From Loxodes magnus (lineage: Eukaryota > Ciliophora > Karyorelictea > Loxodida > Loxodidae): DNA of 64,000 nt. The DNA lies in NCBI GenBank assembly GCA_946699065.1, contig CAMPDV010000871.1, positions 1 through 64,000 on the forward strand. Reading direction: 5' to 3'. The notes beneath the pieces were generated by a model. It did no database searches. It was not told the origin of the DNA and worked only from the letters and a program-made list of their open reading frames with translations. A program made the translations under genes and the position numbers. Shown here piece by piece: positions 1 through 64,000 of this stretch; positions within the stretch are counted from its first letter, which is position 1; every line of letters begins with the position of its first letter.

Positions 1-250
1 CAAGTTTTTATTTTTATTAGAATTTTTTAGCATTATCTTTAAATATGACCATATTTCCTGCAATATTAGCATTACTTTCTATCTTTATTATCGGTATTTT
101 TGCTGGTTGTAGATTTGGTTTCACATAAATGGGATCGTTTGCTGTTGTATTTTTTTAGAAATAAGCTTTCAGTCAATTCTGCTAGTTGATTGAATTTGGT
201 TTCCATTCGTTCTTTTCTCAGATTGACTGGTATAATAAAGAAAAAAATAG
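1..250 (-). CDS. Zinc-knuckle ORF1-type protein, partial (runs off left edge)
   Basis: Read on the minus strand with TAA/TAG as Gln, this gives a short coiled stretch (…FNQLAELTESLF…) followed by a CQYCRKYGHIQRQC zinc knuckle (CX2CX4HX4C; codons near 30-72). The same AELTES words precede the knuckle of the ORF at 38983-39690, so the two are homologous. The 3' end lies outside the window and the 5' end is unclear near 250. Knuckles of this type bind nucleic acid in Gag and LINE ORF1 proteins; that role is inferred here. The second knuckle residue is coded by TAA, where related copies have TGG or TGA. It may be a pseudogene fragment. Confidence 0.6.
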
Positions 251-1095
251 AAAAAATTCATAAAATAATATTTAATAAAATTGACCAAAAAGATTAAAGA
301 AGAAATTTAATGATAATAGAGAAAAATAGAAGAGGAGCAAAATAAGTTAAAAAATATATCCAAAAAGAATAAAAGTCACTTAAAAAAAAGTGTATTTCTG
401 TTGTAGGAATGAAAGTAATTGTATTAAAAATGTTTATTATTTTAGAAAGGAAGTAGATGTATTATGAAAGAAGATAAATATTAGAAAACAAAACTCATAA
501 TATTTTGAAAAATGTTCTACTCTCCCCCAAGGATTATCTGTAAGAAGAAAAAAAAACATATAATCGTGAATAGAGCAGAGAAGAAGATTAAATTAAGAGA
601 AGGATGTTTCAACTATGGGAGAATAACCGATTATTTGGAAGTGAGTAAAAAAAACCTGGAAATGAGTAAAACTCTTACATTTATAATATAATTGGCAAGT
701 TAAAAAATATAAAATTAAAATAATCAGAAAAATGTAAGATATTTAAAAGGATTATTATAGTTAATATTCCTAAATTTAATAGCAAACCAACTATATTACC
801 TATTCAATTAAAATAAAGATAAAAAAGCGAAAAATGAAATATTTACAACCCAATGCAAATTATGTTAATTATATAATAAATATGCATAAGACTAAATAAT
901 GCTTTTTATTTTTTATTTTTATATATTGAGGCTTTTATTACATTATAGGAACATTAATTTATACTCTTGCTAAAATAATTTTTGATACTAAAAAATGAAC
1001 TATAATATGAATAAAAATTTATTTATAAAGTTAAGTTAAATAAAAATAAAATAAAATTAAACTAAATAAAATTAAAATAAAACTCAATTAAACCA
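251..1095. other. A-rich spacer, no gene recognised
   Basis: A-rich sequence of low complexity. Short open stretches exist but none shows a recognisable motif or a paralogue in this window. Confidence 0.4.
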
Positions 1096-1099
1096 TAAA

Positions 1100-1450
1100 T
1101 AAGTTAAAAAAAAAACGCAATTAAGCTCACTTAAACTAAGTTAAACTCAATAAAATAAATAAAAAAATTTCATTCAAAATATACTTATCAAAAATTAAAT
1201 TAAACTCAGATAAATAAATAAAAAATTTCATTCAAAATAGACTAATTAAATTTAAATTAAACTATTAAACAATGATAAACACAAATAAACGTAATTAAAC
1301 TCAATTAAATAATTAGAAGGATTTAATATATTATTTAATAAATTCACATTAAAATATTTAGCAATATTTAAGTAATAATCGATGCAATTTATTTAAATTT
1401 AAAATCGAACTTTGCTCAAATATTTTAAATTGAAAAAGATAAAAGAAATT
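1100..1450 (+). repeat. Left arm of an imperfect inverted repeat
   Basis: This arm contains two tandem copies of a unit of about 60 bp (each with ATTTCATTCAAAATA), then GATAAACACAAATAAAC and an AATCGAACTTTGCTCAAATATTTT end. The same words appear in reverse complement at 2905-3240 in the same order. Long terminal inverted repeats with internal tandem repeats are known from Tlr elements of Tetrahymena germline DNA. I cannot show that this is one. Confidence 0.6.
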
Positions 1451-2904
1451 TAAAAGACAGAATAAAGATTGATTATGAAATTTTAGTTTTAGAAAATTTA
1501 TATAAACTTTTTATTAAAAGTTTGATATTTTTTATATGTGACTGAATTTTTTTTATTTACTGTTGAAATGTAAAAAATGAACATAATATATAGATTCAAA
1601 CCTTTAATTTTTTATTCAAACCTAATACAGAACTGAAATTAATTGAAAATAGTAAAAATAAAATAATTTCTAATTGCTTTATCAGATACATTAACAGTTA
1701 TTACTTACATATTTTTTAATTTATTTTATATAATTATTTATTTATTTTTGTTTATTTATTCTTTAGTTAGAAGATCTTATTTATAATTTTAATTTATTTA
1801 TAAAACTAAAAAATTTAAATAATTATATTTCATTAAAACCTAAAATTATATATATTCTTTACCACTTTTAATGAGGCGTTAAATAAGAAGATTTTCTATT
1901 TTAAAAGTTTTGGAATTTAATTTTTTATTGCTATTAAAATAGTATATAAAGATTAATAAAATAAGACTTTATAAAATTAAGAAGCAAAACAAAAGAATTT
2001 GATTATTAATAAGCATTTTAATTAATTAATTATATATTCATAAATTAAACTTATATTTTAAATTTTAAACTCTGGTAATTTTTATAAAATTAAAAAAAAT
2101 TAAATTTCCAAAAATTTGTATCTGAAGAATATTTATTTTAATTAAAAAACACTAAGTAAAACTTTATATAATAAATTTGCTAATAAAAATATATACAAAT
2201 ATTTTAAAATAAATTTAGCTTAATAAAACTTAATTAAACTCAATTAAACCCAACTAAATTCAGCTAAACCTCAATTAAACTTAATAAAATAAATTAATAA
2301 AAATATTTTAAAACTAATAATTTAACTATAGCATCATATCTTAATTTTAGATGTCAAGCTTTTAATCTTAATAAAGGCTAAATTTAAAACCCTCTAAATA
2401 ATATAAACTATGTAAATGATTATTATTTTATAAAATTTTGAATTATAACTATAAGAACATATTTAAATAAAGATTTAAGAAAGAAGATATATTCTTTTAA
2501 CTAATTAACTTATAAATTTTTAAAATTAAAATAATTTATTTTTATTAATTTAGATTTTATAGTAATTAAAAAGTATAAAAATAGAATAGTATTATTTAAC
2601 AATGTTATGAAAGATATTTAAATAGAATTTTATAAGATACTAATTTAATATGACTTACAGTATCTATATTCTATTAGAGTTTGAGCAGAATTATATTTTT
2701 AGAATCTCTTTTTTAATTTGTGTTTTGGATTTTAAATAATAAAACTTTCAAGTTAGTAAAATCTTTTATACGTTTTAAATCTTTAAATTTCATATTTATC
2801 ATTTAAAGAGTAGTAATGATATCAGGTTTAAGTGCTTCAGTTATCATTGAAGCTTAGTCCATTAATTAGAACTGATTATCGATTAACTGTTTTTCTTAAC
2901 TAAT
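1451..2904. other. Interior between inverted-repeat arms, no gene seen
   Basis: A/T-rich interior with short degenerate TTAAACTCAATTAAA-like repeats (2225-2300). No transposase or other protein was recognised. It contains one arm (about 1753-1900) of a second, wider inverted repeat. Confidence 0.4.
1753..1900 (+). repeat. Arm of a second, wider inverted repeat (partner about 6430-6560)
   Basis: The segment from AGAAGATCTTATTTATAATT through ACTTTTAATGAGGCG occurs in reverse complement at about 6430-6560 (ATGCCTCATTAAAAGTG … AAATAAGATCTTC). The two arms enclose about 4.5 kb that includes the coiled-coil region and element C1. Confidence 0.6.
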
Positions 2905-3240
2905 ATTCTGTCTTTGCAAAAATTTTTTTTCCAAAATATTCGAGCCAAGCTCGATTTTTAAATTAAAGCCAATTGTTTCTTTACTTAAATATTGTTTAAT
3001 ACTTTAATTTTAATTTAATATAAAATCCTTCTATTTTGAGTTTATTTGTGTTTATCTTTGTTTAAATGAGTTTAATTTAAAACTGAAAAGTCTATTTTGA
3101 ATGAAATGTTTTTATTTATTTTATTGAGTTTATTTGAGTTTAATTTAAATTTGATAAGTCATTTTTGAATGAAATATTTTATTTATTTTATTGAGTTTAA
3201 ATAAGTTTTATTGAGTTTAATTTTAATTTGATAATACCTT
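2905..3240 (-). repeat. Right arm of the imperfect inverted repeat
   Basis: Reverse complement of the 1100-1450 arm. It carries the tandem TATTTTGAATGAAAT units and the palindromic CGAGCCAAGCTCG near 2941, the counterpart of ATCGAACTTTGCTC in the left arm. Confidence 0.6.
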
Positions 3241-3289
3241 TTTATTTAATTGTTTTTAATTTATTTTTGAGAATTCATTTTCTTTTATT

Positions 3290-5895
3290 TTAATTTTAAA
3301 TTTTAAATTTTAAACTTCTTCTTCCACATAATTTTTAGACATTACTAATTTAATTCTATTTATTTTTTAGCTTTTATTTTTTAAGCTTTTCAATTATTTC
3401 GATTTTAAGCATGTTTTTTTTATTTAGCTTTTTATTTTTTTAAATTTTCTAAAATAATCATTTTGTTAGTTAATATAAATTATGTACTTAAGGATATATA
3501 AATCACTTTTTAATTTTTTCAGATTTCTAGCTTTGATTTTTGTCATATTCATTTTTGCTTTAAATCTCAAATGACATTTTTTTAATTTCTTTTCTAAATG
3601 TTTCTGCTTCTTTTTATATGATTTTAGTCTATACTTATTATCAATATTTCTTTTTATCTGATTGACTTTTAGAGTAAATTTAGCTTGAAACCATTTTTAA
3701 TTACTTTCCTATTTCTAACTTAGTTATCAAAATTGTTATTTTTATTCTTCTTTTGCTTCGTTTAAGATTTAAATTTTATTAAAAATAATTCAAATTCTGG
3801 CAACCCTATAAAGATTAATTTTCTTTTTCTCTATCTATATTCATTTTTTTTTTTCATTTATCCCTTTAATATTTTTTAGTTTTATACAATTTATATTTGC
3901 TTTATATTTTCAACACTTTAATTCTATAACTCTTCTATTTCTTTTTCTTGTGTAGTTTTACTTTGTAATTAGAGTTCTATAGTCTTTATTCCTTCTTCCT
4001 ATCTTTTGTACAGAAGATGTTTTTCGCTCTTTTTTTCTTAAGTTTTTTTTTTTTCAATGCTTTAAGTTTTCAGTTATAAAATATGATCATTTATAAAGCT
4101 AAATTCTTATACAGTTTTATTTTTTATTTGTAATGTTATACTTTGATGTTCACTTTACTGGAGTTTGTTTTAAATTTCTTTAGTTTAGACTTTAAAAGCT
4201 TAATTTTAAAGTCTTAATTTTATATTTCTAAATTTTATATTTTTATCTTTATTTTTAATTTTATTGTTCTAAGTCACTATTCTTAATTCAACATTTTGGA
4301 GGAGTTTTTTTTATTACTCAAGCATTTGAATCTAGTTTTAAAAATCATTTCTTTTTTTGATCTACAAGGAAACAAGATTTTCTTTACTTTTACTTTAAAT
4401 TTTAAATTTTTATTCTAATTTAGAGATAACCTCTTTTTAATATTCTCAGGTTCTAATCATTTTTTTGTATCAACTAACTTAGTTATAAAACTTATTTTTC
4501 TTTTTATTGAAAATAATCTTAAATTCTTCCTTTTAGCTATTAAACAAGCTAAATTTATCTTTAAGTTACTATATCTCTTATTCATATTCTTTTACTTTTT
4601 GTTTTTTAATCTGATTCACTCTATAGATTTTTTATTTAGTTTTATAAAGTTTCTATTTTAAATTATTTTTCTTTTTTTAATTCTATAAATTTATTATTTT
4701 CTTTTTCCATACTTTATTTACCTTTTAGTTAACTCCTTTGATTTAAATTTCTTCTTCTTAATATTTTATTTAATTAAAATATTTTCTACTCTACTTTCAT
4801 AATCTTTATTTAATTATCATATCCCTACTTTATTTTCACCTTCAGTTTTTAAAATTTGTTTAATGCAAATTCCAATTTCTTATTTTAGTAATTATATTTA
4901 TTTTTTAAAGTTTAAGTTAGGATTCTATGTTTCTTAAGCGTTATTTTATAGCTCTTAAATAAGTTTTAGTTTATCTTCGATTTACAAATAGTTTTATTCT
5001 TATAAAGCATTATTTTTCTTAACTATTTTATAGGAGTTAGTTTTATTATACTAGTAATTCAATTTAATTCTTATTTTTTATTTTTCCTTGAGTTAGTTTT
5101 AAATAAGGATTTCTTCTTTTAATTTTAGGTTTTAAATCTCATATTCTACTTTACTATTAAGTTCTTTTAATAATGTTTGATTCTATTCTTGCTGCTGTAT
5201 CTAAGTTTGCTTTTAGCATTTTTAATTATCTTTTGGCAGTTTCAAGTTGGTTTAATTTTCTAGATGAAGATTAAATATTTTTATTTTATCTTTTATTTAT
5301 TATATCTAATTCTTTTAATCTTCAATATGGCTCTCTGCTTTTAATCTTTCTTCTTCAAGTAATTAAATCATTTGCTACATCTATTAATTTTATCTTTAAG
5401 AGATGTATTCAAATAATTTACTTTATCTACTTATTTGTTAAATAGTTCCTAATTATATTCCTACAATGAATTACTAAACTATTAATCTTTTAATTTTAAC
5501 TTCTTTCTTCTCTTTAAGCTTCTTTTTTATTTTTATAAATCTTAATTATATACATAAATTTATTCTTAGTTATAGCTGAGCATTTCTGAATTTTGACTTT
5601 ACCCCACTGAATTTATTACTACATACTTTCTATATATACTTTTTGTTCGTTAGATCTTTCTCTTAACCTCGATATTTAATTTCATTTCTTCTCTAATTAG
5701 ATAAATAAGTCTTTATTATAATTTTGTAGCGGCTTAACTTTCTATAATGATTAGCTTTTTTCTTCTTGCAAATATATATTTTGCTCTACTAACTACTGTA
5801 TTTATTTATTCAAATTTTTAATAGTTTCTAATTGTAATTTTCAAATTCCTTATTATTCCTCTTACAGTCTAAATTTCATCTTCCTTTAATTTTAT
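3290..5895 (-). CDS. Long coiled-coil protein, probably broken
   Basis: With TAA/TAG as Gln, the minus strand reads as a Gln/Lys/Glu-rich coiled coil for long stretches. Examples are MIQLLEEERLKAESHIEDQ near 5370 and LLKELNSKVEYEIQNLKL near 5150. The frame around 5500-4600 has only one or two TGA codons. I checked it directly only for about 1 kb; the lower part is inferred from similar composition, so the limits are approximate and frameshifts are likely. There is no catalytic motif. The region lies between arms of a wide inverted repeat, and its 5' side is cut by element C1 at 5905. It could be a host cytoskeletal-type protein or an element-encoded protein. Confidence 0.45.
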
Positions 5896-5904
5896 TATAT
5901 ATAA

Positions 5905-6296
5905 AAAAATGGATGACAGCTGTGGTTAGGAGAATCTAATCTGGTGCAGTGTATACTGCGTTGTTAGTAATCTCTCACTAAATGCTACCATGGGGAAGGG
6001 TGGACAAGCTTGGATGAAGCAAGCCCAAATTTCCCGAGGGTTCTCACTATCAATATTTAAGTTTGGCTGAAGGACTATTAATGACTTAACTACTAATTCT
6101 TATTTTGATCTTATTCTAGAAGATTGGAGCATTTAGTTCAAGACTCAAGAATAATCTTTACTAGCCAGATTCCCAATTTGGAGAAGCTGACGTGACTCAT
6201 TGGACGGCTAGAATGACATCATGAAGTATGAGAGCAATTTCTTTTAATATTAATATTGAAAAAGCTGTGCACCAACGAGGTGCTACGCTCTCTATA
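5905..6296 (+). mobile_element. Element C, copy 1 (small ORF plus type I 3' hairpin)
   Basis: One of four copies (others at 20241, 22400 and 51101). The body starts GGATGACAGCTGTGGTTAGG. It encodes a decayed short protein whose best-kept part is a coiled segment (RRLEHLVQDSRIIF … LEKL … LIGRLE … HHEV). TGA codons interrupt at T*LIGRLE*HHEV*, and three of the four copies have TGA in the LE*HH position. It ends with the bipartite hairpin AGCtgtGCACCaacgaGGTGCtacGCT (6262-6294). Frames change within the body in this copy, so it is probably not functional. Confidence 0.7.
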
Positions 6297-6429
6297 ATTA
6301 AATTAATTAATTTATAAGTTCTTAGACAATTATTTTCTCACTTTTTACTCTTATTAAATCTACTAATTTAGCTATTAAAATACTTCTTAGTTAATTTTAT
6401 TATATTTTGTCTATAAAATAAATTTTCCT

Positions 6430-6560
6430 TTTTAAATGCCTCATTAAAAGTGTAAAAATATATATAATTTTAGGTTTAAAATGTTATATGATTATTTAAA
6501 CTTTTAGTTTTATAAAGAGATTAAAATTATAAATAAGATCTTCAAACTAAAGAATAATAA
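6430..6560 (-). repeat. Partner arm of the wide inverted repeat
   Basis: Reverse complement of 1753-1900, seen as ATGCCTCATTAAAAGTG, ATATATATAATTTTAGGTTT and AAATAAGATCTTC in matching order. Confidence 0.6.
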
Positions 6561-6591
6561 AGATAAAAAGTTATATAATAAATAAGATTAT

Positions 6592-6890
6592 TGAGCGTGT
6601 AGTACCTCAATGGTGCGCTGCTCTTTAATAAACATTTTTGAAGTTAAACAAATTCTTTGCTGAAGCCTTCCACAGTGTTAGCATTCCCTTGTGAGTCTTG
6701 TCATCTATAGGGCCGTAATCGAAATGCTTCCTTAGAGACCATAATATCTGGCCTTTTTCGTCAATAGCATTACTTGATGCCTCTTCAATCTTGATTTCTC
6801 TTGGCCCTACGAATTTTGTTCAGTTCTTAACCCATTGGATACTTCCTGGTACCAGATTTGGTTCACCTTAGTTAGAGGATTGTTCTTCCC
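6592..6890 (-). mobile_element. Element A, copy 1
   Basis: First of three element A copies in the same orientation (6.6, 7.2 and 7.6 kb). Read on the minus strand, it starts after TTTAAATAGGG with a GGAG..CTCC-type 5' hairpin (decayed here). It has a body that is coding in better copies, and ends in a type I bipartite hairpin (6593-6625). Confidence 0.7.
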
Positions 6891-7161
6891 TATTTAAAAT
6901 ATTTATTATAACAAAGGGAAAAAAAATTAATGAATTATAATTGTTACTGTGTCTGATATAGCAATCATAAATTATTTGATTTTCTAAACTTTTTTCAAGT
7001 TATTTCAGTATTACATTTGATTTGAATAAAAAATTAGAGTTTTGAATCTATATCTAATGATCATTTTTTTCTCATATCAGCAGCAAATTAAAAATAAATT
7101 TCTTAATATATATAAAATATCTACTTTTTCTTAGAAAATTATAAATAAATAAACTCAATTA

Positions 7162-7463
7162 TAGAGTGCGTAGCACTCTCGATGGTGTCAGCTCTTTAAT
7201 TTAATTATATTTAAAGTTAATAAAATTTCTCATTTAAAGATTTCTTCAGTGCTTCACTCCTTTGGAAATTCTGTCTTTTAATAGGGCATGGTCGAAGTGA
7301 TTTACCAAGAAATCTAATCGTCTGGCATCTTTAACAACCGTTACTCAATGCCTCCAGTTCTTTCGTCTTGGTTTCTGCCAAGATTCTTGTTCAGTTTGTC
7401 GCTCCTGAAGAACTTCCTGGTACTTGAGTTAAATTAATCTCAGTTTGAGAATTATTCCTCCCT
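7162..7463 (-). mobile_element. Element A, copy 2
   Basis: Same architecture as copy 1. The minus strand encodes a basic stretch (STRKFFRSDKLNKNLGRNQD) matching the 27257 copy, then loses frame. It ends with the type I hairpin at 7162-7195. Confidence 0.7.
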
Positions 7464-7605
7464 ATTTAAAATGATATAATAAGATTTATAAATTAAAAAA
7501 TTTCAAACAGAGACTATATTAATTATCTGTAAAATAATGTTCTTCTTTTTAAATTCAAATATTCTAGTTAAATTCGACTTTTAATTTAAAAAAAATACTG
7601 ATGTT

Positions 7606-7907
7606 ATTGAGCATTTAGCAACAAGATGGCGCACAGCTCTTTAATTAAATTTTCTAAAAGTTTAAAAAAGTACTACATTACAGTCTTCCCTGTGCTAACA
7701 TCTTTTGAAATTTCATGTCTTTAGTAGAGCCATTGTCAGAGTGCTTCCCTAAGAGACCTTAGTATCTGTCATCATTCAACATATCATTTCTTGATGCCTC
7801 GACCTTTTCTCGCTTGGTTCCTGTCAAGATTTTTGCTCCGAACTTCACATGAGGTACTTCCTGGTAACAGAGTTTCTATCAATCACTTTGGAAGTATGCT
7901 CTTTCCT
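7606..7907 (-). mobile_element. Element A, copy 3
   Basis: Third member of the 6.6-7.9 kb cluster, more diverged. It keeps the TTTAAATAGG start and a weakened type I hairpin at 7606-7640. Confidence 0.6.
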
Positions 7908-7979
7908 ATTTAAAATCAATTATATTAATAACAAAGATTTCAATATTTTGAATATTGGAACATAATTTCCTTGTAACGT

Positions 7980-8250
7980 TGAATGTAATACTTAATTTAT
8001 GCTTAAATAAAGTTATTATTTTCATTAATCCTCATTAAGCTTCTTGTTTAAATTAATCTTGGAATTTTATTTAAATATGCTATTCTTAAATTTCTTATTT
8101 CAATTTTAGTAATTTATTAATCTTTCATTTTTAACTTAAGCATTTCTAATCTTCTCTTCAATAACTCCTTATGAAAGATTTCGACTAATTTATCTATTTT
8201 AGGAAATTAAGTTCTTGAGAAGTTCTAATTGATATAAGTCTAATCATATA
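7980..8250 (-). pseudogene. Coiled-coil coding remnant
   Basis: The minus strand reads VEIFHKELLKRRLEMLKLKM followed by KDQQITKIEIRNLRIAYLNK (TAA as Gln), a Lys/Leu-rich helical segment like that at 3.3-5.9 kb. It may be the upstream part of the same gene, separated by elements C1 and A1-A3, or an unrelated coil. No start, stop or domain was identified. Confidence 0.35.
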
Positions 8251-8259
8251 AAATTAGTT

Positions 8260-9295
8260 TATTCTAATATTTTCTCAAAAGTATTTAATGATTAGAATAA
8301 ATCCCTAAAATAAATCTATAGTAAAGATAATTAAAAAATATTCAAATTAGTCAAGATCTTAGTTATATATACAAATTGTACTTAATTAGATATTAATGTG
8401 ACGTTAACTGAGTTCATATTATAAATTATAAGAGTAAGTTCTCAGTTTATAGATGGAAATAGTCTCCTAAGTAAGACGCTTATTCAATTTCGTGTATTAT
8501 ACTTAAGAAAACACATATTATTTATTTTATACTTGATCTATTATTCTTTTTGCAGTAGGCATAAGTATATTCCTTAGGAGACATTCTTAGAAGAACTTGC
8601 TTTAGATTTTATTAGAAAGATGCTTATTAAACTTTTGAAAAGTACAAGTTTTAAACATAAAGTTGATGCCCTTATATGCTTTTACTTAAATATCTCTAAT
8701 ATGGTAAATTATGTTAAGAGTATTTTGACAATAAAAAGACAATATCTGAGTCTGGATTCTCTTAACTGATTTCGTGTAACTTAAAGTAAAAGCATCTGAA
8801 CTTCATTGCTTCTAAGTGGACAAATAAAAGTCAATTAAAATCAATAAAATATGACTCATTAAAAGTAGATTAAGAAGATCTAAAGGCCATTCTTGATATT
8901 AATCTTTAAGTTTTAGTTATTTTATTATTCATTTCTTTATATCCTGATAAAATAGCCCAATGTGTAATATCACCAACATACTTTGCTTATGTAAAATAAA
9001 ATTCTACAAAGTTTTTAAATAATGTGGCTAAATAGCTCAATACTTAGAAATTATTGAATAGTTAAAATATTGCTTTCTCAAATCAGAGAATTTTGCATAA
9101 TAGCGGAACTTATAGTTTTTTCTTTCTCCTAACTAATACTCCAGGTAAGAATATTTCTTTTAAGTTAAATGGTTATCCATTAATGTTTAAGCTTGTTTCA
9201 TTTCTACTTTCCTATTTTTTTTGAAATTAATTACTTCAAATTTTAAAACGTTTATGTTAAACTTTATTTAAGAGAAAACTGAAGCTGTGGCTTTT
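8260..9295. other. No gene recognised
   Basis: A/T-rich sequence of mixed composition. Some minus-strand stretches look open, but no motif or paralogue was found. Confidence 0.3.
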
Positions 9296-9299
9296 TAAT

Positions 9300-9603
9300 T
9301 AATTAATTTTAAATTAAAGAGTTTTTGGAACCGGAAACTTATTTTCAGTTAGACGACCAAATGCTCTCTTTTTGAGGAATAAAGGGAATATCCTGTTGTG
9401 TTCTAAACACAGCTGTTAGGGAGTTCCATTGCTATAAGCAGCCAGGCTTCAAGCCCCTACCAAGAGTGGATAATCTCAAAGAAAATTACCTTCAGAGAAT
9501 TACTCTGACTAGGGACTTTCTCAGCGACGGGAAAGGAACTTGTTCCTAACCATAAAACCAGAAAATTTAGTCAAGGAGGCCAATCTCAGCTCCCACCATC
9601 TTT
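9300..9603 (-). mobile_element. SINE-like element E, copy 1
   Basis: About 300 bp, much more GC-rich than its surroundings and about 80% similar by eye to 37429-37742. No long ORF is shared. Short self-complementary pieces such as GGAACaaGTTCC suggest a folded RNA. Possible flanking repeats, AAGCTGTGGCTTT (left) and AAACTGTGGTTTA (right), look like a mutated target duplication. The orientation is inferred from a TTAATTAATT tail that follows on the minus strand. Confidence 0.7.
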
Positions 9604-9604
9604 T

Positions 9605-10785
9605 TAATTATCCTTAAACTGTGGTTTATAGTAATTTTAAGCACTCTTAATGAAATTGAAAGTTTTATTAAATCATCCTAAAATTCACGCACTACTAAAT
9701 TTTTAAAACAGATAGTAAATCTTTATTATTTTTAGCTTTCTTCTAGGTATCTTATAACTATATTATAATATCAATTAACAAGCACAAAACCAATAACTAC
9801 TTTCTTGTAGAACTCCATTATTAATTTTAATTGATATTGTAAGACAACCATCTATAATAAACTTAGCGTCAATATTGTCATAAAATGATTCTAAAACAAG
9901 AATTAAGTTTAAGGATTATCTCCGTCTTTGCAAATAATCAAAAGCATTTTCCTTGATATAGTATGGAATATTTTCCCAACATCAATTAGAATGGTTATTA
10001 GTTATTTTTGATGTGACCATCTACGATGCAGATCAATAATCTATTAAATACTTCAAATTTGTTAGGCTATAGAATGTTTACGAATAAATCCAAGTTAAGC
10101 TAGATGCAAAATATTTCGATCATATATGTATTTATATAATCTTTAGGTTATTACTTTATCATATATTTTTTAAACTATTTAGAAAAGCAATACAGCTTCG
10201 CTATGCACTTTTACTTCTCTATTAAAAATAGGAAGAATATTTACTTCCTTCATTGTTTTTGGTTTATTAAAGATCTTAACATATTATTTATAAAGCTTGT
10301 AATCATTTAATGCAAATCTTCACCGTATATTTGATTAGTTCCGCTTTGGTATTATCATTTCCAGATGGTTTATTGTTTGCTATTTATTGATTATTTTTTT
10401 AATTTCTAAGTCTGTAAAAGGAGGCACACTTTAAAAATGATTTTCATGCAAAAAACTAAGGCTCATAAAAGAAAATTTTACAAAAAAAATGAAATTACAG
10501 AATTCATAATGGAAACAAATAATATAATAATGAGTAAAATAATAAAAGGAAGCTCAGACATTTATTCTTATAAGAGAAAGAAGATAATTAACTAAAATAG
10601 AAAAATGAGGAACTAATCAGAAGAGAAAAAACAGAAAGAAATCTATCAAAAGTTTTGAAAGTAATAAGAATCTTATTGTAAATAATAATAGATTTAGATA
10701 TAACTTAAACTGTAATTATCCATAAAATAAAATCACTCTTATCTATTATTATCATTTGTGATTTAAACTGGATTTATAGCTAGAT
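9605..10785. other. No gene recognised; short open stretch near 10435-10640
   Basis: Mostly unannotatable. The plus strand from an ATG at about 10437 is open for about 65 codons (Lys-rich) when TAA/TAG are Gln, but there is no motif or second copy. I would not call it a gene. Confidence 0.3.
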
Positions 10786-10804
10786 AATAATAATAATATT
10801 AATT
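10786..10804 (-). repeat. (ATT)n tail of an ORF1 unit
   Basis: ATAATAATAATAATATTAAT directly follows the 3' end of the minus-strand ORF1 unit. The same kind of ATT-rich tail follows related units near 13925, 38945 and (plus strand) 42960. Confidence 0.6.
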
Positions 10805-10837
10805 CTGAGTTTTCCGTTTTAGGGATTTCCAACCCCG

Positions 10838-11749
10838 TCAGGAGGACAGCAGTTCATGCTCCCTGTTTTTAAATATAAATGTTTGGGACTTCCAATTTTA
10901 GCGAGATTGGGAACTCGGGTTTCTCTAGGTTTTCCCTCCTTTAACTTGCCTTGGTTCCATCTTAATCTTGTATATTGAACCATCCGGGTTGCAATACATT
11001 CTTTTCATTCTTGCTTCTACTTTTTTCTTCTTTTATTATTCTTTTATCCAATAGTTTCTTTATTTCTATTAGAATTTCTAACACTTCCGATAAAAATGTC
11101 ATACGCTTCCACAGCAGAAACATTTCTTTTTTATTTTGAATTATTTTCCTTGATTTGTTTGCTCTTTCTAGGCTTCGATTTCCATTTGTATAGCTCCAGT
11201 TTCGCTTTACTCTTTCTTAAAAGTTTACAATTTCTCTTTTACTTTTCCGAATCTGTTATCCAGTTCAGTCTGTTTCTAAATCTAATTTTAGGATTCGTTA
11301 GTCTGACTTTGTGAGATATTCCAAAAGGCGTTAAGATCTCTTTCCTAGGACATAAGTCTTGATTCAATTCCTTCTGCTAGGTCTAGCTTTGCCATCAGCA
11401 TATCATTGTCCTTCTTCAATCTCTTGACCTCTTCCTGGAGGTTCAGTACCCCTTTGATGAGCTACTCCATGCTCATCTGGCCAGAAGGGTAGAACTCTGA
11501 TACCTCCTGGTGGAGAACAGACTTCATCTGTTTCCTCAGTTTCTTGCTTGAGGTTGGAGTTTCCGTGTGTATATTCTTCAAGGTTGGCTTTCGTTCGTTT
11601 TGTTAGATTCCAAGTTGTTAGTTCAGTGTTGGTTAAGGTTGTGATAGAGAAGATTGTTAAGATTATTAAGACTTGGTTTCTTGTTTCCTCCCTTCCTTTT
11701 TGGTTTAGGAAGAGGTGGTATAGAGGCCTGACTTGAAACCTTCAACCAT
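10838..11749 (-). CDS. Zinc-knuckle ORF1-type protein, 303 codons with one internal TGA
   Basis: From ATG at 11749 to TGA at 10838 the frame is continuous (912 nt) if TAA/TAG are Gln, with one internal TGA near 11096. In order: an N-terminus MVEGFKSGLYTT shared with other copies, a Gln/Ser-rich region, a coiled coil (about residues 105-210), a CFCCGSV*HFYRKC knuckle whose residue before His is the TGA, and a tail motif RMYCNPDGSIYKIK. Homologues are at 13992, 38983 and 59469. An FWNIS segment has a TGG Trp where the 59469 copy has TGA. The role is inferred to be nucleic-acid binding in a retroposon particle. It is followed by a hairpin and an (ATT)n tail. Confidence 0.75.
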
Positions 11750-11759
11750 TTTTTTTAAT

Positions 11760-13610
11760 TTATAGCTAGATAGAATTGTCAAAAGCTTAAATAAACATAG
11801 AGTTGGTTAGTTAAAAGATTAAATCTTCTTTCTTTAATTTTTAATTTAGATATCTTTCTTATAGTTATAAAAAGCATTATATAATAATAATCATTACATG
11901 TCTTAGTATTCTTTCAAGTTTTTGAAATATTTCCATTACTAGATTTAAAAATTTACATCTAAATTACGACATTAATGCTATAATAAAACTATTTAGTTTA
12001 TTTATAATTTAATTTAATTTAATTTTAGTCTATTTAATCAGAATTTTTTTATTAATTTTATTAAGTTTAGTTTAGTTTAACTAAGTTATAGTTTATAAAA
12101 TAAATAGTAGCTTTCATATCAACTTGGATCATTTTGATTCTAAAATTCATAAAAATATTAATCTTCTAATAAATAAAAATAATATGTAAGACTTTTAATA
12201 TTTTTAACTTTATAAGTTTTATTTATTTCTTTTATTTATATACTAAATTTTCTCATTTATATCTTAAAAAGCTAATCATCATTTTACCAAAAGAACTAGT
12301 ATAATTTCAGATATTAATTGTTATCGCTATCACAATAAGAAATATTATAATTACTTTCTTCATTTCAAAAACCTTCTCGCTTAATCATTTTTTTTATAAA
12401 TAAATTTTATAGGTTAAACTTGGCTATTTTTTATCATTATTAGGTATTATTAACATGGAATAGCAACTATATCTTGAACAGTAAGCTTCTCGATATTCTT
12501 AAAGATTTATTCTGTTTTTCATATAATAAAAAACATATAAAATGCCAATTTTTTATGTTTAGATCTTATTAAAACTTACTATACTTGCATGAGTTAAAAT
12601 TTGATAGCATTTACCTATTTAAACTTAAGAATTATCTCAAAAGTTAAAAATTTAATATTTCTTTTGTAATTTTAGCTTATATTTGTTAAATTTAATATAA
12701 GAATAGCACTAAAATTTAGTTTCCTAGAGTATTTCTTTTGATTTCTAATTTTAAGCTTTTAAAATAATTTAGATAAATAAATAATATTTGATGCTATAAA
12801 TCTCTAGTTCGCCATTTAAATGATATGATCTTTTAACTCTTTAACGTAATTTATAACTTATAAAATATAATTAATTGAGTAAAAATAGAGATATGATAAT
12901 ACATTATTTAGGATACTTCATTTATAATTTAGTTTCTAACTGATTAATGGATTTCATTTATTTTTCTTGTTCTGTTTTTCTTTCCATTAGAAAACTAAAT
13001 ATCTAACAAATATTTTTACTTTTTATTATTAATATATAAAAAATAAATAAAATGCTAAGATAAAATCAAAAAGCTAACTGTATAAATTATAGTAACTATA
13101 GCCAAATAAGTAAACAGGTTATGAAAAATAAAATGAAATTTCTTAATTTAACCTATAAAACTTTCTCTATTTAAGAAAGAGAAATCAAAAAGGTTTTTAC
13201 AATACATAACATTATTATAGCTTTTCTATTTTGGAGATAAGAGTAACTTATATAATTATCTTTATTCTGAGAATTTTGTTAGAATAATAATTTATTAAAT
13301 CTGATTTTAAGTATGAGCCGTTATATTATATAAATTTAAATAAATGAAATGTGTGAAGTTAAAAATATTTTTCATCATATTGATTTATTTAAAATTAATA
13401 AAGGTTAATCAATTTTATTAATATTTTAGATTAAATTATTTGGATTGGTGTAAAAGTAACATTTAAAATATTATAAATGTACACACCTAAAATTTATACT
13501 TACTAATTTATACTCCTTGAGGCTATTTGTTACTAATAAGCATTTCATATTTTATATTGCTTAAATCGAACGTAAAAGATATAATTTTATAAGTGATAAA
13601 TAAACAAATG
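11760..13610. other. No gene recognised
   Basis: A/T-rich, with TTTAGTTTAGTTTAA-like repeats near 12000-12090 that resemble the 1.1-kb repeat region. Nothing else could be supported. Confidence 0.35.
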
Positions 13611-13617
13611 AGATTTT

Positions 13618-13909
13618 AGAGCGTGTAGCACCTCAATGATGCGCAGCTCTTTAATTAAGATTTTTAAAGGGAAAAAAAAATCTTGCTGAAGTTTTCCACA
13701 GTACTAGCATTCCCTTGTGAATTTGTCTTCTATAGGGCAGCGATCGGAATGCTACCCTAAGAGACCTTAGTATCTGGCATCTTTCATCATTAATGCTACT
13801 TGATGCCTCTTCGATCTTGTCTTCTCTTCTCTTGGCTAGTTCTTCACCTTTTGAGTACTTCCTGGTACCAGAGTTTAAGTCAGTTAAGTTGGAGGATTGC
13901 TCCTCCCTA
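13618..13909 (-). mobile_element. Element A, copy 4 (ORF intact)
   Basis: The best coding copy of element A. On the minus strand it starts TAGGGAGGAGCAATCCTCC, a perfect 5' hairpin. It then encodes a basic, helical protein of about 70-90 residues, open without TGA (…GTRKYSKGEELAKRRED… and CQILRSLRVAFRSLPYRRQ). It ends in the type I hairpin AGAGCgtgtaGCACCtcaatgaTGCgcaGCTCT (13618-13650). The ORF has no family I recognise; its basic charge suits RNA or DNA binding. It lies directly downstream of the ORF1 unit at 13992-14762 on the same strand. Confidence 0.7.
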
Positions 13910-13917
13910 TTTATTAA

Positions 13918-13950
13918 TATATAATAAATAATAATAATAATAATAATATA
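13918..13950 (-). repeat. (ATT)n microsatellite tail of ORF1 unit
   Basis: A run of ATA/ATT trinucleotides (13930-13950 is pure) sits between the ORF1 unit hairpin and the start of element A. It reads as (ATT)n after the minus-strand unit. Confidence 0.7.
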
Positions 13951-13954
13951 CTAA

Positions 13955-13995
13955 ATTAAAGTGTTCGTATCTCCGGGGATTTTAAACCCCTTCAA
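13955..13995 (-). terminator. 3' bipartite hairpin of ORF1 unit
   Basis: Overlapping the stop, the minus strand folds as GTAT-tgaa-GGGG-tttaaaat-CCCC-ggag-ATAC. This is two short stems separated by a 4x4 internal loop with TGA and GA on opposite sides. A role as an RNA 3' signal is inferred. Confidence 0.6.
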
Positions 13996-14762
13996 TACAT
14001 ACCTCCAGAGTTTGTTCCTTGAGGTTTAAAATAAAAGTTCGGGACTCCCAGTTTTTTTGGAGTTCTGGCACTCCCTTGAAAAAGCCTCCTTCTAAATATT
14101 CTTCCATCCTTGTCTACATAAATTCTTGAAAGTTCTCTCCAAATCTCTTCACTGTTTCTTCTCTGCTTATCCAAATATATCTTGCATCTCTTGTATGTGT
14201 GGAATTTTGATTTGCACAGGTAGCACAGCTTGACGATCCTTCTGGGAGGAGTTATCTCTAAGGGTTTTATGTATTCTAGTTCCATTTTATTTTCAGCTAA
14301 AGTTTAAGGTTAAATTCTTTTTTCTCCCAAAAGTTTCACTTCGATTTCCTGTTTCATTAATCTTTCTTCATTGTTTTAACTTTTCTATAGTAATTTTTGG
14401 TTTTCTTTCTTTAATATTTAAACTTCTTCTTATAGGTTACGGATAGATTTCATAAGTTATTCTATTATTAGCTATTCATCATTTTTCTATTTCTACATTA
14501 TTTTTTAGTTACCACTTTTCATGTAGTTGCTTAATCGTGGCTATGGGAGTAAAAAATCTCGCTTGCTTTAGTCAGTTTCTGTTAATTTAATTTCTTATTC
14601 AATTTAAGATTATCTTTATTTTTCTAAATTTGGGGGTTAAAGAGCCTAAGAAAATTATTATATTATTAAAGAAGACGTGGTAGGAGAAGAATTAGAAGTC
14701 TCTGGTTTTTTTTCCTTTTTCTATGGAGCTGGAAAAAAACCCTTCCTGAGACCTTCTGCCAT
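13992..14762 (-). CDS. Zinc-knuckle ORF1-type protein, intact (256 aa)
   Basis: ATG at 14762 to TGA at 13992 is one open frame (771 nt) with TAA/TAG as Gln and no internal TGA. It is the cleanest member of the family. In order: N-terminus MAEGLRKGFFPAP, a Ser/Thr/Gln-rich linker, a coiled coil at about residues 105-145 (LMKSIRNLQEEVQILKKENQ), a CYLCKSKFHTYKRC knuckle at about residues 183-196 (CX2CX4HX4C), then EEIWRELSRIYVDKDGRIFRR and a Gly-rich end. In other ORF1 copies the Trp of EIW is coded by TGA. The start matches the N-termini of the copies at 11749 and 60393. It lies just past the 3' end of the TRIM-polyubiquitin gene, on the same strand. Confidence 0.85.
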
Positions 14763-14984
14763 TTTTTATATATAATAAATAATTACATTAATCTAAATAT
14801 ATACAATAAAAGATATTTATCTTACTAATTCTTTAAATAAAATATTACACTAAATTTATAATTTAGAGTCTATAGAAAATTAAAAATTATATGTAAATAT
14901 AAAAATTTTGAATAATTAAATTAGATAGCTTAATTTTAAATTCTTTATTTATTTAAATATATAAATTTATAAATTTATTGTTAT

Positions 14985-17900
14985 ATCTCTTAGCTTTTTA
15001 ACTACAAATCTATTTTTTCGTAACTCTAAATATTGTAATCACTTATAAACTTTTCATCTTCCAATTTCACTTCTTTCCATAAAAGAATTTAGTCTTCTAC
15101 TCTAAATCCTTCTTATTTACTAATCTTCTTCTTCAACTATTTTATTGCATTATAAGGTTTTATTTCTATATTAAAAGATTATCCATTTTACCTTCTTATT
15201 GTTACTATCATTCCATTTTAAACTATTTCTTCTAAGAAAATAATTTCCCTCTCTATATTTTAATATTCTTATACAGTTTTACTATTATTTAAAATGATTC
15301 CATCCTAAACTAATCTTTATTCATCTTAATTTACCATTAATTTCTTTTATATATAATTCTTTATTTATTCAATAGTATCTGTAGCTTAAACATTTAATAG
15401 TAATATTTAACCATTATAAGCTTAAACCATTAATTAGATAAGTCTTTATTAAGTAAATAAGTGTAGAGTATCTTTATTGCTTATATTATAATGCTATAAA
15501 GTTAGTTAATCTTCTAGTAATTTATCTTGGAAGAGTAGAATTTATTATTCTATAGGATATTATTATTTATCTTAAACTTTACTTTTAACTTAATAAATAG
15601 TATCTTCTAAAGAGATTTATAAAATAAAGCTTTCTCCATTGAAAGTTTTAATTAGAACATGCATTGGTAGTATTAAATCAAGTGTTTAGTTATTTTGTAT
15701 ATTATAATGATAGATAGTATTTTAATTTTTAAGTTCATTTCCATTATAAAATAATCTTTATTGTTAAATTTAAAGCTATTCTTTTTGATTAATTTATTCT
15801 TTTAAGTTAAGAACTGTTTCTGTCTAGCCAATACTAACTTTTATAGATTTATTAAATGAAAGAGTTACAAGCAACTAAATTTCATTATCTAGTTCAATTT
15901 CAGATTCCTTTTATATATTATAATAAGATAAAGTGCGACCATCTTCTAATTATTAACCTGCAAAAATAAGTTTTTATTAATCTGGAGGAATTCCTTCTTT
16001 ATCTTATATTTTTGCTTTTACATTTTCTATAGTATCAGAAGGTTCAACGTTAAGTGTAATAGTTTTATCTGTTAAAGTTTTTATGAATATTTAAAAACTA
16101 CTCCTTGATAGTAAAATTAAGTGTAAATTTGACTCATTTTATATATTATAATCAGATAAAGTACGACCATCTTCTAATTATTTTCCTGCAAAAATTAGTC
16201 TTTATTAATCTGGAGGAATTCCTTCTTTATCTTATATTTCTGCTTTTACATTTTCTATAGTATCAGAAGGTGTAACGTTAAGTGTAAAAGTTTTGCCTGC
16301 TAAAGCTTTTACGAATATTGACATCACTGATCTGGGACGCAATACTAGATTTAAAGTTGATTCCTTTATTATATTATAATCAAATAAAGTACGACCATCT
16401 TCTAATACTTTTCCTGCAAAAATTAGTCTTTATTAATCTGGAGGACTACCTTCTTTATCATAAATTTTTTCTTTTATTATTTCTATAGTATCTTTAGGTA
16501 AAACATCAAGTGTAATAGCTTTACCTGTTAAAGTTTTTACGAATATTTACATTCCGCCTTTTAAATCATTTAAAAAATATATAATTTTATCTCTTTTTAT
16601 TCCATAATCGCTTAACTTATACTCGTCTTTCAATTCCTTCTTGTATTATAAAATCAATTTTATCTTATCTCTTTCTACTTTTTAAATTCTTTCTATTTCT
16701 TCTTTTATACTTGTTATCTTCTAATCCTTATCTACTCACAAACTCATTTACTTTCCACTAAATTACTTTATTTAAAATTCTAATTTTTCTTCTTTTATCT
16801 TCAACTCTATTCTTTAATCATTTCTTATTTCATAATCTTATAGTGTCTTTTCATTCTCCAACTACATCTCTTATATAAATAACCTTTATTCACTTATTTC
16901 ATCTCCTTTCATCTAATATATTAATCTCTTCACTCTCTCTATTTTATCTTATATCCCAATTTTTATTAAATATGGTGAGGTATATTTTTAATGCACTTCT
17001 ATTTATGTTTCTATTACACTCAAACTGAAATATATATCATCTTATTCTTCTTCATTTTATTGATTATTTATTTACTATATTTATTACATCTAAAAATCTA
17101 AACTTATTTCATTATTTATTTATCACTCCTTTTTTATATATCTTATAATATCCTATTAGCTGTTTGCTTGATTTACCTTTATAACTTTTTATTAATTTTT
17201 ATTATCTGATATGATGATTTGCATATTATCAGTAAACTAAAGTTCTAGAATTATATCATCTATCTTATACTTATTAAACTAGTAATAATATAAAGTCTGT
17301 TAATCTTCTAGTTACTATCCTTTTATTATTAATCTTTAGAATTTAGTTTAGATACCTAATCTTTCTTTTATGATCTCTTTTATCTCTTATATAGTATTAA
17401 ATAAATTTACTTTTACTTCCATTCATCTTTCTACCTCTAAAAATCATTTTATTTTAATGTTAATAGTTAAAAAGGTTACCTACAAATTAATTGTAGATTG
17501 TTATTATATATTGTAGTGAGATAAAGTTTTGTTATCTTCTAGCTATTTTCCTTGGTAAGTTAAATTTTAAAATTCATGTGAAATGCCATTTAAATCGTAT
17601 ATTAATTCCTTTACTCTACTAATAGTATCAGAGTATTAAGCACTTAGTAACAATTTAGTGTTATAACTTTACATGAATACTTGTATTACTTTATATTAAA
17701 CTTCTAACTTAAGTGTTAGTTCTTCTATATTATTAAATTCTTATATCATAGTTTAATCATCTTATTATTTACCATCTAAAACTAATATTTAGTTTTCAGC
17801 CAATATTCCCTTTTTATCTCATATTTTCTTTTTATTTCTAATATAGAATCTGATATATCTGCTTTAATTGAAAAATTAGTATATGATTGTATTTTTATTT

Positions 17901-18807
17901 TCTTTGATTCTTATAAGTTTTCTAAATTATTATTCTATTAGCCAATTACCTAATTCTCATTTTAACTTGCTTATAATTTATTCTAAAATAAGTTTTTATC
18001 AAATATAAGTTCATTTTAAATAAGACTTTCCATTATATCTTATAATATTTATTATTTTTATGCCTACTATAAGTGTAATTAAGAAATGTTACTTTCTATA
18101 TTGCAGCAGTTTTATATTTAGTTTTAAATATTTTATACTTTTTAATCAATTTGTTCTTTTTAAATATTATTAATATTACTAAGTTATTTCATTTCAGAAA
18201 TAATTCCTAATGTTTATTTCTCATAACCAGAGATAAAATTATTAGCTTTTAAGTATTTATCTTTCTATATTTAGAATATTTGATTAAATCTACTAAGTAT
18301 GGTATTTATTATAAGTTTCTAAGCTTCTTAAAAGATAGTTCTAGTATTATTAAATTCCTATTAGATTTAATTTTTATTATTTTCCAAGATATCAAGTTAC
18401 TTATTTAAGTTCTAGTGATTTGATTATAATTCCTATACTTTTTATTTTTTATATTAGTTTTATAAGTTATTAAACTCTTCAATAGTTAGAATATTATTAC
18501 AGTTTCTGTGATTTTATAATAAGCAGTTGCTACAAATTTTTTATTAATGAGAAGTACAAAAAAGATCATAGATTTTTTTGTGAATAGAACATTAAGGATT
18601 TTCACCTAAGATTAGTTATAGCTAAGGTTGTAATTAATCAATTTCTTTCTCAATTTTTTTTCCACAAACTTAACAAGAATAAGCTTCTTAACCTTAATTC
18701 TTAAGTTTAGCTAGACAGATAGAGCAAAATACATGATCGCACTCCAACTTAAGAGGAACATGAATATTACTATACTGATTTTAGCAAATAGGACAAACTT
18801 AGTTCAT
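14985..18807 (-). pseudogene. TRIM-polyubiquitin fusion, copy 1 (one frameshift)
   Basis: From ATG at 18807, read with TAA/TAG as Gln. It has a C3HC4 RING (C5, C8, C23, H25, C28, C31, C45, C48), a B-box 2 (C73-x2-H-x7-C-x7-C-x2-C-x4-H-x2-C), a Gln-rich coiled coil, then about twelve tandem ubiquitin folds. Repeats 6-8 (about 15.9-16.57 kb) are near-canonical ubiquitin ([20 protein letters not shown]) but end in R-x-R-S or similar, not RGG. Compared with copy 2, one T is missing in a T-run near 17830, shifting the frame inside repeat 1; the frame then continues to about 14985. Three TGA codons remain, at 17444, 17423 and about 17134. A fourth at 16736 is shared with copy 2, as is 17444. It was possibly functional until recently. 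No ubiquitin-processing Gly-Gly is seen. Confidence 0.85.
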
Positions 18808-19149
18808 CTTAATTGGTAATTATAAAGCTTTTTAATATTTATTGGTTTATTTAAAATTATACTATATTTAAGTATAAAACTAAGATTATATTAATGTCTA
18901 AGAATTATTAAAATATAAAATATTATTTTATTAGCTAATCAAATATGTTTGCTTTATTATTTATAATAGAAAGCTGATATTTAATCAACATTGTAAAAAA
19001 AGCATAAATTATTAAGAGGAAATCAATTAAAAAATGATTTACTTGGTTATATTTAAGTAGTTTATTAATTTAATATGCAAGCTATTTAATATCTAAGTTA
19101 AGTTCTATTTTTTCAAATTTATGTTTATTTTTAGAATTAAAAGATGGGG

Positions 19150-20090
19150 ATAGGAATAAAACTCATAAACACTCTTAAGGAGGGGAAGAAAACTAAAGGA
19201 GTTGAGCAAGTAATAATCTAATCCTCCTAGTAGCAAGTAACCTTGAGACCTTTCTATAAATACTCTTACTCCTAGCTAGGTATCCCCGACCGCCGAAAAG
19301 CCTAAAAAATCTAATATTATAAAAATAGGAAATTTAAATCTAGATCCCACAACAAAAAGAATAAGACTATTCAATAGTCGTAGCAGCGTTAACAGAAATG
19401 GTACATAAGCTAAAGAAAAAAAATAAAAGCTAGCAACTTTAAGAATTATGCAAAAATTCAAAAGAGTATAATTTCAATTTAAAGGGAGATCCAGTAACTT
19501 CGAGATTAACTTCCAATTCCAAAGATAGATTCAGCGACAACCAAGCAAGCCATTTTCCAATGAGGGAAAAACTAGATATGATGTATGAAATAAAAACGAA
19601 GTCAAAATAGAAACCTCTTCCTTAAGCTTCCACAATTAAATAGACCTGATGGAACTGGAAAACTTGAAACGCTCCGAAAATCTTTAATTCAACTCCCCAT
19701 CCTAAATGATCCGGATTAAGAAGAAAAAGAAATACTAAAAATGTAGCTCAAATGGGTACTTCTATCGCAACTATCCGGAATTTCTAAGAAAGTCGAAGTA
19801 ATATTGGTCTAGATTCTACTAGGAAGATTTCGGGAAACAAAGCAAACATATTAAAGCAAAAAGATATACTGTACATCTTGAGGTAATTCTATCAAAAAAG
19901 CTGTCAAAACAGAATCAAGGATCATAAGTTAGAATGAGAAACCAATTCTATGAAGATCCTGATCCTCTTGATTTTGATAACCTATCCTCCTGGTTGGAGT
20001 ACCAGCAAAACCCTCTCATCTTTAACAGGAGAAAATGCTAGTCGATAAGAGGTTGAAATACTCGAAAAATATTTATAGATTTTACATTAT
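19150..20090 (+). pseudogene. ORF1-like coding remnant with knuckle residues changed to Tyr
   Basis: Plus-strand coding in Gln code, with frame changes near 19560. The first part is basic (SQLGIPDRRKAQKIQYYKNR). Next comes a helical part with QREIQQLRDQLPIPKIDS, then a region aligned with zinc knuckles but reading Y-x2-C-x4-Y-x4-Y (KKYQKCSSNGYFYRNYPE). It ends with NQFYEDPDPLDFDNLSSWLE. The copy at 49320-50230 keeps the same words, so it was coding before duplication. I do not recognise the C-terminal domain. Confidence 0.55.
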
Positions 20091-20240
20091 TCTTTCGTAA
20101 CTTCAATTTTTGTATAGTATAATTAAAAATAATTGAAATTATTAATTAAATTTAAAACATAGTATATCTAAAGAAACTTACAATAAAAACTAGTTTTAAT
20201 CATATCTTATAACACTTTTGCTAAATCTTTATTATAAAAA

Positions 20241-20631
20241 TTCGATATCGGCCGCGGTCAGAAGAACTAGTAGGTAATCTGGTGCAGTGTGTACTGCATT
20301 GGTAATTTAGCACTAGATGCCACCACGGGGAAGTGTGGACAAGCTAGGAAGTGACGAATCTAACTTCCCCGAGGGTTCTCGCTAGCAGGATGGACATTTG
20401 ATTGGCATGATGCTAAAATTCAATTATTAATTCTTATTTGAATTTTATTCAAGAAGACTGGAGTAATTGGTTCAAGATTCGAGAATAATGTTTAATAAGT
20501 AGATTTCCCATTTGGAGAAGATGATGCAACTCATTGGACGACTAGAATTACATCATGAAGTATGAGTTCATTTTTTTAATAAAAATCTTAATATTGAAAG
20601 AGCTGCGCGCCAACGATGTGCTATGCGCTCT
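20241..20631 (+). mobile_element. Element C, copy 2 (longest ORF)
   Basis: Starts GATATCGGCCGCGGTCAG and ends with hairpin AGAGCtgcGCGCCaacgatGTGCtatGCGCTCT (20599-20631). In one frame it is open from the start of the body to HHEV-TGA, about 100 codons (…MPPRGSVDKLGSDESNFPEG… RRLEQLVQDSRIMFNKQ … LIGRLELHHEV). The frame is conserved in the 51101 copy. The product has a C-terminal coiled coil. Function unknown. Confidence 0.7.
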
Positions 20632-20749
20632 GTAATCATATTTATTTATAAGCTTAAAAAACTAGTTATTTAAACTTATAAAGAAAATGAAAATATGTAA
20701 ATTAAATGCTAAAATTTTAACATTTTAACATTTTTTCTTATTATTAAAT

Positions 20750-21060
20750 ATGGCATCGAAAGGGAATGGTACAAGGTGCTAAACTCCAATCATTTTTTTG
20801 GTTATTGAGTCCTTTGGACCGTTTCAAGAGATGACATGCCTATTTAATTATTCTGGGAAAATGAGTCTACGATAAGGATGATTGGAGTCTAATCCTTCGC
20901 TATGTCTGCATCAATTGTAAAGTCGATGGTGACTTGAATTTGTCAAAAGATCAGATAAAGAAGATCAATCCTCAAACATAACTTCTCAAGAAGATACTAT
21001 GTTCTGTACTAAGAAACTTCTGGAAGTCCAAAATCCTGTGCTCTTAAGAAAATTAAACTT
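20750..21060 (+). pseudogene. Small ORF unit D1, copy 1 (frameshifted)
   Basis: Homologous to 51608-51905, which reads MVSKGNGTRCQTPIIFWLLS … GDWSLILRYVCINCKVDGDL with two TGA codons before LRYVCINC. This copy has one extra T in a T-run near 20799, which breaks the frame. The YVCINC CxxC segment resembles YCILC of element B, suggesting a shared short zinc or RNA-binding module. Confidence 0.5.
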
Positions 21061-21212
21061 TTTATCTTAATCTTAACATTTTTTCTTCCTTCTTTAACAA
21101 TATTTTTATTTAATCAATATTTAAGGAAAGATAAATGAATATTAAAGCTTTTTATTTTAAACAATAAAAAGTATTAAAATTAAAATTTACATATTATAAT
21201 TTAAAAAATTCA

Positions 21213-21640
21213 AATGACGAACACAGTCAGGAGAGTTTTCAATCTGGATGCTATCACTGATAAGAGAAGAAGGGCCTAAAGAGAGTTGTCTAACTTATTT
21301 GAAGATTCTTGCTAAAATGAATGTTTGAATGATGTTGGAATCTTAGCCCATAACTCTTGGATCCAGTATGCATCTCTGACATTCCATATTGACCAACAAG
21401 ACAGCATATTCAAGATGAAGAAGAAAAGATATGAAGGAGGCCAAGTATTTTTGAATTACTATTCTGGTATTCAACTTCAGAGAATATGATTACTTAATAA
21501 AGATCAAGAATTTAGAATATAAAATAAGTTCCCATTTGGAACTACTGTATCTCGAGAATTACAAGAGGCAATAATTATCAAGAGGGCGTCTTTAATTTTT
21601 TTAAACTTAATTTGTGACAAACTATTAATTGGTGCTATCA
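21213..21640 (+). CDS. Small ORF unit D2, copy 1
   Basis: ATG at 21213 opens a frame of about 150 codons with TAA/TAG as Gln and one TGA near codon 90 (LQRI*LLNKDQEF). It begins MTNTVRRVFNLDAITDKRRR and has SNLFEDS, a word shared with the minus-strand ORF at 27556-28113 (PYLFEDS). Nucleotide stretches such as TCAGGAGA…CAATCTGG and TTCCCATTTGGA match element C, so D2 is a distant relative of C. It ends in GTGAC…GCTATCAC, a decayed form of the hairpin at 52470. No family recognised. Confidence 0.55.
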
Positions 21641-21989
21641 CTTTAATCTATTTATTTATAAAGAAATTTAGAAAATAATAATGTTCTCATACATTAGATT
21701 CTTTTGATAATTTTTAATTACTATAATATTACTTTTACAATAATTTTTTCCTTTTGCAGTTTTTGATAATTGAAGTTCTATATAATTTCTATTATATCAC
21801 TTTAGCTATAATTTTTTTTATATATTGTTTAATTCGTTTTTAATTAAGAAAAACAAAAATATTACATAATTAGACTATTTTTTAATAATTATTTCAATTT
21901 TATTTTATTTAAAATCCTTTAATTAAAATTAAAAAGTTTAATTATTCAAAATAATCTTAAATTTATATTAGAAAATATATTTAAATAAA

Positions 21990-22250
21990 ATTCAATAATC
22001 GCAAAAAATGGTGGATAAAAAGTCTGATGAACTTTCAGAAATGGTTTGAATTCTGAGTTTTACCTGCGTGAGGCTTATTTTCACTAGTAACCTCAAGAAT
22101 TGATCAGTGTAGATGAATAAAAATATTCTGAACAGTATGTATTTTTAAATACTCATTTTTCCGGAAAAATGAATTCCAGAAACATGTAAATATTTCCGTA
22201 AAGGATTATATTACGCTGGGCAGACCATTCCAGTTAGTAAAAATGTCTTA
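21990..22250 (+). pseudogene. Small ORF remnant, copy 1 (GLYY-GQTIP unit)
   Basis: From an ATG at about 22008 the frame has three TGA codons and ends EK*IPETCKYFRKGLYYAGQTIPV. The copy at 52888-53110 reads EK*IPKTCKDFHKGLYYTGQTIPA. The protein-level match, including a shared TGA after EK, shows former coding. Function unknown. Confidence 0.45.
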
Positions 22251-22399
22251 ATGTTCAATGAAAAAAGTAGAATTAATATTTGATCCAACTTAAAATAGTA
22301 AAATAATAATTTGCTCTTCAATAATTAAAGTTAGCAGAATATTAAAAAAAGTTATTGATATTTATGAATGTATAAGGAAATATAGTAAATTTTCTACAG

Positions 22400-22701
22400 G
22401 GGAGTGGATTAGCTCGGAAGAGAGAAATTTAACTTGCCTAAAGGGTTCTCGCTAGCAGTATGAACGTCTGACTGACATGCTGCTTACAATGCAATTATTA
22501 ATTCTTATTTGGATCTTATTCAAGAAGACGGGAGCAATAGGTTCAAGATTCAATAATAATGTTTAATATAGATTCCCCATTTGGAGAAGCTGATATGACT
22601 CATTGGACGATTAGAATGACATCATGAAGTATGAGAACACTTTTTTAGTATCAATATTAATATTGAAAGAGCTATGAACCAACGATATGCTATGTGTTCT
22701 A
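22400..22701 (+). mobile_element. Element C, copy 3 (5' truncated)
   Basis: Joins the element C sequence partway (GGGGAGTGGATTAGCTCGG…), keeps YERLTDMLL and the LIGRLE*HHEV* end, and finishes in a decayed type I hairpin (22668-22701). 5' truncation is typical of reverse-transcribed elements. Confidence 0.65.
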
Positions 22702-22736
22702 TAATCATATTTTTTATTTATAACTTATATAAAATG

Positions 22737-23930
22737 AAAGCTTTTTAAAGGGTTCATGCTTTTAGGAAAAGAATAAAGAAAAAAAGAAAAACCGTAACTA
22801 TTCACAAGATAATTCCCTAAAAATTTAATAAGCACAACAAAAACTCTGGAAAAGGAGAAACTACCAAAAAATATAAATTAACTTCTTAAAGAAGTATCAA
22901 CTTAAGATATTCGACACTTTGATACTTTAAAATAGGAATAGGATTAGAGATATAACTAAGTCAGAAACTGACAGATTTCAGTAAGAACTGGTCAAGAAAA
23001 TAAAAAATCTAACGATGCTATTGAATCACCAAGAAGATGAATTACTAAATTTAAGCAAGAACTAGAAGAAAATATCAAAGATGATTATCACCATGAAATA
23101 TCTTTGACAAAAACGGAATAATTTTGAGAACTCAAATAGACATTGAAATTTTAAAAGAATAGTAAGAAAAAAAAGAAATCAGATTGGATGAGGCATCTTT
23201 CTTATTATAAATAAATTGGATTATAGAGCACGTAGCCCTCGATAATGCGCAGCTCTTTAAATTAATTTTATTTAATTTAATTTAATGTCGAAAAATAACA
23301 TTTTATGGGTCTCCTTATCCTTGTTTTCTCTTCCTGTAGTACGTCCTTGTAATTTTTCCTTCCAAAGCATAGGATGCAATATGCGATTACGGGTACATTT
23401 CCCCGACTTATGATGAAGAAAGTTTTCTCCTGGTATTAAGAGTTCTCCAGCTAGTCGAATCTTCCTTCTCTTGTTATTGGTTTCTCTTCCTACGATTTAT
23501 CCTTCGTCCGCGCTCATTTTTTAGTTGCCTTGCTGGACCTCCAGCAGCATCCGAAGGAAAGGTTTTTCACTCTATTTAAAAAATATTTATTAATAAAAAG
23601 ATTGAAAAGAAAGGATTAAAGAGTAAACTCTAGCGATGATGGAAGTTGAACAACCAGAATCTATGAAAAAGGAATGCAGAGAAGAGATCAAGAAGCCTAG
23701 GAAGAAGTGCTGGCATTGTCATTCTCAGTATCATCTACTTAATAATTGCACCTAATTTATAGAATTTGAGAAGAAAAGTAACTTAGAGGACATGAAAGAA
23801 ACTTACCAAATTTTGGATTGCACGTAAGAAAAATTTCCAAGAGAAAGATACTGAGCTCAATATGTTACTAGTCCTTTAAAAGATTTCATAAGCGTTTAAA
23901 TAAAGCCGAAAAGCTGACAATTTTAAATAT
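22737..23930 (+). pseudogene. Zinc-knuckle ORF1-type gene split by element B
   Basis: The N-terminal part (22737-23210) begins MKAFQRVHAFRKRIKKKRK and has a coiled segment QELVKKIKNLTMLLNHQEDE. The C-terminal part (23636-23930) has MMEVEQPESMKKECREE then a CWHCHSQYHLLNNC knuckle. Element B1 (23225-23571) separates them. The paralogous block at 58640-59450 carries the same two parts without it, so B1 inserted into the gene. The Trp of CWHC is TGG, while the 39-kb copy has TGA there. Frameshifts are likely in the first part. No G-x-I-Y motif was found. Confidence 0.65.
23225..23571 (-). mobile_element. Element B, copy 1, inserted in an ORF1 gene
   Basis: About 90% or more identical by eye to 34295-34644, and related to 28770-29111 in the other orientation. 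On the minus strand: TAGAGTGAAAAACC start, ATGAGCGCGGACGAAGG ORF start, and type I hairpin end (23225-23256) followed by TATAATCCAATTTATTTATAA. It has one extra base after GGATAA compared with the 28770 copy, so the ORF is shifted early. Confidence 0.75.
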
Positions 23931-24019
23931 TAATAAGATTATTAAATGAATTTATAATAATAAAACTTTAAATAAAATAATAATTATAAGATAAATTTAT
24001 AATTAGCTATATAGATAGA

Positions 24020-24870
24020 ATTAAGTTTTCCCTTTTTGCTAAAATTAATGAAGCAATATATTTCTCTAAGGTTGGAGTGCTAGCATATGTTTTACTCGAT
24101 TTGTTTAGCTATACTTAAGATCAAGATAATGAAGCTTATTCTTATTAAATTTAAGAACAAAAATTGGAAAGAAATTGGTAAATTATAACTTTAGATATAA
24201 CTAGCCTAAGATGAAACTTTCAAATGTTCTTTCACAAAAAGTCATTCAATCTTTTCTGTATTTCGCATAATTAAAAGATTTTTAGCAATTGCTTATTGTA
24301 AAGTCACAAAAATTGTATCGATATTCTAGCCATCGAAGAGTTTAATATCATATAAGAATAATAAAAGCAATAAAAAGCTAAAGAGATGATTAAAACACTA
24401 GAACTTAATAAATTAGCTTTAATAAAGAAAGACCATAAAACTTAAATCTAATAGGAGCTTAATAATGCTAGAATAATCTTTTAAGAAGCTTCGTAACTTT
24501 TAATTAATATAATTTTTAGTAAACTTAGACAAATGTTCTAAATATAGAAAGAAAAATACAAAGAAGCTAATGATTTTACCTCTGCTTATAAGAAGCAAAT
24601 ATTAGGAATTATTTCTGAAATGGAAAAGCTTAAAAATGATAATAGTTGGCTAATCATATTATTGAATGTTTAAATTTCGGATAGCATTGGCTAATTAAAG
24701 ACTTATCGATAAAAGAAAATAAGAGCTAATAAAGTTAAATAAAAAATATATATAATGGAATAATCCTATAATTATAAGTGATATAAAATTTGGATACTAC
24801 GAAAGGTTAAGAAAAAATTATAGCATTAAAGATTGGAAAGAAAGCATTTTTGTAAAAAATTATGCAAAAA
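24020..24870 (+). pseudogene. Decayed TRIM (RING/B-box/coiled-coil) gene without ubiquitin repeats
   Basis: Several frames together match the N-terminus of the TRIM-polyubiquitin protein. The pieces are LECQHMFYSICLAIL (RING), then CISHNQKIFSNCLL and SHKNC (B-box), then IQKEKYKEANDFTSAYKKQI and [10 protein letters not shown] (coiled coil). RING Cys are partly lost (C to Y) and at least two frameshifts are present. It is on the strand opposite to the intact copies. The ubiquitin part is absent. A parallel remnant lies at 60520-61560. Confidence 0.65.
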
Positions 24871-24899
24871 CAGTGTAAATATAATCACTTAACAAATAT

Positions 24900-26240
24900 A
24901 GACTTTTATTTAAATGTTTACACTTTAAATTCAGAACAACTAGTCATCATTCTGCCAAAAAGTCAGTATATATGTAGATCATTATCTCCACATTTAGATA
25001 ATGTAGCGCATTGAAAAAAATTGCTAGATATATAATATTTCTATCATATCAAAAATATGCAAAATAATAAAAAGATGTTATGATAACTAAAAATATATTT
25101 CTCAAAATTTTTATGCAATAAACTTATAGAAAAATTTCGAGAAAAAAGTTGAAAAAAATGCTCATTATGAAAATTTTAACTAAAATCACAAGCTCTTATC
25201 TTCTATATCCCATTATAATAAATTTCATTCTACTTCAAAATTGAAATTATGACATCTAGAAATGTATAGATAAAAAATATTAAAATTATTTAACTTAACG
25301 ATATTTATATCTTAAAAAATCTCATCGTAATATCTTTTAATCACTTTTTCAAATTATTAATTAAAATTAATTTTTTGATTTATCAATAAATTTGTATCTA
25401 AAAATGAAACTTGGCTAATTTTTCATAGATAACTCGAATAAAACTGAATTATTTAACAATCAGTTAATAAATAAATAAAAAATATTTTGTTGCTTTTAAG
25501 CTTATTTTCAAATAAATTGCTAGGACATTTTGTTTCACAAATAATAAAAAATATTAGGATTAAATTATTTTTTTAAATAAAATGTTTTTAGCTAATTATT
25601 ACTATTAATTTAACTTTTAAATTTAAATAAATTTATTAAAAATGCATCAATTTGTTAATGATGTTTTTTAAAGAAATTCTTATATTTTTTTTAAATAAAT
25701 TCTAAAAAAAAAATTTAAATATCACTTTTATTTTACTATTTTATATTTAAATTAAAAATTAGGAACAAACTTATATTTAAAAATCAAATAAATTTTATTT
25801 AAAGTTAGACAGAATTCAATTTTAATTTTTTTTAATTTTTCTTTTTTTTTTAAACGCAACTATTTAAATTTTTAAGATAATTAATTTAATTAAAGTTTTT
25901 TATTTATATTATTTTTCAAATAAATTTAATATTAAATTATTTTAAATTTGTTCATTATGTTTCTTTTTTAAAAACTGACTTTTTTTATTATAAAACGAGA
26001 ACGTTTATTTTCTTAGATCATTTCAGTAAATGAACTATTTTAGATTTTTTTGTATTTTTCTTAATTTTATAGAAGTAATTTTTATAAAAGGAAAGTTATT
26101 AATTTAAATATTTTTATTTCTATATTTAAAGATAAATTTATCTGATCTTATTTAAAAAAGAAAAAATTTGCTTGATTTATAAATTTTTATTTTTGGCATT
26201 TTCTCCTAATTTTTATATTTTTAGGTTATTTTTATTATAC
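24900..26240. other. No gene recognised
   Basis: Very A/T-rich. It is paralogous to about 61600-63100, so it belongs to the duplicated block, but no coding frame was supported. Confidence 0.4.
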
Positions 26241-26245
26241 AATTA

Positions 26246-26917
26246 TCAAATTGAAAATTATAGATTAATTAAAAATCTTTTTTTTCTTTAATTAAGTTTA
26301 ATACTTAAATTTTATTTAAGTTAGAGCTACTTAAAAGAATAGCTTCTTGTGGAATAATTAAAATGTTTCTTAAGTTCTTTATCATTCTATAACCCATAAA
26401 TGGTTTCTAAAATCATTATTGCTGATTACTAAAACATTTCTACTACGTTTATACCCTCTTTTGATGAAATTTCAAAGAAAGGTATTCCTAACTAAATCGC
26501 TAATTCAAATCCTTCTTCATAAGATATTTGTCTTTCCTTTTTCAAATCTACTTTCGTTCCTATTAGGATAAATTACGTCTTTAAAGTAATATAATTCTTG
26601 GCAGTCAAATATTCATCTAAAATTCTTTTAAATGAGCCAATGTTCGTAACGTCATAAATTAAAAAAATTACTGAAGCTAATCTATAGAAAGATGATGTTA
26701 TATATCTAAATCTCTCATTTCCTTATGGATATCAAATTTATAATTTCAGATTTTTTTACTCGATTTTAATCTTGTGAACATACAAATCCAATCTTTTTTA
26801 TTACTCTTAGTTATTTATAAATTTGTTTTCAGTCAATCTCTACATTAAATTTCTTCTCCCTGTTTATGAGCAACCAATTAGAAGGTATTTAAATAGAAAT
26901 TCATAATCATTATCCAT
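26246..26917 (-). CDS. Degenerate Rab-family GTPase, 223 codons, TGA at the invariant Trp
   Basis: ATG at 26917 to TGA at 26246 is one frame (672 nt) with TAA/TAG as Gln. FKYLLIGCSQTGRRNLMQRL fits the Rab P-loop FKYxxIGDSGVGKSxL, but the catalytic Lys is Arg. LKLQI*YPQGNERFRYIT fits LQIWDTAGQERFRSIT, with the internal TGA (26732-26734) exactly at the invariant Trp. VIFLIYDVTN, LIGTKVDLKKERQISYEEG and FFEISSKEG fit VYDVTN, GNKxDL (Asn to Thr) and ETSAKxG. There is no C-terminal prenylation Cys. It is either a non-catalytic Rab-like protein with TGA read as Trp, or a pseudogene with few other breaks. Confidence 0.8.
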
Positions 26918-27256
26918 TTTTATTATAATTTTTTAACTTTATATAGATAAATTAATTTGCAAATATAAAATTAAACTAGGATAATTTTATTTTAATGTTT
27001 ATTAAACGTTTATCCTTTAAAAAAATCAAATAGAAACATCATTAAATTTAATTTTAATTTAAAACTAAAATAATCGTTTGATGCTTATAATTATGAGAAT
27101 AAACTCAGAATAAACTCCTTCACTTAAAAGAGAATCGAAATTTTTAGCAAGTTATTTTTATAAGTCACAACTTCATCACTCTTTTTTCTTATTTTATGTA
27201 GTGAAATAATTTTATATCCTCATGTATAATAATTGATAAATAAATAAGCTCGGTTA

Positions 27257-27560
27257 TAGAGCATGTAGCACTCTCGATAGTGCGCAGTTCTTTAAATTCA
27301 TTTTATTTAAATTTAATAAAATTTCTCCTTGGAAGTTTCCTCCAGTGCTTCACTCCTTTGAAAATTCTTCTTCTAATAGGGCATGGTCGGAATATTGCCC
27401 CAAGAGATCTAATCGTCTGGCATATTTCAACAACCGTTATTCAATACCTCCAGTACTTTTCTGCTTGACTTCTGCCAAGATTCTTACTCAGTTTATCGCT
27501 CCTGAAGTACTTCTTAGTACTGGTTTTAAGTTAATCTCAGTTGGAGGATTGCTCCTCACT
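27257..27560 (-). mobile_element. Element A, copy 5
   Basis: TTTAAATAGTGAGGAGCAATCCTCC start on the minus strand, coding for STKKYFRSDKLSKNLGRSQ and CQTIRSLGAIFRPCPIRRR with one TGA between (WRY*ITVVEICQ), and type I hairpin end at 27257-27291. It aligns at protein level with the 13618 copy (CQILRSLRVAFRSLPYRRQ). It lies directly downstream of the ORF at 27556-28113. Confidence 0.7.
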
Positions 27561-28113
27561 ATTTAAAATATATAAATTAATTAAATTAGCGTGGTACCAC
27601 CATTTTTTGGTTCACCAAGAAAAAATAAAGAAACTATTTTATTTATTAATAATAGACTTGAAATGCTTCTAGCTTCATCTGGTCTCTTTGATTCTTATCT
27701 TCTTCTCTCCATTTTTGAAATCAAAATTGATTGCCTTCATTCTTAAAATTCTTGCAAATCTTCCAAAAGCTGGTGTTAGAAGGAGTTAGAGAACATTCCA
27801 CTATTTGTGTCAAATGACCCAATTAGTTAAATTCTTCTAAATAATAATTATTTGGGATCTAAGTTATGTCTTTGTTGTTTTCTAAATTCCTGATCAGAAT
27901 AGCGACCTGTAAAATCAGGATAAATCTGAGATCTGGATTTCAGTTTCCTCTTGCCAACCTCTCGTACCGATAGAGAGAATCCTCAAACAAGTAAGGTTTA
28001 TGTACAATGGGCCCGTCTTACTTGCTCGTAATCGCATCTATTGCAAGAGCACTTGCAATGCAGACATGACTGCACAGGATTATTTACTCGATCGACTAGA
28101 AACCAGAATTCAT
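27556..28113 (-). CDS. Small ORF unit, 186 codons with two internal TGA
   Basis: ATG at 28113; the frame runs 558 nt to TGA at 27556 with TAA/TAG as Gln and TGA at GN*NPDL and NQF*FQKW. It contains PYLFEDSLYRYERL, which resembles SNLFEDS of unit D2 and LQYERL of element C. It ends with a charged segment (QKWREEDKNQRDQMKLEAFQ). The unit's 3' side has a bipartite hairpin, TGGTgaaCCAaaaaaTGGtggtACCA, near 27590-27618. The last codons run into element A. Function unknown. Confidence 0.55.
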
Positions 28114-28119
28114 TTTAAA

Positions 28120-28765
28120 AATGAATATATTTAGCAAAATGTACTATAATTCATCTTAATTTATTATTCTGCTTAGAAATTTTATTCAATAATATATGTA
28201 CTTTTTTATCTAAGATAGTCACCTTATTTAATAATAAAATTTAAGCATTTTTCTTAATTTTTTTTCGAAATTCAAATAGATCTTTTTCTTTATATAGATA
28301 AAATAGTATAAGAGAAAGAATGAACTTTCTATTTCTTTTTAGTATTTTATCACTGTCATAAAAGTAAATTTAGCTAGTAAGCAATTTTTGTTCTTTTGCT
28401 TTCATAAAATAAGAAAACTAAATAATAAGAAATAGAGTAATATTATTATTATTATCAAATAAATGTTTTATCTGTAATCACTTTGTTGAATTTTCAACCA
28501 GTTCAGACTGAACATTTTAAATTTTGCTGGATTTCACGCAAATTTTTTTACGTGATAGTTACAGCTTTTCTTCATTTTGCTGAGATTTATCTTCAATATT
28601 TATTTTTCGTCGTATTTTCTCTTATATCAAATAAGATTGTAGTTAATAGAGTTTTCATGCAACCCTGTTTCATTTATATCTATAAAAATTTTTGCTTTTT
28701 AATCTTTTTAGGACCATCTGAGATAAATTCTTGATGCAATTAAGTATAATTACTTAAATATTTTT
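28120..28765. other. No gene recognised; (ATT)n near 28440
   Basis: A/T-rich. A pure ATT run (28441-28456) resembles the tails of ORF1 units, but no unit is visible beside it. A plus-strand open stretch at 28483-28734 shows no motif. Confidence 0.3.
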
Positions 28766-28769
28766 AAAT

Positions 28770-29111
28770 AGGGTGGAAAGCCCTTTTCTTCGGATGATGC
28801 TTGGAGGTGCAGTAAGGCAACTAAAAAATGAGCGCGGACGAAGGATAATTTGAGGAAGAGAAACCAATAACAAGAGAAGGAAAATTCAACAAGCTGGAGA
28901 ACTCTGAATGCCAGGAGAAAACCTTCTTCATCATAGGTCGGGGAAATGTACCCGTAATCGCATATTGCATCCTATGCTTTGGAAGGAAAAATTACAGGGA
29001 CGTATTACAGGAAGAGAAAACAAGAATAGAAAGACCCATAAAATGTTATTTTTTGACATTAAATAAAATTAATTTAAAGAGCTGCGCACCAACGAGAGTT
29101 CTACGAGCTCT
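28770..29111 (+). mobile_element. Element B, copy 2 (ORF open)
   Basis: Starts TAAATAGGGTGGAAAGCCC (small hairpin GGG…CCC) and ends with hairpin AGAGCtgcGCacc…ctacGAGCTCT (29078-29111), then ATAATTCAATTTATTTGTTT. It is the only copy whose ORF is continuous from its ATG at 28828. Confidence 0.75.
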
Positions 29112-29160
29112 ATAATTCAATTTATTTGTTTAAAGCTTTAAAATTCTCATTTATCCCTGA
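28828..29160 (+). CDS. Element B protein, 110 aa
   Basis: ATG at 28828 to TGA at 29160 (333 nt), with TAA as Gln at codons such as MSADEGQFEEEK. The core is KTFFIIGRGNVPVIAYCILC followed by FGRKNYRDVLQEEKTRIERP. The CxxC of YCILC and its position after a hydrophobic strand resemble LRYVCINC in unit D1. The last 16 or so codons run through the terminal hairpin and tail and are probably not meaningful. No known family. It may be a short RNA-binding or zinc-binding accessory protein. Confidence 0.55.
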
Positions 29161-29164
29161 AGCT

Positions 29165-32100
29165 ATTTTATCCATCTTTTACATAATTACTTTTTATATC
29201 TATTTTTTTAGTTTAAAACATAACAGCAACTCTCATCATCATCAATAATATTTATTATTCTTTAATTTAGCCATCATTTCAAATAAATCTACTTTTTTCT
29301 TTTCTAAGACTTCTTTAGATGTAATTTTATAAAAAGAATAAACATAATACTCATTATTTTTGCCGTTTTAATTTTATATGGGAAATAAAACTAGCGTATT
29401 GGGATAAAGGTTAAATTGATGTTAACTTTTTAAATGGGGTATGATAGCTTTACGTACTATATAAAGAAAATACGATGATTAGTATTTAAATCTAATGATA
29501 GACAGTTTTGATCAAGCATATTACATATTAAAGGAGATAAAAAATGCAAATACCAAGTTAAAGTGATTATTTAAATGTTGAAGGGACTTATTTTGAAAGG
29601 TATGCTCATAAAAAATATCAGATAAACAGTTTACTACTTAACACAAAAATAGGAAGAGAATTGTATATATCTATTTTAAATATTTTTAGTGGCTTGATCA
29701 AGCAATCATTTATTTAGTAATAGATAAAAAAAGAGCTGTTCAAATAAGAAAAATTTTTATTGACTTTTTTAAATTTGTTCGTAACTTTTATAGCATGATT
29801 TACTTTTGTTTAATATAATTACTAATTTTGCATTTAGATGCTAATAAATTATTTGAACTGAATGTATACGATAAAGTATTATTATTTTTAATTTATTCTA
29901 ATGACTTAATTTTTCCACCAGTGTTATTTTAAAAGTTTCTGGATATTGAAGGAATACTCTTAATTACTTATAAATCTTCAAAGATAAATAAAATAAATAT
30001 TTAAAATTTCAATATATAGAACTTTCATACTTTAATATAACTTTAGAATTGTAATGTGATATCAATAGAGTTTCTCATATTTTTCTAATTTCATTAATAT
30101 AATTAAAGTCTTGAAGTATAACCAATTAGAAATAATATTTTCTTATTTCTTAGCTAGTATGCTCTTCATTAAAATAATCTCAATTACTTTTTATTCTTTT
30201 TTTGTTGATTTTATGTTGAGTCATAACATTTACTTGTATAAACATTTTTCAAATAAGAATCATTCTTTCTATATAAAGCCTTTGCTAATATAAATTTTAA
30301 TTTTTTAATTCTTCGTAGCATCTGACTCTTTGTTACATTTTTGGAAGTAATAAATAAATATCATACATATTTTTCTAATTGTGTTATGATATGAATTTTT
30401 AGCATTTTTTAGTTGCTTTATAGTTCATTAATTTTATATAAATTATAAGTTAAAAATTTTCTTACATGTCTGATATTAAAAATGCTTGCATAACTATTTA
30501 GCATGCTTATAATCTTAACAGCTTGTCTTTTTGCTGTAAAGTTATGGTTGCGGGCTGGTGTAAAAATTTTATATATTTATCAACTAAATAGTACATCTTG
30601 AAGTTAGTAGAGGATTTATCATTTTTACTTCTTCTGCTTTATTTACTAAGAGTTGAAGAGCACAATTTTTATAATTTTTGCTTTTATAAGATAAAGATTA
30701 GATATTGTGTGATTTTATTTAGCTTAATTTCTAAATAGAATTTATTTGAATATGTGATCATAGCACAAAAATTTTTCAGCCACTAAAAGAAAAGAAAAGA
30801 AAAGAAAATTTTATTATAATAAAACTTGAAGGAAAATTCTCATTTTGAAACTATGATATTTGAATAAATAAATCTTGAATACTATATTTTTGAAGTTGAG
30901 TGCTAAAAATAGAAAACGCAGAATTTCAAAACTTTTTAAGTAGGTTTATATAGTTTTTTAACTTTACTTACTAACCCTTTTTATCCTTTTAGAATAGATC
31001 ATAAATTCTTTATATCTCAAAATATTTTTATATATTTACGCTTATATAATATATCATAATAATTATAAATTTTCCTTGTAAACTCTTTCTTTATCTAAAT
31101 TGCTTAAATCTACTACCTTTAATTTCATAAGAATACATTTTATAGTAGTAGGTAAGACTTCTGTTTTATTAATTGATATTATACATTTTATTTTAGATCT
31201 TTGGTTAAACTTTGATTAATATTTTTATTGCTTTATCATTATACTATTTCATTTATTTTACGAAATTTGCATTTTTTTCTTTCTTTTTCTTTTAAATATT
31301 ATATGATTTATTAAAATCCTTTTAGATTTTTTAATCTCAAATTTAAATTTGCTTTTTTGTAATTAAGCAAACTTAAAAAATTTTCTTTGAATGCTTTTTT
31401 TAAATTAAATATATATTATTTTTAAGAAAAGACTTATTAAATTTTACTTAATTATTTATATTTTTAAAGGTTTATGTTTAGATATTAATAACATTTTTTC
31501 AAATTTTAAGTTTAGTTTTCGTTTTTTTATTTTTTATTGTTTTTTAAATAAATCTTCCTGCATTATTCGAATAAGGATACTTTTTAATCACATCCGAAAA
31601 GTTAAATTTGAATTAATATTTTTCCAAACTTATCTATAGGAATATCTAGTAAAAATGGAACATTTTAATATTTATTGTCGACACAAGGCACATTTTACTT
31701 TCATTTAGTCTATATTTAAAAAAATAGATAAATCTTAAAATTACATATCAATCATCTAACAATTATATACCAATATTGTATATATAATTTAAGAAGCTAA
31801 ATTTATTAATTTTATGCATTTTAATTTTTTATTGAAGCTCTTTATAGCTCTAGTTAAAGTATTTCTAAATTTCGAAATTCAAAATAATTTTTTTTAACTT
31901 TTCAAATCAAATTTTTTCTATCTATTTTAGTTCTTAGAATGTAACTACAAAGCTAGATTTTGCCATCTTTTATAATTTTTCAAAGTTGACTCAAATTTAT
32001 TTCAAGATAAATAAATAGAAAAGAATGCATCTCTAAAATTATAAAATAGTTTTGCTTCATATTCATTTAAAATCAAAATACTTGCTTCATTGAATTTAGA

Positions 32101-32300
32101 TTATTAATTTATTAGGAAAAAATAAGTTCATGTCAAAAAAGAAACTCCCTTTTTTAAAAAACAATTAATCAATTTAATAAAAAATGGCATGGTTTTATTT
32201 ATAAGAAAAAATGAAGAAAAAAAAATCTAAAAATCAGCATGACTTTTGACAGAGAAAATCTAAACAAATTTAAAGAGAATATTTTTATTTAACCTAAAAT
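29165..32300. other. Long A/T-rich stretch, no gene recognised
   Basis: I found no supported coding frame, element or RNA gene. Only low-complexity runs are seen. Confidence 0.35.
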
Positions 32301-32319
32301 TTTGTTTCGTGATTAGCCT

Positions 32320-32350
32320 AATAAAGGTGAAAGCCACGTTAAAAAATTAT
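32320..32350 (+). other. Solo type II bipartite hairpin
   Basis: TTCGTGattAGCCtaataaaGGTgaaagCCACG is a two-stem, internal-loop hairpin like those at 42915 and 52470. No ORF is recognisable upstream, so it may mark a fully decayed element. Confidence 0.45.
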
Positions 32351-32354
32351 CATT

Positions 32355-33450
32355 TCTATTTTGCTTTTTTTATTTTTAAATTTATAATGTAATTTTAAAA
32401 GTTTAAATGTTAAAATATATAAATTTTATTATCATTTACTAAATAAATAAAGTATTAAAGAGCGTTAAAATATTATTAATTATTTTTTAGCTCTTCCAGA
32501 AATTAAATATTAAATCAAAAAGCATTTATTAAATAAAAAAATAAATATAATAAATTTTTTTTCAAATATATGAATTATTTTCAATTTGATTTCAGTTTAA
32601 AATTTATGATTGTGCTAAATCAAATTTTGATAATTAATCTTTTTAAAATAAAAAAATTTCCTTAACTAAGGATAAAAATATTAAAAAGAAAATCTTCAAT
32701 TAACAGAATTATAATTTTATTAAACATAAAAATGAAAAAGTATAAACTTAAATTTTTTCGAGTTTAAGAATATTTAATATTTTCAAATAAAAAAATATAA
32801 GTATATAAAGATTAAAAAAGATATTATTTATAATACTATTTAAAAATCAAAATTTTATTACTGAAATTAAAAAATTTTAAATAAGAAAAAAATTTGAATT
32901 GAAGTAAAACTAAAACGCTTGAAATTATAATCCATAAAATATGAAAAATATAGTTTGGCAATTATTTTTTATATTTTAATTAGTCATTAGAAAAAATAAA
33001 ATCAAAGTTACTAGAATAAATTTAAATTCATTAAACGTTTTGAACAGTCTCATTTAAATATCTTAATACGGAAAAAAATTAATATTAATTTTTAATCTTT
33101 AAGAATAAAAAATGTAGGATTTTGATTAAATAAATTTTAGAATCTTTTTTGAACTATTTATTTTAAGATTAAACTGATAAAATGTAGACAAATGCTTAAT
33201 TTATTTTTAGATATCATTAATATAAAAAACAAATCTTGATTTATATTCAATCCAGATTAAAAAATATTAAAAAGAATAAAATTATTTATATATTATAATA
33301 GCAAATAATCATATATGTATTGAAATTTAAAGCATAAAATTATACAAATAACTTTTATAATAGAAAAAATAAAATAAAAATAAAGAAAAATCCAAAGATA
33401 CATTAATTTCTCTTTTGACTTTATAAAATTAAATTAAAAAACTTAGATTA
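32355..33450. other. No gene recognised
   Basis: Almost pure A/T sequence with no supported feature. Confidence 0.4.
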
Positions 33451-33451
33451 T

Positions 33452-33757
33452 AGAGTATGTGGCACCACATTTAAGTGCAGCTCTTTAAAAAAGTTTTATT
33501 AATTAGCATAAAGGTCTTTCGGCTGTCTCTCTATGTCTAGCATTCCCTTGTTTAAATTTTTTTTCAATAAGACTGCTGACAAAATGCTTCTCTAAGAGAC
33601 CTAGAGTATGAGAATCTTTCAACCTGTTATTACTTGATGTCTCAATGTCTGAATTTTCTCTTGACTTCTGTCAAGATTCTTGTTTGCTTCTTCACATCAA
33701 AAGTACTTCCTAGTACCAAACTTTTTTTCATTCTAAGTTGGAAGATTGCTCTTCCCT
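33452..33757 (-). mobile_element. Element A, copy 6
   Basis: TTTAAATAGGGAAGAGCAATCTTCC start on the minus strand, CTTGTTT…AAGTACTT body, and a decayed type I hairpin (33452-33484). It is standalone, with no ORF1 unit directly upstream. Confidence 0.65.
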
Positions 33758-33759
33758 AT

Positions 33760-34290
33760 TTAAATTATAATAAAATTAAAATTTGAGTAAAATATCATAA
33801 AAATAACTAAATTTTGATTAAGAGATTAAATATTAAAATTCAGTACAATCCTTTTGGAAAATCATAAAAAACACCTAAAAGACTTATAAAAGCTAAAGTG
33901 ATTAATTATTAAACTTAATAACGTAGTCATAAAATAGTTACAAAAGCGGAAAATATAAATTAAAAAAGTACTAACTAATTTAAAGTAATTTAAATGAAAC
34001 TAAATAAGAAAAATAAGTAAGTAGTGCAAAAAATAATAAAAACTACTTTTTTTTCTTTCTTCAATAGAGGCAGAATGAAGTAAATTATAATTTAAATTTT
34101 CTTGTTGATTTTTTTTATAAGCTATACAAAAATTATTATTCAAATATAAAAAATTTCATTTTAGTACATTAAATAAAATATTTATTTATAAAAATAATAA
34201 ATTATGAGTTATGACATAAATATTATATTAAGAAAAACTAAATAATTTAAAAAGTTTGGAAATAAGTAAATAATAAATAAATAAATTGGA
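33760..34290. other. No gene recognised
   Basis: A/T-rich spacer between element A6 and element B3; nothing supported. Confidence 0.4.
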
Positions 34291-34294
34291 TTAT

Positions 34295-34644
34295 AGAGCG
34301 CGTAGCCCTCGATAATGCGCAGCTCTTTAAATTAATTTAATTTAATTTAATTTAGTGTCGAAAAATAACATTTTATGGGTCTCTCTATCCTTGTTTTCTC
34401 TTCCTGCAGTACGTCCTTGTAATTTTTCCTTCCAAAGCATAGGATGCAATATGCGATTACGGGTACATTTCCCCGACCTATGATGAAGAAGGTTTTCTCC
34501 TGGTATTAAGAGTTCTCCAGCTAGTCGAATCTTTCTTCTCTTGTTATTGGTTTCTCTTCCTACGATTTATCCTTCGTCCGCGCTCATTTTTTAGTTGCCT
34601 TGCTGGACCTCCAAACATCATCCGAAGAAAAGGGCTTACCACCC
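34295..34644 (-). mobile_element. Element B, copy 3
   Basis: Nearly identical to copy 1 at 23225 and sharing its one-base insertion after GGATAA, so the two are sister copies. It starts TAGGGTGGTAAGCCC and ends in a type I hairpin (34295-34326) followed by a TTTATTTATTTATTATTTA tail on the minus strand. Confidence 0.75.
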
Positions 34645-34649
34645 TATTT

Positions 34650-35990
34650 AAAATTTATATATAAATAAAATTATCTAAGAATATAAATATCTAAGTATTT
34701 TAATTTTTATATTTTTTTCTTTATAAATTAGACAAGAGAATAAGGTCAATAACCTTAAATAAATATATATTAAAAAAAATAAAAATAATGAGTCCAAAAC
34801 TTTAAATAAAAAGTTAAAAAACAGAATTAGAAATCATTTAAATACCAATAATATATAAAAAGTAAAATAATTTTTAAAGAAAATAAATCAAAGAAGTAAA
34901 AATTAAAAAATTACATTTTTTGGAAAAAAGTGCAGAGTATTTTTAATTTAAATAAGAGATATAATAAGTAAAAGTAAACTAGCAAGCATCAGGTTCTAGA
35001 TAATTTAAAAGAAGATAATTTAGAAATAAGATGAAGTAACAAAAAAAATTATAATTAAATCCTGAAAATTTTGAAGAAAGCTGAAAAGAATTAAAGATAA
35101 TCTAAAATTACTAAATTATTTTGATTACTGTTTATTAATTTATGATTGAAATAAAACTGCTTTTTAAGGACATAGTTTGAGAATTATTAAGAGTATAAAA
35201 ATTCTAAGAATTAAAAAAATATAAAATATTATAGTTTAACTTTTTTTCATATTTAAATAAGCAAAAATTAGTTGGTAAATAATATTTTAAATATATTTTT
35301 TTTAATTTTTTATATAAATAATAATAAAATTAAATTTATCCAAACTTTTTATAAAAGTAAAATATTTGAATTAATAAATAATCATTTTGTATCTAAAAAT
35401 TAAATTACGTTTAACTATATTTTAATTTTCATACATTTTTTTAGTTTTAGATAGAAATTTACTCTCTTAAATTGAATTTTATTTATGGCATATTTTAAAG
35501 GATTAAATAAAATTGAATTTTAATTTTTCTTTAATAATTAAAAAAATAAAAAATGAGAAGATTTAGCTCATTGTGATTTCAAAATCATTTGCGATATTTT
35601 AAACATGATGTAAAAAAATTAAAAATATGATAGTAAGCTGTTTTTTAATATACATATAGGCCACATTTATCTGATTTTTTATTTTTTAATCTTCATTCTA
35701 ATATTCAAGATTATCACTCTCTTTTGCATTTTTTTAATTATAATAAAAATTTAAAAATTTAAAAGTTTTCTTTTTTATTAAGAAAATAATTTGAAGTGAT
35801 TTAAATATTTTAATTAGTAGATGATTCCATATTTTATTGAAGGATATAAAATATTATAGAAAAAAATTAACTATAAGGTTATTCAAAATAATTTAGTATT
35901 AAGTAGACTAAATTAGCCAATATTATATAAAATTATTTATTGTTAATTATTAGAAATATAAAGTTATTAAAAATAGTCTAGTTCTCAACT
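34650..35990. other. No gene recognised
   Basis: A/T-rich stretch upstream of the Rab pseudogene's 3' side; nothing supported. Confidence 0.35.
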
Positions 35991-35996
35991 TTTCTC

Positions 35997-36577
35997 AAAA
36001 TGATATTCTTTTTTTGAAAAGCTTAACATTTTTTTAAGCTCTTTGTCATCTTTTAATTTATGAAATTCTTCTAAAATCATCATTAGAGATTCTTAGAAAA
36101 CTTCTTTTACATTCTTTCTTTAGATGAAGTTTCAAAGAAAGGTATTCCAACTTTAAAAGCAAATTCAAGTCTATCTTCATAAGAAACTTATCTTTTTAAG
36201 TACTTATATATTTTGGTACCAATTATTACAAATTAAACTAAGATCAACTTAATTTTATGCTTTGAAGTATTGTTATTTAGCAATTAAAAAGTTTCTAAGT
36301 TTGTAGTATCATAAAGTAATAGAATAATCGAAGCCTATAAGTAATAAAAGGGTGATATAGTCATAAAATTTTATTAAATTCTCGGTATTTAGATATATAA
36401 GTTTAAAATGGTCGAATCAAGTTTAATTTAAAGATTCTAAAAGCCAAACATAGCTTTATTTAAAGTAAATCTAGAATTAAATTCATTTAAAAGAAATCTT
36501 TGGACCAAACTTTATTTTCCAGCTTTAAAAAATGCAATTAGTAAAATTTTAAACTCGAATTCAATGTTTTTTTCCAT
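35997..36577 (-). pseudogene. Rab-family GTPase pseudogene, copy 2
   Basis: ATG at 36577. FEFKILLIAFFKAGKQSLVQ fits the Rab P-loop (Gly and Asp lost, GK kept). INLY-like IQIPRIQQ stands where Rabs have IWDTAGQE, with the Trp codon now TAA. VSYEDRLEFAFKVGIPFFET and SSKE fit the G5 region. A one-base loss after SSKER shifts the frame, and the last part is recovered as VKEVFQESLMMILEEF. It is clearly a decayed paralogue of 26246-26917 on the same strand. Confidence 0.7.
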
Positions 36578-37411
36578 TTTTTTTATAAAAAAGAGAAAAA
36601 TCTAAGACAAAATTTAAATTAAAAAAATAGTCGATAAAATTTAATTTTAATCCAAAAAAGCTTTTTATAAATTTAAGGTCTATTTAATAATTTTAAATTC
36701 CAAAGTAAAAAATTCAAGAATGTTAAACTTAAAAAATCGTTAGCATTTCAAAATTTTATTTAGAATTATAAATTTATTTTCTATTAATAGTATTAAGCAA
36801 AGATCTGAAGATTCTTTGTTATCTCCAAGTCTTTAATAATCGCATTATTAAAAAAATTCATGACTAATTAGAATATTAATAAGAGGTAATTTATGCTCCT
36901 AATTTCTAAAATAGTTTAAATTTGTGATAAAATTAAGAAATTAAATTAAATTGCTAATTTTAAGAAGGTTTTTTTACTATCTCTTTAAAGAAGGAGAAAA
37001 CTTTTAGCTTTAACAAGGCCAACCTTCTTCAAATCAACAATTGGAGTAGTTAAAAAAATTTAGAATGGAAAAGTTAGCACACTCACAATGTCTCATTTGA
37101 AAACTTAGAAAAGAAATCATTGGACTGAATCACTGAAAGGAATAATTGAGAAATAAAAAATAAAAGAATAAGCAAAATACGATAGTCCAAAAATGACCCT
37201 GATACCTTTTATTTAGATTATATTGAAATTGAATAAATGGACTCTTAATAGTTGAAATAGCTAATTTATCAACTTATAAAAAAATTAAAAAAAATATAAA
37301 AGTACTTAAATTCACAAAAGGAAGATTTGTTTGAAATAAAGCAGAGCCTTATAAAGCATTAAAATGTAAAATCCATATGATAGACTGAAGAACAAAAATT
37401 GGATTCCATGA

Positions 37412-37428
37412 ACGAATGACAGAATTAA
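37412..37428 (+). repeat. Target-site duplication of element E2, left copy
   Basis: ACGAATGACAGAATTAA, repeated exactly at 37743-37759. Confidence 0.9.
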
Positions 37429-37742
37429 TTAATTAATTTTAACTGCAAGATTTTTTGGGACCGGAAACTCCTTTACGGTTAGACGGACCGACACTCTCTT
37501 TTTAAGGGATAGCGGGATATCCTGTTGTGTTCCAGAAACAGTTGCTAGGGAGCTCCATCGCTATAAGCAGCCAGGTTTCAATTCTATACCAAGAGTGGAT
37601 AATCACTTAGACAGCGTTCTCTTCAGAAAATAACTCTGACTTGGGACTTTCTCAGCGACAGGAAAGGAACTTGTTCCTAGCCATAAACCCAGAAAGTTTA
37701 GTCAAGAAGGCCAATCTAAGCTCCTACTATCTTTTTAATTAT
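37429..37742 (-). mobile_element. SINE-like element E, copy 2
   Basis: About 314 bp, flanked by a perfect 17-bp target duplication. It has no ORF shared with copy 1, is relatively GC-rich and is rich in short inverted pairs. On the minus strand it starts at ATAATTAAAAAGATAGTAGG and ends CTTGCAGTTAAAATTAATTAATTAA, a TTAA-type tail. I looked for tRNA-like boxes and 7SL signatures and saw none that convince. A non-LTR-type retroposition mechanism is inferred from the long TSD and simple tail. Confidence 0.85.
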
Positions 37743-37759
37743 ACGAATGACAGAATTAA
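37743..37759 (+). repeat. Target-site duplication of element E2, right copy
   Basis: Exact repeat of 37412-37428. Confidence 0.9.
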
Positions 37760-38140
37760 AGAATGATATTTGAATAATGAGAGAGCAAGACAAGAAAACT
37801 TAAATTAGAATTAGATACAAGACTACAATTATAAAATAAAATTTGCAGAAACCTTTATAAGAAATTCCCATTGAAATAGAGAAATAAGAAAAGACATTTC
37901 CTTGAAAAATAAAAAGATACTACATACGAGGGCACTTGATATTTGTGACAGAAAACACTTTTAAAAAATAAATCAGAATGAATATCTAGAGAAATTTAAA
38001 ATCTAGCAACTGAAGTAAAGAGTAATAGAAATCGGAATTCTTCCATTAGGAAATGGGAAAATTTATAGAAAGAGATTCTTAACTCAGTTTATAAAAAGGA
38101 GGGAATTCAAGGAAAAGAATACAAGGATAAAACATGCAGC

Positions 38141-38625
38141 AATTTAAATGTTATATATTTAAAAATTCAAAAAAACCGAAAGGTGAATAATTATTTTAAT
38201 TATAAAAAATTAAAAATAAACTGATCATAACATTTAACTATTTTAGATTAAAAAAATTGTAAATAAGTAATAATTTTTTTTTCTAAATTAATATGAATAA
38301 TATTTAAATAAAATAAAATTTATCTCAAAAATCACTAGATTAGATTTTAAAAAAATTAAAATGAACTCAACAATAATCAACATTTTTAAATTATCTATGT
38401 CTTTACTTTAAATTATTTTAAACAAACTGAAAATTTTTAATTATTTATCATTTTATAAGGTTTTCTAAATTTAATTCTTTTTTAATTAGATAAAATTTTT
38501 ATGAATAGAAATAAGATAAATATTTAAAAAGATTAATGTACAAATAAAAATTATTTTAATCATATTAAATGTTTTTAAGTTAATGATGCTTAAAATATAT
38601 TAAAAAAAATTAAATAATAAATAAG
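38141..38625. other. No gene recognised
   Basis: A/T-rich spacer before element A7; nothing supported. Confidence 0.35.
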
Positions 38626-38630
38626 ACTAT

Positions 38631-38926
38631 AGAGCGTAGAATCTCAAAGGTGCAACTTTAATAAAAAAATTTTATAAACAAAAAATTTTTTGTTGAAATC
38701 TTCTACAGTGCTAGCATTCCCTTGTGAATCCTATCTTCTAACAGACCCTGATCGGAGTGCTCCCTAAGAGGTTTAGATCTGGCATTTTTCATCATTAACG
38801 TTACTAGATGTCTCTTCAGTCTTGTCTTCTCTTGGCTTTACCGAGATTTTGCTCAGTTCTTCGCACAAAGAGTTTTTTTGGTACCAGAATTTAGGTCAAT
38901 CTCAGTTGGAAGATTGCTCCACTCTA
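38631..38926 (-). mobile_element. Element A, copy 7
   Basis: Starts AGAGTGGAGCAATCTTCC on the minus strand and ends in a shortened type I hairpin (38631-38660). It lies directly downstream of the ORF1 unit at 38983, as A4 does for 13992. Confidence 0.65.
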
Positions 38927-38929
38927 ATT

Positions 38930-38966
38930 TAAATATTTAAATATAATAATAATATAATAATTAATT
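38930..38966 (-). repeat. ATT-rich tail of ORF1 unit
   Basis: ATAATAATAATATAATAATT between the ORF1 unit's hairpin and element A7. Confidence 0.6.
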
Positions 38967-39001
38967 ATAGTGATCCCACCTATCAATAAGGTTCGTCACT
39001 T
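38967..39001 (-). terminator. 3' bipartite hairpin of ORF1 unit (type II)
   Basis: On the minus strand GTGAcgaaCCTtattgatAGGtgggaTCAC, overlapping the stop. It is closely related to CGTGAtaagCCTATTAATAGGtgacaTCACG at 52470. Confidence 0.65.
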
Positions 39002-39687
39002 TTTAAAGTTTAATAGTTTTGTTAAAATTTCCATTTCCAGTCTTCTTCTGGGTCTTCTTCTTGAAGCACATATCTATCTGTGCTGTGTTCTCCCTTTTTT
39101 ATTTTCGTAATCTTGCTTCAATCAATCTTCATTCCAAGCATTTGTTCATTTCTTCTTTGTCCTGCTATAATCACGTCTTCTAGAATTTCATGCCCTGCGT
39201 ACGTCTTTCTTCTATAAATTCTTCCTTCCGCAGTGCAATATAGTTTACTTATGGTTCTTCATAGCTTTAAATTTTCTGCTTTCTGTTTTTATTGGAATTA
39301 GAAGCAGTTTCTAACTTTGTGTCCTGGTCTCTTGCAGTATCAGCATCGCAGTATTTTCCTATAGGGAATATCTTTTATTGCAGGCTGTTTCTCCACATCC
39401 ATAGGATCATTCCCCTGTATATTTTGCAAAAATATGCTTTCAGTTAGTTCTGCGAATTAGTCGAATTTTTTCTCTAGCTCTTCTATTTTGTTGTTTCCTG
39501 TCTATTTATTTTCATTTTTCATTTATTCTTATTAATTGTACATCAGGTACTCTATTTTTCTTTCTAGTTCTTGAACTGTTCTTAGGAGGTTGAAATTTTC
39601 TTATTACAGCAATTGGAGTGCTTAAAATATATTTTATTGCTCGTAAGATGAATCCTTTTAAGAAGAGGTTTTTACAAGAAGTTTTCC
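38983..39687 (-). CDS. Zinc-knuckle ORF1-type protein with three in-frame TGA
   Basis: The N-terminus is MENFLQKPLLKRIH, with a frameshift near 39640. From there the frame is open to TGA at 38983 in Gln code. It has a coiled coil (YEQQNIFQALQLLQQENFNL… and ELEKKFDQFAELTES), a knuckle RC*YCKRPGHKVRNC, then LKL*RTISKLYCTAEGRIYRR and KMKID*SKITK. The knuckle TGA aligns with TGG-Trp in CWHC (23.7 kb). The second aligns with TGG-Trp in EIWRELSRIYV (14.1 kb). The C-terminus is acidic with DWKWKF. It is followed by a type II hairpin, an ATT tail and element A7. Confidence 0.7.
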
Positions 39688-39699
39688 ATTTTTTTCTCT

Positions 39700-41600
39700 A
39701 TTAATAATTTATGTTATTTAATTAATTTTTATTTCTTTAATTTATCAGTTTTTTAATGGAAAGGATCTCATACATCCCTTTAAACATTAAAATATTAAAT
39801 AATTGTGTTTTTAAATTGTTATACATCTTATCATAAATTTATTTTATTTTAAAATGCATATTTCAATCTAATAATAAAAAATATTATCTTTAAAAATTTT
39901 GTTTGTAATTCTAGTAAATAATATTAAGAGATAAATAGACACTTTACTTATTTATGCTTAACTAAAATATATAATATTAATTTATTTTTTTAGCTATAAA
40001 AAGTTTTAAATATTCTTTAGCTAAACTCATAAAAAAGTTTATCTATATTTTTAAATATTTTCTATTTTTTCGACAAGCTTTACATTTAAAATTATGACTA
40101 TTTCTGCTTTTATCAATTATTTTGTGATAGACTTTAAATTCTAAATCTTATTTTCTATTTAATTCTAATGAGATAGCAATATTTAATAGATTCATTATAA
40201 AAATTAATTCTAGTTTAACATTAAGGTATTATGAAATTATAGTGAATTAAAAATATTATATTGAAAATTTAAACTTATTTTTTAAACTAATTTTCTCTAT
40301 CGTTGTGAAATTAAAAAAAAATAAAAAGAAAATCACAAAAAGATTAAAAAGTTTGTTAATATCTCGATTTTCAAAAGCAAAATTTTTTGTTTTATAACTT
40401 CCAAATAAATTAATAAGGTACAAGGAAGTATCTTAAATTTTTACTATATAGATACTGATACAAAAAAAATTTCTCTTATTATTTCATCGTATCTTAGGTG
40501 TTGACTCTAATCTAAGATTAAAAAAAATTATTTCTTTATATAATGTTTAGATAATTAAAAAAATTTAAAAAGGATCAAAATTGAAATTAATTTTACATTA
40601 TTTTAATGAATTGAATTATATTGAATAATATCTTTAAAACTCAAAAATAAATTTATTTGGATCTTTTCTTTTTAGAAGACTTTATTATAATGTGAATAAA
40701 TAAAAAAAATTTATAATTTTTTTCGCCAAAAATTCAATTTATTTTTTATAGTTTTAAATAAAATATAAATAATTTATATTTTTATTATTATTTTTAAAGT
40801 GATATTAATTTAAAAAAAAAATGCTTAATTAAATTACTTTAAATATAGATAATAAATACTTAAAAAATTCATATTTTAATTTGAAGCTAAAATAAAGAAA
40901 AAGTCACATTTAAAACTAATCTTTACTTCTCATAATAACAATAAAAAAATGATTTTATAGTAACAAAAAAATTAATCTAAAATAAAAATATTTTTATAAG
41001 TAAATTACTTTTCAAATATGTTTGATTTTAATGCTCGATAAAAAATTTATTATAATAATAAAATAAAAATATTATATAGTAGTATAAAAATTTCAATCAA
41101 AGTGTTTAAAATAGATATTAAAAAATTTAATATTTTTAGAGTAAATGGGGGTTTAAAAGTATAAAATCAGATTTAATAATTATTAAAAAGAGTAAAAATG
41201 TTTATTTAATTGGTAATAGTATTCTATAAGATAAAAATTATAGTAAATTAAAAAAATATTTTAAAATAAATACTATTTATTTATAGCTTCCTGGATCTAT
41301 TTATTAAAAATAAACTAAATCAGATTTAAAATTAAATCTAAATTAGAAAATTAATTAAGTATAATCAGTTGAATCAAAGAACTTACTAATAAAATAATTA
41401 TAAATTGTAAAAAATATTAAAAATTAAAATTAATTGCTCACTAGTTATATTTTAGATTTACCAAAAATTATTAATATTTAAAAATAAATAAAAATATAAA
41501 AATATTTAACATTATTAAAAAAATTAAATGATTTAATAATTATAGTTAATATTATAAAAATGATTTAAGATTTTCATTGCTTGATTAAAAGCGTATATTT
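39700..41600. other. No gene recognised
   Basis: A/T-rich, no supported frame or element. Confidence 0.4.
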
Positions 41601-41639
41601 GTACTTTTACTCTTTTTAATAATTTATTCTTCAAGATGA

Positions 41640-42560
41640 AAAGGTTAAATGATTAAGATACTTTTTCAAATTCTTAGGAATTATCCATTTTACCTATTCT
41701 ATCATCATGTCATAGTTATTTTTGTTAAAAACTCTTTTTTTTTGGTTGTTAGTTTAGTACTACATTGCACATCATCCTTTAATATTCTGAATAAATTCTC
41801 CTTTACTTGTAGAAATCGTTATTATTGTTTATTTAAGGATTTAAAATTTGAATTAAAGCATGTTTATATTTCTTTTTGCTTTACTTTGTATATATCTTAA
41901 ATATTTTTTATTAATTTGCGTTTAATTATTAATATTATTTCCAACAGTTTTGCTTATTGTACAATTTAAATTTTATTTTCCTTTTAAACTTGCATTTTTT
42001 TATCACACATTTAACTTAAAATTACAGCCCATTTTAAATTAAAGCTTACTGAATATTTTAATTTTAAATTTAGTTTTCTATTTCCATAGAATCTGATTGA
42101 TTTTGTTATATTATTTTTCTAGTTAAAATTCAGCTATTCGTTATACCAATTTGTTTCACATGTCTTAAGTAAAATTGCTTCTCAAGTCGAGTCGCTGATT
42201 TGTTTTCTACTTTCTCTGTGAGTTTTCTATTTTTAACATAAAATTTTAGAAAATATTTCTATATAAATTCTTTTAAACTATGTATTTCAAAGTGGTTAAT
42301 GCTCATCGTATTGCTCTTGTATCTAACTTTTTCAATTATAAATATGACATTTTTTTATTTTTTAGAAGATTTTCCTGTTTTAGTGTTTTACTAAAAGTTC
42401 CGTTATTTTTATAGCATATTTATCTTTTATAAAATTATATATTGATTAAATAAATATTTAAGCTTTTTTAATGATCTTTAATAAGTACTATTATAAAAAG
42501 AGCTTTTGATATTTTAATATTTTTTAATAGAAATCAGATTAAAATAAATATTATATAAAA
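41640..42560 (-). pseudogene. Strongly decayed ORF1-type copy
   Basis: Nucleotide words in the same order as 56180-57020 (TCCTTTAATATTCTGAATA, TTTCTATTTCCATAGRATCTGAT) show it is a more decayed copy of that zinc-knuckle unit. No usable frame remains. Confidence 0.45.
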
Positions 42561-42909
42561 TTTTGAATTTTAGGAAATTAAAATAATTAAATTAGTATGC
42601 TTCGTTAAAGATAATTTACTTTAATAATAAAATCTTTTATATTTCTGTTATTTCTAAATTAATTATAAAGATTTTACTTTTTTTGTTCATTGTTATAAAT
42701 TAAAAAGATTGTAATTAAAAAGTTAAACTAATCTATAGATCTTAATATTAGATTTTGAACAATTTTATAATATTTACCAATTTTTTTAAGTCATATGCAT
42801 AATATAAAATTACAAAAAAGAGTATTTTTTTATTGAAACAGGTATATTATTAAGAATATGAAGAAGAAATGAACGATTTCAACGAGTCTTACGTTGATTT
42901 TTGAGCTTT

Positions 42910-42972
42910 TTATAAACTAATACGTGACAAGCCAAATAAAGGCGACGTCACTCAAATTATTATTATGATTTC
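42910..42972 (+). other. Solo type II bipartite hairpin with ATT tail
   Basis: ACGTGACaaGCCaaataaaGGCgacGTCAC followed by AAATTATTATTATGATT. It has the same plan as the ends of ORF1 units at 38967 and 52470. The upstream body is too decayed to read. Confidence 0.55.
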
Positions 42973-43239
42973 AGCATGCAAAGATTTATTACTAATCAAC
43001 AAAAAGTTAATTCCACATTTAAAATCATAATCTTAGAAAATTTTTATTTAAATATAGATATTTTATGAATATCGATTAAAGCTTTAAATGAAAAAATTAA
43101 ATATTTAACTTAAAGTTTTAACAAAGAAATAAATATTTCTAATTCAAAACTTAAAATTACTTTAAAATAAGGAAACATAAATAAAATTAGAAGATGAAAA
43201 ATAAAAAACTGTAAGACTCATGAATAATTTATGCTGAAA

Positions 43240-43640
43240 TGCTAAATTAAAGCAGTTTGATTATTTACACTATGCATTTTAAAAGAATATCAAAGTAGAC
43301 GAATAAAAAAATACTTCAGTAAAATATATTCAGATTAAAAAATTATAAAATATTTAATAAATAATTATTAAAAGTAACTTTTCCAAAAGTTTTTTTAATT
43401 TAGAGTTTTAAAATCTAATTAAGCTGATAAAAATGTAAAAGATAAATAAAATTCTACGATTGTAATTTTATTTTAAAAAAAACAACAAGATTTATAGAAG
43501 TTTAAAAAATTTAAGCAAAACTTTTAAAGTTCTAAAGTCTTTATAATTGAAACAGAAAAATAAACTTTACAGAATAAGATAATTAAATTAAAATCTTTCA
43601 CGAAAAATTATAACATTACGAAAGTGAATATATTTTACAA
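43240..43640 (+). other. Open Lys/Asn-rich stretch, doubtful
   Basis: With TAA/TAG as Gln the plus strand is open for about 125 codons (KQFDYLHYAFQKNIKVDEQK…) to a TGA near 43630. It is A-rich and has no motif or paralogue, so it may be chance. The rest of 43.0-45.1 kb shows no gene. Confidence 0.25.
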
Positions 43641-44693
43641 AGATGAAAAAATTCTAAAAAAAATAATAAAAAAATTTTTGTTTCTTTATTTTCAAGAGTG
43701 TAGATAATTTTTCAAACAACCCAAAATTGTTATTTTACAAATTCTCGGAATAACTTTACTTGCTATAATTATAATTTTATTAAATTTTTATCAGATTTGA
43801 ATATTACATAATTAATTTTAGTTCTTTTTAAGAACATTTCTATTTCAAAATTAGAATAAAAAAATAAGTATTGAAGATTTTTATTTTTTAGCTTTTTTCG
43901 CTTTTATAATTTTCATTTTTTAAATTGATTTAATTATAAAGATATCTTTTTATTTATTAATCAATTTTTTTATTTTTTTAATTATTTTATATTGATCAAG
44001 CTTTTTATTTTGTTTATTTTACGTTTCGTTGTTTAAACTATAAATTTTTAACTAAATTTTTTTTTTTCATTAAATTTTTTTAAAAGGAAAGCAATTGTTT
44101 AGTTTTAAGATTAAATATCCAAGCTTTTCGATCTTTTGGAAGAAGTTATTATTCACTCAACTTATAGATTAATTTTTCGTTCTTATTCGTTAAACTTTTA
44201 CTGAAATTTTTAAACTTTTTAATGAAAAGTTTAGTCACTTTTAGGTTTTATCAAACGACTTAATATTAAAAATTTATAATTGCTTACAAAGTTATTTACA
44301 ATAGTAAAGGTTTCTAGTTTTATATCGATTTCTATTATTTGATTTTATTTATTATTGGAAATTATATTTTAAGCAACTAAATTAAATTTTTTTTAATACA
44401 AAATCTTTTTAGATTCATTTAAATGTTTCTTTTATTTATCTTTAGAATCAAATATAAATCTTTTTTGTTAGATTTTTTTTAATTTCTTTATTACTATCCA
44501 GATTTTAATACCTAATTAAAAAGACAAAAATTTAAGATTTTTTGCATACTATAAGATTAAAAATTTCGAGAATGACACTCTATTAAACAAAAATTCACGA
44601 ATCCTACTTAAATGCTTTTTTAATTATAAAATAATTAAAAAATTATAAATTTTAAGTGATATTTCCAAATATTTAGATTAAAAATAAATATGA

Positions 44694-44720
44694 TTATAGA
44701 GCATGCAGCTCTTTTCAATA
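44694..44720. other. Solo remnant of type I hairpin
   Basis: TTATAGAGCATGCAGCTCTTTT keeps the outer stem AGAGC/GCTCT of the type I hairpin but lacks the inner stem. No element body is visible beside it. Confidence 0.4.
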
Positions 44721-45151
44721 TTAATAAAAAGATAAATTATTTAATTTAGCCATTATTTATTCTTTATTACTTTTTTATCTTAAGTAAGTTTAAAAAATCC
44801 TTATTTTATTACTTAAATATATATATATGAATAAAATTTAAAACTTTTAAATTATTTTTTGCTTTCTTTATTTAATTTTAAATATAAAAGCTATTAGAAT
44901 ATTTATTCCTTCAAATATAATAAAAAGTTATTGATATTATTTAAAATATTTAATATTTATTCAAATTTAAAATACTTAATTTACATTTTTTATTTTATAA
45001 AAGATCTTGGAATAATTTTAATGTAAATTTTATCTGTTCAAATTATATATATACAATTTTTTATTATAGTTATTCTTCTGATTTTATATTTTGTGAACAT
45101 ATTTAATCTTAAACATCAAAACTTTGAGATATTCCAACTTAATTTTATTTA

Positions 45152-48100
45152 TCAGCTCAAATAATTAAATCTAAAACTTTGATTTATTTTAAAAATTTAT
45201 TTTTCAATATTTATTATTTTTTATATTTATATTATATATATCTATTGCTTATAGATTTGATAGTACCAAGTAAATATCTTATAAACATTAGGCAAGCATT
45301 AGTAAAAGAATGTTAAACAAAAATTTTAACTTATTATGGAAGTAAATTTTTAAAATAATTGTTATTCTTCTTTAATCTTTAAATCTAATATTTTATTGTT
45401 TGCAATCTTGTAACAACTTAACGTGTCTTCATCTCTTAGACATTCTTTTTGTAATAAAATTATTTAATTTTCTACTTTTAAACCTAATTATGCACTAATT
45501 TTCTTCTTCAATTTTTCTATTGTATGATAAGGTTTTATTTCTATATTAAAATTTTATCCATTTTTTTATCTTATAGATACTTACATTCCGTTCTAACCTA
45601 TTTATTCTAAGAAAATTATTTTCTTTTCTATATTTTAATAATCTGATATTTTTTTATCGTTTTATAGTATAATTCCATCATAAAATAAATTTTATTAGTC
45701 TTTTTAAATTCCTACTTTATTATATAATTAAGTCTTAACTTATTCTATAGTATCTGAAGTTTAAACATTTACTAAACCTATTTAGCCAGTATAAGTTTAC
45801 ACCACTAATTAGATAAAATGTTACTAAGTTAATAGCTATAGAGTTTCTTTATTATTTATCTAATAGTGCTATAAACTTTTCTAATCTTCTAGTATTTTAT
45901 CTCGAAAGAGTAGAATTTATTAATCTGTAGACCAAGTTTATTTATGGGAAATTTTCTTTTTAATTGATGAAATAGTATCTTTTTAACTAACTTATAAAAT
46001 AAAACTTTAACCATCTAAAGTTTTAAAAATTGCCTCATATAATAATACTAAATCAATTCTTTAGCCATTTTATATATTGTAATGATTTATTGTATTTTAA
46101 TCTTCTAGTTCTATTCCATTATTTAATAACCTTTAATAAATAGATTAGATGTTTTCTTTCTCATAAATCTATTGCTTAATAAATTCGATTTTTTCTTATT
46201 CTGAAATATTTATTCTTTGAGATTTATTATCTGGAAGATTTATGTTTATCTAAACAATAAAATATAACTAAAGTGTTGAATTATTGCAAATTTTATAATC
46301 GCATAACGTACAATGATCTTCTAATTTATTATTTTCAAAAAATAAACTATATTTTTCTGGGGGAATATTTTCTTTATCATATATTATAGCTTTAATATTT
46401 TCTATGGTATTAAAAGATTATACATCAAGTGTAATAATTTTACCAGTTAATAGTTTCACGAATATTAACAAACCATTTCTCAAATTTAGTACTAGATGTA
46501 AAATTGACTCTTTTTATATATTATAATCAGATGGTGTTCAATTATCATCTAATAATTTTCCAGCATAAATAAGTTTTTGTAATTCTGGAGGAATACCTTC
46601 TATATCTTATATTTTATCTTTAACCTTTTTTATAGATTTAGAAGGTTCTATGTCAAGTTTAATGATTTTACCTGCTATAGATTTTACAAAGATTTGCATC
46701 CCACCTTTTAATTAATTTAATAATTATATACTTTTATCTCTTTTTATTCCATAATCAATTAACTTATAGCCTTCAATTAATTCCTTTTTATAATGTTAAA
46801 TTAATTTTATCTGACCTTTTTCTATTTTTTCAATATTTCCTATCATTTCTTTTATATTTTCTATACCTTCAAACTTATTTACTCATAAAATAATTTCTCT
46901 TCCACTTAATAACTTTATCTATAACTCTATTTTCTCTTCTTTTACCTATAAATCTATTCTTTAATTATTTCTTATTTTATAATCTTATAAAGTCATTTTA
47001 TTCTCCAACTACACCTATTATATTAAGAACTTTTGCTCACTTATTTCTATTCCTCATATCTAATATACTAATCCTTTTAATTTCTCTATTCTATCCGTTA
47101 TCCCAACTTATATTTGATACTATAAATTTCTTTCTTAATAAACTTCTATTTGCATTTCTATTATGCTTAGACTAAAGTTAATAACATCTTATTATTCTTC
47201 GTTTTTTTTGCAACTTTACTACTACCTTTACTACATTTGAAAGTCTAAATTAATTTTCTTTTATATTTTTTACTTCTTTTTTATATGTCTTATAAGATCC
47301 TAAGAACTGATATTCCTTTTTACCTTTAAAGCAAATTTTTAGTCTGCATTATCTGATATGATGATTTTCATGTTATCAGTAAACTAAAGTACTAAAATAA
47401 TATCATCTAATTTATATTCCTAAAGCTAGTAATAATATAAAGTCTTTTAGTCTTCTAAATATAGATTTTTTATCATTAATCTCTAAAATTTTGTTTAAAT
47501 ACCTAATCTTTCATAGATAAGCTCCTTTATCTCTTATATAGTATTAAATAAATTTGCTTTTACTTCCATTCGTCTCTCTACCTCTAAAAATCATTTTATT
47601 TTTATGTCAGTAGTTAAAAAGGTTACCTACAAATGAATTGTAGAAAATTATTAAATGTTATAATATGATATAGTTTGATAATTTTCTAATAGCTTTCCTT
47701 GGTAAATTAAGTTTTAAAATTAATATGAAACACCATTTAAGTTTTATATTTAATCCTTTACTTTTCAAATGGTATCAGAATATAAAACATTTAGAATAAA
47801 TTTAATATTATAAATTGAAATGAATATTGATAATACTTTTAATTAGATTTCTAATTTAAAAGTTAGTTCTTCTATATTATTGAATTCTTTTATCATAGTT
47901 TAATCATCTAGTTATTTATTATCATAAATTAATATTTAGTTTTCAGTTACTATTCTTTTTTTATCCAATATTTTCTTTTTTATTTCTAAGATAGAATCTG
48001 ATATATCTGCTTTAATTGTAAAATTAGTATATGATTGTATTCTTATTTTCTTTATCTATTTTAAATTTTCACAATTATTATTCGATTAATTAATTACCTA

Positions 48101-48955
48101 ATTCTCACTTTTGTTTGCTTTTAATTTATTCTAAAATAAGTTTATATCAAATATAAGTTCATTTTATATGAGATTTTCCATTATATCTTATAATATTTCT
48201 TATTTTTATACCTATTATAAGTGTAATTAAGAAATGTTACTTTCTATATTACTGCATTTTTATATTTAGTTTTAAATAGCATAAATTTTTTGATCTGTTT
48301 CTTCCATTTTAATACTATTAACCTTTTTAAGTTATTCCATTTCAGAAATAATTCCTAATATTTATTTCTTATAAGTTGAGATAAAATCATTAGCTTTTAA
48401 GTATTTCTCTTTTTATATCTAGAATATTTGTTTAAATTTACTAAGTATGGTTTTTATTAAAAGCTACTAAGCTTCTTAAAAGATAGTTCTAACGTTTTCA
48501 AACTCCTTTTAGATTTAATTTTTATTATTTTCCAAGATATTAAGTTAATCATATAATATTTATTGATTTGATTATAATTCCTATATTTTTTATTCTTTAT
48601 ATTTGTTTAATAAGTTATTAAACTCTTCAATAGTTAGAATATTATTACAATTTCTGTGATTTAGTATTAAGCAATTGCTACAAATTTTTTATTAATGAGA
48701 AGTACAAAAAAGATCGAAGGATCTTTAGTGAATAGAACAGTAAGCATTTTCACCTTATATTATTTATAGCTGAGGTTCTAATTAACCAGGTTCTTTCCTT
48801 ATTTTTGTTCTACAAACTTTACAAGAATAAGCTTCTTAACCTTAATTCTTAAGTATAGCTATACAAATAGAGCAAAATACATGATTGCACTCCAACTTAA
48901 GAGGAACATGAATATTACTATACTAATTTTAGCAAATAGGACAAACTTAGTTCAT
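45152..48955 (-). CDS. TRIM-polyubiquitin fusion, copy 2 (1268 codons, five TGA)
   Basis: One continuous frame from ATG at 48955 to TGA at 45152 when TAA/TAG are Gln. RING C3HC4: C5, C8, C23, H25, C28, C31, C45, C48. B-box 2: C73, H76, C84, C92, C95, H100, C103 in canonical spacing. A Gln-rich coiled coil covers about residues 105-300. About twelve ubiquitin folds follow from about residue 305 to 1220; several keep S-D-T-I-E, I-P-P-E and L-x-D-Y-N-I marks. The repeats are more diverged than in copy 1 and lack Gly-Gly ends (LNLRNG after repeat 6). In-frame TGA occur at SDTI*KVKD, KIK*FLEVE (47591), YQI*GIE, IIL*VNK (46883) and EDN*TPSDY. If TGA is sense, this is a full-length TRIM-type E3 candidate carrying its own ubiquitin chain mimic. 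If not, it is a pseudogene broken only by TGA. Confidence 0.85.
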
Positions 48956-49319
48956 CTTAATTGGTAATTATAAAGCTTTTTAATATTTATTGGTTTATTT
49001 AAAATTATACTATATTTAAGTATAAAACTAAGATTATATTAATGTCTAAGAATTATTAAAATATAAAATATTATTTTATTAGCTAATCAAATATTTTTGC
49101 TTTATTATTTATAATAGAAAGCTGATATTTAATCAACATTGTAAAAAAAGCATAAATTATTAAGAGGAAATCAATTAAAAAATGATTTAATTGTTTATAT
49201 TAAGCATTTTATTAATTTAATATGCAAGCTATTTAATATCTCAGTTAAGTTCTATTTTTTATAGATTTACTATGATTTTTAGAGTTAAAAGATAGAAAGA
49301 TAAGAATGAAACTCAGCAA

Positions 49320-50235
49320 ATCTTTAAGGAGGGGAAGAAAACTAAAGGAGTTGAGCAAGTAATAATCTAATCCTCCTAGTAGCAAGTAACCTTGAGACCT
49401 TTCTATAAATACTCTTACTCCTAGCTAGGTATCCCCGACCGCCGAAAAGCCTAAAAAATCTAATATTATAAAAATAGGAAATTTAAATCTAGATCCCACA
49501 ACAAAAAGAATAAGACTATTCAATAGTCGTACCAGCGTTAACAGAAATGGTACATAAGCTAAAGAAAAAAAATAAAAGCTAGCAACTTTAAGAATTATGC
49601 AAAAATTCAAAAGAGTATAATTTCAATTTGAAGGGAGATCCAGTAACTTCGAGATGAATTTGCAACTCCGAAGATAGATTGGCAACAACCAAGCAAGCTA
49701 TTTTCGAATGAGTGAAAAACTATATATGATATATGAAATGAAAATGAAGTCAAAATAGAAACCTCTTCCTTAAGCTTCTACAATTGAAATAGATCGTATT
49801 GAATTGGAAAAATTTAAATGCTTCGAAAAATTTAAATATAACTCCCCATTCTAAATGATCCAGATTAAGAAGAAAAATAAATACTACAAATGTACCTCAA
49901 ATGATTACTTCTATCGCAACTATCATGAATTTCTAAGAAAGTAGAAGTAATATTGGTCTAGATTCTACTAGGAAGATTACGGGAAATAAAGCAAACATAT
50001 TAAAGCAATAAGATATATTGTAAATTTTGAGGTGATTCTATAAAAGAAAGCTGTCAAAACAGAATCAAGAATAATAAGTTAGAATGAGAAACCAATTCTA
50101 TGAAGATCCTGATCCTCTTGATTTTGATAACCTATCTTCCTGGTTGGAGTTCCAGCAAAACCCTCTCGACTTTTATAGGAAAAAATCTAGTCGATAAGAG
50201 GTTGAAATACTTGAAAAAATATTTCTTGACTTAAC
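49320..50235 (+). pseudogene. ORF1-like coding remnant, copy 2 of 19150-20090
   Basis: Protein words are shared with copy 1: SQLGIPDRRKAQ, YFYRNYHEFLRK, NQFYEDPDPLDFDNLSSWLE. The knuckle is again Y-x2-C-x4-Y-x4-Y. Frameshifts differ from copy 1 (for example near 50045), so both decayed after duplication. The first 300 bp are nearly identical between copies. Confidence 0.55.
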
Positions 50236-50239
50236 ATTA

Positions 50240-51060
50240 TTCATTCGTAACTCCACCCAAGAAATAATAGAACTCTATTAATACTTTCATAAAAAGACAA
50301 GAAGAATAGTATAATTTAACTGAATAGTCATCAAATTAAAATTAAGAAAAATAATCAAAATAAGCATTTGAATAATCAGTTCAATAGTGAATATCTAATT
50401 TACAGTAGGAACTAAAACCACATAGATAAAAAATAGAATTAATAGAGACCAATTTAAATGAATTGTAGCAAAGAATAGATTATGATTTCTCAGTAGTAGA
50501 GCAAACCCTAAATTCAATCTAATAATAAATGAGTGACAAACTGAATCAAATTACCATACATTTTCAGGACATTCCCTAATTTTTTTAATCAGATCTCTAG
50601 ATTTTCCATTAACAAATAAAATAACTTTAAGAATAACAAACATAGCAACTAGAATTTAATTAAAAATTTATGGTATAAACATAATCCATACCGATGGAAA
50701 TAGAACCTTATATTGAGTTATAATTCGTAAATAGGATAAGTCAACAACTTAGAAAAAACAAGATGCTGATTTGTTAAAAATCACATTAAACGGAAAGGTG
50801 CTGGTAAAGATATCATATATATATGGAAAATAAAAAAATGTTATGAAAAGAATTTTCTAGAACAAAAGAGTGATTTAATGTTTGACCTGCAAGATCTGGA
50901 AAGATATACAGGAAGAAATACTGAAACTCAAAACTAAATTAAACAAATAATAACGAAGATTGGACAAGTAGATAAGGATAGCAGACAAATGAAGTCTTAA
51001 GCCGTCCTTTAGTTTAAGAATAGACTGAACAAAGTATTTAGAGAATTTAAAGGCTAATTC
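50240..51060 (+). pseudogene. ORF1-type coiled coil with degenerate knuckle and G-x-I-Y motif
   Basis: Present only in this copy of the block; copy 1 lacks it between 20.09 and 20.24 kb. In Gln code: a coiled coil (ELIETNLNELQQRIDYDF, VEQTLNSIQQQMSDKLNQ), then ICQKSHQTERCW (a degenerate knuckle with one Cys lost), then KML*KEFSR and PARSGKIYRKKY with four TGA. KML*KEFSR aligns with EIWRELSR of the intact 13992 ORF, so TGA again stands at a Trp site. No frame change is evident between about 50390 and 50960. Confidence 0.6.
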
Positions 51061-51100
51061 TTAAAACTAAAAACTTAATTTTATCTTTTTTTTTATAAAA

Positions 51101-51491
51101 ATATGATGTCGGCCACTGTCGGGAAAATTAGTAGACAATCTTGTGTAGTGTATACATTGCGAGTAATCTCGCACTCGATGCCACCACGGGGAAGTGTGGA
51201 CAAACTCGGAAGTGACGAGTCTAACTTACTCGAGGGTCCTCGCTTGCAGTATGAACGTTTGATTGACATGCTGCTAAAATTCAATTATTACTTCTTATTT
51301 GAATTTTATTCAGTAAACTGGAGCAATTGGTTCAAGATTCGAGAATAATGTTTAATAATTAGATTTCCCATTTGGAGAAGATGATATAATTCATTGGACG
51401 ACTAGAATGACATCATGAAGTATGAGAAAACTTTTTTAGTATTAATCTTAATATTGAAAGAGCTGCGCGCCAACGATGTGCTATGCGCTTT
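51101..51491 (+). mobile_element. Element C, copy 4
   Basis: Starts ATGATGTCGGCCACTGTCGGG. An 81-codon ORF (51103-51348) begins MMSATVGKISR and contains SVDKLGSDESN and YERLIDMLLKFNYYF. It leaves the element C frame near FYSVN, because the SRRLEQ frame continues one base off. It ends in a type I hairpin (51459-51491). Confidence 0.7.
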
Positions 51492-51607
51492 GTAATTATA
51501 TTTATTTATAAGCTTAAAAAACTAGTTATTTAAGCTTATAAAAAAACAGAAAATATGTAAATTAAATGCTAAAATTATAAATTTTAACATTTTTCTTATT
51601 ATTAAAC

Positions 51608-51910
51608 ATGGTATCGAAAGGGAACGGTACAAGGTGCCAAACTCCAATCATTTTTTGGTTATTGAGTCCTTTGGACCGTTTCAAGAGATGACATGCCTAT
51701 TTAATTATTCTGGGAAAATGAGTCTGCGATAAGGGTGATTGGAGTCTAATCCTTCGCTATGTCTGCATCAATTGTAAAGTCGATGGTGACTTGAAGTCGT
51801 CAAAAAATCAGATGAAGAAGATCAATCTTCACACATAACTTCTAAGAAGATACTATGTTCTGTACTAAGAAACTTCTGGAGGTCCAAAATCCTGTGCTCT
51901 TAAGAAAATT
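51608..51910 (+). CDS. Small ORF unit D1, copy 2
   Basis: ATG at 51608. One frame of about 110 codons in Gln code, with TGA at FKR*HAYL, LGK*VCDKG and VLY*ETSG. The core GDWSLILRYVCINCKVDGDL has a CxxC pair, as in the element B protein (AYCILC). The first two TGA are shared with copy 1 at nucleotide level. Function unknown; possibly a small zinc-binding protein. Confidence 0.5.
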
Positions 51911-52066
51911 AAACTTTTTATCTTAATCTTAACATTTTTTCTTCCTTTTTTAATAATATTTTAATTTAATCAATATTTAAGGAAAGATAAATGAATATTA
52001 AAGCTTTTTATTTTAAACAATAAAAAATATTAAAATTGAAATTTACATATTATAATTTAAAAAATA

Positions 52067-52500
52067 TTAATGATGATCACAGTCAGGAGAGTTTTCAATC
52101 TGGATGCTACCACTGATAAGAGAAGAAGGGCCTAAAGAGAGTTACCTAACTTATTTGAAGGTTTTCGCTAAAGTGAATGTTCGACTGATGTTGAAATCTT
52201 AGTCCAAAGCTCCTGGATCCAGTATGTATCTCTGCCCTTCCATATTGACCAACAAAGCACCATATTCAAGATGAATAAGAAAAGATATAAAGTAGGCCAA
52301 GTATTTTGAATTATTATTCTGGTATTTTACTTCAGAAAATGTGATTATTTAATAAAGATCAAGAATTTGGAATGTAAAAGAAGTTCCCATTTGGAAATTA
52401 CTGCATCTCTAGAATTATAAGAATCAATAGTTGTCAAGAGAGCACCTTTAATTTTTTTAAACTTAATTCGTGATAAGCCTATTAATAGGTGACATCACGT
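52067..52500 (+). pseudogene. Small ORF unit D2, copy 2
   Basis: Same unit as 21213-21640, with changes that break the frame (for example one base fewer in the QVFLNYY region). It ends with a well-preserved type II hairpin. Confidence 0.5.
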
Positions 52501-52502
52501 TA
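52469..52502 (+). terminator. Type II bipartite hairpin of unit D2
   Basis: CGTGATaagCCTATTAATAGGtgacATCACG: outer stem CGTGAT/ATCACG, inner stem CCTAT/ATAGG. Followed by TTAATATATATA. Confidence 0.65.
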
Positions 52503-52887
52503 ATATATATATTTACAAATAAATTTAGAAAATAATAATATTTTCAAACATTCGATTCTTTTGATCATTTTTAATTACCATAATATTAATTTTACAATAA
52601 TTTTTTCCTTTTGTAGTTTTTGATAATTGAAGTTCTATATAATTTCTAATATGTCACTTTAGTTATAACATTTCCTTTATTTTTTTCATATCTTTTTAAT
52701 TTTTTTTAATTAAGAAAAACAAAATTACTCAAAATTATGAAATATTTTTTAATCGTTTTTTCAATTTTGTTTTATTTAAATCCTTTAATTAAAATTAAAA
52801 AATTTAATTATTCAAAATAATCTTAAATTTATAATTAGAAGATATATTTAAATAAAATTGAATAATGGGAAAAAATAGAGGATAAAA

Positions 52888-53140
52888 AGTTTTATGGACT
52901 TTCAGAATGGAGTTGAATTCTTATTTTTACCTGCAGGAGACTTATTTTCACTAGCAACCTCTAGAATTGGTCAATGTAGATGGATTCAATCAATTTTGAA
53001 CAAGATATATATTTCAATACTCGTTTTTCTGGAAAAATGAATACCAAAAACTTGCAAAGATTTCCATAAAGGATTATATTACACCGGGCAGACCATTCCA
53101 GCTAATTCCGGAACTTGCATCTGAAATCTACATATGATCA
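52888..53140 (+). CDS. Small ORF (GLYY-GQTIP unit), copy 2
   Basis: ATG at 52888 opens MDFQNGVEFLFLPAGDLFSL and continues through EK*IPKTCKDFHKGLYYTGQ with two TGA in about 80 codons. The TGA after EK is shared with the 21990 copy. No family recognised. Confidence 0.45.
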
Positions 53141-53650
53141 TCCATTTTTCATTAATCATTTTATGAAAAATTGGAGCTTTTCTGTTATTGAAGACAAGCA
53201 CTTACTTAGTCGTTTTTTTGCAGTCTGGGACTTTTATTCTGCTAAATTTTTAGTTGGACTATTACAAAGAATGTACTTGGAAGATATTTTTTGAGAAATG
53301 CAAGTTTTTGCAGCTTGTAATATAAAAGTCGTAAGATTAGCATGCAATATCTTAAGATAATAGCAATAAAATTGGCAAAATGATTTCTGTTGTTTACAAT
53401 TTGGGAAAAATTTTAGAAATAATTGCTTTCTAAAAATTAAGAGCATGTTTCGGCAATGATGCCTTATTTGGTCAGAGAATTTATTGTAGAATTTACTTTG
53501 TTTAGCCAAATCAATGTAATTAATCGCAATTGGAAATTGGTGTATTGGGGCTTGTTCAAGTTTATGTGTTTACTTGACTTGACGATCAGATAAATTTTTC
53601 ATAAAGCAGAGTTTGATGCTTAAGATTATCATTTTAATAATAATTGAAAA
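53105..53650 (+). CDS. Unidentified ORF island with Trp/Cys-rich helical protein
   Basis: From about 53116 the plus strand is open for about 175 codons in Gln code with three TGA: EDIF*EMQV, FRQ*CLIW and YLT*RSD. Text such as HLLSRFFAVWDFYSAKFLVG and ACNIKVVRLACNILRQQQ looks like a folded helical domain. The base composition is clearly higher in G/C than its flanks. It starts in a different frame directly after the GQTIP unit, so the two may be one broken gene. The opposite-strand ORF at 53234-53509 appears to be its shadow. No family recognised. Confidence 0.5.
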
Positions 53651-53654
53651 TAAA

Positions 53655-55375
53655 ATTGAAATTTAATAATAATTAAAGTAAAAATAGATAGAACACGTAA
53701 AGAAAATATTTTTATTAAGCAATTACTTTATAACTTTTATTTTAGATAATAAGTTAAATTCTAAAAAAAAATTTCTTCACTTAAAAAATATCATTTTATG
53801 AAATTCGCTGAATAAAGAATAAAATAAATGTAAATTAAATTTATATTAAATATTCCATAGTTTTTTAGATAAAACATGATATATATTTTTATAAATTTTA
53901 ATTAAAAAAATATTATAAATAGCGTTTAACGTTAGGCTTTCTATAACACCAAAGTTTAAAATTTCAAAATTAGTAATTTAATTAAAAAAAACAACTTTTT
54001 TAAGTCAGTTTACCTTTAAAAAAAATTTAACATTGAAAAATACCATTTAAAAATTACAGCTAAATTAGTTTAGTTTAAAAAATAGAATTTATTAATTTTA
54101 ATTAACTTTTTAATTTTTTGTATTATATCAATTTAAATTTAAAAATATTAATGAAAAATTTTAATAGTCTTAAATTACATTAGAAAATAATATATTATAT
54201 AAATTAATCTTATTTATACTAAAAATAATTTAACTATTAAATTTAAATTATTTTTACACCTATAAAGTATTAAATGAATAAAATTAAATAAAATTGTTAA
54301 CATATTTGATTAAATTTATTATTTTAGATTTATAATAGTTTTTTAATTTTATTTTTAATAATTAAATAATTTCGTAAAAGTTACTTTAGCCATATTTTAA
54401 TTAAATAATCTAAAAATAAATTATATAAATAATAAGTTACTTTTACATTGATTGTAATATGCTTTACCATTTTATTAGCTTAAAATATATTATTTAATTA
54501 TTTTTTTGCTTATTTTATCTAAAATATTTATTCTGATTTCATTTTTAACTAAATAATCTCAAGTCCAAAATAAAATAATGAGTTTTAAGACTGTTAAGTT
54601 AACTATAAAACTTGTAATTTTAAGTTTTTATTAAGTAGAATTACTTTGTACTTAATTCTAAATCTAACAATTTTTTCTTTTATATTAAAAACTTAGATAA
54701 GCACTAATAATGATAAATTCCAGAAGCAAAATGCCCTGAAAATGTGTTTTAATATGTAAATATAATTTCTAAAATTACTATTATAATAAAAAATGTTCCT
54801 AAAATCTTGAAAACAAATTTTTAATTTTAAGATTTACTCTAATTGCATAATAATAAATAAGCAAGAACTACTATAATTATCTGATTTATACTATAACTAA
54901 GTAAAAGCATTTTATAAAATAAATAATGGTAAGAATGCTTCTTATCCTTAGATAAATTCTCAAGTTTACTATTAAAGTTATGACTTAAACTTTCTTTCTT
55001 TTATAAATATAGTATAGCCTTAGTTGAGAAATATATATAAAAACACTGTTACTATCAAAAGAAAAATAATAATAGTTATAATGAACTTTAGTGGCTCCAT
55101 TTTTAATACATCCGCTACTGCTTACTATTTAATTAATATTTACTAAATTACTAGACCTTCAATCTCCGTTTGTTTTTGTGTTTCTTTCTGGATCTTCTTT
55201 GACATTACATTATTACTTAATTATCTATTAAAGGTTTTCTAATATGCTTAGATTTTTCCTAAGAAGTGCTTCTAAAATTCACTCTTGCGCAAATAAATAT
55301 TTTTTGCAAAAAAAACTCCATTCGCTCTAATTAAGAAACACTTTATCATCTATTTTTTTGGAGAATCAAAATTCT
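53655..55375. other. No gene recognised
   Basis: Very A/T-rich; no supported feature. Confidence 0.4.
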
Positions 55376-55385
55376 AAAAAATAAA

Positions 55386-55790
55386 TGGAAGGCTTCAAAT
55401 CAGGTTTCTATACCACCTTAAGAATGAGAGGAAACCAGAAGTCACTCTCAGCCAGTCTTCTTTGACTTAGCCTTAAATATTTTCTTCATAATTCTGAACA
55501 CAGATCCAAGAAGATCAGAAGTAATATAAGAAAGTCATCCATGCAATCACTCCAACATCTCAAGAGAATTTCAGAAAGTTGATGAACTATAATCTATAGT
55601 ATAAATAATAAACTCCAAGAATAAATAAATTGAAACTGAATTTTGGACTTAATTAAGAGAAAGTTGAGAAGAAGAAAAATGAATAAAAAAAGTTTGCAAA
55701 TATTTTAAAATTAAAGAAAGATTCAACGTGGATAAAAGTATAATAATTGTAAAAGATTGAAGTCAGAATAGCATTGGATTATTAACCCTT
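55386..55790 (+). pseudogene. ORF1-type N-terminal fragment
   Basis: ATG at 55386 gives MEGFKSGFYTTLRMRG, matching the N-terminus MVEGFKSGLYTTSS of the 10838-11749 ORF. A TGA follows within 30 codons and the rest is a charged, frame-shifted remnant. No knuckle was found. Confidence 0.5.
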
Positions 55791-56179
55791 TTTTATGTGA
55801 ACTTAAAGAAAGATTTTAATCAACTGAATTTAGTAAAATAATCATTTATTTTCAATAATTAAAGTTAGCAGAATATTCAAAAAAAGATATTTATTGATAT
55901 GAAGAAAGGAGGAAATAATAATTAAAATCGTACTGAAGGAGTGGGAAATAACAAATTAAAAAAATTTATAAAATGGATGAAATAATAAGAAAAACAATTA
56001 GATTTTTTAATTCTAGTTTATTGAAAGATATGGTATCATTAGGATTCAATCTATCGTTTAGCTAAAAGATATAGTAAATTTTCTAAGAGGAAGAAGTAAA
56101 AAATTAAGAATTAAGAAGAATTATATCAAAATTATGTTATTAAAAAAAAAGTTAAAAAGTTAAAAAGCTTTGTTAAAGC

Positions 56180-57020
56180 CTTAGTAGTCAGCCATCTGAC
56201 CTATTCTATCAGCTTGTCTCCATTAGTTTGTCTTGAATTTCTACTAGGCTTAGTTAGGCGGTGTAGCACTTCATTAGCGCACCATCCTTTAATATTCTGA
56301 ATAGTTTTGGTCTTATATGTAGTCCTAATTATTTCTCCAAGGATTAAGATTTGAATTAAATAATTTTTTTCTATAAATTTTTCCGCTTTATGTTGGATAT
56401 ATCCTAAATAGTTTTCTAAAAATATCTTATTTATTCTTTCTTTAAATTTCGCTTAGTTAGTAGCAGTATTTTCATTGGTGTTATTTATTGCACACGTAGC
56501 ATTTTATTCTTCTTTTAAACTATTATTCCTGTAACACTTATTTAATTTAAATTTACTACTTATTTTAAATAAACGTTTACTGTTTATTTTAATTTGAGGC
56601 TTCATTTTCTATTTCCATAGGATCTGATTAATTCTGTTAAATCGAAAATGCCGTTATCTGAATTTATTATTAAATTTAAAGAATTCTTTGTTCCATTTTG
56701 TCTTCTATTTCTTATGATGATTAATATTGTTTCTTAAGTAAAGACGTTATTAGTTTTTCTAATTTTTCTACTTTATCAGTGAGGTATCTATTTTTAAACA
56801 TAAACTCTTTTAATGACTTAGATAATATTTCTATTTGAGTTTGTGTCGGAAGTTTTTTAAATTCTGGATTTCCAAGTGGTTAATGTTCGTCATATCAATC
56901 ATATTTCTCACTTTCACTCATTGTAATTATTTCGCTTTTTTATTTTTTAGAGAATTTTCCTGTTTAAATGTTTTGTTCAAAGTTCTGTTATTTCTTAGAA
57001 GCCATTTTTATTTAATAGAA
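56180..57020 (-). pseudogene. Zinc-knuckle ORF1-type unit with short-spaced knuckle
   Basis: In Gln code the minus strand from an ATG near 56620 reads MEIENEASNQNKQQTF and a Gln-rich stretch. It then has KCYVCNKQHQ*KYC, a knuckle with CX2CX3HX4C spacing and TGA in its last loop, followed by FRIYPTQSGKIYRKKL, the family's tail motif. Near the 3' side a bipartite hairpin-like GGTGtaGCACttcattaGCGCacCatCC (about 56270-56292) resembles type I. 41640-42560 is a more decayed copy. Confidence 0.55.
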
Positions 57021-57327
57021 TAATAATAAAAATTAATTAAATTGCCGCCAATATTAACAAAATTACAGCAATTAAAAATTTAATGTTAAAAATTATTCAC
57101 CTCAAACTTGTTAATTCTTCTCTGTTGTGAATCCTGAATATTTTTAGATTTTTTTAATTGAATTAAATTTTAATAATTTTATATTCAGTTCGTTAACTGT
57201 TTATAAATATAGGATGCTCCTTTACTTGCTCTAATTTTTTTTGAAAGTAAACTTTCTAGTGTGTAATATATTTTAATTCGTTTTGCTATTATTTTTCTAT
57301 TTTTTTAATTTAAATTGGTACTAACTT

Positions 57328-58250
57328 CATATTTTATGTCCTTTCCACTTGAATTCTAGCATAGTATTATTCTTCATCAGGTATTATATATTGCTAGAGG
57401 CTATTGTTTTATTTCCATTAATAATACTTTTAATTGTATAAAATTTTGCGACTTTTGAGGATTCTTAACCACTTTGATCCCAGACCAGTTTACCCTAGTG
57501 GCTAGAATCACTTACCTCTTGCACTCCTCTTGCACTCCTCTTGCACTAACTTTGATCTTGGTATCATTTTGGCTTATATATTAGCTCTTTCTACGTAGGA
57601 TGGAATTAGTTGCAGAAATGTTTTGCTCTTGAATTATCTTCAATATTCTTATCTTTCTTGTTTTTTTCTCTTCCAATATCACTCTTTTATTTTTTGTAAT
57701 TTTAACAGCTTAAATACTTGTGCTGTTTAGTTTCACATACCTGACATTTGATCTTAAAGATGATAATTTTTTGATTTTGTCCCTCGGATTATTGCATTCT
57801 TGACTCTATATAAGGGATCTCAATCCTCATTGCAGAAGATTTTTTTTGGACCAAATTAGCTTATCATTAAGCGTAAATTTTATATTTACTTTATCCGGGA
57901 TTCCAAGTACTAATCCTATTTGTAGCATATTCTGTTGATTGATCCAATTTCATTATACAACCCATTCTATTCTCAATCATGTATCTCCTGGAAGCTCTCC
58001 TTCTATTCAGTTAGGCTTGTAATCTAAGCTCTTAGGTACCTATTCTCTTTACTTGACTTCTTAACCTTCTCTTAGAGTTCATTAAAGATTATAAATATTT
58101 GAACCTACTCTTTTTGCTTCCATTTTTGGATACTTAGAGAAGTTTCCTGTATCTATGTTTGCTTTCGATACTTTCCTGCTCCTTATTTCTTAACTTCCTC
58201 AGGAGCTTTAAAAAACCTTTTTGCCGTCCAGATTCCATTTTTTTATTGCT
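57328..58250 (-). CDS. Zinc-knuckle ORF1-type protein
   Basis: The upstream part is a coiled coil, IFNELQEKVKKSSKENRYLR and QITSLTEQKESFQEIHD*EQ. The downstream part, in a different frame, is MRIEIPYIESRMQQSEG, then a perfect CQVCETKQHKYLSC knuckle (CX2CX4HX4C), then a long open tail to TGA at 57328 with one TGA (KPK*YQDQ). The two parts are separated by at least one frameshift near 57840. A 12-bp triplication at 57517 lies in the tail. The start is unclear. Confidence 0.6.
57516..57552. repeat. Three tandem copies of a 12-bp unit
   Basis: CCTCTTGCACTC repeated about three times inside the ORF1 tail. In frame it adds four residues per unit (CKRS-ARGV-type on the minus strand). Confidence 0.85.
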
Positions 58251-58639
58251 CAATTTCTATTAAATCGTTTTGAATGAGTAATTAAGGATTGTTATAATTT
58301 ACAACTTCTAGAATTTCACTTATAATCTATTCTATCAATAAATCTTTTTCTTAAGTTTTCATAAAGGACAGATTTTTGCTAGCTCCTTTCTTAAAAATCA
58401 ATTTTCAGATTTTTTAAATAATGTAGTATTTATCATTTCTTAATTTCGTTACTAAAGATAATTAATAGCCTCTGCTAATTTTTTTTCTCCATCTAAGAAG
58501 GAAAATATCTCTGACATCATCCTACTAAGAGTTATTAAATTTAGTGGAAGAATTTTGTTTCTTTAATACCCCTTTTAATATTAATATCTGATAATTAATA
58601 TACAAATCATTAATATGATTATTATAACTATATAAAAAG

Positions 58640-59450
58640 AAAGCTTTACAAAAGGGTTCCATATTTGTAGAGAATAATCAAGATAAAAAGAAAAATCTGA
58701 GTGATTTACAAGAAAACCCTAAACAACTCATGAAGCACGGAAAAAACTCAGGAAAGACTGAGAAACTATTAAAAAATTAAATTAACTTCTTCTAAGAATT
58801 CCCAACTTAAGATAATCGACACTTTAATTCTATAAAATAGGAAAAGGGTCAGATAGAAACAACTGAGACTCAAAAGGATTTGAAATTGATAGGCAACAGT
58901 AAGATCTAATCAATAAAATTAATGATCTAACGGTGTTATTGAACCATCAAGAAGATAAATTGATAAAATTAAAAAAATAACAAAAGAAAATATTAAAGAT
59001 GATTTTTCCATGTAGCCTTTTTACCTACATTAGAACAATTAAGAGAACCCAAAGTAGATATTGGAATTTTAGAAGAAGAAAAAAGGCGATTTAATTGGAT
59101 GAGACATTATACTTATAAATCAAAAGATTGACATGCAGGGATTAATGAGTAAATTTTAGCGATGAAAGATGTTGAACAACCAGAATCAACGAAAAAGAAA
59201 TGCAGAAAAGAGATAAATAAAACTAGAAGGAAGTATTGGCACTGTCATTGAAAGTAGCATCTACTTATAAAATTCACCTAATTTCTGAATTTTAAAAAGA
59301 AAGAAATTGAAAGGACATGAAAGAAGATGACCAGATTTTGGTTTACATGTTAGAGAAATTTATGAGAGCTTTAAAATTGGTTCAATGTGTTGCTAACCCT
59401 TATAAAAATCTAAGAATGTCTAAAATAAGACGAAAGGCTAACAATTTTTA
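58640..59450 (+). pseudogene. Zinc-knuckle ORF1-type gene, paralogue of 22737-23930
   Basis: Same order as the copy at 22.7 kb: coiled part (NGVIEPSRR-like, TVLLNHQEDKLIK) then MKDVEQPESTKKKCRKE, with KYWHCH*KQHLLIKF in place of CWHCHSQYHLLNNC. Two Cys of the knuckle are lost. It has no element B in the middle, so it serves as the empty site for B1. Confidence 0.6.
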
Positions 59451-59453
59451 ATG

Positions 59454-59468
59454 ATTAATAATATTATA
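59454..59468 (+). repeat. Target-site duplication, left copy
   Basis: ATTAATAATATTATA, repeated exactly at 60403-60417. Confidence 0.85.
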
Positions 59469-60402
59469 TAATAGGATAAATTAAGTTTAGCAATTATCGA
59501 AGATTTTCACCTCTTTACGCTGGACACCAGATTACTCCAGTATTAAAAATAAAGTTTTAAAAGCCTCTACTCCTCCCATAACTCTTGCAATTTCCAATTC
59601 TATCTTTATCTCTAATCAGATTTTCTCTTGTAGATTTATCCTAATTCATTTAAGTACAGTTTTTCTCTGATTTATCTCTACTTCATTTATTTTTTCTTCC
59701 ACTGTTGTGCTTGTATTCTTCTTTATTTATTCCAATACTACGTCTTGAAATTTTGGAATTTATTGTCGCGTCTTCATAAGTGTTTTGTCGAATTGCAGTA
59801 GTAACATTTCTTAATTACTTTTTGTAGTTTAAACTTAGTCTCCTATTGATCTCTTCAATCACCATTAGATCTCCCTTTTGTTCGTCTAGCTAATTTTCTA
59901 ATTTTTCCAGTCTATTACTCAGATCAGATTGTTTCTGAAGCTAATTTTAGGAATAGCTATTCTGATCTTAGGATATGCTTCAGAAAGCGCTTAGTTCCCT
60001 TTCTTAGGACATAAGTCTGGATTCTATTCCTTCCTCTAGGCTGAGTTTTTCCATCAGCTTCTCGATATCCTTTCTCAGTTTTCTAAGCTCTTCCTGGAGA
60101 TTCAGCTCCACATTGATGAGCTACTCCATGTTCATCTGGCCAGAAAGATTAAATTTGACACCTCCTGGTAAAAACTGACTTCATCTGCTTCTTTGGCTTT
60201 TCCTCTGATGTGGACTTATTGCATGAGTTGCTTTCTAGGATTTCTTCTGTTTGTCATATCCTATTTGAATTCCAGGTTGCTAAGATTAAGAAAAAAGTTA
60301 AGGTTAAGAAAAATAAGACTGGCCAATATTAAATTAAGGTTCATCTCGAGCTTTATGAAGGAGGTGTAGAAAGTTAATTTGAATGCTTCCATTTTTGATG
60401 CT
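59469..60402 (-). mobile_element. Complete ORF1-type retroposon unit (934 bp) with 15-bp TSD
   Basis: Flanked by exact 15-bp repeats and absent from the paralogous block (about 23930-23960), so both boundaries are known. On the minus strand it starts AGCATCAAAA directly before the ORF's ATG at 60393. It ends CTAAACTTAATTTATCCTATTAT after a small CTGGtgtCCAG hairpin. The 5' leader is thus only about 9 nt. No reverse transcriptase is present, so it must be mobilised in trans or be 5' truncated in a way that keeps its ORF. Confidence 0.8.
59500..60393 (-). pseudogene. ORF1-type protein inside the 934-bp unit, frameshifted
   Basis: MEAFKLTFYTSF start (as in MVEGFKSGLYTT). After a frameshift near 60170 comes SGQMNMEQLINVELNLQEEL, strongly matching SGQMSMEQLIKGVLNLQEEV of the 10838 ORF. 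ELSAF*SISQ stands where that ORF has DLNAFWNISQ, so TGA is at a TGG-Trp site. After another frameshift a knuckle KKCYYCNSTKHL*RRDN (last Cys lost) precedes LYLNELGQIYKRK, the family tail motif. It decayed after insertion or was copied from a decayed source. Confidence 0.7.
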
Positions 60403-60417
60403 ATTAATAATATTATA
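60403..60417 (+). repeat. Target-site duplication, right copy
   Basis: Exact repeat of 59454-59468. Confidence 0.85.
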
Positions 60418-60519
60418 AAATTAATTAGAATAACAACTTAAATAAAATAATAATTATAAGATAATTTTATAATTAGCAATATAGTATTAACTAAGTCTGT
60501 TCTATTTCCTAAAATTACT

Positions 60520-61560
60520 ATAGTAATATTCATGTTCCTCTTAAGTTAAAGTCTTAGAATATTACTCTATTTTTCTGCCTATATTTAAGAATTAAGGTAA
60601 AGAAGCTTATTCTTGGTAGATTTTTAAAACATGAATAATGAAAGAAATTGTTTAATTATAGCCTTTACTATAACCAATCTAAGATGAAATTTAGATCTGT
60701 TCTATTTACAAAAAGTAATTATATCTTTGCTTTATTTCTCATAATTAAAAAGTTAGTAGCAATTACTTATTGTAAATCATAAAGTTCGTGATGATATTCT
60801 ACCATCGAAGAATTTAATTTTTAATAAGTATAATAAAAAGAACAAAAGGTAAAGGAGTTATGATCAAATCACTAGAACTTAAAAAATAAGTTCCAAATAT
60901 TGGAATACCATAAAACTAAAATTTAGAAGGAATTTGATATAAAAGAATAATCTTTTAAGAAGCTTCTTAACTTTTAATAAATACCATGTTTAGTAAACTT
61001 AAGCAAATATTCTAAGTATAGAAAGAAAAATACTAAAAGTTAATGATTCTATCTCTACTTATAAGAAATAATTATTAGGAATTATTTCTGAAATGGATAA
61101 CTTAAAAATGTTAATAGTATTAAAATGGAAGAAATCTATCAAAAATTTAAATTATTAGTACTAGATATAAAACTGCTGTAATGTAGAAAGAAGCATTTCT
61201 TAATTAAACTTGAATTAAGTATTAAAATAAGAAATATTATAAAGCATAATGGAAAATCCTATTAAAAATGAACTTCAGTTTCTTGATAGTTAGAAAATTT
61301 AAAAGTAGAAGAATAAGATAAATAAAGTACTCCTCCAGAATAATAAAGATTTATTTATGCTAGTTAAATAATATTATTGAATGCTTAAACTTAAGATATC
61401 ATTGGCCAAATAAAGTTTTATATAAAAGAAAATAAGAGTTAGTAAAGAAAAATAAAGCTCAATATATGATGGAATCATTCTAAAAAACTTTAAGTTATAT
61501 AAAGTTAGGATATTACTAAAGTGCTAAGAAAAAAAAATATCATTAAAGATTGGAAAGAAA
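60520..61560 (+). pseudogene. Decayed TRIM gene, paralogue of 24020-24870
   Basis: TATTCATGTTCCTCTTAAG (NIHVPLK of the RING loop) and later IQKEKY and IISEMDN-like coil words are recognisable, and nucleotide order matches the 24-kb copy. It retains some extra sequence near 61140-61330 absent there (KMEEIYQKFK…), which matches the coiled coil of the full TRIM copies. Most RING and B-box Cys are lost. No ubiquitin repeats were found. Confidence 0.6.
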
Positions 61561-61599
61561 ATAATTTTGTAAATAATATTTTCCTAAAATAATGTAAAA

Positions 61600-63100
61600 T
61601 AAAAGCACTAATAAATATTAGCTTTTATATAAATATTTACACTTAAAATTCAGAACACTTAGTCGTCATTCTACCAAAAGAGCCAGTATAAATTTAGATA
61701 TTTTAAAATACTTATTTGCACAATTAGATAATTTAGCACATTGAAAAAATTTGCTGGACATCTAAACATTTCTATCATATCAAAATATGCAAAATAATAT
61801 ATAGATATTATAATAGCTAATAGGTATTTCTCATTCTTTTAATACAAGTAACTTATTTAAAATTTAGAGAAAAAAATTGAAAAAGAAATCTAAATTTGAA
61901 AATTTTAACTAATATAATAAGTTTTTATCTAATATATTTCGATATGATAAAATTAAATCCTGCTTCAATAATTAAAATATAACATTTTAGAAATATATAG
62001 ATAAATAAATATTTAAATAATTTAAGTTAGCAATATTTATATCCAATAAAAATTTCATCTTAATGTCTTTTTATCACTTTTTTCAATTTTCAATTTCATT
62101 TACCTTATAGATTTCTTTGTAAATTTCAATCTAAGAAAGAAACTAGATTAGATTTACAAAGAATTCAAATAAATGAGATATTAATAAATGAATAATAACT
62201 AGAGAAGAAATTCTATCTGTTGTTTTTAAGTTTATTTTCAACTAAATTCTAAGAAAAAATTTAGTTTCATATAATAAAAAATATAAAGATCAAAATTTTT
62301 TTATATAATATGATTCGTTCATCATTACTATAAATTTAAATTTTAAATTTTAAGAAATTTATTAAAATCTCAAATTTTTTATTTTACGAAAAAAATTTCT
62401 TTCAATTTTAATTTTTCTTCCTTTTCTAACGTTATCAAATAATAGATAAATATATTATATATAATTACCAAAAATCTTATCCATATGTAATTTTTATAAT
62501 CTAAGTGTTTTATCTTAAGTTTTACATTTATTAAATTTCTTTTAATTAAATTTTAATATATCATCTTAGTTTGGCTTATTCCTTGAAAAAAAACTTAGTT
62601 TTCTGGTTAAAATTTTCTACCTTTTAGTTTCTCTTACTTTGTTAAAAATGAAACGATTATTTTAATCCTATTTTTTTATTTTCTAAATTAAAGTTAAACA
62701 GTGATAATCTTATATGAGGATTGATATATAAATATTTAAAATTTTAATTGAAAACAGTAATTACAATGCTTAATTTTATCATCATATTTACATTTTCAGT
62801 TCATATTTTTCAAATGAAATAAAAGCTTTAATTAAAAGAGCTAAGCCAAGCATATGTAGAATTTATTATTTTAATGAAAAAAGGATTTTTAATAAGAGCA
62901 TTTAATCATATCATCCTTATAAATCTATAAGTAGATTGAAAATAGGATTATCTCAGAATGTTAATATATTATATCTTTATTATGAAAAAATTATTTGACT
63001 ATCATATTATCTCTATAGTTAATGTTTTAATGTTTATATATTTTTATATTTAAAAGTGGATGTAAGTATATTAAATATTATGATCTTAGGATTTTCAAAT
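61600..63100. other. No gene recognised (paralogous to 24900-26240)
   Basis: Shares order and words with the corresponding stretch of the first block (for example near 61640 and 24910, TTTACACTTAAAATTCAGAAC). No coding frame was supported. Confidence 0.4.
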
Positions 63101-63169
63101 TCTATTTTAATTTTAATATTTATCACGCTTTTTTGAACTTTTAATCTATTTTAACAAAGGAGAAATAAT

Positions 63170-63440
63170 CTTTTAGTTTTTGGTCGCTTTTCAAATTATA
63201 ACATACTCCATCATATTTTGTGCAATCATTTTGAAAAACTCTTCTAAGTTAATTAATTTTTTGCTGATTTTTCTACAAAAGATATTCCTAATTGAAATGT
63301 TTTCTCTAAGCTTTCTTCATAAGATACTTACTTTCTTTACTTTTATATACTTTAGTACCTACTAAAATAAATTAAGTGGTATTTTTGCATTATTTTCTGC
63401 TAAGGTTTATTCATTTTAAACTCGTACAAATGATTTTTTC
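63170..63440 (-). pseudogene. Rab-family GTPase pseudogene, copy 3
   Basis: Fragments GTKVYKSKES, VSYEESLEKTFQLGISFVEK and SAK in shifted frames correspond to GTKVDLKKER-QISYEEGFELAIQLGIPFFE of the 26246 copy. The P-loop side (about 63440-63800) is too decayed to read. It occupies the same place in the second block as the 26246 copy does in the first. Confidence 0.55.
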
Positions 63441-64000
63441 TTAGAAATATCACAAAGAAAGCATATTATTTATGTATTCCCAAAAAATATACTAAAGAAT
63501 TCCTAGAACGTCCTAACAAATTGGTACTTAAATTTGAGCTTCATATTATTTTAATCAATTTGCAATCTTTTAACCTTGAATTCGAAACTTGAAGACTGAG
63601 AACAAATTTTATTATAGTCTTTTACAGCGTAAACAAATAATAAATTTCATTTCCTGCTTAATTTTAAACTGTTAGCAATATTTTAATAAAAAAGTCATAG
63701 TCTAACTACATTTTTGATTATATATAAATAACTTTAAATCATTTAAAACTCTCACTCCTAAATTAGATTCAATGTACATTTTTAGAGTTTTAATATTAAT
63801 TTTTACAATATGCTAAATATGTTTGTTGTATCTTTCAAGCTATTTAAATAATTTCCTCTTAAAAAATTATAAAATTAATCTTAATTAAATATTTTAAACT
63901 AATTAATCTGGAATTACTTATCAACTAGTAATTTTATTTTAATTAGTTTAAAATTTATTGGATATATTAAATAACTAATTATTAAATCATTTTAGGTATA

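Follow-up and report, generated by a model that had tools for sequence, protein, structure and literature searches.

A candidate family of TRIM-like proteins carrying C-terminal ubiquitin-like arrays in the ciliate Loxodes magnus

The DNA analysed here, a window of 64,000 nucleotides from Loxodes magnus, carries on its minus strand a gene (copy 2) that joins a RING, a B-box 2, and a coiled coil (RBCC) to a C-terminal array of ubiquitin-like folds. That this architecture is real in copy 2 is near certain, and the same order of domains was found in all 23 loci of the genome that were read at full length, 21 of which keep it in a single frame. We give an even chance to the fuller reading of these data, namely that the TRIM-like RBCC and the ubiquitin array define a genuine lineage-specific multigene family in which the array serves as the C-terminal target-binding domain, in the form of a retained chain-like tag. 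The elements of copy 2 are the following.

45152..48955, minus strand: RBCC-ubiquitin-array gene (copy 2), from ATG at 48955 to TGA at 45154-45152; 1267 codons before the terminal TGA in the minus-strand translation, with TAA and TAG as Gln (table 27 reading)
48812..48943, minus strand: C3HC4 RING (Pfam), ligands C5, C8, C23, H25, C28, C31, C45, and C48
48647..48751, minus strand: B-box 2 (Pfam), ligands C73, H76, C84, H87, C92, C95, H100, and C103
48170..48640, minus strand: coiled coil, residues ~106-262, with no Pro, one Gly, and a periodicity of 3.57
46700..48046, minus strand: u1-u5, five divergent N-side ubiquitin-like units, 23-32/76 residues as in host ubiquitin
near 47237-47371, minus strand: possible decayed unit, residues ~529-573 (iterated profile, E 0.92)
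46697..46708, minus strand: KGG-M junction before the first near-ubiquitin unit, the sole Gly-Gly junction found in copy 2
46262..46699, minus strand: near-ubiquitin block, u6 at 52/76 and u7 at 40/76 against host ubiquitin
45371..46252, minus strand: u8-u11, four divergent C-side ubiquitin-like units, 21-29/76 against host ubiquitin

The initial annotation of this stretch had placed a RING, a B-box 2, a coiled coil, and ubiquitin repeats between these limits without naming a strand, and Pfam bears the layout out on the minus strand. The RING scores 29.2 bits with zf-RING_UBOX (cut-off 25.2; residues 5-45) and the array matches the Pfam ubiquitin family in 11 stretches with an E-value of 1.8e-116, whereas the B-box, at 22.9 bits with zf-B_box (residues 69-102), lies just below its cut-off of 24.1. 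An iterated profile recovers 11 significant ubiquitin units, sharing 21-52 of 76 residues with host ubiquitin, and thus most of the "about twelve" folds first counted; the twelfth, corresponding to the possible decayed unit listed above, is suggested at best. A tail of 72 codons separates the last unit from the terminal TGA. When the C-terminal halves of copy 2 and of three further family members (L049, L060, and L061) were searched with Pfam, they returned ubiquitin-fold families together with weak matches, and no described TRIM-class domain. A plus-strand reading of the region was rejected, as frame 1 of the stretch presents several TGAs and, by eye, no recognisable domain.

The description of copy 2 as one frame holds only if the five in-frame TGA codons listed below are read as sense, in agreement with table 27; under a strict table 6 reading they interrupt it.

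47765..47767, minus strand: in-frame TGA at residue 397, private to copy 2
47591..47593, minus strand: in-frame TGA at residue 455, TGA in 19/19 in-frame cluster loci
47054..47056, minus strand: in-frame TGA at residue 634, private to copy 2
46883..46885, minus strand: in-frame TGA at residue 691, TGA in 15/19 in-frame cluster loci
46538..46540, minus strand: in-frame TGA at residue 806, private to copy 2

Across the cluster of related loci described below, TGA occupies, besides residue 455, four more sites in 15-18 loci. According to PMC11441545, L. magnus uses table 27, in which UGA is read as Trp or stop, its introns are mostly up to 25 nt long, and its 3' UTRs have a median length of 41 bp. 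In an alignment with Rab-11A, two conserved Trp positions of a host Rab gene (in L005) are encoded by TGA, and the terminal codon of the ubiquitin-L40 genes in L001, L002, and L005 is TGA in all three. The combined pattern is that of table 27, with TAA and TAG as Gln, TGA as Trp internally, and TGA as stop terminally. Because the Rab TGAs lie at Trp sites and the L40 genes end in TGA, the copy 2 frame is taken to be open to its end under the host code. We likewise rejected the notion that five internal TGAs make copy 2 a pseudogene, since TGA stands for Trp in the host Rab gene and two of the five codons are TGA in 19/19 and 15/19 of the in-frame cluster loci, respectively. The TGAs at residues 397, 634, and 806, being private to copy 2, provide no such support.

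The macronuclear (MAC) assembly of L. magnus is given as 706 Mbp in PMC11441545, and the genome searched here comprised 705,730,643 bases in 7,843 contigs. Searching it with the RBCC part returned 98 matches, 21 of them close; one close match at a contig end (L023) was left out of the array counts. The resulting full-length set of 23 loci, on 7 contigs, consists of 20 cluster loci (the two in the window and 18 fetched from elsewhere) and three distant ones (L060, L061, and L062). The cluster proteins contain 10-15 ubiquitin units above 20 bits, and 19 of the 20 loci are read in a single frame, the exception being copy 1 of the window. Among the distant loci, L060 (C188) and L061 (C33) have RBCC identities of 31% and 30%, present 9 units plus one weak unit and 12 units, respectively, in a single frame, and reach a TGA stop immediately after the last unit, whereas L062 (C285) shows the same layout in broken frames. 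These observations strengthen the initial annotation, turning what it described into a recurring architecture, and the persistence of the layout at such distances, with TGA directly after the last fold, makes it unlikely that two joined genes were mistaken for one, the outcome by which that annotation had proposed to be judged.

The number of family members given here is a minimum. No ubiquitin unit appeared in six other RBCC loci that were covered in part (L033-L035, L038, L040, and L041), the next 20 kb of the contig (L009 and L010) gave no match when scanned, and a search with the first 563 codons of L060 yielded no new RBCC-array locus among the matches listed, in which polyubiquitin arrays were dominant and 77 of 800 candidates were scored. 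The proteins of L046 and L047 are identical, as are those of L050 and L051, and L047 and L051 were each merged with their twin in the unit-anatomy and junction counts; a number of the cluster loci may represent alleles or duplicates of very recent origin, in which case the independent genes number fewer than 20. The coding sequences of the cluster contain 20-22% GC, those of L060 and L061 27% and 23%, compared to a published genome average of 33.5% (PMC11441545). In most cluster genes no in-frame TGA follows shortly behind the last unit, and the DNA downstream of that unit differs between members by 1-nt indels, as in non-coding DNA. Besides copy 2, the window contains one further array gene and two degenerate fragments.

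14996..18807, minus strand: copy 1, RBCC at 18807-17908, 12 ubiquitin-like units, three of them at 59-62/76
24019..24646, plus strand: degenerate RBCC fragment with broken frames; no ubiquitin units found beside the fragment
60486..61281, plus strand: degenerate RBCC fragment with frame changes

Copy 1 had been credited with the same domain order and three near-perfect ubiquitins in its middle. The order stands, and its B-box passes the zf-B_box cut-off (24.3 bits against 24.1), but "near-perfect" overstates the likeness of its three closest units to host ubiquitin, and its frame changes between RBCC and array at a 1-nt gap in an A-run near 17833, which splits the first ubiquitin-like unit. 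The locus nearest to it by its units, L052, is without this gap. Aligned over 1196 compared codons, copies 1 and 2 show 769 nucleotide differences (dN/dS 0.51) and, within the gene, one frame-breaking indel of 1 nt, one 6-nt gap, and one 228-nt gap that corresponds to a whole ubiquitin unit. Their duplicated upstream flank, by contrast, shows 320 mismatches and 23 indels, 20 of these of 1 nt, as summed over aligned rows 19000-20125 and 20283-22269, with the rows between and beyond dropped as unalignable. We regard this flank as non-coding, since a Pfam search of its copy 2 side (six frames of 49101-52603 at E 0.01) gave no match. The plain reading of this contrast in indels is that the frame has been under selection. 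Identity between the window copies is mosaic, at 87-95% in 400-nt rows over the initial 1.2 kb of the gene alignment and 67-81% in the remainder up to the array end, a pattern suggestive of gene conversion or recombination within the family.

The protein agrees with TRIM/RBCC proteins in having a RING at the N terminus, a B-box 2, and a coiled coil, and departs from them in its C terminus, where Pfam shows no domain of a described TRIM class. All 16 zinc ligands are kept in 19/19 in-frame cluster loci, and the eight B-box ligands are invariant in 8/8 alignment rows. At the distant loci every Pfam RING and B-box score of L060 and L061 is below the curated cut-offs: L060, which has Asp in place of the RING His, reaches 19.0 bits with zf-RING_5 (cut-off 27.9), the RING of L061 falls just short at 24.4 bits, and zf-B_box (cut-off 24.1) scores 22.1 and 16.7 bits, respectively, compared to 24.9 in L049. 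The coiled-coil periodicity of 3.57 was equalled by 0-4 of 500 shuffles in six loci, the shuffles having been scanned at every third period, which slightly favours the real sequence. A profile built from eight RBCC sequences matched TRIM72 over positions 5-162 (E 1.2e-10), reaching into the coiled coil at profile position 162, and its next matches were TRIM21, RNF4, TRIM2, TRIM29, and others. The position just behind the final RING Cys, which we take to be that of the TRIM linchpin Arg as in TRIM25, is Arg in eight of the 19 loci, copy 2 included, Gly in nine, Lys in one, and Asn in one, and this variability would count against strong E3 activity.

In the cluster, the array follows a common order of five divergent units (mostly 19-35/76), a central block at 40-70/76 against host ubiquitin, which comprises two to six units and varies in copy number between loci, and four divergent units; the arrays of L058 and L059 are less regular. 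The single unit of the family closest to host ubiquitin (70/76) belongs to L049, where units have been duplicated, u07 and u10 being 98% identical in DNA. Over 179 distinct units, 2416 of 2466 residues at ubiquitin-core positions (98%) are hydrophobic, compared to 79-80% of 1558-1649 alignable positions in shuffled units, so that alignment bias explains part of the 98% and not the whole, and the Ile44-patch residues are altered in many outer units. A polyubiquitin precursor would present units nearly identical to ubiquitin and Gly-Gly at each junction, and the arrays show neither. Recent capture of host ubiquitin was also rejected: the central units have 57-76% DNA identity to host polyubiquitin units where registers agree (the L40 columns and the rows for L049 u07, u09, and u10 were out of register and unused), and the capture looks old.

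Gly-Gly occurs at 20 of 197 unit junctions in 20 distinct proteins, excluding gaps of more than 25 residues and units below 20 bits. Because the core is kept hydrophobic while Gly-Gly is mostly lost, the array units look folded and mostly uncut. Fifteen of these 20 junctions are a KGG before the first central unit, a site that is found in 16/20 cluster loci when L051 is counted as equal to L050, so the "uncleavable chain" of the initial annotation describes most of the array and leaves one cut possible. On this site rests the reading that the product is a polyprotein, in which a deubiquitinase cuts KGG-M, and the rare further Gly-Gly junctions, to free the C-terminal near-ubiquitin part from an E3 made of the RBCC and five units; two Gly-Gly junctions are also retained inside the block of both L046 and L059. 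We regard this as quite unlikely, given that the site reads KGE in L046 and L047, NDW in L058, and RGK in L059, that no Gly-Gly junction was found in L060, that Gly-Gly is missing at 177/197 junctions overall, and that the tail residues before it are unlike LRLRGG. After near-ubiquitin units Gly-Gly follows at 4/58 junctions, those within the central block being SSF, RGV, CGY, RSV, and similar. The changing copy number of that block, its faster change (median dN/dS 0.71), the unit duplications in L049, the local clustering of the genes, and the mosaic identity of the window copies would also fit an arms race, with the array as a decoy that mimics ubiquitin and traps bacterial or viral ubiquitin-targeting factors (or serves to distinguish self from non-self) while the RING marks the bound target. 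The median dN/dS nonetheless exceeds 1 in no segment, and we consider this reading very unlikely.

Selection on the coding sequence bears on a further alternative, a real and old fusion of which the copies in C52, C697, and C871, copy 2 among them, are by now weakly constrained or partly pseudogenes, with only single loci such as C188 and C33 still working. The median dN/dS is 0.52 (53/55 pairs) for a set of 11 of the 19 in-frame cluster loci, copy 1 being left out, and 0.43 for the RING/B-box (38/55 pairs); values near 0.5 are compatible with weak constraint too, and the low GC content, the missing nearby stop codons, the frame breaks in copy 1 and L062, and the degenerate fragments at 24019 and 60486 point the same way. 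Against this stand the single frame kept across the whole array in 19/20 cluster loci, the full set of zinc ligands, the low number of frame-breaking indels in the gene (one against 769 differences) relative to the indels of the flank (23 against 320 mismatches), and RING/B-box ratios of 0.21-0.27 in divergent pairs, although these three reported pairs, which involve L058 or L059, have dS values of 1.2-2.2, near saturation, and four reported close pairs give 0.45-0.76. We consider decay of the cluster unlikely. That two adjacent genes, or an assembly join, have been read as one is barely credible: the same join would have to recur in 23/23 loci on 7 contigs, in one frame in 21, and L060 and L061 stop directly after the array.

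The order of RING, B-box 2, and coiled coil is shared with TRIM/RBCC E3 ligases, with TRIM72 as the best solved chain. The C-terminal module of TRIMs differs from class to class, and the Loxodes proteins likewise have a module of their own, made of 9-15 ubiquitin folds. With only 4 residues before the first RING Cys they have no N-terminal RING helix, unlike TRIM5, TRIM21, and TRIM25, which carry one. Polyubiquitin genes, which are present separately in the same genome in their ordinary form, have in common with the arrays head-to-tail units of ~76 residues in a block that expands and shrinks; the array proteins differ from them in the N-terminal RBCC, in units at about 19-70/76 to host ubiquitin, and in the loss of most Gly-Gly. 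ISG15 and avian OASL resemble them in their tandem ubiquitin-like folds, of which they have two, with no RING or B-box. Parkin and HOIL-1L/RBCK1 possess one N-terminal UBL and an RBR module, and no C-terminal array behind an RBCC. What they share with the present proteins is a ubiquitin-like fold within an E3; they are mentioned together in PMC3503706, a survey of TRIMs that also reports TRIM37-like genes outside animals. The self-anchored chain of TRIM21 (PMC7900206) and the 7bbd ubiquitin-TRIM21 fusion also set ubiquitin beside a TRIM RING, yet the former is made by catalysis and the latter presumably by engineering, and neither is a naturally encoded array. Among the literature matches listed, from a coverage that leaves most subscription-journal papers and all preprints outside, we found no description of an RBCC joined to a ubiquitin array, which fits the earlier statement that no such protein had been described and is no proof of absence.

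A sister family, observed in one copy (L040 in C606), carries a USP domain (UCH, E 4.6e-60) behind the RBCC. Where USP4 and USP15 have NLGNTCFMN in the Cys box, the aligned L040 sequence is NLGNTDWMN, with Asp in place of the catalytic Cys, while the His region is kept.

If the array is indeed a retained chain-like tag, the coiled coil would dimerise the protein, the RING would recruit an E2, and the array would stay on the protein as a permanent, linear chain of ubiquitin-like folds in place of the target-binding domain. Such a chain could dock ubiquitin-binding partners (the proteasome, p97-type or autophagy receptors, and DUBs) and supply acceptor lysines beside the RING, so that the E3 would act as if already chain-tagged, and changes in the outer units and in the block might retune these partners. 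In TRIM21, chain growth is anchored on the TRIM RING (PMC7900206), and by analogy a RING-anchored chain can be envisaged for the array proteins. We tentatively propose, though we would sooner expect the proposal to need revision than to stand, a new class of E3, TRIM-like and diversified as a family, whose recognition domain is an encoded, fixed linear ubiquitin-like chain, together with a sister RBCC-USP family that has lost the catalytic Cys. If true, this would amount to a lineage-specific toolkit that equips RBCC dimers with either a ubiquitin mimic or a ubiquitin reader, and to a natural gene family that joins a ubiquitin ligase and a ubiquitin chain in one polypeptide. Should the chain stay attached, these genes would offer a natural test of what a chain beside a RING does, be it to block the ligase or to attract the proteasome, p97, autophagy receptors, or E2~Ub. 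They also show that proteins of the TRIM type have diversified in a ciliate, at a great distance from animals, and how polyubiquitin can be converted into a protein-protein interaction array through loss of Gly-Gly with the core kept.

A phage or viral origin was rejected, as a 2-kb DNA query had no match in phage records and none of 74 pattern matches in viral contigs was confirmed. Rfam and tRNA scans of the window returned no match. Weaker coding-potential signals appear on the minus strand, for instance at 4447-5539 and 56267-56939, in a scan that was trained on these same genes and is in that respect circular.

Beyond the two RBCC-ubiquitin genes, the window carries two degenerate RBCC fragments with broken reading frames, which are relics of additional members of this family, as well as two copies of a duplicated flank and a dispersed repeat family:

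24019-24646 (+), degenerate RBCC fragment
60486-61281 (+), degenerate RBCC fragment
19000-22236 and 49148-53104, duplicated flank
20452-20734, 22521-22803, 51312-51594 and 6088-6243, dispersed repeat family

The flank copies share 82-96% identity, considering only alignable 400-nt rows, and positions 19175-19474 and 49324-49623 are 100% identical as a rounded figure. The GC content of this flank is about 31% in places, and no Pfam match was obtained in the six frames of 49101-52603.

An in-frame TGA near the gene end, past the last ubiquitin unit, is absent from most of the close family members fetched from the same genome (L042-L059); perhaps UAA/UAG act as additional terminators near the poly-A site in these genes, or their ends have decayed.

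Two other ubiquitin-related arrangements were identified in this genome:

L040:124-2232, contig C606 (-), single fusion gene joining an RBCC with a USP-type domain
C32:1232544-1288873, and also C537, C930, C1577 and C2553, ordinary polyubiquitin genes in long tandem arrays

The RBCC of L040 is distantly related to that of the ubiquitin-array family, and its USP-type domain, in which the catalytic Cys is replaced by Asp, is predicted from sequence to be a pseudo-deubiquitinase. Many polyubiquitin copies in the five contigs are spaced by ~1,055-1,061 nt.
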